From Pyxicephalus adspersus (taxonomy: Eukaryota; Chordata; Amphibia; Anura; Pyxicephalidae), in the NCBI RefSeq assembly GCF_032062135.1, contig NC_092863.1, positions 21,224,255 through 21,288,254 on the forward strand: a DNA stretch of 64,000 bases. The letters are read 5' to 3'. Below are positions 1 through 64,000 of the stretch, one piece after another (the stretch's first letter is position 1; every line of letters begins with the position of its first letter). The notes below the pieces were generated by a model that worked only from the letters and a program-made list of their open reading frames with translations, did no database searches and was not told where the DNA came from. A program made the position numbers and the translations under genes.

Positions 1-945
1 ACTTGGACCCCAATTTTTCTGGAATAGGGGTGGGGGGTTGGGGTGCAGGTAAACAAAATTAGAGGTGCAAGTGGGGGGGAACACCTGTTTCTTTGCTATG
101 GCATAGTCAGAATATAAAAAATTGTTCATCAAAATGCGCTGCCCCGTTACAAATTGCAGGTTGCTTCTATTACCTGGACCCCAATAAAGTTTTTTATGTT
201 CTGACAATGCCATAGCAAAGAAATTTTAAGGGTTGTTGGCCACACGTGCCCCCCCATTGTTTTAGGGGTGGTTTGTGACATGTGCCCCCCATTTGCACTT
301 TTAATTTTGTCTACCTTTACCCCCCCAGTTCCAGAGAAATTGGGGTTCAGGCGTTGGAAGCGACCAGCAATGTGTAACAGGGCAGCACCTTCTGATGATG
401 CCAAAGCGATGAAATATTAGGGGGTGTTAGCCAGAGGTGTCCCCCACTTGCACTTACATTTTTGATTTCATACATCCCCCCATTCCAGGGACATTGGGGT
501 TCTAATTAGGGAAGTGGACATGGTATTGTAGTATGATAGTTCTGTGGCAGGTAGGTATAAATTTAGGGGTCACACCTCCTTGCTATGTAAGTGGCCCTGG
601 GGTTCACAACTTGTATGCTTAATTTCAGGATTCTAGACACACTTTTAAAACAATTTTCACTAGTTTTTAAAATTATTACCCCCATTTTTGAAACTTGTTC
701 AAGGTGGGTATATGAAATTTGGGGTACTGCTACCTATTAGGCTCTACTGTGTACCCTGACATTTTTAAGTCGTTGTGACATACTGTTGAGGAAATATGGA
801 GGTTTGGGAGATGTAAGGCTGCAAAACATGACATGCAGCATTCATTCATTGTACACAAACAGCTAAAAAGTTCCTGCCGATGACGTCATTGTACACGCCC
901 CTTGTAATTTTACACGCCATTTTGTACACACCCCCCCGGGAGGAT
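1..945. mobile_element. Foldback-like inverted-array element, copy I (left side cut by window)
   Basis: The first 200 bases carry ACCCCAATTT-type subunits in one orientation. From about 320 onward the reverse complement appears (AAATTGGGGTTC, GTGTAACAGGGCAGC, CTTGCTATGTAAGTGGCCC). The right arm runs through GTGTACCCTGACATTTTT and AACATGACATGCAGC to about 945. The same order occurs near 10300-10860 and 25980-26730. No coding capacity or known transposase was seen. It stops about 130 bases before the MRPL45 start codon. Confidence 0.6.
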
Positions 946-1076
946 TTTTTTCACAACCAGCTTTATTTGATAGAACATCTAGTATTAGTGAGCAGAGGAG
1001 CAGTGACGCCAGTAGAATGCGCGAGGCGGAGTTTTCAGACGTGTGAGATCATTTGTGCGTGCCGAGTCTCCTAAAG
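946..1076 (+). promoter_or_regulatory. MRPL45: Probable MRPL45 promoter and 5' UTR
   Basis: This short segment lies between the end of a repeat element (about 945) and the start codon. It is locally GC-richer than the surroundings and contains GTGACG (half CRE-like), ATGCGCGAGGCGG (partly NRF-1-like) and AAAGATGGC over the start codon, which resembles the YY1 motif often found at such promoters. No TATA box is evident. The transcription start cannot be placed from sequence alone. Confidence 0.5.
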
Positions 1077-1118
1077 ATGGCTACTTTTGTGAGTGCTCTC
1101 AGGACAGTGGGTCAACCG
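1077..1118 (+). CDS. MRPL45: MRPL45 exon 1 (coding part, residues 1-14)
   Basis: The start AAAGATGG has a good Kozak context. An in-frame TGA at 1044-1046, 11 codons upstream, rules out a longer N-terminus. It encodes [14 protein letters not shown] and ends in phase 0 at CCG|GTGGGT. A second GT five bases downstream (1123-1124) would break phase with exon 2, so 1118 is preferred. If intron 1 were retained the frame would run on to a TGA near 1216. Confidence 0.9.
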
Positions 1119-4100
1119 GTGGGTAAAGGTTACATTAACAAGAAACATTTGAACAATAAACTTTTTCTAAGTCATGTGTTAAGATATGCTGAACATCCTG
1201 GCGTGTTGCATGTGTGAAACCATGGGGAGGGGGATCGAACATGGAATCACGTTGTAGCCAAGACTTCCAGTTCAAGGAAGCAATGTCAAGTGTGTCATGT
1301 CTTTGTATTGACACAAGATTTGTGGAAGGATGCTGGTGTATTCACTGATGCATGCAAACATGATATAATATATTTCTATGCTTTCTCGCCATAGTTTCAC
1401 ACGTACATACCCACATTTCTGACCATTGTTTAAAGATTTGCCATTCAAATTAATAGGTGATGAAATGGTATATTTTTGGCAAAGATGGTCAATGCTTTAA
1501 TGGCATCTGGTGGGGTTTTGTTTGAGTTATACAATTAGAGGGGCTAATGCTGAAAGTGTAATTCCCTAATCCAGTCAATCTGCATTGCCTAATTTACAAT
1601 GGCTCTTCTATGTCACTTTTACAGTCTTCACCAGCCTGTCATGTTTTTTACATTGGGGAACTTGAGATAACATTAAGGTCTTCAGGAAACCCCTTCTATA
1701 ACTATTTCCACCTCTCGCAGTATATTAACTCTGTGGTCAGTTGAAATAATAATAGTGTCTCACTGCTTGTCTTCAGGATGACTGCCACACTTATAGATAA
1801 CCAAAAAGATCATTGAGATTTGTTAAACTGACATGAGAGGTCCAAATTACTCATGGTTCATAAACCCCTAGCAAACTTCTGGAGTAACCCTAGGGTTTCA
1901 CTGACTAATAGTTGAGAAACACTGAGCTATACTGTTTAACAATAAATCCAGAAAAAAAAAAATTGTAGAAAGTTATATCGTTTTTATTTTTGTTATGAAA
2001 AAACAAGCTTCCTGCCTACTACCTAAGGCTACGTACACACGTACGAAAATTGCCATTGCAAAACAAACGATTATGCACGATTATTTTGAACGATTGTATG
2101 GTAAGAATACGATCGTTCAAATATAATCCACCAATAATATGCACACACTAGATACGATCGTTTGAACGATGCAGGAAGTGATGTGTACTAGAGAAAGTGC
2201 TGCAGTACAATCCACGATCACTAAATTACTTCACACACAATGGATTGAGAAAGAGTGGTCATTCGTTTCCAGCAACTTTCCTCGTTCGTTGGTGTGGTTG
2301 GCCAGTCATTCAATTTTTTTATAAGATTATCTGCCGATCGGTCGTCAATCGTTCATTTCCAACGACAGTTATTGCACGTGTGTACGTAGCCTTAGTCTTT
2401 TCCTCATCCAGTGCTCCTTAGTTAAATGTAATCTGTAATCTGCATTTGAAGGCACTATAGTAAATCAATAACCTAGGTATTGGGTAAAATTCACAGTTAG
2501 ACTGTGTACTAGTATATATAATATTGCTTTAGGATGTAGTATTACTGCGTTTGGTATGTTATGGATCGGTATGTTGTGGAGTGATATATTAGGGATATTG
2601 GTGGAGGTTAAAGCTGACAACTCAAAAAAATAAGTCAAAAGGAAGTAGAGCTAATTACCAAGATACATTGCACGTCTCCTGTTGACATCTTAAAAAATAG
2701 AGCCCTGGCTCTCGGTGTCTTTTTGTTTTAGCTGTACATTGTTGGACGGACACAGAGCCAGACACTGGAGACAATGTAACTTCTGCACATGCACAGTGTC
2801 CATAATCTGTAGCCATCCAATAGCTGAAGAGGATCACTGTCCTCTCAGAAGTTGGAGGCTTCTCCTGATAGCTGCACAGAGGTAAGTCTGTGGTATAATT
2901 GGGAAGTATACCATAGCATAGCAGCAAGCAAACTTGCTGATTATGGCTAACGCTCCGCACCCAAGTTTCTTGGGATCATCCTGGGAAGGGGGGGGGGGGG
3001 CAAGTTTTAGGATGCCTAAAGTGAACTAAACCTGCAAAATTACCTGACCCTGTTCCATTGCAGGGTGCTGCCATTTTTCTGAAAACCACCATGCTGATAT
3101 ACTGTGAGCTGTGGATAGGGTATTTAAAGTAGAGGGTTCCCCAAGACCTATAAGTTATTTCATGGGTTCCCCCAAGGCAAAAAGGTTGAGAAAAGTTGCA
3201 CTAGAAAGATGTTTAACAGACGGGAGTTCTCTTTATCTTATGTCATATAAATGTACAAATGACTGCCTTTTAGCAGTTTGTGTGCATGCCCCCCCCCCCC
3301 CATTATTTGTTAAAATCATTGACCAACCGTTAAAAGAGGATACGTAATCGCCTTTCTAGAAAGCAGTGTTTTTATCATATTACAGGTGTCCACAAGAGCA
3401 TACACAATTTGGGATTTTCAAATTCAGGCAGTCCCCGAGTTTAGGACATCATGGGGTGGGGGCAATTTGCATGGCTTGCAGAAGAGGTCTTTTGCTGTTC
3501 TGCAAGCTCTTGTAACTTGTAATTGTGATTACTCACAGTGAGGATTTTATACAGTAACTGACACCAAGCTGCCTATTAATATGTTGAGACAAACATCTGT
3601 TCTAATTACATTTATTTACTGAGTTGTGTTATGGACCCTTGCGACATCTTATTGATCTAGTTAAGTTGCTAAAGATTAATTTCATTTTTGAAAAAATATT
3701 TATTTTAGTTACTTGAGTTAGACCGAAAGGAAAGTCCTTTTACTTGTTTTATTTGTCCATAAACTACCCAACGAACCATTATATTAATTCGAATTTTCTT
3801 CTTTAGTGTTTACCTTCTCTCCTGAAGCCTAATCGGTTTAAAATTCCACTCCTCCTTCATCCGATCAGGACAAAGAAAAGATTCTCTATTCCACCATCAG
3901 CAAAAAGCAATTATAATACTGCTGAAGAAATGGCACAGAAAATAAGAGCTGCTGGTATTATTGTTCCAGAAGAAATCATGGAACGTCCAATTAATGTTTC
4001 CTGCACAGGTAGTGAAACCTTATGTTGATAATGAAATGTATTTCTGAAATTTTTATGTAAATTATATTGTAATTGACCAATTATGCAGTGCTTTACAGAG

Positions 4101-7100
4101 AACAGATTATTCATGTAAATTGCTGCATCAAAATGTTCAGTGTGTTTACAACTGGTTCTTGGAGGAACGTGGAACCAAATTACATGGAGTCCAGGAAAAC
4201 ATTAAACCTCAAACTACAGTTCATTGGTAAAAGCGCTAACTGTCAGTTAAGTATTTGGTAGAATTATAGTATGGGATTACCATGCATGGTAAAGGTCTCC
4301 CAGACAAAAGCTTGGTGGTCTTTGCAGAAGAACTCTATTAAGTGGCTCCTTGTACAATTTATAAAACACTTTTGGTCCTCTGTTAACCTAACCGTTTTGT
4401 GGTAAGCTCTGAACTGCTTATCCTTACTAATACACAATGAGTTGATTTTTTTTTTTTTTTTTTGTTACCATCTCCTTATCCAAGACATTTTAAAACTGTA
4501 TTGCCTACCAGACAGATAAATGCCACTCCAAGCCCTCCTCACTGCTGACTTGTGTCTGCTGTACATCAAAATACATTTTCCTCTATCTGTAATTTTGCTT
4601 ATGGGTCAGTCCTGTGGACTTGTGCATTATGTGCTAGGGAAGCTGGTGGACCTGTACAGTATGAGCTAGGGAGGCTGGTGGGAAAGAGCGTGCTCCTTGT
4701 TTTACGTACTAGAACTTTCCCCAGGTGAGGGGTGACTTCTGACAGCTTCTTTATTTGAGACATCTGCAAAAATTTAAACCTTGTTCTCCAGTGAAGTGTT
4801 GCAGCAACTCCTGGCAGGTCCTGGTGTTTAGGTGGTTTTGTTGCAAACTATGTACTTGAAGCAGCACCAAACGTGAATAGGCCCAAAACCACATGGGCAC
4901 ACTATGCTGGAGGTTTTAGCGGCCTAGAACAGATAGCCTTGTAGTCATATCTAAACAGAAAGTGAGGCCTCTTCTTTGTATTCTTCATCTGGACGCTTGT
5001 GTTCAAGTAATTTGTAAGTGCAATGAGAATAGTGGGAAGAGAGCAGTGACTGCCAAAATATTTTTCGAAGAAGTTCTACACATATTAGGAAGAACATAGG
5101 GTTAGAGAGAAAAAAAGATGATGCGGCATATAATGAGGTGTTTTAAGGATGCTGCCTAGGAAATGAGTTGTATAGAAAGAAATCATAATTATTTTAGAAG
5201 AGGCGGGTGTTCCTGTATCTTGCGCTGAACCCCTAAATCAGGGGTGTCCAAACTGTTTGCAAAGAGGGCCAGATTTGGTGGAGTGAAAATGTGTGGGGGC
5301 CGACCGGATCAGCACATCCTCGGGGTTAGTGTGGGTGTGGTCTGGGAGTGTCCCGCACACACCCACCAGGATGACGCGAGGGATTCCCTGTGCGTAGAGT
5401 CTGATGTCAGTGTGGGCTCTGTGCAGAGCACGTTCTTGGGATCAGAGTGCACGTGGTCCGTGGAGGTCACGCACAGCTCATGCCCACTATAATGATGTAG
5501 GGGATTCCCTGTGCACACATGGGGAGTAGCAGGCCAATAATTGTAGGGCGGTTGATCAACTCTAATGAAATATAAAATATTTTTGTTGTACGTGTGTATT
5601 TTATACTGTGGTCAACAGTGGTGTCGGGCTGCATAGTATTGATTTTATGACAGACTGCTGCCCAGTGGAAATCTGAACACGGGCTGCATTTTGCCCCCGG
5701 GCCATACTTTGGACATGCCTGCCCTAAATAAATATATATTCAAAAACCGGAAAAACTAATTTCTTAGATTAGGATAAATAAAAAGTAGGGGACTTGGTGT
5801 ACAGCCAACTTGTCAGTTGAGAGGTGTTTGTACAAGATTGTGTATGCATTACCGCACAGAAATTTTTGTAGCCAGGTGGTCAAAAAAGTGGGTACTCAAA
5901 AAGTAGTCTTTCAATTTAATCTTTTTTACTTACTTGCACTAAAATGTCAGTCTTCCCTGTTGGCACTGGCTGGGTCAGCTTGTTTCCATGCAATATATAA
6001 TGATATCTGAAGTGTTTAGAAGTGGCCAGCTTGTGACTGTCAAGTTTACATTTTCTTCCTCTCCTGACCTTCTCCTCCACCTACTTCCCCTCCCTCCTTC
6101 AGGGAACACAAAGCTCTCAAGCTCAGCAGCTGCAGACAGAGCAGTGGCACAGTGAGAAAAAAAATCTGCATAACTAGGGCAGTGGGAGTGGATTACAATC
6201 ACTCCCACCAAGGATGGCATTTCCCAGATTGCACCTCTCTGCCTAGGCGATGGAGAGACCTAAGGGCGTGGCCAGAACTTGTTTTTTAATGTTTAAACTT
6301 AAAGCAAGCTGAAAAAATAAAAAAGGTATTTAGATGATTATAACTCAGGCTTATGTTATCTATAAACCAAAGTTGATTTTGTGAGTATAGGTTTGCTGTA
6401 GGTATCCAATAACCCCTTTTTATTGTCTGTTTTCCACCTTCCCCCTATACTTTTTAATGCCATGTCCCATATTTTTTTCTATCTTTTTTATGCCCCAACA
6501 GTCCAGTGACCAAACATCCTACTGTTCCATGTTTTGTTAAGTATGTTAAGTTATTGTATTCACATGTAGTAGGAGTGTAGAAGTCTTATCAATGCATTGT
6601 ACCAAGTTAAGATTAATTCACATTGGCTGTAAAAACTGTGGCATTTGCCACTCCCAAGTGACTACCTGTACTAGCAACTGCTAGGTACCTGGGATTGGTA
6701 ACAGGCAGTACCTTCCAGGGTTTTTCAAGACCCAGTGGTTTCTGCCATGAGAAAAGCAGTACATACAACTTTGCTTACAGTGTAAATTTGGCCAGCTTCA
6801 GATGTGCCCACTAGATTTATATCTAAGTAAATTGGAACTTTTCTGGAAAAAATAAATTTTTTACTGATGACCAGCCCATAATCTGTCCACAAACAGCCCA
6901 GTCCTGTGTAGGCTCAGCTTCCCTCTTCTTTCCAACGCTCTCCATTCTTCCCAGGCTTCAGATTACCCCTTCAGTTACTGATGTGGTGCTAAAGATTGAG
7001 GTCCTCCCTAAAAACATTGTTAAAATTTTTTAAAATGTTAAAAAAAAAAAAAAAATCCCAATTAAATATTTATAAAAACGGGTAGCCACTATTTTTTAAC

Positions 7101-10100
7101 ATGGTAAAAATGTGGTCAGAGGTCAGCTTTGAGAGCATCATGCATGTAAACGTGATGGCAGATGAGGACTGCTGGTGTCCCTCTCACTTGACTGCAGAGC
7201 ATGTATTCGCAGATGAGGGTGGGACAGCCAAGGGTCAAATAAAGCTGCTTGTGACGTAATATTGATGTCAGCACAGTATTATAGCTGGGTGTGTAAAGGC
7301 TGCTTGTCATATTCTGCAGGCTAACAACTCGCTTGAATTTTCAGGGTACACAGGGTACTTAGCTACTAGTAAGCATTTCGGTCCCCCAGCTTTAAAGAAT
7401 TTCAAGGTGTGGGGGTCAAAAGTTTACAAACTTGTGAAAATTGAACATTGGGGTTGGTGTTTCAAAAGCATTTTGAAAAATAAATGCAAATTGCAGTCCC
7501 CTGGGCCACTTACATACCAAGGACCATTGGGTTGGGGCCCCTAAAATTATGCCTACCTGTCACAAAACTATAACTGTTATACTGTCATTACTACTGTCAT
7601 TATTTGAGCATGAAAATCTCTACCCATCAAAACGAGCTGCCCTGTTAAACATAACTGACTGCCTGTAATGCTTGAACCACAATTTCTCTGGCATTGGAAG
7701 GTGTTGGAAACTGAAAAAGTAGGTACAAGTGGGGAACACCTGTGGTTAACATCCTCTAAAATTTACAGCCCACTGTTTTTAGAGAAATTGGGGTTTAAGG
7801 TAGAGAATTGAATTTTTTATGTGTAACAGCGTGTTTTGATGGGTAGAGATTTTTATGATCCAATAATGCAGTAGTAATGACATTTCAAGGGGTGCGGGCC
7901 TCCACTTGCACCTACATTTTCGGGTTTGTGCACATTTTTCCAGAGAAATGTTGCAGTTGGCTTTGCAGCTTATGCTTGGGGTCAGAATGTCTTCAGATGC
8001 TATGCATAATCCTAAATTAACCAAATTTTTTTTTGAATCGTAGCCAGATCATTGTACGTTTTTGTCCAGTCCTATGCTAGTGAGATGAACGTTGACTCTT
8101 TTAAGTGAAGTTGTATGGGGTCCTAAGAGTTTATATATTTCAGTTTGATTATTTAAGTGCTTCACATTGTACACGTGCAGTATTGATTCATATACTACCA
8201 AGACAGAATTCTTATCTTTTCATAAATGTAAAAGGGTATGTTAATAATGGTTATATACACTTACTAGATTGTTACCCCCAGATGATCATGATTGTTTGTT
8301 TCTGACAAAATTACCTGATCTGTCCTGACAGATGAATAAACAGCAGTGTAATGAAGAGCGATTTGCTTTAGAGGAAGTCACAGCGAGAGTGAGTCACTTG
8401 CTTGTTCCCCCCACCCCTTTTCCACAGAACATTTCTGTGTGTACAGTGCTCATTCATTGTCACTAAAAATGATCAGGAAAAAAATGGTTTTCATCCAAAG
8501 AGATCTAATGTGTGTACATAGCCCATATGTACATAGCCACACCTGAGCATTCACATCAACTCTGGTAACACACCTTCTTTATACCTACTTTAAGGGGGGC
8601 ATTTCTGGCTACAAATGCAATGTATGAAATCTTGAATCTGTTCCACAAATGTTTTCCCCCGTTATACTCTACAGTGTTCTCCCCAGAATTTTTTTTTACC
8701 TGGGTAGTGAGAAAAATGTATATGAGTAGTAAAAAAAAATATGGGCAGGGCAAGACATGGGGAATTTAGTGCTCCTAGTTTGTGCCATAGATATCCAGTA
8801 ACCCAGTGTTCTACCTACCATTTTTTTTTTGTTATGCCCCAACTGTCTATTGCTGTATATTTGATCCAACTGCCTAGTGTTCCATATTTAATAGTGTAAT
8901 CCTTTGTAGTTGTGTAATATTGTAATCAATGTAGCGTAACAGTTTAGGATTAGTTCACATTAGCAGTAAAAAACTGGACCATTTTACCCCTCCTGAGTGA
9001 CTACTTGGCAACTGCTAGGCAACTAAGATTGGTAACAACCTGGCAGTTTTTCAAGCAGCAATGGTTCCTGGCGAGAGGAAAGTGAGGGGTAAATGTAGCA
9101 AACGCAACCTTACTGCCAGTGTGAATTCAGCCTGACTTCAGATGTGTCCTCTTAGCGCTATATCTAGGTAATGCGAAGTTTTTGTAAAAAAAATTTCACT
9201 TGATTTATGTACGAGCTGAGCTCAGAGCCCCACATATGCTCAGTTTCCCTCTTCCTTCCGATGCCCACCGTTCCATTGCTGATCTCACTGGGCATGTGTG
9301 AGATTAAGCACTTTTTTTACATTATTGGAAAGCCCCTGAAGATGCATTCCTGATGCGCAATGGGAGCAGCCCACAGCTATCTGGGATATGTGACACAAAT
9401 ATCTCAGGAGGCTGCGGATTTACTCTACAGTCTTTATCATCTTGGCAGTAAAGATGGAAGGGGAGGGGTCCTCCCCCAAAAAATTAAAAAAAAACAAAAA
9501 CATATTTTTCTATTAATATGAGAAAGTCACCTTTTATATAATGTTAAAATGTGGTGTTGCTTTAGGAACATCATGCATGTGATGGGGGCAGTACAACCAG
9601 TGTCCAAAACTGCATGTGAAATTTATCCACACACAGTTTGATAGCTGTGTGTGTAAAGGCTGCTTGTCATATTCTGCAGCCTAACAACTCACTGTGTTCA
9701 ATCCTTCAGATCTCTTAAATTGTTGCTTGTAACGAGTTTTTTAGGGTAAACAGGGGTACACTCTTAGCTACTAATAACCAAGCTTTCTTTAGAGGATTTT
9801 AGGATATGGGGATCATGAGTTTAAAAAATAGTTGAAAGTGAACATTTGGGTTGCTGTTTCATAAATAAAGTGCATCTAGAAGCCCAAATTTGAAAATGCT
9901 AACTAAGGACCCCCAGGGACCATTTATATAGCAGGGAGCATTGGGGTGGGGCCCCCTAAATTTATAGCTGCCTTTCACAAAACCATGCTTCTGTTCTTTA
10001 AACTTCAATTTATCTGGAATAGGGAGGTTTAGGAAACTTAAAATGTAGGTGCAAATGGGGAACAGATGTATAAACCCCCTAAAATTTCATTAGCATGGCA

Positions 10101-13100
10101 TCATTTGAACATAAATAAAATTTTTGCCCATCAAACTGTTGGCTTCCCTACCTTGAACCCGTGCAGATAAACAAAATTGAAGGTGCATATGAGATGGGGG
10201 GCGACTTGTGGCTAACACACCCCAAACGTTTATCATTATGGCATAATTACAATGTAAAAAATTCTGCCCATCAAAATAGGCTGCTCTGTTAACAAATGAC
10301 TGTACACTTCCAGTACCTGAACCCCAATTTTCTTTTGGCTGGCAGAGTTTGTTTTAATAACAGTGATAAAATTTTAGGGGGTGTTATCCACAGATGTTCC
10401 CCACCGGGTTTCAGTTTCTACACCTTATTACATAGAAATTGGGGTTTGTGTTTGAAGTGGGCAGTAATGTGTAACAGGGCAGTACGTTTTAATAGTGTTT
10501 TTCATGTTCTGATGAGGCCATAGTAATGAAATTTTAGTGTGTGTGTTTTAGCTACATTTTCCAGCGAAATTGGGATTCAAAGAAGAGAAGCAGACAGGGT
10601 AACATAGTATGACAGTTACAGATCTGTAAAAGGTAGGTATCAATTTTGGGGCCCCATCCCAATTCTCCTTTCTATGTAAGTAGCCCCGGGGGTCCCCATC
10701 TTACTTTTTTTTTTTTTTTAATAAGGACTTTTAGGCACACTTGCTTTTGAAACATCAACAAGTTTTTACAATTCTGATCCCCGTATCTTGAAATTTTTAA
10801 AAGCTGGAGTGCTGAATTGTAGTTACTATTGGCTATGAGTGTTACCTGTGCACCCTGAAGAGCTAGTGAATGGGGAGGGTGAGCTGTGCTGTGCTTTTCT
10901 CCTCTCGCCAGGCTCTTATCAAGGCCTTGAATCCTTTGAACAGATAATGGAGAGGCTGCTCTGTTCTCAGTTGTCATCTGTTCAAAGGATTAGAGCTGTG
11001 TATAAGAGCTGGGCAGATGACGAACAGCAGCTGGGCACCCCGCCCACCAGCAAGAAGCTGGGGAGAACTATGTTCTAATATATAATTGTTTTCTTTGTTC
11101 TAATGAACTATTGTTAATACCTAAACCTTTCTGTCTTCTAGTATACTATCAATCTCCCTCACAGTAGCACTTTGGTGTTTCTTTATATCCATTTACAGGC
11201 TGTGTGCCTACTTAATTCTTCTCTTTATTTCTAGGTGGAATTTTAGACCCCTATGTACCTCCAGAGGGTGATGCACGCCTGTCCACACTTTCCAAGGATG
11301 GCTTGAAACAGAGAACAGAAAAGCTAAGACAGACAGCGGCCTCTCATTTGGCGTATGTTCTTGCCATCCTTGATGGCCATTTTTCTTTTCTTACCTAATC
11401 TATATCTCCTTGCCACCCTTTCCTGGGCAAAAACTGTTTTGTGTGTATATATACAAGACGTGAGTATAAATTAAGGGTTTTTATTAATTCATCCCATCTT
11501 TTGACTTTTGTTTCTATTACCAGTGATCTTCTTTTTATATTCTAGTATTCTTATCAACCTTATTGTCTTGCACTGCACATGCATGAGATCGGCCTTTTTT
11601 TTTTTCCATGAATGAAACAGCACCTTTTGTGCATGTCTGAGATAAGGACATGTGCGAAAAAAGCAGCCAGATGCCTCCTGGGATGCGTGACCTAGGAATC
11701 CCGGGAGGCTTTGCGCTCCCATTCTGTCTTGATAGCCACGGCGATAGGGATGGTGTGAGTTACCCTATAAATCCTTTACTTCAATTCTTCACAATGTTTA
11801 GTTCCCTCCCATTATGTATGTAGTTTATAATAGGCATCTTTCTGATTACTCCGTTGTGTTTCCTGCATTTGGAATCTCCACTGGCCTGTATGAATTTTAG
11901 AAATTAGACCTGCGCCTGCAAGAGATTGGCAATTGTGTTTTTCATTAATGAAGTGCTCAAGTTCAAATTGCAAATAGTAATGTGCACAGCCTTAAATGAG
12001 TCACAATGGCTAAAAAATTGGTTAAGAAACAATTGGATAAACATTCTTGTGTCCTTAAAGAGCTGAGCTTACTTATTTCAAAGCCATTGTTTCAAATTTT
12101 TAGCTTCTCTTTAACCCAATGGCGGCATGGTACCTATCTTCTATCTATCTGTGGTTCCTATCTTCAAAAAGGGTGCAAAGTCATTACCAAGTAACCAAGT
12201 AACTACAGACAGGTAAGATAAACTATAGTTGAAAAGTCTAGAGAGTGTGATAAAAAAAACACATAAAAAACATAGAGTCTGCAAAAAAATACTATAGTTG
12301 ATAGCCGTCATGGATTCAAGGAAGACGTAATTTGTCTCAAATTTTCTCCCATTTTTTGAGGAAGTAAGTAAACCGGTAGATAGTGGAGTAGCAGTTGATA
12401 TAGTGTACTTGGACTTTGCAAAAACATTTGTCACAGTACCCCACAGACAGTTAATATGCAAGTTAGGGTCCATAGGTTCAAAAAATTCAATCCGTAAATG
12501 GATAGAGATCTAGCTTAAAGACCACATCCAGAGAATAGTAATTAATGATTCATACTCTCAATGGTCTTAAGGTTATTAGCGGTGTACCCCAGGGTTCAAT
12601 ATTGGGACCTTTATTGTTTAACATCTTTATAAATTATATAAAACTCGGGATTAAAAGTACCATTTCTGTTTTTGAAGATGACACCAAACTGTGCAATGGA
12701 ATTAAGTCTATACAGGATGTCTATAACCTACAAGCAGACCTGGATTTACTGTTTCATTTGTCAAATTACATTCCATATTGTAATGTAATGCACTTGAAGG
12801 CTAACAATCTGCAAGCTTCATACTGTCCAAAGTAAAGTATCTTGAAGTTTTGGTAATATTAACATGCAATACCAAGCTGCAATATCTAAAACTCAAAAAC
12901 TCACTAAATCTAAAACTGAGCTTGCTCATTCTTGGCTGGTGACACAAGTGAAGTTAGAAAACACAGCAGTTTAAAAAAAGCAGGTAAATCCTTTACTAAC
13001 TACAAACTGTAAGTAAACTTTTTTAACTCCTTGAAAACAATGTAACTTGGAAAATGAGTGGCAGCAAGGTGGAAGGTTTTGTTCAGTGCACTGTCCATCA

Positions 13101-16100
13101 TATGTATGCACAAATAGACCAACAGCTCCTAGGTGAATACTGTTGTAACAGATGTGAGCAAGTCGCCTTTCTGGTGTCTCACATTGGAGAGCTGGAGAAG
13201 CGCATTACAACACTGAAATCAGTCGATCACCTTGAAAGGGGTCTCCCGGGCACTCAGCAGGTAGTTAATGGCTTAGATGTGGAGGGTGGAGAGGTTAATC
13301 TGGATGAACATGTAAGGAGTTGGGTTACTGTAGTTAGAGGGAGTGGTAAGGCTTTAAAGTAAAGATAACAGAGACTGGTAATCCAGGGAACATCCAATTG
13401 CCTCATGGAATCAGGAAGGAATTTTTTTTCCTCCCTTTGAAGCAAATTGTACCAGGGTTTTTTTGCCTTCCTCTGGACCAACTATGTCCATAGGGTTTTT
13501 TATCTGAGATATGTTTATTTCCCTAGTGATTGAACTTGATAGACCTATGTCTTTTTTTTCAACCTGACCTACTATGTAACTATATATGTAAATTACACTG
13601 TAACTGTAAAGCTACCAAAGTACTTTCCTGTATTAAAAGAGGAATAGACTGCAAAGATCGAGACATAATCCTGGCCTTGTATAAAGCATTGGTCAGACCT
13701 CATCTGAACTTAATAGTCCTGTTTAGGGCACCAGTTCACAAAAAGGATACTAAACTAAACAACTAAACTAATAATCTGAACTAAATCTATTAAGGGGGTA
13801 TATAATCACCCCATATAAATATATAAATGGGCCATATAGAAAACTCTGTTCTCAGATATTCACTTTAGAGTTGGACGGGGCCACTCAGTGTGTCTGGAGG
13901 AAAAGAACATTAATCTCTGGATAAGAAAGAGATGCTTCGCAGTAAGGTCTGTGAAAATGTGGAATATGCTCCCTCAGGAAGTAGTTTCAGCAAGTATTTT
14001 AGATTTTAAGAAAAAGCTGGGTGCTTTTCTAGAGGCACAAAAATTAACGGTATCAAAGTCTTAAATAAAGACAACAGACTGTTGATCCAGGAACATCTCA
14101 CAGGAAAATATCATATGGAAAAAGTCTTTCATGTCAAACATCCGACTTACTGACTACTTTAATACTCCCAAAGTGATTGTAGCATACTTGGCAAGGCTGA
14201 TTACCCTCAGCCAAAAATCTCTTATTGGCATGATGGTCTGTAGGTCACTGCTTCCTGTGTGATGACAATTGTATTCCAGTCCCTTTACAATTATTTGTTT
14301 GTAATTTTTTCCATACAACTTCTGACCATGATCTGATGAAGCAGACTATTTTCTGCTAAACACGTCATCATCTAAAGTGGTACTGTTAAATGGCCAAATC
14401 TTGACGTGGTTTGATTTGAAACCCTACAATTTGTGGATTGTAGTTTGAGATTTAGTGTAGTGTTCTATGATATATCTGGTATATCAAACATGTAAATAGC
14501 TGTATATACTTTGGTGATTTTGATATAGAGTAAATGTGTTGTGTCTTTTAAAACTTTAATGTGATTATGATAAATGGCAATGTTGGATGGTTAATATTTA
14601 CAATACAATAAAAACTTTTAACATATGATGTTGGTATCTATTAAAAAACCCCTATTAAAAATAATCTTTATATTTGTTAGGGGTTCTTTGCCGCGTCATT
14701 TAGTGTGCCATCCTGAGGCACTCCTTAATTCAGGTTATCTATGATATAAATGGATAGAAAGGGGCAAAGGGGTGTTGTCCAGGTAATTGATATATAACAA
14801 TGTGTAGAATTCAGAGACGGCACAAGAGTTTGCAGCATGGTGGTGGTATTTAGAAAGAGTTTGATATTAAGTACTATATAATGGGATCACCAGTAAGTAT
14901 ATACCAGGGACTTTTTTATGTCTGTTTCTTCAAGAGACCCTGCTTTGTCCCTAGGAGAGGAGTGTTACTATGTGCAGCTGTGTAGTATTATGCCCTTAGT
15001 CTGTGTTTTTTTTTCTTTGTGCCTGTCAAATTGAAAAAATGTGGAAATTCCAGGGTTTCTTCCGGGGACTGAAGGGTAAGGTCAGCACTGGTCTAAAAGA
15101 ATTTTGCCCTGCCTTGGGGTTGGATTAAGGTTCTTAATATGCTGGCCAAGTTTCCCTTTTAAATTGGTTCAAGGATACAATTAAAGCAGCCCCTTGTTCA
15201 TTATCATTATAGCCAGTAGTTTAGGGGACCAGTAAGCCTAATCTTGCCTTGTTTTTCCTTCTAGATGGAATGACCTTATAATCGGTTCAGTTATACTTGC
15301 CTAAAGTGGCTGCTTCTTTTTGAAGGACCTAGAAGATTATTGTACCAACATTTTACAATATTCTCAGAAATCCTATACCTTGCTCATTACTGTTGATGTC
15401 TCATCTGGTACTTGAAATTTTACAGGGAGCGTAAATGTTCAAGGCATTTTTGGTGCTGTCTAGTGGGCCCAGATAATGACTGCAATGAAAAAAGATAAGA
15501 TGGCTAAAATTAGCACAATTTCCATGATTTACAAAGAGGATGGTCCTTTGACCCTTTGCATCAAAGTACATTTAATTGTTTCTCTGCAAAATCAGGGCAA
15601 GGTAGATGGGCCCATCAATAAAACAAATCTTAAGGGTAACTACATTCTTCACAACACTCTTTCATTAGACCTTTTTGAATGGAGGTTCTGTCAACAAAAC
15701 CAAGTGTTTGGCAGGAAGTTTTAAAAGCATTTGTTTCACTTTAAGGTAGGCTGATTTTATATTTCTACCATCCTGAAAGCTAACCAGTTCCTGTGTTTTT
15801 GGGAATCTTCCACGATGGCACGCCTGTTTCCCACCTATTGGAGATTTAGTATTTATTTTTACTCATACGTGCACTGGTGGAGGTACTTTACTTTATCTAA
15901 ATTGAGGAATGAGGTGGCTGGGAGGCATTTTTAATTATTGCAAACAAAATAGGAAAGCACCAATTATCTTTCCCAGGTTCTGCTGTCTTGGAAGATTCTT
16001 AGAAACACCAGTAAATCTAGCTGTCTTTGCTGCCATTGATGCCAGAGCAGCTTTTGTTGACCACCCTTGACACATACTTGCATTTTGTAGAGACTACACA

Positions 16101-18426
16101 ATATGATCATAAAAAATGCAAATAATCAAATGTAAATCTGGCGAAATACACTCAATGGTAAAGTCCACAGATGTCTAAAAATGTGCAGCAAGTGTACTAA
16201 CCGCAGTACATTTTCTTACTAGCAGTAAAAAAAAAAAATACAAAGTCTGTTTGGCACAAACAAAACTTGGTAAATCCGATACCAATGGGTTTTCTTGAGT
16301 TCCTTTTCCTTCAAGCTTTGGGAAGTCAGTGAGCTCTCATCAGTCTACTTCTACAGTACAGGTGAAGACCTGGACCTATACTGGGTGAACAAGGATCCCT
16401 CCCTCCCAACTCTTCCTTGGCTGGCTCCAGGACTCCTAACACCAGCTTTTCAAAAAAGCCATCTATCTGGAAGAACTAACAGTTTCCTGGAGCCATAATT
16501 TTTACAAAACTCTTTTATCGTGGGTGCTATATACAGACCATTTAAGACCTTCCCCTTGGGATGGGGATGGGATACCCTGTTGTAAAATTCTTTGAGCAGG
16601 GTGCCTGTGGATAGACAAAAAGGCACCACTGTTCTGGTAGTAACAAAAAAAAAAAATCTGTGGGATTTGGAAATTTTTCCTGTAAATTCATTAGGACTTT
16701 TCAGCCAAACTTGCCATGATCACTTTGTTTACGTGTCTGCATCAGTGTTTCTAAACCTTTTTAATGTTGCGGAACCCTTGAGGAACCTCTGCTATATTTA
16801 CTGCATTCACAGCTAACAGTATATTATTTGGTGGACATTGGGAAAAATACCTTCTATTTTGATGGCCACCCTTTTAAAAAAGCCATAAATATCACTGTTG
16901 GCTGTTAAACTGAGCTGAGATGCACACATTGCTCATTGCTTAAGGAACCCCTTTGGGGGTACCTGAGGATGTCATGGATCCCTGGTTGAGAAACACTGGT
17001 CTTTATATTTGATTACAGAAAGCCTAAATCATTTTTTCAGCCACTGTCTTTCAATACCCTTACCCAGTGCTACCATATGTCACCCTTTTTACTGCACTGG
17101 ATGGATTGGTTTCCTGTGGTTTTGACTTGGCTGGTTTTTAAATTACTGTCTTTTACTCTGCATGTGTGGCTCTGTATTCTGCATTTAGTGGACGCTGGGT
17201 CGGCCGCGGGCCTTTCTCCAGAGACCATCTTTTGCGCACCAAGTCCTATGGGACTAATTGTTTAAATTTCCATGAATAATCCAATTATTATTAGTAACAT
17301 TGTTACAACCACCAATGGCATAAAAGGTTTGTAAGAGATGGATATATCAATATCTAAGATCTACAATTACTGCCTAAATCAGCTTACTCAAAAACAAGTT
17401 GCTCCATAATTAGACACAAATTGGAAAAAACAAATAATTCCACCTAGTAACAGCATAGCATAATTTGAAGATGAAAACTTTTTTCCCATTTACTAAAGAA
17501 TGGTAGCCAGGCACACCACCCAGCACCTTTCAGTAACCACCCAGCTGTTTTTAGGTGGTTACTAAAGACTTGGGTCACTATACAGGGGCTGACACCCACC
17601 TATAGTTTCTTTCCACGTGAAAAAAAAATTGTGTGTTACAAACTGTAATGTATAAATAGTATAAATGATCTAACGAGGTAGTTTAGAAGATTGTTACTTT
17701 ACCTCCTAAAAACCTGTCCAACAAAATCCAGTCTCTCAGGGGTCCCGTATGAAAATAGGCTCTGACCACTGATGTCACAATTTTCAATTTCCTGCCTGGT
17801 AGCAGCGTTCCACGTGGAGCTTAAGGCTCCACCTCTCATCTAAGGGAATTGATGTCAGAAGGGCAGAGAACTAAGTCCAGCACGGTTGAACCGAGGTGCC
17901 CAATGTAGCACAGCATCTCCAGACAGATGGAGGCCATGTTTCCATTTGTTAGAGATAAATTACCCCGCACCATATAGGCTTTGCACTCCAGAGAATATGA
18001 GGAAAAGCATCTAGGCAGACACAAAGGTTTTCTTTTAATAATTATTTTTAAATACAAATAATTCAACTAATATAATGAAAAAATACATCTTGGAATATGT
18101 ATAAATGTCTATCTTCACATGCTTCATATATACAACATACAAAACATGTTTGAATAGAAGTATTGGTTACACCCCAATAGTAAAAAAACAAAAAAAAAAC
18201 ACAGAACTTTAAATTTCAATATGGCTTTGAACCCTGGATATTGTGTAGAATTTAATTCAAGTATCAATTTGAATTCCCTTTTCAAAAAGTTCTTTATCAA
18301 AATTGCCTCCTCTTGAATTTGGGTATAGACGATCCAGTGCAATAAATATAAAGTCATCTGTTTTGTAGCTTAAGGGGGTGACTTTTGTACCGGTTGTGGA
18401 CAGTGTGTGTGTGTGTGTGTGTGTAT

Positions 18427-18464
<38 letters not shown>

Positions 18465-21400
18465 CATATTGATTGAGTGTTAAATTGAACAATTTTCTCA
18501 ATTCGGAGATACTGGGAACAAAAAAAGCTATTTTTTTTATGAAAACAGGATGTGCACTTTTTGCTGATAAGATGGTATTACCCGCAGAATTCATAATCTA
18601 AATATCCAAAAGGATATTTGTTTCCAAGTATATTGTAGTGTTAATTTTGAATTGAATGGATTGCCTTGTAATTTCTCAACAAACTCCAAAAATACTTTTC
18701 CGTACCAGTCCATACGAGAAATACATTATTGATGTATCTGTGCCTTATTAATACATGACAGCGATGCATCAAGAGGTTCTCGCTTGCAAATAGGCTCCTT
18801 TCCCAGCAACCCAGGTACAGGTTGACCTAAGTTGGCATACTTGGTCCCCATAGCCACTTCCTGTACCTAGAGGTAAACTCTGTTTTGTTTGTTAGTTTTT
18901 TTTTTTATCCCTATGGCCGTTGATTTTTTATAAAAAAAAAAGGTGCAATCGCCTAGGCGATTGAGAATGAATGGGAGCCCAGAGCCTCCCAGGATACCTA
19001 CATCATGTATCCCGTGAGGCTCTTGGATGCTCCTTTTCCTGTGAGGAGAAAAATTTTCCGAACTCACGCATGCACAGTGAGATGGAAAAGTTTTTTTCCC
19101 CAACCTATGTCACCTGATCTCGTGCCTGGGTCGGGTGACAGAGGAAGTAGAACCACGATGAAGAGGTGAAGATGGTGGCGCTGGGAAGGCCATCCCGAAG
19201 ATGGATACCGGGATGACACGGTACCCAATGGAAGACAGCTCCGGACCAATCGACTGCACTGCAGGATTGAAAGTAAGTGGATTTCTTTTTGTTTTAGGCA
19301 TTTTTGAGTTTAGTTCCTTTAACTTCTTACGTAAAATACTCTGCCTAGGTATCTCAAGGTGCGTACACACTTCCAATTTTTATCGTTCCAATCGAACGAC
19401 GAACGATCGATTGGGCAAAAAATCGTTCGTAAAAAAGTAACCAACGACGCCGACGAACGAGGAAAGTCGCTGGAAACGAACGACCGGACCGGCGGATCGG
19501 ATTGGACGACGATCGTTGAACATCGTTCGTGTGTACGGTCGTTCGTTGATCGTCCATGTTCAGAGCATGCGTGATGAACGAACGTCCGTTCACTTTCCTG
19601 TCGTGCACATAGTTCCTCTATCGCTTAAACGATCGTATCTCTTGTGTGTACAATATCTGCGGACGATCGTGTCGTTACCTCTATGTGCAGTATCGGTGCT
19701 ATACGATCGTTCATATATATCGTGCAGGAACGTTCGTCGTTCGTTTTCCGACGATAATAATTGGAAGTGTGTACGTAGCTTCAGTCAGAGGACAGGATAA
19801 TGGGTATAATAATTTCTCAAAGAACCATATTATCAGTGTGAATAAATACAATACAATAAATACCCTTTGAAAAAACAATATTAAGCACAATAAATTGCAC
19901 AAAACCCGTAACAATTAAACAATTATAAAGTAGGTGCTCTGTCGGTTTGTACCTAAAAATTGTACTGTTGGCATAACAACAGATAACGGAGTGTGCTGGT
20001 CCTCTTTCTGTATGAAATTCAAGGCTTTCTGTCAGGCCAAGTAATACGTAAGACCCCAACATGCGGGAACAAAAGGCTTTCTTGAGCATTTGCTGCGGAG
20101 AAATTCTGAAAAGTTAAAACCTACCTCACTTTACCTCACCGACTCTCACCTCCATCTGCCTGCTGTAGGCTGCTAGTACTGTGTCCTTATCCATCCTGTG
20201 AAAGAATTTTGCGATCACCAGCCTTGGTCTTTGACTTGATGGTAGACGGTCAGGCCCAATTCTGTGCACTCAAAGGCTCAAACAGTGAGAGGGGGAAGGT
20301 TTAGACTTAACATGGGATCAACTGAAAAATTTTTTTTTTTTGTAAGTCTTGACCTTCGTATTCCTCGGGAATACCTATGAAGCCCAGATTTTACCTTCCG
20401 TTACTGATCTTCCGAATTTTCCAATTTTTCCTCCATATATGCCATTTGATTGGTCTTTAGGTTAAATTTTCCTTGAGCTTCAAAAAGTTGATCCTCTACA
20501 TCGCTAACACCTTGTTCCAACTCAACAATTTGAACTCGTAGTGTTGGAGGATATGTTGGCGACAATGGTTTCAAAGGCATGTCGCGGCGAATCAAATTTT
20601 TGATCAAAGTAGGGCATAAGTAGGTCTGCAACTTCTTTGGCCATGGATCCCTGGGGTAGGATGGGGTCTGCTGATGTAGACAAATCACTAGATGTTTACT
20701 GTGACGTTGACAAAGGCAGCAATTCTGGTGATTTAGGAGACCGGATTGGCGATGACAGCCCTGATTTTTGTTGTCACTAATACCCAGTTCCCTCTCAATA
20801 AAGATTTCTCTCTCAGGACTCTGGGGAGGTACCAAAGTCTAGGATAACACTGGATACAATGTTGCGAGCGGGAGCTGTGCAGTGTTTCAGCCACCTTGTT
20901 CAGCGCTGCCCCCGAAAGTTCTCAATAGCTTGGCATCACTTGTGTGTTCACGTGTCTTCTAATTTTAACAATACTCACAGGTAACTTTAGACCTCCTGTG
21001 ATCCTTCTGGAACTGATTATTGGCTGAGTCTTTGTCATTTTGGCTATTATATCCTTTTAAATTGTAGTTTTCTGTTTTTTTAATGTCTTTGAGGTTTTGG
21101 TTGCCACTTTATATGTTTTCCCAATTCTATTTAACTTTTTAATCAAGGTACGCTGTTCTTCTGAACAATGTCTGGAACCCATTTTAACCGGATATCAGAG
21201 AGAAATGCTTCCTTGAATAAGGGCCATAATTGACACATTTTTTTCACCAAATTAACTACCTCACTAGTTTAACACCACACTAATATTTAAAAAAAAAAAA
21301 AACTGATATTCTCTTTTCTGCTTTCAAGGAATAACACAAATTTGATATATTTTTCCTAATGTTTCAATTTGTAATAGAGCGGGCAGTGGTATAATAGCTT

Positions 21401-24400
21401 TTATTTCCATACACACAAATGCATTGGGCATTTGTGTGAATAGAAAATAAAAGCTGTTTTAAGGATTTTGGCGTTCTACTTTTTTTTAAAACACACTGCT
21501 ATTGCTAGCTATTCTAAACACAACTGTAGGTTACTTAAGTGTCTATGTAAAAATCAAAATATGGTGACAGGAGAATTTGACTAAAAGAAGAAACATTTAA
21601 TGTTTTGGTCAATTTTGAGCCTTTCACACAGTTATCAGCATACTTGTTTCAGTTTTTTTCAAGTAGTATTTAGAATTATTTAAGCAATGGCAGCTTACAT
21701 ATTCTTTCAGCGGTAGGTCTTTAGGCCTGCTGTACCCATTTACAGAGCAAAGTGAAAACTTGTGGTACAGCCAGTGCTGGTAGGGGATGTAGAATTAGAT
21801 GAAGAACCAATTCTGTTGTGCAAGAAATAAAATAAATAGATGCATTAATAAAAATAAAAGGGTTATGGGCCAGGGCAATTTTCCTGGCAACCCAAACATA
21901 CGTGCAGCATCAGAAAGTATTCAGACCCCCTTCAATTTTTCTATTTTGTTATGTGGCAGCCTTAAAAAAGGAATTTAAGACATCTTAGTTCATTTTTTTC
22001 TTTAATATATATCTACTTTTTTACATTTTTATCAGTATTTAGACCTTCTGCAACAATTCTTGAAATTTGGCACAGGCCCCTCCAGTGGTGTGCCACCTGT
22101 AATAAATGAATTTGATTGGACATGATTTGGAGAGGAACACACTTCTTTTTAAGGTCTCATAGCTGAAAATGCATATTGGAGCACAAACCGGAATCTGGGG
22201 AAGGCTGCAAATATATTTCAGCTTCACTGAAAGTTTTAAGTACAAAGTAAAAGGTTTGAATATTTGTTTAAATGTTAAATGTTTTATCTTTTTTAACAAA
22301 TATTGCAAATTGTCTAAAATTTTTTTATGGTTTATGTTTGTCATTAAGGGCAGGGGGTGTAGATTAATAGGAGACGAAAAGAATTTGAACAATTGTAGTA
22401 TAAGGCTGCAACATAACAAAATTGAAAAAAATGAAGGGGGTCTGTGTACTTTCTGAAGCCACAACACACACATATGCATACCCTAAGACTGAATTTTAAA
22501 TTGGCCTAAAAAACTGTCCCATATGCAAAACCAGAGGTTGTCTAGCACCATGTATTGAATCACAGAAATGATCCTGCAAACCTATGTAACGGAACCTTTT
22601 CTTGTGCACTTGATCTACAGTTCTGTTTTCCATTAAGGTGGACCTAAACTCTAACATCATACCTAATATTTATTCTCACTTTCTTGGACTGGAATGTTAG
22701 TTGTCACCTTAATCTGCATTATCATCCTTATCCAAGATGTTATCCTAATCCGAGTTGTCACCCCCATTTTTTGTAGCTCAGTGACCCCAATAAAAAACCT
22801 TCCATTCAGATGTGAAGCCTCCCTGCTAAGGAGCTGAGCCAACACCCCTCCTGCATCTGACACAAGCAGACCTTGGTGCTGGAGAGTAAGCGCAAACATC
22901 ACATGACAGGAAAAAAGAGGGAAAAAATGCATTAAACTGGATGGTCCCACTCCCATTGCTTTGATTGGTCAACAAGTTAAGTGCTTTTCCCCCCCCCTCT
23001 TTGACTGATGGGGGAGGGGTCAGAGCAATTTTTTGACAGTTTATGGTGTTGAGAAGCTTTAAACAAAAGTAAATCCCCAGACAGATCATATTACCTTAGG
23101 TTTACATAATCCATAAACCCAAGTTGAAAGTGTGAGTTTAGGTCTGCTTTAAGTACACCTGTGGCTTGCATCATCTGTTCATGTCTGTTGGCACCCATGC
23201 CATCTTGATCTGTGTTCTCTCTCTTTCTCACACTCTCCTCTCTCTTTTCTCACTTGCTTTTTTTTGTGCTGTATTGCAGACCTTTTTTGCCATGTGCTAA
23301 TTTACCATGTGGGTGTGTATAGTTTCTTCACCAAAGCTCAAGCCTTAGATAAAACTTTGTTTTTGCCTGGAGTTTTGGTGGATTCTTAGACTCTTTGTTG
23401 TTGGATGAGAGTTCTCCAGGGTTTTTCCCTCCCTAATGTGAAGGTTCTCAGTGTGCTGTCCTGCTAAACATTTTGGTAAAATCAAAGTTGAACTTGGTAA
23501 CTATATTTCCAGTAGCCTTACAGAACAGGAGGTTACCTGCCCTAGTCTTTTATTTATTTTTTCCTGTTGTATGTTTTTTTAACAGATCACGTCCCTCTTT
23601 CTTACCAGTATACCAGAGGCACTTTCCTTTTAAAGTGCTTAGTGATATATTTTCTGTTGGATACGTGCAAGTTTCATTTATGTGTTGTCCTTTAAGAATA
23701 TTGAAAGTAGTTAACACTAAATCTAACTGATTTTGACTTGCAAGATATTAAAGGTATGGTACATAGACTACAGCTGGGTAAATGCTACTGACAGCCTGGT
23801 AAAATGTACGGCTAATACAGATTGTGGCAAAAACTACCATTTTTTTCTTTTCTTGCTTTAACTAAAGGGGCATACGGGTTCTAAAAGATCAATGTGAAAG
23901 CTCTCTGACTAACGATTTTCCACAATGATTATAGTATGAACAAGCACATTTGTCCTTATGCAGCAGGGTGGGAGAGCATGCAGGTTTTGTCTCAGTAAGA
24001 CAAAAGTTGGATGCAAAAATTGTAGGTTCCCTAAATCCCAGACATGCAAATATTGATCTGTCCCCGTTTGAGAACTCACCTTCTGCACTTTGTTAGTACA
24101 TAGGCTCGCGAGTTGCATTGGGAAGGCTTGTGCTAAGTTCTAAGTAATCTGTGAGTAGGGTGAAATGGCAACGTAACATGAAGTGGCTGCTTATGCATTA
24201 CTTGTGTCAGTTTGTCACTTCAGTTTTATTTCAGGGGATAGCATTTTCATCATTTTGTAGATTCTGGTTAATAGCCTCATTAATTATAACAAGAACCACA
24301 GGGTTTAAAAAGATTTGGGAAGTCTCTGTGAGATTACTGGTTGTTTCTCAATATAAACCATATGGCAATGCATTGTTCCCCCAGAATTTTTTTTTCAGCC

Positions 24401-27400
24401 AGGTGGAGGGAAGCTGTAGCCACGTGGTCAAAAAGGGGGTGTGGCAAAACACAGCAAATTTAGTGCTCCCAGTTGTTTATGCCATTGGTATTCAGTAACC
24501 TCATATTGTTTGTGTTCTACCTTCTCCCTGCCCCGTTAGTATATCACATTTTTCCATTATATGTATTTTGCCACAACTGTCCAATGCCGTGTATTGTGAC
24601 CCCACTTTCTAGTGTTCTAAGTTGAGGTTGGGGGGGCACTCACTGCGGGGCTCATCTTCAACGTTGAAATGCCCAGTCTTGGAACAAGATATCCAGGTTT
24701 TGACAGTGCGATAGGAAGGACACTTCTCCAGTGTTTGTGACATCTCAGTGTAAATGTCCTTTGCTGACTTTCCTTGGAGAAACAAAAAACTTCATGACGG
24801 CCCGTAACTCCAACGACGTGACACTTGATTGTGCCTCTGCCATCACAGCTTCTCACTAAAAGAAAAAACAGTTTTAAGAATCGTGAAGATCTGATATTTG
24901 CACAGTTACATACTAAGATGTTGGGCTGTCATATGCCCCCACACTCATTTTTTTTATCTCATTTGGAAGGGGGCAAAGCCAGGAACTTCTCAGCACCCCC
25001 TCGTATTTACTTAAAGTGAACTTTTGTGAAAACATTTTTTTTCACTTGTTTCACAAAACGAACCCAGCGGGCTTATGGTGGCTCAGCTTCCACCTTTTCT
25101 CTGATGCTCACTGTTACGTCCAGTGCCTCCTTGCACTGCGCATGCATGAGATTAAACACTTTTTTTCCTTTTTTTTTTTTTTACATTATAATAAAGCCTC
25201 TGAAGATGCCTGCACAGAAGTAGCAGCCCAGAGCCTCTTGGGGTATGTGACACAATTATCCCAGGAGGCTGCGGCTTTCCCCTTCGGTTTTTACCGAAAT
25301 GGAAGTAAATACTGAAGGGGAGAGGTCCTCCCAAAAAAGCGTAAAAACAAAAAAAACACATTTTTCCATTATATAATGTTAAAAATGTGGTGATGCTTTA
25401 ATATCATCATGCATGTGATATCAGATGGGAACAAGACAGCCAGTGTCCACGTCTCATCACTGCCAAAAAAAAAAAAAAAAAAAAAAAGGCTGTGAAGTTT
25501 ATTCACAGTGTTGTAATGTTATTGGCAGCGCAGTGTGATATCTATGTGTAAAAGCTGCATGTCATATTCTGCAGCCTAACAACTTGCTGTGTTTAAACCT
25601 TCAGATCTCCTAAACCGTTGGTTGTATTGACTTGAAATTTTTAAGGTGGATGTGGAGGCATAGGAAACTGAAACTGTAGGTTCAAGTGGGGGACACTTGT
25701 GGCTAAACCTTTCTAAAATTTCATTACTGTGGCATTATGAGAACATAAATCCCTACCTATCAAAATGGGCTGCCTGCTTTGTTACACATATCTGTCTGCA
25801 TCTCTACCTCAAACCCCACTTTCTCCAGAATGAAGAGGTGCATGGAAACAAAAATAGAGATGGAAGTGGGAGACAACTGTACCTATCACCTCCCAAACTT
25901 TCATCACCATGGCATCATTACAACAAAAAAAAAAAACTGCCCATCAAAATGCACTTTCTTGTTACACATGACTGTACCCTTCCAATACCTGAACCCCATT
26001 AAATTTTAGTGGGCAAAGTTTGTTCTAATGATAACCTAGTGATGAAGTTTTAGGGGATGTTAGCCACAGATGTTCCCCACTTGTACCTACTTTTTTGGTT
26101 TCTTACACTTCCCCATTCCAGGAAAATTGTTCAAAATGTTAGAAGTGGACAGGAATGTAACCGGACAGGGAAGCCCATTTTTATGGGCTGAGTTTTTTAT
26201 GTTCCAATGATGCTATAGTAATGAAATTGTAAGGGGAGAATGTGTCCCCCACTTGCACCTATATTTCCAGTGTTGTACCCCCTACCTCTTCTAAATCGGG
26301 GTTCTTCTAAAAGAAGAGAAGCAGACAGGGTAGTTTTATAGGTAAAGATTTGTGACAGGTATATATTTAGTGGCCCAACCCCAATGCTCCTTGCTATGTA
26401 AGTGGCCCCGGGTCCCCAGTTTGGATTTTCAATTTAGGACTCCTAGTTGCACTTTTCTCTGAAACAGCAACCCCAAAATTCAATTTTCCTAATTTTTTTC
26501 ATTAGTGACCCCCATACTTTAAAATTCTTTAAAGCTGGAGGAAACTGTGGCAACTAATATCTATGAGGTTCCCCTGTGCACCCTAAAATTTTCCAAGTCA
26601 TTGCGACATACAGTTTAGGAGATATGAAAGTTTGTACATGGAGAGCTGTGAAGATGCAGAATGACATGCAGACTTCACACACAGCTCTCACAGCAGTTAC
26701 ATCATTACACATGCCCACTCGGGTGGATACATTTTAGAAGCAGCTTTTTTTCTTTTTTTTTAAAAAACAGAAATCCCAGCTCGTGCTATCAGATGGGGGC
26801 AGAGCTGCTTGTGTCTCACTCTCATGGCTGAACTGTGTGCTGAGCTACCCGCCCACCTCTCACCAGCAGCAGCAATTCTCTGGATGACAGCTCAGCACAG
26901 AGCAGCCTCAGAGATCCATGCAGAGGATTAGAGCTGCCGAGGTGAGGTGGGCGGGGAAGGTACGGCAGCCGAGCGGAGCAACCGGCTAAAACCTTCTGGG
27001 GTCTGGGGGGGTCATAGAAAACTTGGTGTAGTAAGCCTTTAAGCAGAAATTATTATAGAGAAAAATTGAATATATCAATATTAAATATCAATTAGTATAT
27101 CTGAGATTTGAGAGTCTTTCAAATGCTGCAAAAGCTGTTGGCTAGCAGATCACCCTGTGTTGCTTATATTTGGCAATATGTTCTTCCAAAGTCACAAAAA
27201 TGTTAAGGAAACATGACTAATGTAGGTAATGTTCTTTAGATCCTAAGGGATGTAAAGGGGGGCATTCATCCACATTTGAGCATTTAGGCTGTGTGGATTT
27301 GTGCTTTTAGGTTTCCATGTCAGATGTCTACACACGTGTGCGTTCAGAAGCCAAACTATTTTGAAAGCATACTTTTTTGTCTAGGCCAAGAATTCTGGAT

Positions 27401-30400
27401 CTTTTTTTATGGGTTGAAACAGGCAGGGTCTTTTTCTTTCTCTTCCACACTCATAACACATTAATACAGTACAATACAATACATCTTGGCCCCAATGCAG
27501 ACATGTAACCAAATTACTTGCCCCTATATTAGAAGAAAGAAAAGGCAAGAAATTGAATTTGCTAATAAGGTTATTAGGTTGTTAATAAGGTTAATTCTTT
27601 ATTTATACAAACTAATTAGTCCTTACTTTTTCTTTTTGTATACTTTTTATGGATGTGGCATTAACTTGGCAATCAATTACCACTAGAACTCTTTGTATAT
27701 AGTGTTTGAATATTACATTGTTTTCTAAGTTTTTTTTTTTTTTTTTTTACAGGATTCGGAAAATTAAAAACTATGATGAGGACTTCAGTACCAAGACCTT
27801 TCCGGAGAAAGCTCAGGAAATCTTCATTGCTGCACACAATAACTTGACTTCGTAAGCATTTTGTTTTTGTTTTTTCAATGTTGATGTTAACACAGAAACA
27901 CTTCAACAAGAAGTCTTTAAATAGTTGCTCAATGGGACTTCCTAATTAGTTTTTAAGTTTCCTCTCCCAGCTGCTCCCTCTTACTGGTGAGAGTATTAAA
28001 ATCCATTATGTATCATGGAATAGGTAATGATTTTCACACTAACCAAAACATACATTTTCAGTTTTCCTGCCCTGTAGCACATCTCTGTAACTTAAGACAC
28101 TGTAACTTGCTGCCTCAATACTTTCATACACCAAGCTAGTTGATCCAATTGCAATTTTATTAAAATGGAGATGGAAGGACGAATCACTCGGCCTCCAGTT
28201 TCAAGAACCAGACTATGGACCATGGTGCTAATTCAATTATCAATAAAAGTTTGTCATATAAATAATACTTGTGGTATTGGCAATGGAGGAAAAATGCCGT
28301 AATACTTATCACACTTCCAATTCCAAGAAAAACAGAAATGGACAGAGGGGTTCTTATGGCAAAAATGGGTATTGTATTAATCATCAAATGTCACAATATA
28401 ATACAATTCATATATAAACACATCAATCTCATATAATAAGAAAATGACAAAACAACTGTTGGTTGGCCAAAGTATTTAGCACTAGACCGTAAACAGCTAA
28501 CAATGGGTGGTTTGCCCCCAAAAAACATTATCCGTGAGTATTAGCTTGCCAGCGTAGGACAGCAAAAATCTGATACGTTTCGCCCGATAAAGACTTCTTC
28601 ACGGGTGGTCGCCCATATGTGGGGTACTGTTAGGTAATGCTCCACATCTTACTGACATATGTAGATGGGTCAGCTTTCACCCAATATAGGAATGAAGTAC
28701 GTGCCCAAATTATTGACGCTTAAGGCTTAGTCTACACGGAAGTTTTCCCCAGCATTTAACCTGAGGCTTTAAAAGCCCATGTTTGAAATTCTAATGCATT
28801 CCAATAAGCTAATCTACACCAACACGTTTTCATGAGCCACATTTTCGAGTGTTATGTATAACGCTCCTTGCAGCGTTTAAAAAATTAAAGCATGGAGTTA
28901 ACGCAGAAAAATGTGAGAAAATGCAACCCTTAGGGCGGTTTCCTGTTTTGTTTTGCATTTTCCTGCGTTTATAAGTGCTTAAAATGTAAACACGACTTTT
29001 TCCAGTGTTTAAAAGGCAAGCTTTAAAATGCTAGTAAAAGTGCATATAAAAGCGGTAGGAACGTTTACTTGCGTTTTTAAAACCATCCTTTAGGACCCTG
29101 CCTTAAAGTGTTTTTCCTCCTGAGCTCCGAGCTTCCTCCCATCAGGGTTTGGGAAACCACTGAGCAACCCAGTCGGGGTTGGCAACCACCCAACTAAGGG
29201 TATCTCAATCTACCTTTTTATTGAGGGAAGCTACCACTACATCCACTACATATTTATTTTCATACTTCCAATTACAAGCAGATTTTAAGAACAAATATTT
29301 TTTTCCCAGGAACCACATCCCTTGAAAATACTAAAAAATGGAAAAGTGGCCAGGGGAAATTTGGGTTGGGATTCAGCCTCTGACCAGTTTGCTTTTACTT
29401 ATTAAGACCCGGGGGGGGGGCAGGAAACAGCCTGATCAAGGAGTTGGCTGAAACAACACTGCCAGGTTCTGTAAGTGCATATGATTTTGTTTGTGGGTGT
29501 GTCTTCTTAATGCTTTACTATAGCAGTTTCTCTGGTTGTGTTGCTGAAAGAAGAAAATGCAGATCTTTGTTTTGACAATATGGGAGTCCTGAAGGTTGTG
29601 GTTGTATGGGTTGTAAATAAATATTGCAATTAAGACTTCAAATTCTACTGTCTCCTACTCTGGCCTGTGAATATTTAGACATAATGGAAAACCCTTGGGT
29701 GCTAACAGTGGAGATTACTGGCTTTAACACTTCAAAAAATTTGTTCCCACTTTAGGAAAAAATTAGTGTATCAGCACTGGCCAATTTATGCAGTCACAGG
29801 TTCTTCTTAACTCTGGATCTGATGTGGTTGTGTCTTCCTACAGTTCAGTTGTCTACACTTAAGACTACTGCATTTCTTTACCCATTTCTGTGCGGCTTTC
29901 TGATAAAAATCGGAAAAACTACGAACTTTTGCTTCTGGGCTTCAGGAACTCATTTATGAACAACCAAGTGGCGCAGGGCTTTTGGTCAAAGGAGGAGGCA
30001 GCCAGTTTCCCCACTTGAAGTAAACTTTTATTGTGGCAGGCCCTTAAAAGTTTTTTGCACAGCATTGATGTGGTATGTTTGAATTTTAACCAACAATACC
30101 ATAGTGCTTGCCTACTGACAAAGCAGCACCAGATGGATCTATTTGCAGTTACTAAGATTATTCTGAAGTAAGCAGAAGATCATTTAGCCTATAAACACAG
30201 TCCAGGGTAACTCTTAAGAGGTAACCTTCTGCATATGGAAATACTCAAATCATTAACACTTGGACACTTGGTATTCCAAAAATATATCTGTTTCTCAACA
30301 GAATTCAAGGAGTCTCTGGTTCTTTTGCCTGAGCTCCTCAGAGGGAGTCAACAGCATAGATGCTTTAGCTCATAAGTTTGAGTAATAAACCAATATTGTT

Positions 30401-33400
30401 AATATCTTAAAAAAATAATATAAAAAAATCTGTTCTTGTTTTTGAATATATAGTATAATTAACCCAAAGGGGATGCTATCGAATCACTCCTTGAAAAATG
30501 AGATCTGACCCAATAAGTTTGGGAACCTATGCTCTAGCCTGGTGATGGGCATTGACTGGATACTAGTGTCCTTCAGAATTCCAAAAGGAAAACAGTCTGT
30601 TTTTGTAATTCAGTGCTTTTACACTCTGATGAACTTTCCCAAATTTTAAGACGACATGTACTTCTTTTGTATTTGAACTCTTGCAAAGTGTTACTGACCA
30701 ATATTATCTCAATGGCAGCTTTTGGCCAGGGAATGCATGGTAAAATGCTTGGCAATTGATACCTATATTTCAAGATTCTTTAAAGCAGAAGTAAACTAAA
30801 AAACAAAAAAAACTCATTCCCCTTTACTTTTTCAGATCCGTTGATCCCTCCATAGGTTTCCTGGATTGGGTCTCGCTTTGGGGTTGTGCAGATGGAGCAG
30901 CCAAAAGCCTTCTGGGATGCCTGACGTATTTATCCCAGGAGGCTCTGCGGTTCCATTCTGTCTTGATCACCACGGGAAGGGACTTTACCCTTTCTTTAAT
31001 AAACCCCACCAAAATAAGAAGTCCCTTTTGATTCTCTGACGAGCACTTTTAAAATATCAGATCATTTGAAGTCAGTCTTTCTCATTGCCTTTATACCTGT
31101 TAAAGAATGTGAAGAAGTGAATTTTGTGCCCTCTATAGCAGGACATTTCCGATGTTCTTTCCAGATTGGATACTCAGAATCTTTCTACAGAAAGTATTTC
31201 ACAGATAATAGGAGCTTACTTTACCAGCCAGTCAGTGCTGCAGAAATTTATAGTAAAAGTTTGCACCTCCACTTTGTAAAATTGTAAGTCTGTTCCACCC
31301 TAGTCTGGTAAGTTTTCTATTTAAAGTCTTCTCCTGCGTTAATGGTAGAAGCCTTTTTTTGCAGTCTACTGGAAGCTGTTCTGGTTAAAACTAACCCTAG
31401 TTTTAAGCCACATTTACATCTGTGTAGTGTTTATTTAAATGCGCTGGCAACAGACCCTAAATTGTCCTGCACTATTTTTTCAAAAGTGGAGCACTTTCAT
31501 GTTAGGTAGTATGTTACCTTTGTCTTGCACTGCACTGCTTGTAGGTTGGTGGTGCAATTCGTTCCCTTTGTTTAAATGGCAATGGATGAAAGCATATGTG
31601 GTGCTTTTATTGTGTTACTGCAATGTATAGGTATGATTATTGCTTGTTTATAAACATTTTTCTTCTTCTGTTCTAGGTTTGATCGTCACAAGTTACATAG
31701 TCTGGTGACAGAGCGTTGCTACCCTGTAAGGAAGTTTATATTGTGATATATATAATTTTTTTCTTGTCATTTATGTAGAATGTAGACAAAAAAAAAGGAA
31801 AAAGTTTTTTAAAAAAAAAATTAAAGTATATAATTCCCCAGAAAAAAATAAACACAAAAACATGTACAGCCCTAACACAAATGCATATATGTACCTGGGA
31901 GGTTTGCAGTTTATAGAAGGGTATTGGGTAGGTGGTCTGATTTTGAGATTTTCAGTGCAACAAAGGCAGCATTGTCAGTCATGGCAAAAAAATACTTCCC
32001 TGAAATTTTGGCAGAACAAACTGTTTGAAAGATGCAGACATTAACATTGGTGAGAAAATGGGGCCTTCAATTCCAATGAGTGCTGCGAGAAGGGGCCACA
32101 GACACAGTGGGTTTTAGTTGCTGCAGGTACAATAAATCCTGAGTAGGGACCTTCAGATGGGTGGGTGCAGAGAGAAGGGGGTTTCAAGTCCATAGGTGCT
32201 GGGAAGAATAGATATTAGGGAAGGCTGCAAACTGAATGCTGAGGGGAGGGTTGATGCAGGTGGTTTGATTTTCTAAAAACTAGGTCACCACAGCCTTCTC
32301 TCCATCCCATTGTCTGGCTGTGTGTTTTTGGTAATGGTGGGGTCATCCAGCCTGGATGATGACAGGAGTGGTCCTCTTCCAAACAATACCTTCACCTTTT
32401 ACTGCTCCTGCAGCACAGATTATAACTCGAGGGAATATGTGCTTCCTGGAAAACTCTGTTGCGTTTCAGCCTTTTTGCTCATCTTGTTTGCTTGCTTTCT
32501 TGTTTTCTAAACTCTGACTATGTCACTGTATAAGCTGTCAGGACAGTTTTAGACAGCAAAATTTTTTTAAGGACTGGGTTTTATGTGTGGGGAGAAAAAT
32601 CCTAATCATAAAGGCTTGCTAGTAGCAATATTTCCAAGGGAAGCAGAGGGTTGTGTAGTGAGCTGATTGATGAGTGAGTTTAGCAGTCAGAGGGATGACT
32701 CCTAAGGGCCTATTCCAATTAGCAGTCAACTGCAACGTTGAATCACAAACTCAACTATGGACCCAACAGCTAATATTCAACTGCAAGGGACAGATTTTGG
32801 AACTTCTGTTGTGGCACAGTTCCTTAGAGTGACATGTCGATTTGGTACTGTGATTGATTTTTCTCCTCTTGAGCAAGTACTTCACCGCTGCTTCAAATGC
32901 AATGCATGCAAAAAGGTGTAGCTTGACCCAGGTTTAGTTTGCCACTCCTGGGTGCATAACAGCAGTTTGATTTATACTAGGAAGCTTCTAACTATGCAGT
33001 TTTTCCACCAAAGGGTCTAAAAGTGACCTAAATTGAAATGCCTTCAAGCTGAGTAATATGACAATGCAGATCAGCATTGTCCACTTCCAGCATAGCAAAG
33101 CCCAATTTGCTTATTTCAGCTTTGTACAGGCTCTCCAGTAAGCCAATGTCTAGAAGACATGGATTTTTGAAAACGGGTAGCGCAGAACAAGGATCCATGG
33201 AAAAAGGACTGCAGGTAGATTGTAGAAACAGGAAGAGTACAGCAAATTAGCGGGGTTGGCTGATAAGGGGGTAGCACTATAAGTTTCTCACAACTGTATT
33301 GCCTATTAGTGGAAAAGGTATGAAATTGAAGGCCGAGGAGGTTTTATTGTTGTGATAAAATGTTTCAAAAAACTTGCTATCATCAAGTTGATGATTGTTC

Positions 33401-36400
33401 TAAAGGACAATATCTGTCTAGAAATTGCTTAGGTTTGGGTAGAAAATTTCATTAGACATTGTGGCTGTTTCCAACTCTGCATTTCTAGTATTGAGGTTGG
33501 ACATAGCCACTTCCCCAGAAGAGACAGTTAGGTCCATAAGTACTTGGACAGAGACAGCTTTTTTCTATTTTTGGTTCTGTACATTACCACAATTAATTTT
33601 AAATGAAACAACTTAGATGCCGTTGAATTGCAGACTTTCAGCTTTAATTCAGTGGGTTGAACAAAAAGATTTCATATAAATGTGAGGAACTAAAGCTTTT
33701 TTTTTTTTTTTTTTTTTTTTNNNNNNNNNNNNNNNNNNNNNNNNNNNNNNNNNNNNNNNNNNNNNNNNNNNNNNNNNNNNNNNNNNNNNNNNNNNNNNNN
33801 NNNNNNNNNNNNNNNNNNNNNNNNNNNNNNNNNNNNNNNNNNNNNNNNNNNNNNNNNNNNNNNNNNNNNNNNNNNNNNNNNNNNNNNNNNNNNNNNNNNN
33901 NNNNNNNNNNNNNNNNNNNNNNNNNNNNNNNNNNNNNNNNNNNNNNNNNNNNNNNNNNNNNNNNNNNNNNNNNNNNNNNNNNNNNNNNNNNNNNNNNNNN
34001 NNNNNNNNNNNNNNNNNNNNNNNNNNNNNNNNNNNNNNNNNNNNNNNNNNNNNNNNNNNNNNNNNNNNNNNNNNNNNNNNNNNNNNNNNNNNNNNNNNNN
34101 NNNNNNNNNNNNNNNNNNNNNNNNNNNNNNNNNNNNNNNNNNNNNNNNNNNNNNNNNNNNNNNNNNGCATGCATTTCACTTGTTGAAGACTAAACTTCGG
34201 ACAGAAAGGCCCTCAAACAAACAGCATCTAAAAGCCGCTCCAGTAAAGGCCTGGCATAGCATTAAAAAGCAGGAAACCCAGCATCTGGTGATGTCCATGA
34301 GTTCAAGACTACAGGCTGTCATTGCCAGCAATGGGTTTACAACCAAGAAGTAGAAATGAACATTTTATTTTCAGCTTTGCCTAATTACTTTTGACCCCCT
34401 GAAATGAAGTGATTGTGTCAAAAAAAGGCTTTAATTCCTGACATTTGTATGCAACCTTATGTTCAACCCACTGAATTAAACCTGGAAGTCTGCAGTTCAA
34501 CTGCATCTGAGTTGTTTCATTTAAAATGAATTGTGGTAATGTACAGAACCAAAATTAGAAAAAAGTTTGTCTCTGTTCAAATAATTAATGGAACTAACTG
34601 TATGTCATAGTGGAAGCTCGTTCATCAACTTCTTCTTTTTGGAGTTGATGGTTACATCTTGCTAAGGTAATTTCCCTTGTATATTTCCAAGCCAGACATT
34701 TAAAACACAGGATCCTATTGTTTAAATATGTGGGACCTTTTTAACAAGCTGATTAAGTTAACACCAAGGACAAGTATATGCCTCTGTCTTGTGGCAGCTG
34801 CTGCATCAGGTTTTCGCCTAAGCTTCTGCAAGATCCTGAAGGGGGGCAGCCCTGCTACCAAGGGAGTAATGAGCACCTTGTCAATGCAGGTGACTTAAAT
34901 TTCTCCAAAATTCTGTCATGCTTTTTTTTTATTTTTTAAACAAAAATGTTTTGCTTATCAGAGACATAATAATTTGATTGGTGTATGTGAAACAACACTA
35001 GTTTAAATTCTACTTTAAATCATATACACATTTATGTACAATAAATTGTGACTTCATATGAACAGGCATGTGTTGTGAAAAGTTACCCACACAAAGCCCA
35101 ATTCTCACAGTTTTATAAAACTTTGTTCATAACGTAAGCTTTATTTAAACATTAGAAAACCTAAAAAAAAAAAACTTGCATGCTATAGTGCAAACAAAAC
35201 CCCATAAACTGGCTTGTGTATATTAGTCTCCTGGTAGCATAGCAGACCATATGACTTTGTGACTGTCTCCCCATTTAACACGTTTTTTTTGCTGGGCTTT
35301 TTTAAGCACTAACAAGGGTATAGTTTTTCTGAAGCACAGCAATACCACCCTTCTTATACACTAGATTTAATATCCCTAAGTGTTTCTCTGTGGTATGTTT
35401 TCTTTTTTCTATAGTAAGGTCCGGGCCAGTGTCTGACTCTTCACCTGTAAGAGTCAGATTTCTGCACTTTTCCATTCATTGTTTGAGACTGTTGGTTTCC
35501 TCCTCTCTGATTAAAACCTTTGTTCAAGGGGTCATCTATCTGGTCCTCTTAAGCTGCGTACACACTTGCAATTTTTGTCGTTGGAAAGGATCTTTCACGA
35601 TCCTTTCCAACGACAAGGGGCTGCAAGATGCATGAACGATGCTGTACATACAGCACCGTTCATGCTCTATGGAGAGGGGAGGGGGAGAGCGACGGAGCGG
35701 CACCCTGCTGCGCGCTCTCCCCCTTCCCTTTCATTACGATCGGCTGTCGTCCATCGTCCGTGGATCCGGCAGGTCGGTCGTCCGGACGATGGACGACACC
35801 GACTGTACACACGACAGATTTTCGCCCGATAATTGGCCGATGCCCGATTATCGGGCGATAAAAATCTGCCGTGTGTACGTAGCTTTAGTTAAATTCTGAG
35901 TGAGTTAGCTTTTAATCATGAGATAGTTCCCTTCTTCTATCTTAACCCAGATAATATTCCCCCATTCATGTCTCCAATTTGTTTATTAAAAGGAAATTTC
36001 CCTTTCCCTTTGGGCTATACAAGCTTTTCAGGCACTGCTTTTTTCAGGAAAATTTAATTCCTGCTATGCCAGAAGAGCCCAAGAACGGAGTCCTTTCCCT
36101 TCCCTCATCTCTAGGTTGGTCAAGCAGACCAGTATTCAGGATCATGGTCTTGAGGATTGGGTTTTCCCACTCCTTTCTGTTACGGTTCACTGTACTCGTC
36201 AATGAGCACCTAATAGGGGTTTCAGCATTAGGCCTCTTTCTCAAATTTATAATGGTATTTTTTTGTCTCCTGTTGACACATTTTTTAAGTTTTACCATAT
36301 AGCCATTTACGGCTTATTCTATAATAGGGTGAGTCTGCTGTTTTAGTTATTTTTTTTTTTTTTTTTTTTTTTAACCATGTATAACCTGCAGCAAGATTCC

Positions 36401-39400
36401 AGACCTATCCCTTGCATTTGTACAACATACTTTTGAAGCTTTGCGTGGGCCCAGTGGCTTTCCTTTGGCTTGCGTGCAGGTAGAAGTATACCAGGTTGTT
36501 GAGTTTAAGTTGGAATTTTTTGAGGTTCTTCATTTGAGTTCTTTTGGCAGTCTGGACCAGGTTGTCCTAGTATAGTGGCTTAAGAATCGGATTCTTAGTA
36601 GAGGAGGTTTTTTGTCCTACCTTATGAAGAATCCTCAGCCCAAATGCAAGTCGCATGGGGCCAGGAGAGGTCATGGGAACTCTTGGTGTAACAGGCAAGT
36701 TTGTCAATTGACATCCTGGATCTTTGGGTGACTACTGTAGCACTGATCTGTAATGTTGGTAAATGTATTGATCTGGATTCAGTCTTTCAACATGGTCAGT
36801 ACCAGAAGTCTTGCTGCAAAAAAGACAACCTATACTGCTTATATATTAGTAGAGTGAACTATGGAGAGGGATGGTCATGAGACATGACATGATAGCATAT
36901 AGTGTTTAGATAAGTTGGGGCAGGTTCCTGTAAAAGAGGTTCAAATGGAGACAAGGGGAAGGACAGCTTAGACTTCTGAGGAATGGGATTGTAGAAGGTC
37001 CATATTGTAGAAGGTTGCCTATAGGCTAACTATCACAAAAGTGTGGGTAAGGTATAGTCTGGTAGGATAGTAAGAGAAGGGAAGGAACCATTATGCAGAA
37101 TGGTTCTCTGCACTAGTCTGCTTTAGTTCAAGTCTAGAAATGTACATGAAATGAAAGAGAGAGGAAAAGCCATTTATAAAATAAATTTCATGCCATGATT
37201 CCTATAAGGGTGTGCATCCTACCAAATCAAGAATATTCTTTAAAATGATAGGTTTTTATTTCAAAGATAGTTTAGGGGGAATAACTGGGAGGGGTTTGCT
37301 GGGATGACAAAGATAGGGAGGATAGGATAGGAAATACTATAAGAAGGGAAAGATAGGCAATGCTCTCTCTGAACCAAAATCAACCTGGTACAAATACATA
37401 TGCAACCAAAAAGTCCCAATCTGCACCAAGCAACCTCTTGGGGGATTGCTGGACTTGTAAGCAGAGCAAGCTGGGCCCCACCCGTGGAAATATTAAAATA
37501 TGGCTTAGGGAAACCTACTGTGTAGCAGAAAGGGTTAAAGAAGGTAAGAGGAGGGCTAGTATCAGACTGCAGGAACTATATAAATTACAACTCTATCAAA
37601 CACTTCCTGTAGAAATTAGAGCAAGATGGGGGAGATCTGAGGCAAGCTGGAAGTCAGGGACAAGAACACACTCTAGTCAGCAGTATATTACTATAAAGCA
37701 ACAGAAGTACAATCAGAAAGGTAAACCAAAATAAAAAATAGGTATTGAAGTGTCAAAGCTGTAAAGCCCATCAAATGTAGGCACAGAAAGTAAGAGCAGA
37801 GACATTTGGTAGAAAATCCCCAAAGACACACTCTGTGAGGTGTAAGGATAAGTCTGGTAAGTTAGAGGGAGGGTTGCACTCAAAAGGTCTACAAGGTAAA
37901 TTCCAAAGCTTTATTAAACAGACAGATGATGGCTGGAATCCATAAGCAAAGATTATGTGGGAAAAAGGGAAGTTCAAAGCAGTAGCCAGACATGGGCAGA
38001 AGATCCCTGCAGAGGTTGTCAGTTGCATTAATGTACGACGACATTGAGCCTTTCTGTGGGCATGCTGACAAAGTAAAACAAGAAACTGTCCCAAACAAGG
38101 GATAGGTAGTTGCTTGTGACCTTTACGTATTACCAAGGTTCAGATAGTAAAGATTTGTGACATTTTACCATAGCAATGTTCTTTACAACTACTGAGAAGG
38201 TGACATTGTTGGGCCTCTGTATGGGCAGTAGAGAAGGGAGCTACAAATTCCTGAACTTGATCAGGAAATACACTGGGCATTGAATGGCATGGTTTTTATC
38301 CAGCTTCATTTTTGGAGAAGTAAAGGAAAGCATTTTTGGCCCTATAGTAGTGCACAAGGTTTCAGTGCTCTTTATTTATCCAGTGTGTTGAGGGAGATTA
38401 GGCAGTAGAGTGATAAGTGCCCCATCAAACTAGGTTTAAATGTATCTAATTTCAGGATGTTCAACATGTACTTCCTGAGTGTACCTTGGGCAACAATGTT
38501 GTTGAACAACATAGAATAAGTAGTTTCCAGGTGAATCATTTTAGAGTAAATGGGAATATGTTTTAGCTCTAAGAGATTGCAGTTCAGATTTGTAGCTACG
38601 CTCGAATCTCTGGACAAAGCATTCCATCTCAAAGTATGTCAGCAAGGCTTTTATGCATGCCCACCAGTCCTAGTCCTTGCCAGAGCTTGAATAGGAATAA
38701 AATCCCAGGTGAGGGAGAGGTAAGAAGCTGGGTGGTTTGGCCCTGTTCTGCTATGCCTGCATGTCCAGCAAGCGCAGTCTTTTGAGGTGAAGAATCTGGG
38801 GAAAATTTCAAAGGAACAGCTTGGGGAGTAAGAAGAGATGGTAGCAGCAGCTTAGTGTTTAGGCATCTTATTTCACTATGCATAGACCACATCCTCCATG
38901 AAAAACAATTTAAAAATGATTTACTAAAAATAATTTATAGGTTATACAAAGACCAGGTGTTGTTTGTCAAATCTGACCAAATAATGACTTACTGCCAACA
39001 TCCCTATTTTTTAAAAAAAATATACATTGCAAAAGTTTTTTTTGTGTTACTTTCAAGGCAGTACACATAGAACAATGAATATAAGAACTATTTATTAACA
39101 AACATATCCTATTTTCAAATTCACAAGACAAAACACAAGCTATAGCCACCATGTTCCAATGGTTTTAGAATGCAATACACAATTTCTGGCTAGACATAGA
39201 GGTTACACTACTTGGTTTAACAGCCTAAACTAGAAAACCGCTTCTTCAGGGTCTGGTTATGTACAAAGCCAATGAGTACAGAACACTACAACAGAATACA
39301 AACTAAACAATGTTTTAATACACAATGTGCATACCATAATAACAGAAATTCAATTGTAAAGTGCACATACCTTCAAACAGAAATGGTGCAACTTAGCCGT

Positions 39401-42400
39401 GGTCAGGAATCGGCTCAAGAGACATGGAGGGCCACCACAGCAGAAAAAAATGGACACAGGCTCAGACATGAAGGCTCAGGATACCCACATAAGCACAAGA
39501 TAGGGGGGGGGGGACATGTGTATATATATTTTAAAAGCATAGCAAAAATATGTATGTTACTATGTGCTTCTGTAGGCTCAAGCATAAGCACCAGACAAGG
39601 AGCATAAAAGCTGAATCCAATAATAAGAAAAATCCATATAAAATTGATACAAAATGATAAAGAATATTTATATATAATCACCAATCCCATAATAAAAACT
39701 ACTTACACTACTACTTAAAATGTATAAAGTATAAAGTTAAAATTTCCCAAGCAATTTCATACCTAAAAAGAAGTATATAATCTTAACCTGTAACTAGTTT
39801 TTAATATGGATTTTTCTTATGGGTGTTTCTTATGTTGAAAGCATCATGTAGGAGACTTAAACATCCAAATATCCCAGGTAGGTAGAAATACATATACTTC
39901 CTTTTGGGTTTACTAATTGTTTAGAGAGTATGCATAGCCAGAATTTTTGTGGCTCACATAGGGTTTTTTGTGAGTACCATTAAACCGTTGTACTATTGAA
40001 GACATGTTTCCTTACTTTCCTAGAGATGCAATAGGAGGTTAGTGGAAATCTTGCGAAATTGGGGAATGCCTCCCTTGGTTGCCCCTGGGAAAGGTTCCCC
40101 ATAAAATTTCCTCACTTATTCTGCTGATAATACTGAAATGCGTTTTATTTTGTTCTACATGGTGATAGTCATCAGTACCAAAAGAGGGGTTAATCTCTCC
40201 AGTGGGGAAACAGCCTCTTTTACCCTTTTTTTTCTTACTTTTCTTTTAGGAAATAGTGCGAGGTAATCGATATCGTACAATACACTGGTCATTTGTGGAA
40301 TCTCTTGAACCTCCCAGAGTAGTGCAGGTCCGATGCCCTGAAATGGTCTCAAAGGGGAATCTTTATGGTCAAGTGACTGTCCGAATGCACAGCAAACAGG
40401 TTAGTGGCAATCCTCCCACTATTAGAGGTGGCATATGAGACTAAGATAGCATGAACACAGTTCAATACAATGTCTATCTGTATTGTAGATGAGCCCATGT
40501 ACTGCGAAATTGTTATATTTCACTACCACAGTATTTTTGTGGCTGAAGTATTTTCAGAGCCAAAAAAATCACCAACTGCTTTTAAGCCCATTACGTATAT
40601 TGCATGCTGAAGATAATCATTCACAATAATTACTTTACTTAATTTGCAATCTACTGTTAAAATTGTGATTACAGACCCTTATCATCTACGATCGGTTTGG
40701 CCGGGTTGAATGTGGAAAGGATAAGCCCCGAGATGTATTAGAGTATGTTGTTTTTGAACGCCACTTGGTGAATCCATATGGAGCATGGAGAATGCATGGC
40801 AAAATAGTGCCTGCCTGGGCACCTCCCAAGGAGCCTATTGTTAAGGTAAGGAAATATCGTATGAAAAATGTAACCATGCTGTTGCATGGCTGTTGAAAAA
40901 TCCCTCAACTAAAATACTGTGGCAATTTTACTTTACTTTGTTTTGTCAACTGTGAATTTTGATATTTCTCACTTGTAATCCTTTGTTCTAAGTAAATATT
41001 ACTTATATGCTAAAAAGCCCCCTCTCTCTACTGTTTGATTATTCTAATCTAGGGCTGGCATAACAAAAAATTTGGATGTATATAAAGGCAGATCTCAACT
41101 CCCTAACCCAAAACTATGGCAATGCAGTTCAAGTACTATGCTTTTAATTGACAAAATAACTCAGGCTGAAAAAGGCTCAGATCCATTGAGTTCAAACCGT
41201 CATAATCTAGATAAAAACTTATATGTACATTTGGTCCAGATCTAGGCAAAAAATCCTTATAAAAACATGGTCAAATTTATTTCAACAAAGGAAAAGAGTT
41301 CCTTCCTTACTCCATAAGGCAATCAGATATTCCATGGATCAACAGTGTCTGGTTGGTGACATTCATTTTAAACTTTAATACCTAGTTATATTCTTGTGCC
41401 AGAAGAGTGTGCAGCTTTTTCCTAAAATAGTCTATAGAATGTGATAAACTACTTCCTGAGGGAAGAATCTATTCCATATGCAGACACTAAATGTCTACTT
41501 CAGACTCGGAGTTCCCCCTTGTCTTTAGCAAATATTTTGAAAGCATGTGATTGAATCATCCCCCCCCCCCCCCCCCCCACCCTTTCAACACCTCTTCTCA
41601 AGGGAGAATAGATTCAATTTAGATCTCTCATTATAGCTGAGCTCCTGCATGCTTCTTATTTTAGTTAACCTTCTCTGGATTCCAGATGAGGTCTAACTAA
41701 TGCTTTGTATGGGGGCAGGATTATGTCTGTCTCTACAGTCTATAACTTTAGAAATTGTGGCTTGGCATTGCATGATAATAAGTCAATGACATGCATGTTA
41801 AAGTTCTTAACTTTAAATTTATCAATTTTCAATGCCATTTGCCACCTGGCAGCCCAATTAAATAGTTCATTGAGGTCACATCTGCAAACACAGAAATTTT
41901 ATCTTTTAAAACTAAACTATATATCCTTTATAAATAACCTAAAAAGAAAGAGTCCCAGGGGTGTGCCCAGTGCATTCCTGGGTAAACTGCAATTTGTTGG
42001 AACTCCATGCCCAATTAATGGAATCTACTTTAGTGCTTACCATAAGCACTCTAAAAGCACCAAAATAGCCAGCGTGAATGTGAACCTCAGCCCGGGCTTC
42101 TCCCTGCCAGGGAATCGCACAGCACATGACCATGCCGCAAAGCTGCAGTCTCAATTACTGCCCAGTGCAGAACCGCTGGATGCTAGGAAAGCTAATCTGA
42201 GCACTCCTTCACCACAGACAAGCTTTTTGTTTCAAAGCCATGTTTTTTCCCCTCTTCTCATGGATAACTTCCATCGTTCTGAGCCCTCTGTCACCGAGTC
42301 GGACTGGTAGTCACCCCTGCTGTCCTTACCCACAAGGCAGGGATTTAAACAAAACCTTGTCGGGCTGGAGGTCAGCTGTAAATTGGAATTTCAAGCTATG

Positions 42401-45400
42401 GGATACTCCGTCTAATAGGGTAACAAGCACAACCTTAACCTTAAATGCTGACATTTCTACCCCACTCTTTTTATCACATCATGCTGTATAGAGAAACACT
42501 TTCTTAAAGTTGATGCAGAAAACTGCAAATCAATAGAACACTATTATAATTAGGTACCTGCCTGAATCTGTTCCCCAATTTGACCTTCCTGCTGCGTTAC
42601 ACTCAATTTTCTCTAAATTACTGGTCAATCCAGAGGATAGACATTAAAGTGGACCAAATTCAAAAGGACTTTGGACCCACACAGTTGAAAAAAGGTGCAT
42701 GAGAGACCACGTTCATTGAATTTGCTGCAGCTCCTATTCTTCAACTAATGCCAGATTTGTCCAAATATACTCTCTACTTGCCATGCTCTGAGGTCCCTAC
42801 TGTCTGTGCTGAGTGCAAACCTAACTGCTGGGGGTGCCCCTTTCACCTCATCCACAAAGAAGGCAGGAACCATATTTTTAGGGGCCCTGGATCCCTCTCA
42901 TCCTTTCAGATCCTCACTTCCCATCTATTGTGTTGGCATATTAGCCTTCTGGGATACTTACTTTATGGTGGTCTTGGAACCGAACACAGCTTGACCAGTC
43001 ATCTTTATCTGGTTGAGGCTCACATCACCCTAATTCAGTGCCATCACAAAACTTGGTCACCTGTTTGTAGCTCTTGTACATGATAGCTCAACTTGTTCAT
43101 TGAGCCATTAGTCTACAGCACTGCCAGTATGCCAGTATTGCTTCCCAAAATGTCAAATGTTCAAACCAGTGGAGCTAAAAATATCTAAATATTCCAATAT
43201 GATAAAATATTATAAAAAATGCTTGATGTAATTAATTTTCTAGATATCCTGAATAAATCTAGGTATAAATGCTGAATTTAGAAGAATCCATTGATTCATT
43301 TAGAGAAAGTTCAGTAAAAATCTGTTTTTAAATGGCAGAAATAGGATTCTAATAATAAACAGTCAAGTAATGCAGTATTATATATATTTTATATAAAAGA
43401 TACAAAGTACAGGATTAATTTTTGTGACGGCAGGGGTTATATCTTTATATGCAATCATTACACACGAACATGATTTTTCCCCAACAGGATATTTTTTAAA
43501 GACATTACACTCGCAGCAGACACAAATTTGAGTTTATTTAAATTGTTTTACTCACCATTTTACCACCTAACTTTTAGTTTACTTACATTTTTATAGACAA
43601 ATTAAGGATGTTGCTATGGGAGGGATTGTTTATTACAAGAACATTGAATCTTTAATTTTTTTAAGGACATTTTATCGATTATATGGAAAAGGGACACAGA
43701 ATTGCTGATTAAATTTGTTTTTGTATGGAAAGGGGACACAGAAGTTACATTTAAAGGATCTTAACCACCTGAGCGTTACACTGAGGTCTAGATTTCTGTA
43801 CCAAAAGTGATCCACTGTTTTTCATGAAATTTTTTTTTTAAATTGTAGACCTGTAACTTACAGAAATATGTCCGAACAAGGGTTCTAGTAGATATTATGA
43901 ATATAAAAAATGTTTGAAACGCACAATCATGTAAAAAAAAATACTTTTAATAAAATTTAAGGAAATTAGGCGAAGATCAGCAAAGGTAAGATAAGACACA
44001 GTGTTACACACTAGCCATCCAGGGAATAACTGGCAATTTTTAAAACTTTGATTCTGTATTTATTGGGGTTTGTTTTGAATTATTTTGTATTTGATTGGAT
44101 ACGGGAATTTGTATCCAATCCAATACAAAATAAGAATTTGAATTTCCAAGTTATTTGCTTTTATTTTATTTTTTTTTATTGTATTGGATTGGATACTGGA
44201 GTTTGTATTCAATCCAATACAAAATGAGCGTTTGAATTTACCAGTTATGTACTTTGTATTAATTTTATATTATTTTGTATTTGATTGGATACGCAAGTTT
44301 GTATCCAATCAAATACAAAATATAAATTTGAATTTCCAAGTTATTTACTTTTATTTTATTTATTTTTTTATTTTTGTATTGGATTGGATACGGGAGTTTG
44401 TATTCAATCCAATACAAAATGACAGTTTGAATTTACCAATTACAAACTTTGTATTTATTTGAATTATTTTGTATTGGATTGAATACAGAAGTTTGTATTG
44501 AATCCAATACAAAATGAATGAATGAGTTTCTATTTGAATTTCCCGCACACGCGCCGACGTCATCACGCACGCAGAAGCCTTCCGTTTTTTTTTTTAAGAA
44601 CCCGTGGGGTTCTCGTTTCACAGATCATCCGGCGCTGGACGAAGAAGGACGTGGACGATCAGCGGGACCAGGTAAGATGGCGGCCGGTATCTTGTGTTCC
44701 GCTGGCACCCGACGCTGGAGAGGGAGATCGACAGACGACGATAGACGGAGGACGACGCTGGAATAGGAAAACGACGCTGGATGTGCACAGCGGGACCATG
44801 GAGGTAAGGATGTGACAAAAATACGGGCTTAACCATCCTAGCCATTATTTTTTGCCCGTACGAAGGTCGGGCTTAACGGCTAGGTGGTTAACATCAAATC
44901 AATTAATAAACATGTTTAGTAAAATAAAATGTTTTTTTTTTTTTTTTTGTCTTCAACAAAATGGCGGGCCTGAAGGCTGAAATTCCCTATTGTACCCCTC
45001 CAAACCTTCTATGAAAAGCCCGGGGGAGGGGGGGATGTAACAAAGGGTTATCAAGCAAAGGTGTCAATTTGGAAGACAAATCAAAGCGATTGTATGCTGA
45101 GTGCCAATTTTATATAGTGAGTCTCTTGCGGGATCTTGGATTGGTTACTGAGTGTGACCTGTAGGACACCTATTGGCTGACACTTTCACCTAGCTAGGGA
45201 TTGGTTATTTCAAACTTCAGGAATTTACTAGAGCTCCCAGCTAATTTGATATGGGAAGCTGGAGCCAAAGCCAGGTGGGGTAATCTAATTTTTTAGAGGT
45301 CAATAAAAGGTTCAGCTGGGTCATTACCCCAACCCACCTGTCCAGTTATTCATCTATCATCTGCTGACTCAGGTTTGATTGATTTATTACCCCTTTAAGG

Positions 45401-48400
45401 CCCTACTGGTAACCAGTGTGTTATTAGAACTGTATCTGTTTACTGGCAGCTATCCATCTGTCCATTGTGTGACTGGACAGGGTTAAACACATCACAAACA
45501 TTTCCATAAATGCTTTCCTGCATTGTTTAATGATACTTAATATGAAACCTAACTATTGCGATATGGCATATAGTGTATGTATATCCAAGGGAATATAGGG
45601 TACCATGTGTGTGTATGTATGTATGTATATATATACAGTGGTACCTCGGTATAAGTCCTTAATCTGTTCCAGATCCTTATACGTATGCCAAACAAATTTG
45701 GTTGTATAAAATAATTTAAATACTGCCTAATATAAAATACATAACAACAAAAGCAATTAGATGAAATAAATGAAAATGTAACCTTACCTTGCTGAGAGGT
45801 GTCGAGTGCCTTACTAGTATCGTGCTGAGAAGGGAGGAGGAGGAGGAGATGTTGTTTTTTGGAAGGAAAGTCCGCTTCCAATAAAACTTTAAGAATTTGA
45901 AATTCTTGTGTTTTTACTCTTTTCTGCCTCTTTTCCGCCTCTTTTCCCTACTTGGACCTGGTTAGGGATCTCCAGGTTTGACTTTTACTAAAATTCTGAC
46001 CAAAGAACTTTGCTTCTGCCTTTTCCTCAGGATGTTTTGGAAATGTGACTTTGGCAAAGATTTCCTTGATAAATGAAGTAGGGGCTTCCCTTATCTCCTC
46101 CTCTGAGCCTGAAGAGAGTGCATCCATCTAAAGGTGCGTACACACTTCCAATTTTTATCGTTCCAATCGAACGACGAACGATCGATTGGGCAAAAAATCG
46201 TTCGTAAAAAAGTAACCAACGACGCCGACGAACGAGGAAAGTCGCTGGAAACGAACGACCGGACCGGCGGATCGGATTGGACGACGATCGTTGAACATCG
46301 TTCGTGTGTACGGTCGTTCGTTCATCGTCTATGTTCAGAGCATGCGTAATGAACGAACGTCCGTTCACTTTCCTGTCGTGCACATAGTTCCTCTATCGCT
46401 CAAACGATCGTATCTATTGTGTGTACAATATCTACGAACGATCGTGTCGTTACCTCTATGTGCAGGATCGGTGCTATACGATCGTTCGTGTATATCATGC
46501 AGGAACGTTCGTCGTTCGTTTTCCGACGATAATAATTGGAAGTGTGTACGTAGCTTTAGTCTTGTGCTCCTGCTTCTCAAGTTCCTGCAGCTCTCTAGTG
46601 GTCAGCTCCAGTGCCCCTCCACTAACTCTTCCACATTAGCATCCCTCACATCCAAAACTATGGACCTGCCAAGAGAGGCAATATCCTCCACTATAGTCAC
46701 AGCCTCAAAGGTTTTTTCATTCACTGTTTCTGGCCACAAATTCCTCCAAGCAGAGTTTATTGGTATGTAGGAAACTTCCTGCCAGGCTTTGTCATTGAGA
46801 GTTATGCAATGGGTGATATTAAAGTGATCTTTCAAATACTCTCCCAGGGTTAAGTCTGAGGTCACTTCAAAGCACCTCTAGAATAGTGTTTTAGTGCAGA
46901 GTTTCTTGAAATTACTAATGACCTGCTGGTCCATGGGCTGAATGAGAGGAGTTGTATTAGGGGGGAGGAACTTTACAGTGATGAAGTCTAACTCTGGCAG
47001 CACATAGTCCTGCAAGCTTGGAGGGTGAGCTGGAGCATTGTTCATTATGACGAGGGCCTTCAGAAGCAGGTTTTTCTCCTCTAAATAACTTTTTACACTT
47101 GGCCAAAAATATTTTCTGGTTACCCAAGCCTTGCTGTTTGACCTCCACATCACAGGTAACTGAGTTTTTTGCACTTTGTTTCTTAAAGGCCCTCGGGTTT
47201 TCAGAGTGGTAGATCAGTAGAGGCTTCTACATTGGCTTGTGCCCTGGCAATGCCTTCTTTTGTGTAATATAGGTCCTGTACAAATGTGGGCAGTTGCAGC
47301 TAGTCTCGAGAGAAGTAAACAAGAGTTCTAGCTTGCGAGTCGTATTCCAAACAAGCGTCGTATACCAAGCAAAATTTTTTGCGTCCAAACAGGACCTGTA
47401 CCAAGTTGGACTNNNNNNNNNNNNNNNNNNNNNNNNNNNNNNNNNNNNNNNNNNNNNNNNNNNNNNNNNNNNNNNNNNNNNNNNNNNNNNNNNNNNNNNN
47501 NNNNNNNNNNNNNNNNNNNNNNNNNNNNNNNNNNNNNNNNNNNNNNNNNNNNNNNNNNNNNNNNNNNNNNNNNNNNNNNNNNNNNNNNNNNNNNNNNNNN
47601 NNNNNNNNNNNNNNNNNNNNNNNNNNNNNNNNNNNNNNNNNNNNNNNNNNNNNNNNNNNNNNNNNNNNNNNNNNNNNNNNNNNNNNNNNNNNNNNNNNNN
47701 NNNNNNNNNNNNNNNNNNNNNNNNNNNNNNNNNNNNNNNNNNNNNNNNNNNNNNNNNNNNNNNNNNNNNNNNNNNNNNNNNNNNNNNNNNNNNNNNNNNN
47801 NNNNNNNNNNNNNNNNNNNNNNNNNNNNNNNNNNNNNNNNNNNNNNNNNNNNNNGGGGTCGTCTTATACACCGGAAAATACGATGCATACGATACGATGT
47901 TAACGATGCATCATGCAGTTAACATGGCCTTGATGTGTTTATGCTAAACCTAACCCAAAAAGGCCTAAGAACCGGAGCAAGGCCAAAAAATGTGCAATAA
48001 GATTACTTAGGCAAAAAGAGACCTTCTTGATGCAGGCTCAAAACCTTAAATAAAATAAAAATTGAGTGAATGGACATTATTAAAAGAGTGGGGAATTTCA
48101 ACTGGCAATGATGGAACAGTAATCTCTGCAATACATTCATCTTTAAAATAAATATGCAGTCAAATCAGGAAAATGTACGCTTTCCCCTTTTCTGTAGGTC
48201 AAATTTCAAATTTGATATGGGAAGAGGAAAAATCAATTGAAAAACCTTAGAAGGGTCTCCAGGTAAATATGTTCCTAGTATGGAACTGGACTTGGTTTGC
48301 ACGTTCAACCCATATAAAAAATAAGACTGCAAAAGAGAATTTAGGAGTGGAGTAGAAAATGATTTTCATTTCATTTTCGGATTTTAAATAATTTATTTTG

Positions 48401-51400
48401 ATTGCTATTGTCTAATGTTCAAATAAAGATATTAGGGGGATAAAGGACACTGTTGTGTCCCCTTGTGAATAATGACAGGCTCAGACATGTAGCCATTACA
48501 TAAAATTCACAAAAGCATCCTGCACCCAAAACATGTTGTAAGGAGAGGTTCATAAAGGTACTATCAAAGGCTATTTCTTCTTTAGCTTGGTTGCATAAAT
48601 CCAATTAGGGGCTCTACTTGTGTTATCTCTAGTCTCCTTTAAGGGTATAAAGCCGGCCTGGTCAAAATGCATCGGTTTGTTTAAAAGTGGCTGCAACCTA
48701 GAAGCCATAATTTTTCTAATTAATTTGAGGTCCTGATAAAGCAGGGAAATAAGTTTGTAGCTTGAACAGGAGGCTGGGCCTTTACCCTCCATTGGGATAA
48801 CTGAGATTTGTGAACATTGCAAATTCAGGGCAAACTATTCTCCCACAGCACTTTCAAGAAAAAGAACCAAGCATGTCCAAGCAAGTTTTTATAAAAGACC
48901 AAAGTAAATCCATCTGAACTGAGGTCCTTGCCCTTGTAAGGGCATAAGAGAGGCCTCCAAAGATTTTCAATCCTGATCTGAGAATGTAGGCAACCCAGAA
49001 TTAATAAGACAGACCCTTAAATGCCTTACATCATGATGAGAATTGGGAGAGATTTTATTGATCCATGTAAAATTTACGAAAGGAAGCTGCAATTGTGTAC
49101 ACCCACCATAAATGGCACATAAAGTTATGCATTTGACCATGTAGGGCAGGAAACTTGTTATTCAAACTCGTAGTAGGCTCTTTGCAGCTCACTAATTTAA
49201 CCTTGGCTTTCACTAAGTAAAGGGAAGTTAAGCTAGTCCAAATTACTACTCATTATGACTTCCAGTTTCTGGAACCTTGAATACAAGTTTGGAAATGTGC
49301 CCTAATCTACATTTTTTTCTAGACCTGTGTTTAGGTGGTAGGCCACATATCACTGTCTACGTGGGGTTTCCTACACTATCAAAGGGTCAATTTAGAATTG
49401 AAATTGACCATTACTACAACATCACATAATTTATTCAACTTCCAGGAGAGCAGGATAGTTCAATGAACAGGTAGGATTCCCAATGGTACACTTTCACACC
49501 TGGGGCAAATCCACCTGGTGAAGCCTGAAATAATCAATGCAGGAATAAGACTGGCAATTAGGACATTATCTCAACCGGTTCCTGGAAGAGGATGTAATGG
49601 TGGAAGAAGCGCAGGAGACATCCAAGATTGGATTGGGTGTAAAATTAAGGTAAACTTAAGAAGCCTTACCTAAACTCATCTAGCTGACCTAGCGCCTTTT
49701 CCAAAAACTTTGCCTGATCCAGTTGAGGTAAATGAATTGTAGCAAAGCTAACGAAGTTGCTGTTCAAGGAACTGTTAAGGACCGTACTTTCCTTATCAGT
49801 GTACAGGTTCACATTCAAAAATCCAGCCATCGATAATCCAGTTCCTTCAGATTTCCCGCATGGATTTCGTCATATAATCAAACCTCAGATTTGTAACGGT
49901 GTGAAACTCATTAACCTCCCTAGCGGTTAATTTCTTTCAGGTTTTTTTATGTCTAAAAGCGGTACATTGTTTTTCATGAAAATTTATTTTTACAGTATAA
50001 TATAATAGTATGAGTATGATAAAGTTTGAAACACAAAATCATGTAAAAACAATAAATTGAATAAATTAAAAAATCTATATAATTAAAAAAAAATACACAT
50101 TATACTCATACGAATATATATACTGTAAAATAAATGTTCTTAAAAACAATGTACTGCTTTTACACATAAAAATCCAATGTATTGCATTCAATACAGTTAT
50201 TTTGTAACTGGGAATTCTCTGGTGACTCAATGGATGCAGAAGCAGGAAGAAGAAAGAAGACAGATCGCGGCGCTGGACGGCGCAGGATGCTGGCGGATCA
50301 GGTAAGCCCTTCATTTAATAACCTTCCCAAAGGTTTACATACCCCGAGTGTTACTCTGGGTTACCACTTTTAGCAACTTTTTTCTACCCCGAGTTACACT
50401 CAGGGTTACCTCTAGGGAGGTTAACCCAAGAATCTACCAATAAGCAATATAAAGTATCCAATATAAATGGGGGAGAAAAAAATACAATACTTAAACCTTA
50501 GAGATGCAAGCCTGGGATAAGAACAAGGAATAAAAAGCCAACAGAAGAAAGCACAGTACTTAGAATCTGGATCTTGAATCAGTAAACCATTTAGGGTGAT
50601 ACATTAGGTCCCTGGTCTAGCTGCTTGCGCTTCTGCTATGGCTGTTGCCAGGTATAAACTCTCCGTAAAGAGATATGTATAGGAAGATTTTTTGATTTTT
50701 ACAAAAGATTTACCTACTAGCAGAAAAAAATGACTGGTTTGTTTTAGTGGTGGGACTATTCCAGACCACGTTTCTGATTTTAACAAGACGGCTCTCAGTC
50801 GATATATGTGTCAGCCTCCATTCTGACAGTCCAGTGATTGAAACTGGCTGTAAAGAGAAATGTAGAGAGAGATTTATCCAATCGGGAAGTTCCACTTTAG
50901 GAAAAAGAAATGTAGAGAGAATAGTGAGGAAGGTCATCCAGATAAGTCGCAGAGATCGCATCACAGTTGGCCATGGGGAAAACCCCAACGCTAGTGGATA
51001 TTTTTGGAGCGTAAGATCTCCAGAAGTGACATTCCAGCACTCCAAAGGTATAAAGAACGTTTAGTCTTGCAGCAGAAACACAGGAGACCTATTAAAAGTA
51101 ACAGGGTTACAATCTTGAGCCGCTCTAATAATATCCTCCAACCTCCCTGGTGGTCTGATTATATCAGTTTTTTTAAATGTCAAAGCGGTACATTTGACAT
51201 TTAAAAACACTTATTTATTCCAACAACCGTGGACTAGAAGTCAACACTCTTCCAACAAAATGTCCAACAGCAGCCTTAAATGCTTTTGTATAAACTAAGC
51301 TGTCTGAAAATCCCCAAATTTCCAAAGTCTAGAAACCTGTAACTAGGTTTAGATGAATACTGATTTTCCATTTCCAAATGGGACCTACCCATAGTCCTGC

Positions 51401-52162
51401 AAGTTCTCGGTAAATACTTTTTGCCAACCCAGTGGAAGGTAGAATCACTCACTCATAGTTTTTCATGTAGCAATTATATTAAGCAATGTGTCGGTGAGAT
51501 GCATGCCTTATGACTTGGGGGACCTTTGCTTCAGGTGTTGGGTAGACTGGTCCTTAAATAAGACTTCGCCACTGACCGCAGCAACGCAAGAGGTCATTTC
51601 AACTTTCCAGTTGCAAGTAGGACATTTCTCTACTTATGGGCAATTATAGGTGAACTCCTCTATTGACAATTAGGACATCCAAATAAATAAGCAGGTGTTG
51701 AAAAAGGATAGTTTTAGTTAGACCAGTAAGTCTAACTCTTAATATCCTACCTGTCTTTACTCCAAGTTGTTAAAGTAACTTGATCAAATCTATTTGTGTT
51801 TCAAATTACTTCCTGTTGGAGGAACAATTGGGCAGAATATCATACACTCGTGTGTAGTGAAATGGGATTTTCAACTAACTGATTTTACTATTAGAAAACT
51901 GATCAGGTAAGGTTCGGAAGCTTAATATAAATAGATGAACAAATGGTTCTGTTCCCTAAGTGATCTTTTTGTACTTCATAAGCATGGATACTGTGGCATG
52001 CTTGCATCATGCATTGATACATAACAGTGTGCTAGTTTTGATTAATGCTGTCTTTTGTTTTTTGTTTTTCAGACCATGGTATTACCAGAGCAAGCAGTAT
52101 CACTTTGGCAGGAGCCAGAAGATTTAAATGTAGAAAGTAAGAAACAGGCACCAGCACAGTAG
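1077..52162 (+). CDS. MRPL45: Mitochondrial large ribosomal subunit protein mL45, eight exons
   Basis: Joined exons 1077-1118, 3807-4008, 11235-11352, 27753-27851, 31677-31725, 40250-40399, 40675-40845 and 52073-52162 give 921 nt: 306 residues plus stop, the same length I remember for the human protein. Residues 1-53 contain no acidic residue but R9, K21, R24, K26, R35, K37-K38-R39 and K47, as in a mitochondrial targeting and tunnel-facing basic leader. Family landmarks are [10 protein letters not shown] (exon 3), FPEKAQEIF (exon 4), [17 protein letters not shown] and [11 protein letters not shown] (exon 6), and [22 protein letters not shown] (exons 7, split here only by writing: [10 protein letters not shown] then [12 protein letters not shown]). 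Residues from about 120 to 275 form the Tim44-like domain. In the family, mL45 sits at the polypeptide exit of the 39S subunit and tethers the mitoribosome to the inner membrane (yeast counterpart Mba1). All introns are GT-AG with matching phases. Seen: exons and frame. Known: role. Identification is very secure. Confidence 0.97.
1620..1924. repeat. Fragment of the GTTTCTCAACC-type short repeat
   Basis: The right end GTTGAGAAACACTG (to 1924) preceded by AACCCTAGGGTTTCAC resembles the complete element at 16743-16998. The left boundary is not clear. A further partial copy may lie at about 3120-3205. Confidence 0.4.
2024..2394 (-). mobile_element. MITE with CGTACACAC termini, divergent member, inverted
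   Basis: The ends read TAAGGCTACGTACACACGT and its inverse, with a TA on each side. On the minus strand the interior aligns by eye with the 426-bp MITEs described below (AACGAACGAGGAAAG then TGCTGGAAACGAA), so it is an older, more diverged relative inside MRPL45 intron 1. No coding capacity. Confidence 0.75.
3807..4008 (+). CDS. MRPL45: MRPL45 exon 2 (residues 15-82)
   Basis: The acceptor is TTCTTCTTTAG and the donor ACAG|GTAGTG, so the exon runs phase 0 to phase 1. It carries the rest of the basic leader, including the family motif [11 protein letters not shown], then a helix-like stretch [18 protein letters not shown] and RPINVSCT, which matches the segment just before the conserved core. 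Confidence 0.95.
4009..5230. other. Intronic sequence with no recognised feature
   Basis: First part of MRPL45 intron 2. An 18-base T run near 4447-4463 is the only clear low-complexity tract. I recognise no coding sequence or repeat family here. Confidence 0.5.
5239..5721. mobile_element. hAT-type non-autonomous element with perfect 8-bp target duplication
   Basis: Terminal inverted repeats are CAGGGGTGTCCAAACT (left) and CAGGCATGTCCAAAGT (right, reverse complement). The octamer CCCTAAAT flanks the element exactly at 5231-5238 and 5722-5729. An 8-bp duplication with CAGGGGTGTCC ends is typical of hAT (Charlie-like) MITEs. The 483-bp body has no transposase. The GGGCCAGATTTG and GGGCCATACTTTGGACATG segments are characteristic of this widespread vertebrate group. 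Confidence 0.88.
6370..7990. mobile_element. Composite ~2.2 kb repeat unit with foldback core, copy II
   Basis: It shares, in the same order as 8680-10860 and 24375-26730, a leader (ATGCCCCAACAGTCCAGTG; GATTAATTCACATTGGC; CAACTGCTAGG), a middle (CATCATGCATG; GGCTGCTTGTCATATTCTGC) and a foldback core (ACTTACATACCAAGGACC; TCAAAACGAGCTGCCCTGTT; AGAAATTGGGGTTTAAGG). The right arm is cut short. A leader piece at about 5860-5890 may belong to it, separated by unrelated sequence (5900-6370). No coding capacity. Confidence 0.6.
8680..10860. mobile_element. Composite ~2.2 kb repeat unit with foldback core, copy III
   Basis: The leader at 8680-9540 parallels 6370-7110 at an offset of about 2.3 kb. The left arm (about 9680-10330) contains AGGGTAAACAGGGG, AGCATTGGGGTGGGGCC and GCCCATCAAA. 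The right arm (about 10340-10860) contains the same blocks reversed (GTGTAACAGGGCAGT, GGGGCCCCATCCCAAT, CCTGTGCACCC). The two arms are visibly diverged. The turn lies near 10325 at ACCCCAATTTTCTTTTGG. The right arm ends about 370 bp before MRPL45 exon 3. Confidence 0.65.
11235..11352 (+). CDS. MRPL45: MRPL45 exon 3 (residues 82-121)
   Basis: The acceptor is TTATTTCTAG and the donor GGC|GTATGT (phase 1 to phase 2). It encodes [20 protein letters not shown] followed by [20 protein letters not shown], the most recognisable family signature ahead of the Tim44-like domain. Confidence 0.96.
11560..11770 (+). repeat. Short repeat with GGGAGGCT hairpin core
   Basis: GCAGCCAGATGCCTCCTGGG at 11663 followed by AATCCCGGGAGGCTTTGCG forms an imperfect hairpin. 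The same core with CATTCTGTCTTGAT downstream is seen at 30897-30970, and looser copies occur at 9365, 18976 and 25222. Two of these are inside the composite units. It looks like a short interspersed element or MITE. No protein. Confidence 0.5.
12120..14080 (+). pseudogene. CR1/L2-type LINE, reverse transcriptase remnant, + strand
   Basis: Reverse-transcriptase landmarks appear in order despite frameshifts. PSNYRQ lies near 12190. [20 protein letters not shown] is at about 12400-12460. [18 protein letters not shown] is at 12570-12630, and SVFEDDTKL (normally FADD, A to E) at 12665-12695. After an insertion, [20 protein letters not shown] and VRPHL lie at 13630-13705, and a C-terminal part near 13900-14040. 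This signature set is that of Jockey-superfamily (CR1/L2/Rex1) elements. It is dead and split by the inner element at about 12880-13590. Confidence 0.85.
12880..13590 (+). mobile_element. Nested internally deleted CR1/L2 derivative
   Basis: It has a non-coding leader, then a short open frame at 13054-13362. That frame has a Cys-pair segment ([20 protein letters not shown]) and a coiled-coil-like EKRITTLKS, resembling an ORF1 start. It then goes directly into a tail ending in AACTTGATAGACCTATGTC, a T run, and CTATGTAACTATAT, the usual LINE-2/CR1-like 3' end. The body between ORF1 and the 3' tail is missing. It lies inside the reverse-transcriptase region of the outer element, so it inserted later. 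Confidence 0.6.
14090..14640 (+). repeat. Possible Penelope-like element 3' region
   Basis: CTGATGAAGCAGAC, a short spacer and GCTAAACACGTCATC at 14334-14367 form the DGAAGCAG...GCGAAACGYGT motif seen four times in the window. The stretch ends in CAATACAATAAAAAC, an A-rich tail. No coding part is visible. The family assignment is inferred from the motif only. Confidence 0.35.
14640..16740. other. Intron sequence; possible decayed retroelement (DIRS-like) around 15300-15900
   Basis: A frame at 15476-15724 ends in [20 protein letters not shown], which loosely resembles the EW-L-VF segment after the RNase H domain of DIRS elements. The following frame contains pieces that could continue it. The match is weak and no catalytic motif is visible. 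The rest of the stretch shows nothing I recognise. Confidence 0.25.
16743..16998. mobile_element. Short MITE with CAGTGTTTCTMAACC termini
   Basis: The left end CAGTGTTTCTAAACC and right end GGTTGAGAAACACTG are a 15-bp inverted repeat with one mismatch. The interior has GGAACCCTTGAGGAACC and GGAACCCCTTTGGGGG, itself partly palindromic. No clear target duplication. No coding capacity. A partial relative is at about 1620-1924. Confidence 0.65.
17000..18400. other. Intron sequence with no recognised feature
   Basis: I see no coding signature here. A GC-rich patch at about 17185-17250 (GGTCGGCCGCGGGCC) stands out from its surroundings and loosely recalls the retroelement leader at 57130-57230, but not enough to name it. 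Confidence 0.4.
18403..18462. repeat. (GT)n followed by (TA)n microsatellite
   Basis: About 11 GT units from 18403, a short A/T bridge, then about 14 AT units from 18434. A typical length-variable compound microsatellite. Confidence 0.95.
18930..19270 (+). repeat. Repeat with 18-bp perfect palindrome and AGCCTCC hairpin
   Basis: CAATCGCCTAGGCGATTG at 18946-18963 is a perfect palindrome, and GCCTAGGCGATGG recurs at about 6242. It is followed by the AGCCTCCCAGGAT/ATCCCGTGAGGCT hairpin core shared with four other sites. The stretch ends with GATTGAAAGTAAGT, a splice-donor-like sequence. No protein. Confidence 0.5.
19356..19781 (+). mobile_element. 426-bp MITE, copy B
   Basis: The ends are AAGGTGCGTACACACTTCC and (reverse complement) AAGCTACGTACACACTTCC. 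It is exactly 426 bp, like copies at 46131 and 53355, and differs from them at only a handful of sites by eye. The body is unusually rich in AACGA/TCGTT and ATCGTTCG words and in CpG. It has no transposase. Flanks are TC and CA, so no clean target duplication is preserved. Confidence 0.9.
20110..20900 (-). pseudogene. L1/Tx1-type LINE ORF1 fragment
   Basis: On the minus strand, [20 protein letters not shown] and [16 protein letters not shown] give a coiled coil followed by the LE(N/D)xxR-type start of the L1 ORF1 RNA-binding domain. After stops and frameshifts, a stretch equivalent to ERAHR-(V)GP...KDKDT is readable near 20190-20290. Several frame breaks. No ORF2 follows. Confidence 0.6.
21905..22460. 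mobile_element. Tc1-like non-autonomous element
   Basis: The left end CAGCATCAGAAAGTATTCAG with ACCCCCTTCAATTTTT, and the right end (reverse complement) GGCTTCAGAAAGTACACAG with ACCCCCTTCATTTTTT, are inverted repeats that continue into TATTTTGTTATGTGGCAGCC. The interior has TTGATTGGACATGATTTGG, known from the leader of Tc1 elements. Almost all of the transposase is missing from the 556-bp element. Confidence 0.8.
22460..24375. other. Intron sequence, mostly unrecognised
   Basis: GGTGGACCTAAACTCTAAC near 22636 and the AGGTCTGCTTTAAG at 23142 look like ends of a short dispersed repeat of the AAAGCRGAMCTAAACTC type common in amphibians and fish. No coding sequence was recognised. Confidence 0.35.
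24375..26730. mobile_element. Composite repeat unit with foldback core, copy IV
   Basis: The leader (24375-24625) matches 8680-8890 (CCCAGAATTTTTTTT, AATTTAGTGCTCC, GTATTCAGTAACC). It is cut by a mariner piece (24628-25003) and resumes at 25010-25370. The left arm covers about 25550-25980 and the right arm about 25985-26730. Outer blocks GCATGTCATATTCTGCAGCC and, reversed, GCAGAATGACATGCAGAC confirm that the arms are inverted. This is the most complete copy. Confidence 0.65.
24628..25003 (-). pseudogene. Mariner transposase, N-terminal half
   Basis: The terminal repeat (CGAGGGGGTGCTGAGAAGTT on the minus strand) ends at 25003 next to a TA. Reading minus from about 24840: [20 protein letters not shown], then after frame breaks [18 protein letters not shown] and [13 protein letters not shown] segments, i.e. 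the HTH region of a mariner transposase. The catalytic part is absent and the fragment stops near 24628. It interrupts composite unit IV. Confidence 0.7.
26740..27740. other. Intron sequence before exon 4
   Basis: GC-richer sequence at 26790-27010 (GGTGGGCGGGGAAGG, CCGAGCGGAGCAACCGG) gives way to AT-rich intron. No coding signature recognised. It could be the outer part of the adjacent repeat. Confidence 0.35.
27753..27851 (+). CDS. MRPL45: MRPL45 exon 4 (residues 121-154)
   Basis: The acceptor follows an uninterrupted 19-T run (27730-27748) and then ACAG. The donor is TTC|GTAAGC, giving phase 2 to phase 2. It encodes [20 protein letters not shown] and [13 protein letters not shown], the start of the Tim44-like domain. 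Length variation in the T run could change splicing strength between individuals (inference). Confidence 0.96.
28560..28615 (-). repeat. GAAGAAG-GCGAAACGY motif (possible Penelope-like end)
   Basis: On the minus strand, CCGTGAAGAAGTC, a short spacer and GGGCGAAACGTATCAG. It shares this arrangement with 14334, 58697 and 59745. No coding sequence nearby. The assignment is inferred. Confidence 0.4.
28725..29100. repeat. Probable MITE rich in GCGTTT/AAACGC words
   Basis: It starts near TTAAGGCTTAGTCTACACGG and contains many CGTTTAAAA/TTTTAAACGC-like words, so it can pair with itself. The right end is unclear (about 29100, after GGACCCTGCC). No coding capacity. Confidence 0.35.
29890..30330 (+). 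pseudogene. Retroelement RNase H fragment, DIRS-like
   Basis: Around 29950-30060 the + strand reads [19 protein letters not shown], stop, [19 protein letters not shown]. This resembles the QG-W-EEA...N-LEL-A---AL--F RNase H segment of DIRS elements. A degenerate (D)N(S/T)-VVAY-like and a SxDHxAY-like segment follow. Several stops and frame breaks. Gypsy origin is a less likely alternative. Confidence 0.45.
30785..31040 (+). repeat. Short repeat with AGGAGGCT hairpin core
   Basis: It begins AAAGCAGAAGTAAACTAAAA and contains AGCCTTCTGGGATGCCTGAC then TTATCCCAGGAGGCTCTGCG, a hairpin. TTCCATTCTGTCTTGATCACC downstream matches 11724-11745 closely. It is the clearest member of the five-copy family. 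Confidence 0.55.
31677..31725 (+). CDS. MRPL45: MRPL45 exon 5 (residues 154-170)
   Basis: This 49-nt exon has acceptor CTGTTCTAG and donor CCT|GTAAGG (phase 2 to phase 0). It encodes [17 protein letters not shown], matching the LHTLVTE-C-(F/Y)P motif of the family. It is too short to be picked out without the flanking exons. Confidence 0.95.
31730..33530. other. Intron sequence with no recognised feature
   Basis: Apart from A-rich tracts at 31790-31860, I recognise no gene, RNA gene or transposon in this part of intron 5. Confidence 0.4.
33535..34600 (+). pseudogene. Tc1-like transposon with transposase remnant, interrupted by gap
   Basis: Left end ACAGTTAGGTCCATAAGT with TTGGACAGAGACA; right end (reverse complement) CAGTTAGTTCCATTAATT with TGAACAGAGACA. 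The repeats extend at least 150 bp (TTGGTTCTGTACATTACCAC; GTGGGTTGAACA), so the TIRs are long. A TA follows the right end at 34601. After the gap, + strand codons read [20 protein letters not shown] and [19 protein letters not shown], the C-terminus of a Tc1 transposase. The catalytic region lies in the N run and cannot be judged. Confidence 0.85.
33721..34166. other. Assembly gap (446 N)
   Basis: A run of N directly after a 20-base T run and inside a Tc1 element. The true length may differ. Any frame drawn across it is meaningless. Confidence 0.99.
34610..35545. other. Intron sequence with no recognised feature
   Basis: AT-rich. No coding signature and no repeat I can name. Confidence 0.4.
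35549..35887. mobile_element. MITE with CGTACACAC termini and hairpins near both ends
   Basis: The ends TTAAGCTGCGTACACACTTG and (reverse complement) TAAAGCTACGTACACACGGC match the 426-bp MITEs, but the body differs. TTA flanks both ends. A 16-bp perfect hairpin lies at 35577-35614 (GTCGTTGGAAAGGATC, 6-nt loop). A second hairpin at 35815-35868 pairs TCGCCCGATAAT with ATTATCGGGCGA. No transposase. Confidence 0.8.
35890..40240. other. Intron 5, mostly unrecognised
   Basis: Low-complexity tracts: T run at about 36351-36372, G run at about 39506. The longest open frame (37360-37734, 124 codons, K/Q-rich) has no recognisable domain and I treat it as chance. CCGCTTCTTCAGGGTC near 39238 could be a partial copy of the GAAGAAG motif. 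No host exon was seen. Confidence 0.4.
40250..40399 (+). CDS. MRPL45: MRPL45 exon 6 (residues 171-220)
   Basis: Exactly 50 codons, phase 0 to 0, acceptor TTCTTTTAG and donor CAG|GTTAGT. It encodes the Tim44-like core with [19 protein letters not shown] and [15 protein letters not shown]. The following intron is only 275 bp, against 2.7-16.4 kb for the others. Confidence 0.97.
40675..40845 (+). CDS. MRPL45: MRPL45 exon 7 (residues 221-277)
   Basis: Exactly 57 codons, phase 0 to 0, acceptor GTGATTACAG and donor AAG|GTAAGG. It encodes [40 protein letters not shown] and the [12 protein letters not shown] motif that closes the Tim44-like domain. Confidence 0.97.
41080..41735 (-). pseudogene. CR1/L2-type LINE 3' fragment, minus strand
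   Basis: On the minus strand near 41690-41735 it reads [20 protein letters not shown], the same protein segment as [14 protein letters not shown] at 13660-13705. It then continues through NRFYSPLEKR-like codons into a C-terminal and 3' untranslated part. A 19-base C run at 41560-41578 interrupts it. It lies antisense in MRPL45 intron 7. Confidence 0.65.
41740..43760. other. Intron 7 sequence, unrecognised
   Basis: The frame at 41705-42310 (201 codons, K/S/N-rich) is the longest gap-free open frame in the window, but it begins inside the LINE fragment and shows no domain I know. I do not call it a gene. No other feature was seen. Confidence 0.4.
44083..44514. repeat. Tandem array of five hairpins, period ~95 bp
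   Basis: Hairpins at about 44083-44130, 44177-44224, 44273-44320, 44372-44419 and 44467-44514 each pair TTTTGTATTGGATTGGATAC with its inverse around a loop like GGGAGTTTG. The linkers alternate between two types (AATTTCCAAGTTATTT and AATTTACCAGTTA), giving a ~190-bp higher-order unit. The arms carry paired changes in some copies (for example TTTGATTGG with CCAATCAAA at 44273). Confidence 0.92.
44624..44671 (+). other. Potential 48-nt exon inside MITE, sense to MRPL45
   Basis: Acceptor-like CTCGTTTCACAG ends at 44623 and a full-consensus donor CAG|GTAAG follows 44671. The enclosed 48 nt translate without stop, in the phase between MRPL45 exons 7 and 8, as [16 protein letters not shown]. It would add 16 residues to mL45 if used. 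There is no evidence here that it is used. Confidence 0.3.
45036..45500 (+). repeat. Possible solo LTR
   Basis: The stretch begins near GATGTAACAAAGGG, contains TCAATAAAAGG (TATA/polyA-like) at about 45301, and ends near GGTTAAACACATCACA. The arrangement suggests an LTR (TG...CA), but no flanking duplication or primer site could be fixed. Confidence 0.2.
45604..45635. repeat. (TG/TATG/TA)n microsatellite
   Basis: GTGTGTATGTATGTATGTAT then TATATATA, directly adjoining the Tigger terminal repeat and supplying its TA target. Confidence 0.85.
45636..47412 (-). pseudogene. Tigger/pogo transposase fragment
   Basis: The terminal repeat CAGTGGTACCTCGGTATAAG starts at 45636 after TA. On the minus strand (47174 down to 46600) the protein reads [17 protein letters not shown], then [20 protein letters not shown] and [20 protein letters not shown], the DDE region typical of Tigger/pogo. 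It continues past a stop at 46878 as [11 protein letters not shown] and [19 protein letters not shown]. After the MITE insertion (46131-46556) it resumes as [11 protein letters not shown] at 46130-46100. The usual catalytic D in MDNAPAH is N here (MNNAPAH), which is inactivating. The N-terminal half is lost at or before the gap. Confidence 0.88.
46131..46556 (+). mobile_element. 426-bp MITE, copy E, inserted in Tigger
   Basis: Ends AAGGTGCGTACACACTTCC and AAGCTACGTACACACTTCC (reverse complement), flanked by TA on both sides. About ten differences from copy B by eye. It splits the Tigger coding region, so it is younger than that element. Confidence 0.92.
47413..47854. other. Assembly gap (442 N)
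   Basis: A run of N in MRPL45 intron 7. The sequence just before (GCGAGTCGTATTCC; CGTATACCAAGC) resembles Tigger terminal sequence. The sequence just after (GGGGTCGTCTTATACACCGG) looks like the end of another short transposon. Confidence 0.99.
48560..48960 (-). pseudogene. L1-type LINE ORF2 reverse transcriptase fragment
   Basis: On the minus strand: [20 protein letters not shown], then [20 protein letters not shown] and [15 protein letters not shown]. This is the N-terminal reverse-transcriptase segment (IP-KGKDP-----YRPISLLN-D-K---K-LA-RL, H-DQ-GFI--R---DN) of L1/Tx1 elements. It is open for about 80 codons and broken on both sides. Confidence 0.85.
49911..50424 (+). mobile_element. TTAA-flanked MITE (piggyBac-like), second member
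   Basis: It starts TTAACCTCCCTAGCGGTTA and ends in the inverse, with TTAA at both ends. It is 514 bp. It shares with 43761-44891 the AT-rich leader (AGCGGTACATTGTTTTTCAT versus GATCCACTGTTTTTCAT) and the GC-rich block CAGATCGCGGCGCTGGACG ... GGATCAG|GTAAG (50261-50306). Near the right end, ACCCCGAGTGTTACTC and ACCCCGAGTTACACTC are direct repeats. No transposase. Confidence 0.82.
50430..52070. other. Intron 7 end, mostly unrecognised, with a TTAA-MITE fragment
   Basis: CAACCTCCCTGGTGGTCTG followed by AAAGCGGTACATTTGACATT at 51139-51210 is a fragment of the TTAACCTCCCTAGCGG family, with the rest missing. The remainder up to exon 8 shows no coding sequence or repeat I can name. Confidence 0.45.
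52073..52162 (+). CDS. MRPL45: MRPL45 exon 8 (residues 278-306 and stop)
   Basis: The acceptor is TTTGTTTTTCAG. It encodes [20 protein letters not shown] and ESKKQAPAQ, then TAG at 52160-52162. The tail is variable in the family. An acidic, Gln/Lys-rich C-terminus ending in a short A/Q run agrees with what I recall of vertebrate members. Confidence 0.93.
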   Translation, partial: TMVLPEQAVSLWQEPEDLNVESKKQAPAQ

Positions 52163-52360
52163 TACAAAGCACTTGGTGTCTTGGCGAAATGTTCTTTAAT
52201 ATAAATCTTATATGTCAACAAAGTATGGCAAATATGCCGAATAGACTTTTGTCTAAATAGTACACTTCCTACTGTTCATTTCTTTTTTCTTTTTTTTTCT
52301 GTATTATTTGTAATATGCTCTAAATGTTAATAAATAATAAACTTTCTAAATGTCATTAAA
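52163..52360 (+). terminator. MRPL45: MRPL45 3' UTR and polyadenylation signals
   Basis: Two AATAAA hexamers at 52329-52334 and 52336-52341 lie about 170 bases after the stop codon. A T/GT-rich stretch from about 52370 could be the downstream element. The cleavage site is estimated near 52355-52365. Confidence 0.8.
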
Positions 52361-52799
52361 GCATTTCCAATTTTGTTTTTGTATTGTGCCTTAGCAGAAA
52401 GTTTCAGGAAAATAGGGGGATATGCATATATGCTGACTAGCTGGCTAAAAAAAAAGGGTATTTTCAATGAGCGTATAGTTTGGCTCATTTTACACTTTAC
52501 ATGCCTGCTGTTCTATAGCTTTATAATTTTTGTTTTCAATCATTTTATAAAGACATTTTTCATTTTAAATATAAAACCTTACAAAGCTGAAATAAGCATA
52601 TTTGAAACAGGCAAAAAAGTAATTGCAATTGATATAGCTTTTAGTTATTAAAGACTTAGAAAATAACAATAAAGTGCAACAACATTCTTGCACAACCAAG
52701 AACCATAACAAAAGTTGCCCATAAAACAGTGGTCACAATATAGTGATAGTATTACAGTGGTATATCGCCTAATAGACAGGAAAAAGAAATTCCAAGAAC

Positions 52800-55680
52800 T
52801 GAAAAGATAACCCCTTATTCGCACTCCTGAAACATCGTCACCAACTAGCCAAGATCCACTGCTGTATGGATGGTACAGGATATTGTATCCAGGGAACCCA
52901 TATAGATAGAAATTTCTGGTGTGTGTCAGTCAAGGAGCTAGACAATTTCTTGTTTACTAACATGTTATCCGTTCTTAGCTCCACTTCATGATACGGTAGT
53001 AATTGTTTCTTCCAATTGCTCCCTATTACTTACTTGGCCAAAAATACGTATACACACAATTAAAATTGTTTATTGGTAAGATGGGCAGGTTTAAAATGGA
53101 GTAGGGCAAACCATGAATCCCTGGGAATATACAATTGAAACATCCCATTCAAAAATGTAATACTCTGCCCCAGAATCGAATACCAAAGGGACACGCACAC
53201 CAAATATGCATAACCGTCCCTTCTTCCAGGCCATCCCCCCCCCCCCAAAACATAACCCCAAACCATTACCTGAAAAATGTTCAGATTCAAGGGTTGTAAT
53301 TTTTCCTGAGCAGTAAGCAATTTTGGCACAGTGCCACTCTTCATCTGTTCACTTAAGGTGCGTACACACTTCCAATTTTTATCGTTCCAATCGAACGACG
53401 AACGATCGATTGGGCAAAAAAACGTTCGTAAAAAAGTAACCAACGACGCCGACGAACGAGGAAAGTCGCTGGAAACGAACGACCGGACCGGCGGATCGGA
53501 TTGGACGACGATTGTTGAACATCGTTCGTGTGTACGGTCGTTCGTTGATCGTCCATGTTCAGAGCATGCGTGATGAACGAACGTCCGTTCACTTTCCTGT
53601 CGTGCACATAGTTCCTCTATCGCTTAAACGATCGTATCTATTGTGTGTACAATATCTACGAACGATCGTGTCGTTACCTCTATGTGCAGGATCGGTGCTA
53701 TACGATCGTTCGTGTATATCGTGCAGGAACGTTCGTCGTTCGTTTTCCGACGATAATATTTGGAAGTGTGTACGTAGCTTTACCCTTCAGGTCTCGTTCC
53801 CAGTCAGAAACATATTTATGAGATTGGGGATTTCCCAACTGGTTTAGTTCATTGTAAATTAAAGAGATCTGTTTAGGGGCTAACGGTGTCCATAGACAAA
53901 TACACTCTAACAATGAAAGCCACAGAGGGCAATCTTTCTGTTGGATTAGGGACAGAAACCAGTGTCGTAATTGCAAATACCTAAAATACTCCCTACCTAC
54001 CTGGAGCATCATGGTTATCTCGGATAACGTTCCAGCCAAGGACCCCTGATCTATCCAACAATGAGTATACAGTAGAGTAGTGGTGGTCTGACGACCAATT
54101 AAATGCACTTGGTGATTTCCACCCTGGAAGAAACATTGGATTATTTTGAATTGGGAGTAGAGGGGGGAACTGGGACATGGATCCACTGGACTATCTAAGT
54201 CTATCCTAGCACCTAAGCATATGCCGCAAATGTGATAAGTTTGGGGGTCTCAGTTTTCCAGGAATCCATAGTAGCGCCCATATATCCATTAAACCGCAAA
54301 GATGTCCAATTTGGACCCACAAGGGTCCCCTAGACCCAGCATGTAAGGCACAGATAGGGGCAATATGGCTGGCTTGGAAATATTTTCTTATATTGTGAAC
54401 CCCCAGGCCACCAGAATTCTTATGGACAGTTAAGGTTTTCTGGGAAATATGCATTTTTTAGCATTCCAAACAAAAGATATCGATTTTTGTAGATCACGCA
54501 AAAAGATATTAGGGACAGCTATCGGCAGTGTCTGAAACAGATATAGCAACTTGGGTAACAACGTCATCTTAACAGAGTTAGACCTCCCTATGCATGACAG
54601 CGGCAGATGTGTCCACCTAGATAGCATGTCTTTAAGATTGGAAAATAAAGGTTTGAAGTTGGCCTGATCATATTTCCGTGTTAGTTTAATAGCCAGATAG
54701 TCAAGAGAGCAATCTGCCCATCTAGTGAAAGTAGATGGGGTCAGTGTGATGTTCATAGCCATAGATTTCTTCTTATTAATTACCAATCCCGATATCGGGC
54801 ATATTCCGAAAGGTGCTTCACCAAATTTGGAAGAAAACTGTAGGTTGAGTGAGAGTTAGCAAAAAGATTCAGTTTGTACTCCTCGCCACAAACCTCTATT
54901 CCGTGGATGTTAACATTAGATCTAATTAAATGAGCCAGAGGTTCCAGGGCCAATATGAAAAGTAATGGCGCGATGGGGCAACCCTGTTTCGTGCCCCTGT
55001 TGATAGGAAATGGGGACGAATAGTAGGACATATAACGTACTCTTACGGATTGGGAGGAATACAAAGCAGACATCCATGCCATAAACGGCTGTTGGAAACC
55101 CCCATCTCGGAAGGATATAAAATAGGTAGTCCCACAAGAGAATCAAATGCCTTATTTACATCCAAGGCTAAAAGCATACTGGGAATATTTTCGGAGAAGG
55201 CTACGTGTAACAAATCAATAATTTTCTTTTTTCTATCAAGAGCTTGTCTACCCGACACAAAGCCCACCCAGTCCTTATGAATCAAATAAGGCAGAAATAC
55301 ATTCAATCTCGTGGCCACTATTTTTGTTCAGATTTTATTATCCACGTTTATCAGGGCCTGTATGTGCCTGTAGTTATGGGGGTCCAGTTCAACCCTCCCT
55401 AGTTTGGGTATCAATGATACATGAGCCAATAATGACGAATGGGAGTGTTAAGGGTGACTCTATTTTTCAAAAATTTGCTAAATGAGGAGCCAGATGATTC
55501 TGAAATTTCTTGTAACAGAGTACAGAAAAGCCATCTGGGCCTGGGGTTAGTTTTGAGCGATTTAATAGCCTTTTGAATTTTCGCTATTGTTATTTTGGCC
55601 TCCAACACATCACCCATCTCAATGGGGAGAGTCGGAAGATCCATCTCTTCATCTACTGCAGACAGAATGGACACTTTAAC
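52800..55680 (-). pseudogene. L1/Tx1-type LINE ORF2, C-terminal two thirds, decayed
   Basis: Reading minus from 55680: EAKITIAKIQKAIKSLKTNP; DWVGFVSGRQALDRKKKIID; SMLLALDVNKAFDSL; RGTKQGCPIAPLLFILALEP (the classic L1 motif); LNLFANSHSTYSF, where the catalytic YADD is replaced by FANS; then the thumb and C-terminal part (LGVHNIRKYFQASHIAPI; LNQLGNPQSHKYVSDWERDL). After a 426-bp MITE (53355-53780) the C-terminal part continues to about 52800. Many frame breaks and loss of both catalytic aspartates show that it is dead. Confidence 0.88.
53355..53780 (+). mobile_element. 426-bp MITE, copy F, inserted in L1
   Basis: Same ends and same exact length as copies at 19356 and 46131, with only a few differences from copy B. 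It interrupts the L1 C-terminal region (ERDLKG on one side, EQMKSGTVPKL on the other on the minus strand). The flanks are TT and TA. Confidence 0.92.
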
Positions 55681-55682
55681 TA

Positions 55683-56575
55683 CAGTGAGGGAAAGAAGTA
55701 TTTGATCCCCTGTTGATTTTGTACGTTTGTATGACAAGTCTATAATTGTAATGGTAGGTTTATTTTAGGTGGGAGACAGAATAATAACAAAAGAACCCTC
55801 AAAAACCCAGTGCTCAAAAGTCAGAGCTTGATGTGCATTGTAATGAGTGAAATGAGTATTTGATCCCTTCGCAAAAGATGACTTAGTACCTGGTGGCAAA
55901 CCCCTGGTTGCAATAACAGAGGTCAGATGTTTCTTGTAGTTGGCCACCAGGTTTGCACACATCTCAGGAGGGATTCAGTCCCACTCCTCTTTGCAGATTC
56001 TCTCCAAGTCAGTAAGGTTTGGAGGCTGATGTTTGCAACTCGAACCTTCAGCTCCCTCCGCAGATTATCTATGGGATTAAGGTCTGGAGACTGGCTAGGC
56101 CACCCCAGGACCTTCATGTGCTTCTTCTTGAGCCACTCCTTTGTTGCCTTGGCCGTGTGTTTTGGGTCATTGTCATGCTGGAATACCCATCCACAACCCA
56201 TTTTCAATGACCTGGCTGAGGGAAGGAGGTGCTCACCCAAGATTTGACGGTACATGGCCCCGTCCATTGTCCCTTCGATGAGGTGAAGGTGTCCCGTCCC
56301 ATTAGCAGAAAAACACCACCAAAGCATAATGTGTCCAACTCCATGTTTGACGGTGAGGATGGTGTTCTTGGGGTCACAGGGCAGCATTAAGCGCAGTGTG
56401 TTACCAATTGTTTTCTTGGTGACTATGGTCCCAACTGCCCTGAGATCATTGACAAGTTCCCCCTGTGTAGTTCTGGGTAGCTTTGTCACCGTTCTCCTGA
56501 TCATTGCAACTCCATGAGGGGAGATCTTGCATGGAGCCCCAGACTGAGAGAAATTGACAGTTGTTTTGTGTTTGT
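55683..56575 (-). pseudogene. Tc1-like transposase with internal deletion
   Basis: The terminal repeat CAGTGAGGGAAAGAAGTATT starts at 55683 after TA, at the end of the L1 fragment. The minus-strand frame 56504-55923 (193 codons) has an HTH part ([20 protein letters not shown]), then an in-frame deletion that removes the first catalytic Asp region. [39 protein letters not shown] and [19 protein letters not shown] follow. The usual IEN catalytic Glu is Asp. The far terminal repeat is missing beyond about 56575, so it is immobile on its own. Confidence 0.92.
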
Positions 56576-56589
56576 TCCATTTTGTTAGA

Positions 56590-57240
56590 TGGCAAAGTGA
56601 GTGTTATGAAATGCTCATCTGTCTGGCGACTTTGTGCTGTGCACCATAGCAGTATAAAACACTGTTCTGTCCAGCAATGTCATTACAGCAGCCACTGCTT
56701 TCCTTTAGTTGTGCAACCCGGTGTATTTTTGGCATCCCCAGCATCCATTACTGGGCTGCGCACAGCTGAAGGGGATTCTAGAGGCTGATCAGCTCCTGGC
56801 TCAGTCCTGCACTGGTATTGGCTGCTGAGACTTGAAAGCCTCTCTGCTCCCAGTCACCAGTGCCTGTTATAGCGTAAAGCTGGGATAATCTATGCCGGAG
56901 TGCGTTTTCGTCTGATTTATTGTTGCTGAACCTGCTTGTTTCTGATTTGTGAGTTTATGCTACCTGGACTGACCTTTGCCTGTGCCTCGCACTCTGTTTG
57001 TGTTTGCTCTTAGTTTGGTGGACGGATGTTTGGTGTATGACCTCTGCTCTGTATTCTGGACTTGGCTCTGTTGGAATCCTGCTACTGCTTTATCTGTGGG
57101 CTCCTGACTTGCTGCCAGCCCATTCCCAGACTCCATCCCTTGCGCAGTAAGTCCTGGGGGCAGCCAAGTGCTGGAAGACGCAACCAGTCTCCTGAGGCTG
57201 AGCGGGGGCTTGCTACAGGTGAAGACTCTCACCTTTAGGA
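56590..57240 (+). repeat. Possible Gypsy-type LTR and leader
   Basis: This GC-richer block is distinct from its surroundings and contains GGGCTCCTGACTTGCTGCC, CTCCATCCCTTGCGCAGTAA and GAAGACGCAACC. It resembles leader sequence I associate with frog Gypsy elements. No protein frame, primer site or second LTR could be fixed. It starts where the Tc1 is truncated. Confidence 0.3.
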
Positions 57241-57322
57241 AGAGTGTCTTCAACTTTTATTATCACCTACCTATGGTCCCTGATATGTATCCGGGGGAAA
57301 ACAACCAATAGTGAGTAAGATA

Positions 57323-57328
<6 letters not shown>

Positions 57329-57356
<28 letters not shown>
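57329..57356. repeat. (TA)n microsatellite at mariner target
   Basis: About 14 TA units end exactly where the mariner terminal repeat begins. Mariner inserts at TA. Confidence 0.95.
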
Positions 57357-57360
<4 letters not shown>

Positions 57361-57830
57361 GGAGTGCTGAGAAGTTCCTGGCTTTGCCCAGAAAGAAGAG
57401 AGCCAGAGTTATAAAATAACACATTTATTCATTTGACGTCATAAATGTCCTCAAAACGTTGCCTCTTCAGGTGTTTCTTCAAATTCGGGAACAGATAATA
57501 GTCCGAAGGGGTCAGGTCAGGTGACTAGGGGGATGGTGGACCAGTTTGAAACCCAGAGTCTTCAATTTGGCAGCCACAACGTTGGGTGTGTGCGCAGGTG
57601 CATTGTCCTGCAAAAAAAGGATCCCTTTGCTCAACTTTCCACAGCAGTTTGTCTTAATTGCCTCCTTCAGCTCGTCCAGGAGGTTAGCATAATACTCTCC
57701 GGTAATACTAGAGCCCTGAGGTAGGTAGTCCGCCAACAGAATACTTTCTTTGTCCCATAAAACGTATGCCATGACTTTTTTGGCCGTTTTACGGGTTTGG
57801 AACAGCTTTACTCCTTTCATTTCTTTTACA
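57357..57830 (-). pseudogene. Mariner transposase, C-terminal half
   Basis: The terminal repeat TGAGGGAGTGCTGAGAAGTT is nearly the same as at 25003. The minus-strand frame 57820-57512 reads TAKKVMAYVLWDKESILLAD, GEYYANLLDELKEAI, KGILFLQDNAPAHTPNVVAA and LVHHPPSHLT. It then breaks and continues as PSDYYLF- and NLKKHLKRQRFED-like codons. This includes the second and third catalytic positions (DNAPAH; PSDYY) but not the first. The N-terminal half is missing. Confidence 0.85.
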
Positions 57831-57834
57831 TTTA

Positions 57835-60800
57835 TCTACTTTATCAAACCATGGGGTGGCACTAACCAAGCTTTACCAGGGGTTTTTGCTTTATTTTCTT
57901 TATTTAAGTAAAAATGCTATTTGACAATAGAAGTAATTGCTCCCCTAATTTGTGATAAAGGGAAGTGTCCTGATCCCAGCACAAAATGTAACAAATACAT
58001 TATCTTATAAAAACCAAAGATCTTGTGGACAGGTTGCAAACTGTCAGTGCAAGTACAAAGTTTTAAAAATAGTACAGTTACAACATTTTAGGAGCATATA
58101 ACTGTGCATATATCATCCACTTAAAAATGAGTTGCCATAATGATCAGTATCAAGAACATAAATGCTCTCATAGCTCCAGTTGTTATAACCACCATATAAC
58201 ATTTCAGAGGAAACACCTCTCTACTTATTGTAATCACTGGAACTCAACACATCACTCAACAATTTTCCCAGGATTTCAAGCCGTTTTCTCAAGGATTGAT
58301 TTGATTTATAGTTGATAAATATATTTATGGTATTGATGATTTTCCTGGCAACTCACTGTGACTTCTAAACCTGCAAAGGCCTCAAGGATTTGGCTAATAT
58401 AGTTTATGATTTGAGAGAGAGTACTAGGCCGCAAAATAGAGATCTAGTTAGCATATAGTTTTCCCCAAACTTACCCACACGATTGCAGAAAACTCTCAGT
58501 GGGAGGATGGCGAGATTGTGGTAATCAAATCAAGGTAAATAAATAACAATATTAGTTCACTGTTAGTATGGGCAAGAGTATTAATCCCTGTATCTAACCC
58601 TTTATTATTCAAAGGGAGGTTACAGGGGCTTATTTCTAGACAGAATTCTGCTTCCAATAAATTATAGTGCATATATTTGTAAGCAATCATTACTGGTTAC
58701 CAATTCTCAACATGTTTCACTCGTGAGGCTTCTTCAGGGTATTTTTTTTAGGGGAAAGCCAATAACAGTACTGATAAAAATAAAGATATAGAAAAAGAAA
58801 AAATAGTCATAATCCTACAACAGTAAGTAAATAAAAATGTAGGCAACATTTGTATGCAAAAGGTTCAACATTTTAGCATTTGTATACAAAGGGTTTAGTA
58901 TTTTCACATTCAACATAATAAACTATATAATTAATTAATAAAATGATAAATATCCAATTAAAATATTTAAGTGAACGCCCTTTTATTGGAGCGATCCTTG
59001 AATTAACATACAAACTTTTCGTAATGTCACCTAATCTAACTAGTTCTCATATTGAGATTAAACATAAGATTAAACATATTTGTCATGGGAAATACAGATT
59101 GCCTTTGAGAACACCACTAAAAAGTATGGTACATACCCGCTAGGACACCAGTGAGAGGTCCTGTTAATGTGAAAGCAATGACTGCGAGATGGGTAAACTT
59201 GAAAAGGTTAAAATGGTTGGGAAACTGCTTATTAAGAATGGTTTAGAGAATACTCTCATGGATGCCTGTAATTGTTTGAAAAGAGTGGATCAATAAATAG
59301 AACTATAAAAAAAAACATCTATGACAAGTGTGGGGAATTTATTTGGGGATGAAATAACAGTTCAAGTCAACATTCAGGAAAGGTAAATATGTAAATAAAG
59401 AGAAGGAGAATGATACACCAGGGACATATACCTATAAAGTCTCTAAAGAGCTCCAATTAGTGCCAAGCCTAATGTTAAACCATAAATTTAGGAAAGAATA
59501 GAATAGAGTGGAAAGGTATAAGAAGGCTCTTTTAAGACACTTAGTTATGTATATTTGAAAAGTTACATTTTTATTAGCAATTTCAACACATTAATTTAAA
59601 AACATGTTAAAATCTACACAGAGGTGTTTTTTTATAGATTCAAGTATTAAAAAATCAACTTAATAGATTGTGTCTATGTGGAAACTTAAGTTGAGGGTCT
59701 CAGAGGCAAAAAAAAAGCTTTACAAAGATGTTATGTTTCTTTACCCAACGCGTTTCGCCTAAAGAAGGCTTCCTCAGGGGATTTTAAAACTTGAAAACAG
59801 GGACTGTAGAGAATAGTACAACAATGTATTAGGGAAACATGATTGATAAACTATAACCAATTGATTACATGTTGAACCATACAATAATATAATAGTAATC
59901 ACTACTTTAACAAAGAGATACACTCTACTTATAGGAATATGGTTTCCAAAAGAGAAGAACAGGGGAGGAAAAACATCAATAAAACTTATTCATAAAGGTG
60001 GACGTCTTGATGCGTTAGTAATCCATATAATAATATTCTGTTAACACAGAGAGTTATTTCAATACAACCTCTAAGATTTCATGTAGAGTTGATAGGAGAT
60101 TTGATTAGTCTAAGCTATATATACAGACTGGGTTAGATATTGGTCATTAGTTAGATATTGGGTTGTATTTGCTAAAAAGTATAATTGGTAATGACAGATA
60201 TGTTCCAATAAGGAAAAAAAAATTACTTGTGTTGAGCAACAATATAAGGTCACGCAGAGATCCTAGAAGCATCCAAAATCTCCCTAGGTAGGTTACTGTG
60301 TGGGTGAAAATGTTTGGTTATCCAGAAACTGTTAAAAGGAAGAGAATTAAATTTAGTAGGTAAATATCGCAAAAGGAAGGAACTTAAGTTTCTTTGTTTA
60401 GATAATGTATGATAAATAAAGGGTATACATAGCTTACCTCTTTTTAGGTTTTTAAGTCCTATCTAATTAATAGTGTTGTCAAGAGCTTCCAATGTATTAC
60501 TACTTTTGGCTAATACTTTTGATACAAGCGTCAGTTGTCATCATGAATAATGGAAAAAATAAGAAAAAAAACAAATAGTTTGTGGTTTTTTTAAGTATCA
60601 TTGTTAGATAAGTATTAAATTAAGTATGAAAGATGAATTACACTGGGGAACAATTTTGAACAAATTTTTTGTTGGCTTCAATTTTTAAGCTTATTTATTC
60701 TAAAAAAAGGTATGCTAATTCTGAAAGTGCAGTTAGTTTTCTTCTATCACATCAGGTTTTTTCTCTACCGCTTATATTAATGTGATTACTGTAGCATGGA

Positions 60801-60900
60801 TTTGTATAGGCTATTCATTTACACGCAAGACAGTATGGTCAGAGGTTGTGCGCTGCTCTACATAGTAAATGAGAAAAATTTATTTTTCTTCTTACACACA
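57835..60900. other. Intergenic sequence with two Penelope-like terminal motifs
   Basis: On the minus strand, CCCTGAAGAAGCCTCACGAG with TGAAACATGTTGAG at 58697-58742, and CCCTGAGGAAGCCTTCTTTA with GGCGAAACGCGTTGG at 59745-59782. Both match the motif at 14334 and 28560. The AT-rich remainder holds no frame I can identify. Confidence 0.4.
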
Positions 60901-60917
60901 TATTTTCTTTCTTTCAG

Positions 60918-62230
60918 ATCATGTCTGGTTCTGCTGTTTTTCGTCGTAAGTGCCTAAACAACCCTGATTCATTTTGGTATATGTGTGGCACCATTCCCAG
61001 ACCAAGGGCTAACATCAGCACATTTGTACAGCAAGCCCTCATTTGCCATATTTCAAAGTTAAACTTGGTGATCAAGATAAGTCTTGGGCCCCTCATAAGG
61101 TGTGCAAACAGTGTGCTGAGGGTTTAGGGATGTGGACAAACGGAACACGTGATAAGATGCCATTTGGTATACCTATGGTTTGGCGAGAGCCAGGAGATCA
61201 TTTCAGTGGCTGTTACTTTTGTATAGTAAAAATCTTTAGGATATAACAAGAAAAAAAATGTAACATAGAGTATTCCAGTCTTCCATCGGCTATTCGCCCA
61301 GTGGCTCATTCAGATGAAATCCCAGTGCCGGTTGTCGTTACACTAACCTCTCTTGAAGGCTTCAGAACTCCTAGCATCAAGACTGCGTGTGAAAAACTAA
61401 CTTGAAAAAGGAACGAAGGTATGGTACTATCGAACCAGAGAAATTGCATTTCAGCAGTACTTTAGAACTGACAGTGGCTTTGTGTATTGCCAAAACATAC
61501 CTGGTTTAATGGAGGAATTGGGAATTCCAATCTATAACTCATTTGAATGGCAACTATTCATCAATAGATCAAAGCAGAGCTTAAAGTGTGTCCTCATTCA
61601 CAATGGCAATATATTTGGGTCAGTCCCAATTGGCCATTCAGTTTCTCTTTGTGAAGAATATGCAGACATAAAGAAAGTCATTAAGGTGTTGCAATATCAC
61701 CAACACAATTGGGTCATCTGTGTTGACCTTAAAATGGTATGCTTCCTTCTAGGTCAGCAATGCAGCTACACCAAATATCCCTGTTATCTGTGCATGTGGG
61801 ACAGCTGAGCTTCTGAGAGGCATTGGGTGGAAATGAATTGGCCTTCAAGTTCTTCCCTTAAACCAGGTGATCCAAAAATTCTTCATGAGAATTCTACATC
61901 ACGTGTTGATAGAAAGAATTATATATTCCCACCTCTGCACATGAGGCTGGGTCTGATGAAGCAGTTCGTTAAAGCTTTGCCAACTGAAGGAGACTTTTTC
62001 AAGTACCTCATTTTGGCATTTCCTAGCCTGTCATTTGAAAAAATAAAGGCTGGTGTGTTTTATGGTTCAGAGATTCGGCAGCTTATCAAAGATGAACATT
62101 TCAACAGGACAATGTCAGAAGTCGAAATAAATGCTTGGCTTGCGCAGGAGGTTGAATTCCAAGAAATCTTACAAAAAGTCATGTCTGCCCTTAGTATGGC
62201 AAAAGTATGTTCTAATGAATGGCAATATAT
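60918..62230 (+). pseudogene. Decayed gene of a multicopy family of unknown function
   Basis: The + strand reads, across two frameshifts and two nonsense codons, first PDSFWYMCGTI, then KLGDQDKSWAPHKVCKQCAE, MPFGIPMVWREPGDHFSGCY-FC, LPSAIRPVAHSDEIPVP, VWYYRTREIAFQQYF, VYCQNIPGLMEELGIP, SLKCVLIHNGNIFGSVPIGH, YPCYLCMWDS and FPPLHMRLGLMKQFVKALP. It keeps MCG, CKQC, CYFC and CYLCMWDS cysteine sets. The frame breaks are a shift at about 61035, TAA at 61244, a shift at about 61400 and TGA at 61806. It stops near 62230. From memory, this matches 'uncharacterized protein' families that occur in many copies in aphids, Hydra and other animals, possibly transposon-related. No catalytic residues are assigned. 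Confidence 0.65.
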
Positions 62231-62289
62231 ATATTTGTTGAGAGTGTTTGAGGGGAGGGATGTAACTCCTCCTACAGAGGTATAAAGGA

Positions 62290-63140
62290 ATGGATTAACC
62301 CTTGCGTGAGCTCACCCGGCGGATCAGGGAAACAATACCCATATTGCTGGGTCCTGGGCATCATAGGCACCTAACAGAAATGGCGCTTTGGTGTTGGTGG
62401 CGCATGATACAAGGAAGGGTTACAAAGTTACCAATTTTATTGTTACAAATTTATTGTAGAATGTACAAATTTGATTTATTAATTGAGTATACCTAATGCA
62501 AAAATATTTTACTAGTTAAATAATAAAAAACTTGAATCACCCTAAGTTATCAGAGGTTGCAATGAAATATTTAAACAAATATACAGATTCAATTACAATG
62601 GCTTAGTGGAACCATTTTCCTTTGACATAATTATAATGAAAATTCACAGAACAAAAGCAAAAACAGCACTGACTGATGATATCAATGAGGTAGTGTACAT
62701 ATATAGAAAAAACTTTCATATTGACATCAACATCTGTATCAAGTACATCGATATTGTTTATTGAAATCCAGCTAAAGTACAAAGGTATTTTGTGATTACA
62801 TGATACAATGTAATCATATAATATATATAGTATATCAAATATTTCACAGACTGCTTAAGAATGGGAAAAAAGAGGAATACAAATAGAATTTAGCAAAGTA
62901 AAGAGAGACAACATTCCCTTATTTTAATGGTGGTGTATTAGTGAGAGGAGACTGGCTATTATTTGGGAACTGAAAAAAGCATTCTTAAAGATGGTCTATG
63001 ATGTTCCTATAACAGTACAAAGGGAATATAAGACAGTTATGTCATTTTATTCAGACCCATTGTTCCTTCTGATCAGATATTAGTAAGATCAAAAATTTGG
63101 TTTAAATATTAACATGTTTCTTTAATAAACATATTTTAAT
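62290..63140. other. AT-rich sequence between two decayed elements
   Basis: Probably the 3' untranslated part of the Penelope-like element (minus strand), judged by position only. No other feature was recognised. Confidence 0.3.
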
Positions 63141-63143
63141 ATG

Positions 63144-63565
63144 ATCAAAGGAATGGTTTGAATGACAGCATGCCATTCAAACCAGGAGGTGTCAAAGCAT
63201 TTAAGGTGTATATCCATTTAGTTTCGGCTTTCAACAATGCTTTGTCAGAATCACCACCCCTTGGAGAATACCCTTTCTAGGTGTGAAAAAGATATTACTT
63301 TAGTATCAAAATTGTGCTGAGTACCCACATGATGGCTTATAGGTGTGATCATGTTATTGGTGGTAATGTAATAAAGGTGTTCGTAAATGCGTTTCTGAAA
63401 CCCCCTTTTTGTCTTCCCGACATAAAATTTTCCACAAGTACAAGAAATCAGATATATTATACCTATAGTAGCACAATTAATGTGGTGTTTTATTCGATGC
63501 CATTGTTGATTAGGGAGAAGGAAGACCTTTTGTTCATGAGCCACGGGCACATTTGATTTCTTCCA
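63144..63565 (-). pseudogene. Penelope-like element, GIY-YIG endonuclease domain
   Basis: The minus-strand frame from 63550 reads HINCATIGIIYLISCTCGKF and YVGKTKRGFQKRIYEHLYYI, matching the GIY...YVG(K)T and KR--EH layout of GIY-YIG nucleases as found after the reverse transcriptase in Penelope-like elements. A frameshift near 63255 is followed by SDKALLKAETKWIYTLNALT and PPGLNGMLSF, the usual end of these proteins, then a stop at 63144. No reverse transcriptase precedes it; upstream (63570-63690) is unrelated. Confidence 0.8.
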
Positions 63566-63697
63566 CAGTTGCTCTATTTGTTTAGAACATTACCTATACC
63601 CATATGTTGAAACGACTTTAAGATGACACAGTCAAAGATATTACAATTTATTTAGGGGACTAAAGGATTCCAAATGATAGCTACGGTGTTTGTACCA

Positions 63698-63910
63698 AAT
63701 AGTCTTGGGGGACTGGGTGTTCCAAATTGTTTTCTTTACTATCGAGCAGCTCAAATAGCTTAGTTTGCTTTTAATGTTTTTTTGGTATCGGGCACAGTGG
63801 TCTGATATAGAAGTTATGGCATGTCCCTTAATGAATGGTGCAGCATTGATGTGGCCTTCAGCTAAACCTAGGCCAGTAATTCTATGTCAAGCATTGCCCT
63901 ACTCTTTGTC
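63698..63910 (+). pseudogene. L1-type LINE ORF2 fragment, + strand
   Basis: The + strand reads SLGGLGVPNCFLYYRAAQIA then a stop, followed after a frame shift by WYRAQWSDIEVMACPLMN and GAALMWPSAKPRPV. This is the GGLG-P-(L)--YY-A segment after the reverse-transcriptase domain of L1/Tx1 elements. It runs to about 63910. A tail into the window edge is unclear. Confidence 0.65.
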
Positions 63911-64000
63911 TATTGGTGACTGTGTATGAAATAAAGAAAGCTTATGTTCACATGCTCCTTTGACACCTCTGTGTGGTAATCCTGATTTTTTCCTGGGAAT

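Follow-up and report, generated by a model that had tools for sequence, protein, structure and literature searches.

The window, that is, the whole 64-kb stretch of DNA analysed here, contains four decayed copies of one repeat, which have the appearance of an old DNA transposon whose hairpin-like core consists of opposed repeated units. Two segments of the window, 3807-4007 and 11237-11350, match mL45 chains, the former in residues up to 81 and the latter from residue 83 on; as these exons match adjoining parts of the protein and flank the second and third copies, both copies lie inside one intron of an MRPL45 gene, which encodes the mitochondrial ribosomal protein mL45. The copies are numbered here from left to right:

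1..968, plus strand: copy 1, truncated on the left where the window starts, recognised by unit and right-arm matches, with a tail to 968 that matches copy 4 (0 of 200 shuffles as good)
6364..7923, plus strand: copy 2, right-truncated and without a centre; its left segments match copies 3 and 4 (0 of 200 shuffles as good), and it retains units and a left arm
8672..11071 (right end approximate), plus strand: copy 3, the best preserved and near full length, with terminal segments colinear with copy 4 and a short terminal inverted repeat (TIR)
24371..27000 (right end approximate), plus strand: copy 4, nearly full-length and carrying a nested stretch that includes a mariner fragment; delimited by self-comparison and by the segments shared with copy 3

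A first-pass annotation of the same DNA had already recognised four copies and placed all of them, while missing the right ends of copies 3 (~11071) and 4 (~27000). A candidate fragment of the left end of copy 2, near 5855, was spotted by eye only.

The repeated unit measures ~173-180 bp (a 173-position model; a 180-bp step in copy 4), instead of the ~230 bp first proposed, and the inverted arrays proposed along with it are present in all four copies as plus-then-minus arrays of this one unit. A third-round unit model gave 20 matches in the 64 kb, with a top score of 142 bits, and all of them lie within the four copies, none elsewhere. The chance control consisted of 20 dinucleotide-shuffled windows, whose best match was 8.7 bits for the three-sequence seed model, which has 17 matches of at least 10.8 bits in the real sequence, and 19.5 bits for the final model, the successor of the third-round one. 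This latter maximum is exceeded by 17 of the 20 matches, of which 8 are plus, 9 are minus and many are partial; the remaining three, at 2-30, 10598-10559 and 26351-26279 (10.5 to 17.6 bits), fall below it and were not counted. Since the unit and arm models were derived from these same copies, their scores are inflated. The units are located as follows:

50..526, mixed strands: units of copy 1, some partial, plus at 50-187 and minus at 259-186, 310-261, 469-321 and 526-476 (25 to 126 bits)
7572..7923, mixed strands: units of copy 2, plus at 7572-7701 and 7707-7764 and minus at 7923-7777 (98, 43 and 101 bits)
10033..10345, plus strand: two units of copy 3 (85 and 131 bits), with an extra partial one at 9966-10027 (24.9 bits)
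10333..10557, minus strand: two partial units of copy 3 (44 and 84 bits)
25664..26015, plus strand: two units of copy 4 with a 180-bp step (142 and 128 bits)
26003..26271, minus strand: two units of copy 4, the first partial (79 and 126 bits)

The model of the arms has six matches of up to 342 bits, those on the left being plus and those on the right minus, and zero matches in 20 dinucleotide-shuffled windows at E up to 10; five of the six were seeds of the model, the sixth (25537-25650, 76 bits) being independent of it in this respect:

536..850, minus strand: right arm of copy 1 (287 bits; seed)
7280..7575, plus strand: left arm of copy 2 (275 bits; seed)
9640..9989, plus strand: left arm of copy 3 (323 bits; seed)
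10614..10861, minus strand: right arm of copy 3, its outer ~96 positions missing (212 bits; seed)
25537..25650, plus strand: left arm of copy 4, outer third only (76 bits; not a seed)
26340..26690, minus strand: right arm of copy 4 (342 bits; seed)

Taken over the 64-kb window, the unit and arm profiles place plus units before minus units in each of the four copies, beside or between pairing arms of ~350 bp. The pairing of the outer arms had been noticed at first sight, and it extends to both arms in copies 3 and 4, while only the right one is found in copy 1 and only the left one in copy 2; likewise, self-comparison returns inverted repeats at the copies, and not direct ones only. Copies 3 and 4 have a common order and a common centre, copy 1 is similar, and copy 2 lacks the centre. 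In copies 3 and 4 this centre is a single junction, passing from position ~170 of the plus model to position ~105 of the minus model, and that of copy 1 lies near it (157 to 93); at the centre of these three copies, plus and minus units share 2 to 13 bases. When the cores are folded as DNA, copies 1 to 4 give z scores of -6.1, -6.3, -6.7 and -5.1, each against 60 dinucleotide shuffles.

Comparison of the units with one another bears on when the arrays were formed. Mean identities, computed on the 92 of 105 pairs with at least 45 columns, are 67.4% (same strand) and 69.7% (opposite strand) within a copy, and between copies 70.2% for units in the same slot and 68.1% and 67.5% for the other pairs, giving no clear signal of concerted evolution within copies. 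The unit tree, which took in the 11 of 15 units with at least 95 bases, is nearly star-like: six of its eight inner branches are open and none reaches the strict mark. Below that mark, copies 3 and 4 pair by their second plus units (88/89), and two units of copy 1 pair at 89/90. Such a tree fits, without proving it, an array made shortly before the spread of one master. Kinship between arm and unit does not rise above shuffles (60 of 300 as good; 128 of 300 for the reverse strand), so an origin of the units from the arm, in the manner of the Tetris element, is unsupported. The second plus unit of copy 2 resembles the inner minus units of copies 4 (52/58) and 3 (32/36), against 36/58 and 34/58 for their second plus units, and this resemblance hints at an inversion of the core through the arms. 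A flip of the core in copy 2 is nevertheless not claimed, as the same unit is nearly as close to the first plus units (47/58 and 44/55), the first plus unit of copy 2 is closer to the first plus units (70.7%) than to the outer minus units (68.2%), and the test on the arms had no clean control.

For elements of the Foldback/Galileo type, the arms are expected to be kept alike within one copy. Here, the two arms of one copy share 68.9% of 228 columns (copy 3) and 75.9% of 112 (copy 4), left arms of different copies share 83.5% of 109, 77.4% of 279 and 79.7% of 69, right arms are 66.8 to 71.8% alike among themselves, and left-right pairs from different copies reach 74.9%. The split of left from right arms is marked by 8 diagnostic columns, compared with 0-10 for other splits of the six arms; one left arm contributes only ~110 columns, and the closeness of copy 2 to the left arms is confined to the outer 65. 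These identities give no sign of homogenisation within copies and hint, on this thin sample of sequences, that left and right arms parted before the element spread.

What lies outside the arms is shared as well. The left ends of copies 3 (8672) and 4 (24371) align, and these two copies match, in the same order, in a terminal and a middle segment on the left and in a terminal segment on the right, each match being equalled by 0 of 200 single-letter shuffles; the two left segments also match copy 2 when paired with either copy 3 or copy 4 (again 0 of 200). In coordinates of copy 3, the left region is shared in order with copy 4 at 8672-8882 and ~9238-9606, and with copy 2 at ~8763-9196 and in parts of 9235-9592, and it may be a mosaic. 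The match of copy 2 begins at ~6364, short of the TIR. On the right, copies 1 and 4 have a common tail (0 of 200 single-letter shuffles as good); the tails of copies 1 and 3 show no such likeness to one another (169 of 200 shuffles do as well), each matching a different part of copy 4. Two observations can be added on these regions: the right terminal region of copy 3 (10892-11029) is an imperfect palindrome of ~140 bp (69%), and a module of the left region (9363-9439 and 25215-25270) recurs outside the copies, at 11662-11741 and 30896-30975.

The end sequence of the element reads CAGTGTTCTCCCC, and the left end of copy 3 begins with CAGTG. Its right end bears an inverted match, GTTCTCCCCAG, and the two form a short TIR with an exact core of 11 bases (4 of 500 shuffles as good). 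At the right end of copy 4 the corresponding TIR is weak, being equalled by 45 of 500 shuffles. Copies 1 and 2 have no proper TIR on their right sides, and none at the end motif: their best matches to the end of copy 3 are equalled by 17 and 77 of 500 shuffles, those to the end of copy 4 by 359 and 480, and the best TIR-like match of copy 1 lies away from the end motif. Copy 3 is bordered by a candidate target duplication, TATACTCTA / TATGTTCTA, in which 7 of 9 letters agree (29 of 1000 random place pairs do as well) and which also allows an 8-bp reading with 6 matches; for copy 4, no duplication is seen at either of two possible ends, where 865 and 687 of 1000 random pairs do as well. Given distances (K2P) of 0.19-0.44 between the arms of different copies, target duplications should have eroded. 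Members of the hAT superfamily have ends like CAGNG and an 8-bp target duplication. Copy 3 resembles them in its CAGTG end and in the 8-bp reading of its duplication, and differs from them in that the duplication is a candidate only and that no transposase is seen in the scanned frames. An end of this kind with a candidate duplication of 8-9 bp would presumably suit hAT, P or Mutator, a length of 8 bp pointing to hAT or P and one of 9 bp to Mutator.

The distances just quoted come from the 13 of 15 arm pairs that were long enough, two of the 13 being within a copy, and together with the mariner nested in copy 4 they fit an old family. With the substitution rate of Xenopus, given as 3.0-3.2e-9 per year (PMC9250109), a typical pair (K2P ~0.35) would correspond to roughly 55-60 million years since the spread, if that rate suits the host.

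We consider it fairly probable that the four copies are decayed insertions of an old non-autonomous DNA transposon of the TIR order, ~2.4 kb long on this TIR-bounded reading, whose inverted core was formed once, before it spread. To judge from the fullest copies, it would begin with a short TIR and a left region, ~970 bp long and lacking an inverted partner; then would come an arm of ~350 bp, at least two plus units of ~175 bp and the centre, followed by at least two minus units, the inverted arm, a right region of ~210-310 bp and a short TIR. We infer that the unit was first amplified in tandem, that an inverted duplication then made the core (arm and units, units and arm) once, in a master copy, and that this master was mobilised through its TIRs in trans, by cut and paste, with a transposase coded elsewhere; possibly, the units offered the transposase repeated sites to bind, a role suggested by analogy with Galileo only.

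Coding content matters most for the alternative that the copies are what is left of a larger, autonomous transposon; its transposase gene would have been lost, or would sit in the left region, decayed past recognition. The long left region without an inverted partner, found in the three copies that reach it, is what such a remnant might leave. Copies 3 and 4 hold 19 stop-to-stop frames of at least 60 aa, and in the 10 compared with Pfam the sole match above the cut-off is the nested mariner, a mariner/Mos1-type HTH_48 fragment of copy 4 (24612-24791, minus strand, E 7e-6), at a site where copies 2 and 3 match each other and copy 4 does not. The first-pass annotation saw no transposase, and these 10 frames likewise show no recognisable domain of the element's own, neither a THAP-domain transposase of the P superfamily nor a hAT domain; the remnant is an unlikely explanation. 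Among the four copies of this one window, no autonomous partner was seen either. Rfam gave 0 matches at the gathering threshold. In collections that are prokaryotic or viral, where zeros say little, the unit pattern had 0 matches in viral contigs and 2 in genome contigs (Paludibacteraceae and Bacteroidales); these two score 15.1 and 15.0 bits, on 58 bases starting with the picked 23, stay below the 19.5-bit shuffle maximum and are attributed to chance. The end pattern had 0 matches in viral contigs, a zero that again says little for a viral collection. Among the titles and abstracts listed from the open-access literature, none describes the family, and the motif and end strings gave unrelated papers only.

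Slightly less probable still is a true Foldback/Galileo-type element, in which the arm-unit core would be the element and the arms its TIRs, the outer segments being an older element that it jumped into, or host DNA. The arms do pair and flank repeated units, as in Tetris of Drosophila virilis, whose terminal inverted repeats contain repeats of ~220 bp and whose target duplications are of 8-10 bp (PMC4079207), and inverted halves containing tandem repeats are present, with few units per side and many of these partial. The segments outside the arms, however, keep their order in copies 2, 3 and 4 on the left and in copies 3 and 4 and copies 1 and 4 on the right, and insertion of a core at one identical spot every time is unlikely. 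The Foldback/Galileo-like identity first suggested for the element is not supported, because its long inverted repeats are not at the termini: in copy 3, the arms start 968 bp in from the left end and stop ~210 bp short of the right end. It may nevertheless have worked like these elements.

Local inverted duplication or satellite-like spread without transposition is very improbable: copies 1, 2 and 3 do all lie inside the first 11.1 kb, but copy 4 follows ~13 kb further on, the tested flanks differ between copies, and Tandem Repeats Finder, which misses copies less than ~70% alike, lists no array at the copies. A non-mobile satellite was likewise rejected, as no head-to-tail array at one place was found. 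No cross-match at E up to 0.01 was obtained among seven ~400-bp pieces of flank, save where the piece to the right of copy 2 and that to the left of copy 3 overlap, and since the tested outer flanks are unmatched the copies look like separate insertions. The initial picture of an interspersed element able to fold back thus stands, with cores that fold better than shuffles and tested flanks that are unrelated.

Returning to the non-autonomous TIR transposon, Tetris and Galileo are the nearest to it in design, as far as the available parts of their descriptions go. Like Tetris, it is non-coding, has inverted halves with repeats and no autonomous partner was found; unlike in Tetris, where the repeats lie within the terminal inverted repeats, the arms are internal, the units measure ~175 bp and the target duplication is a candidate only (PMC4079207). 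Galileo of Drosophila has TIRs of 0.5-1.2 kb at its ends, a known transposase of the P superfamily and internal repeats that hold extra transposase-binding sites (PMC3688188). Internal repeats in inverted orientation are common to both, and the element differs from Galileo in lacking long TIRs at its ends and in that no transposase is seen in the scanned frames. The Xmix/Xstir and miDNA4 MITEs of Xenopus are described as sources of tandem satellite arrays, and a convergent core is not mentioned for them in the accessible part of their description, by which alone they are compared (PMC9659126).

More tentatively, and with considerable doubt, we propose a vertebrate DNA transposon family in which arms and unit arrays would form an internal, off-centre palindrome, made once and then inherited, in which the hairpin would act as cargo, or as a binding platform inside the element, instead of as the terminal repeat. 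Should the arms prove internal throughout the genome, this family would have uncoupled the unit hairpin from the terminal repeats, two features that are joined in Foldback/Galileo, and would help to ask what purpose the hairpin serves; if not, it adds one to the old repeat families that need masking.

The window contains further repeats and frames. Three copies of a ~431-bp repeat (19353-19781, 46128-46558 and 53352-53782) are 97-98% identical and far younger than the element studied here; a divergent relative lies at 2257-2395. At 44065-44529, a ~96-bp unit is repeated five times head to tail, each copy with an imperfect hairpin of ~50 bp (86-88% in the two short self-matches listed), and an inverted repeat at 49944-50172 has 46-nt arms, 80% complementary and 137 nt apart. 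On the minus strand, the stretches 55926-56603 and 54783-55142 hold a transposase remnant, with DDE_3 above the cut-off and a Tc3-type HTH below it, and a reverse transcriptase match below its own cut-off. Finally, two adjoining open frames of 135 and 158 aa at 61401-62285, on the plus strand, match no Pfam family above the cut-off and are possibly of mobile-element origin.
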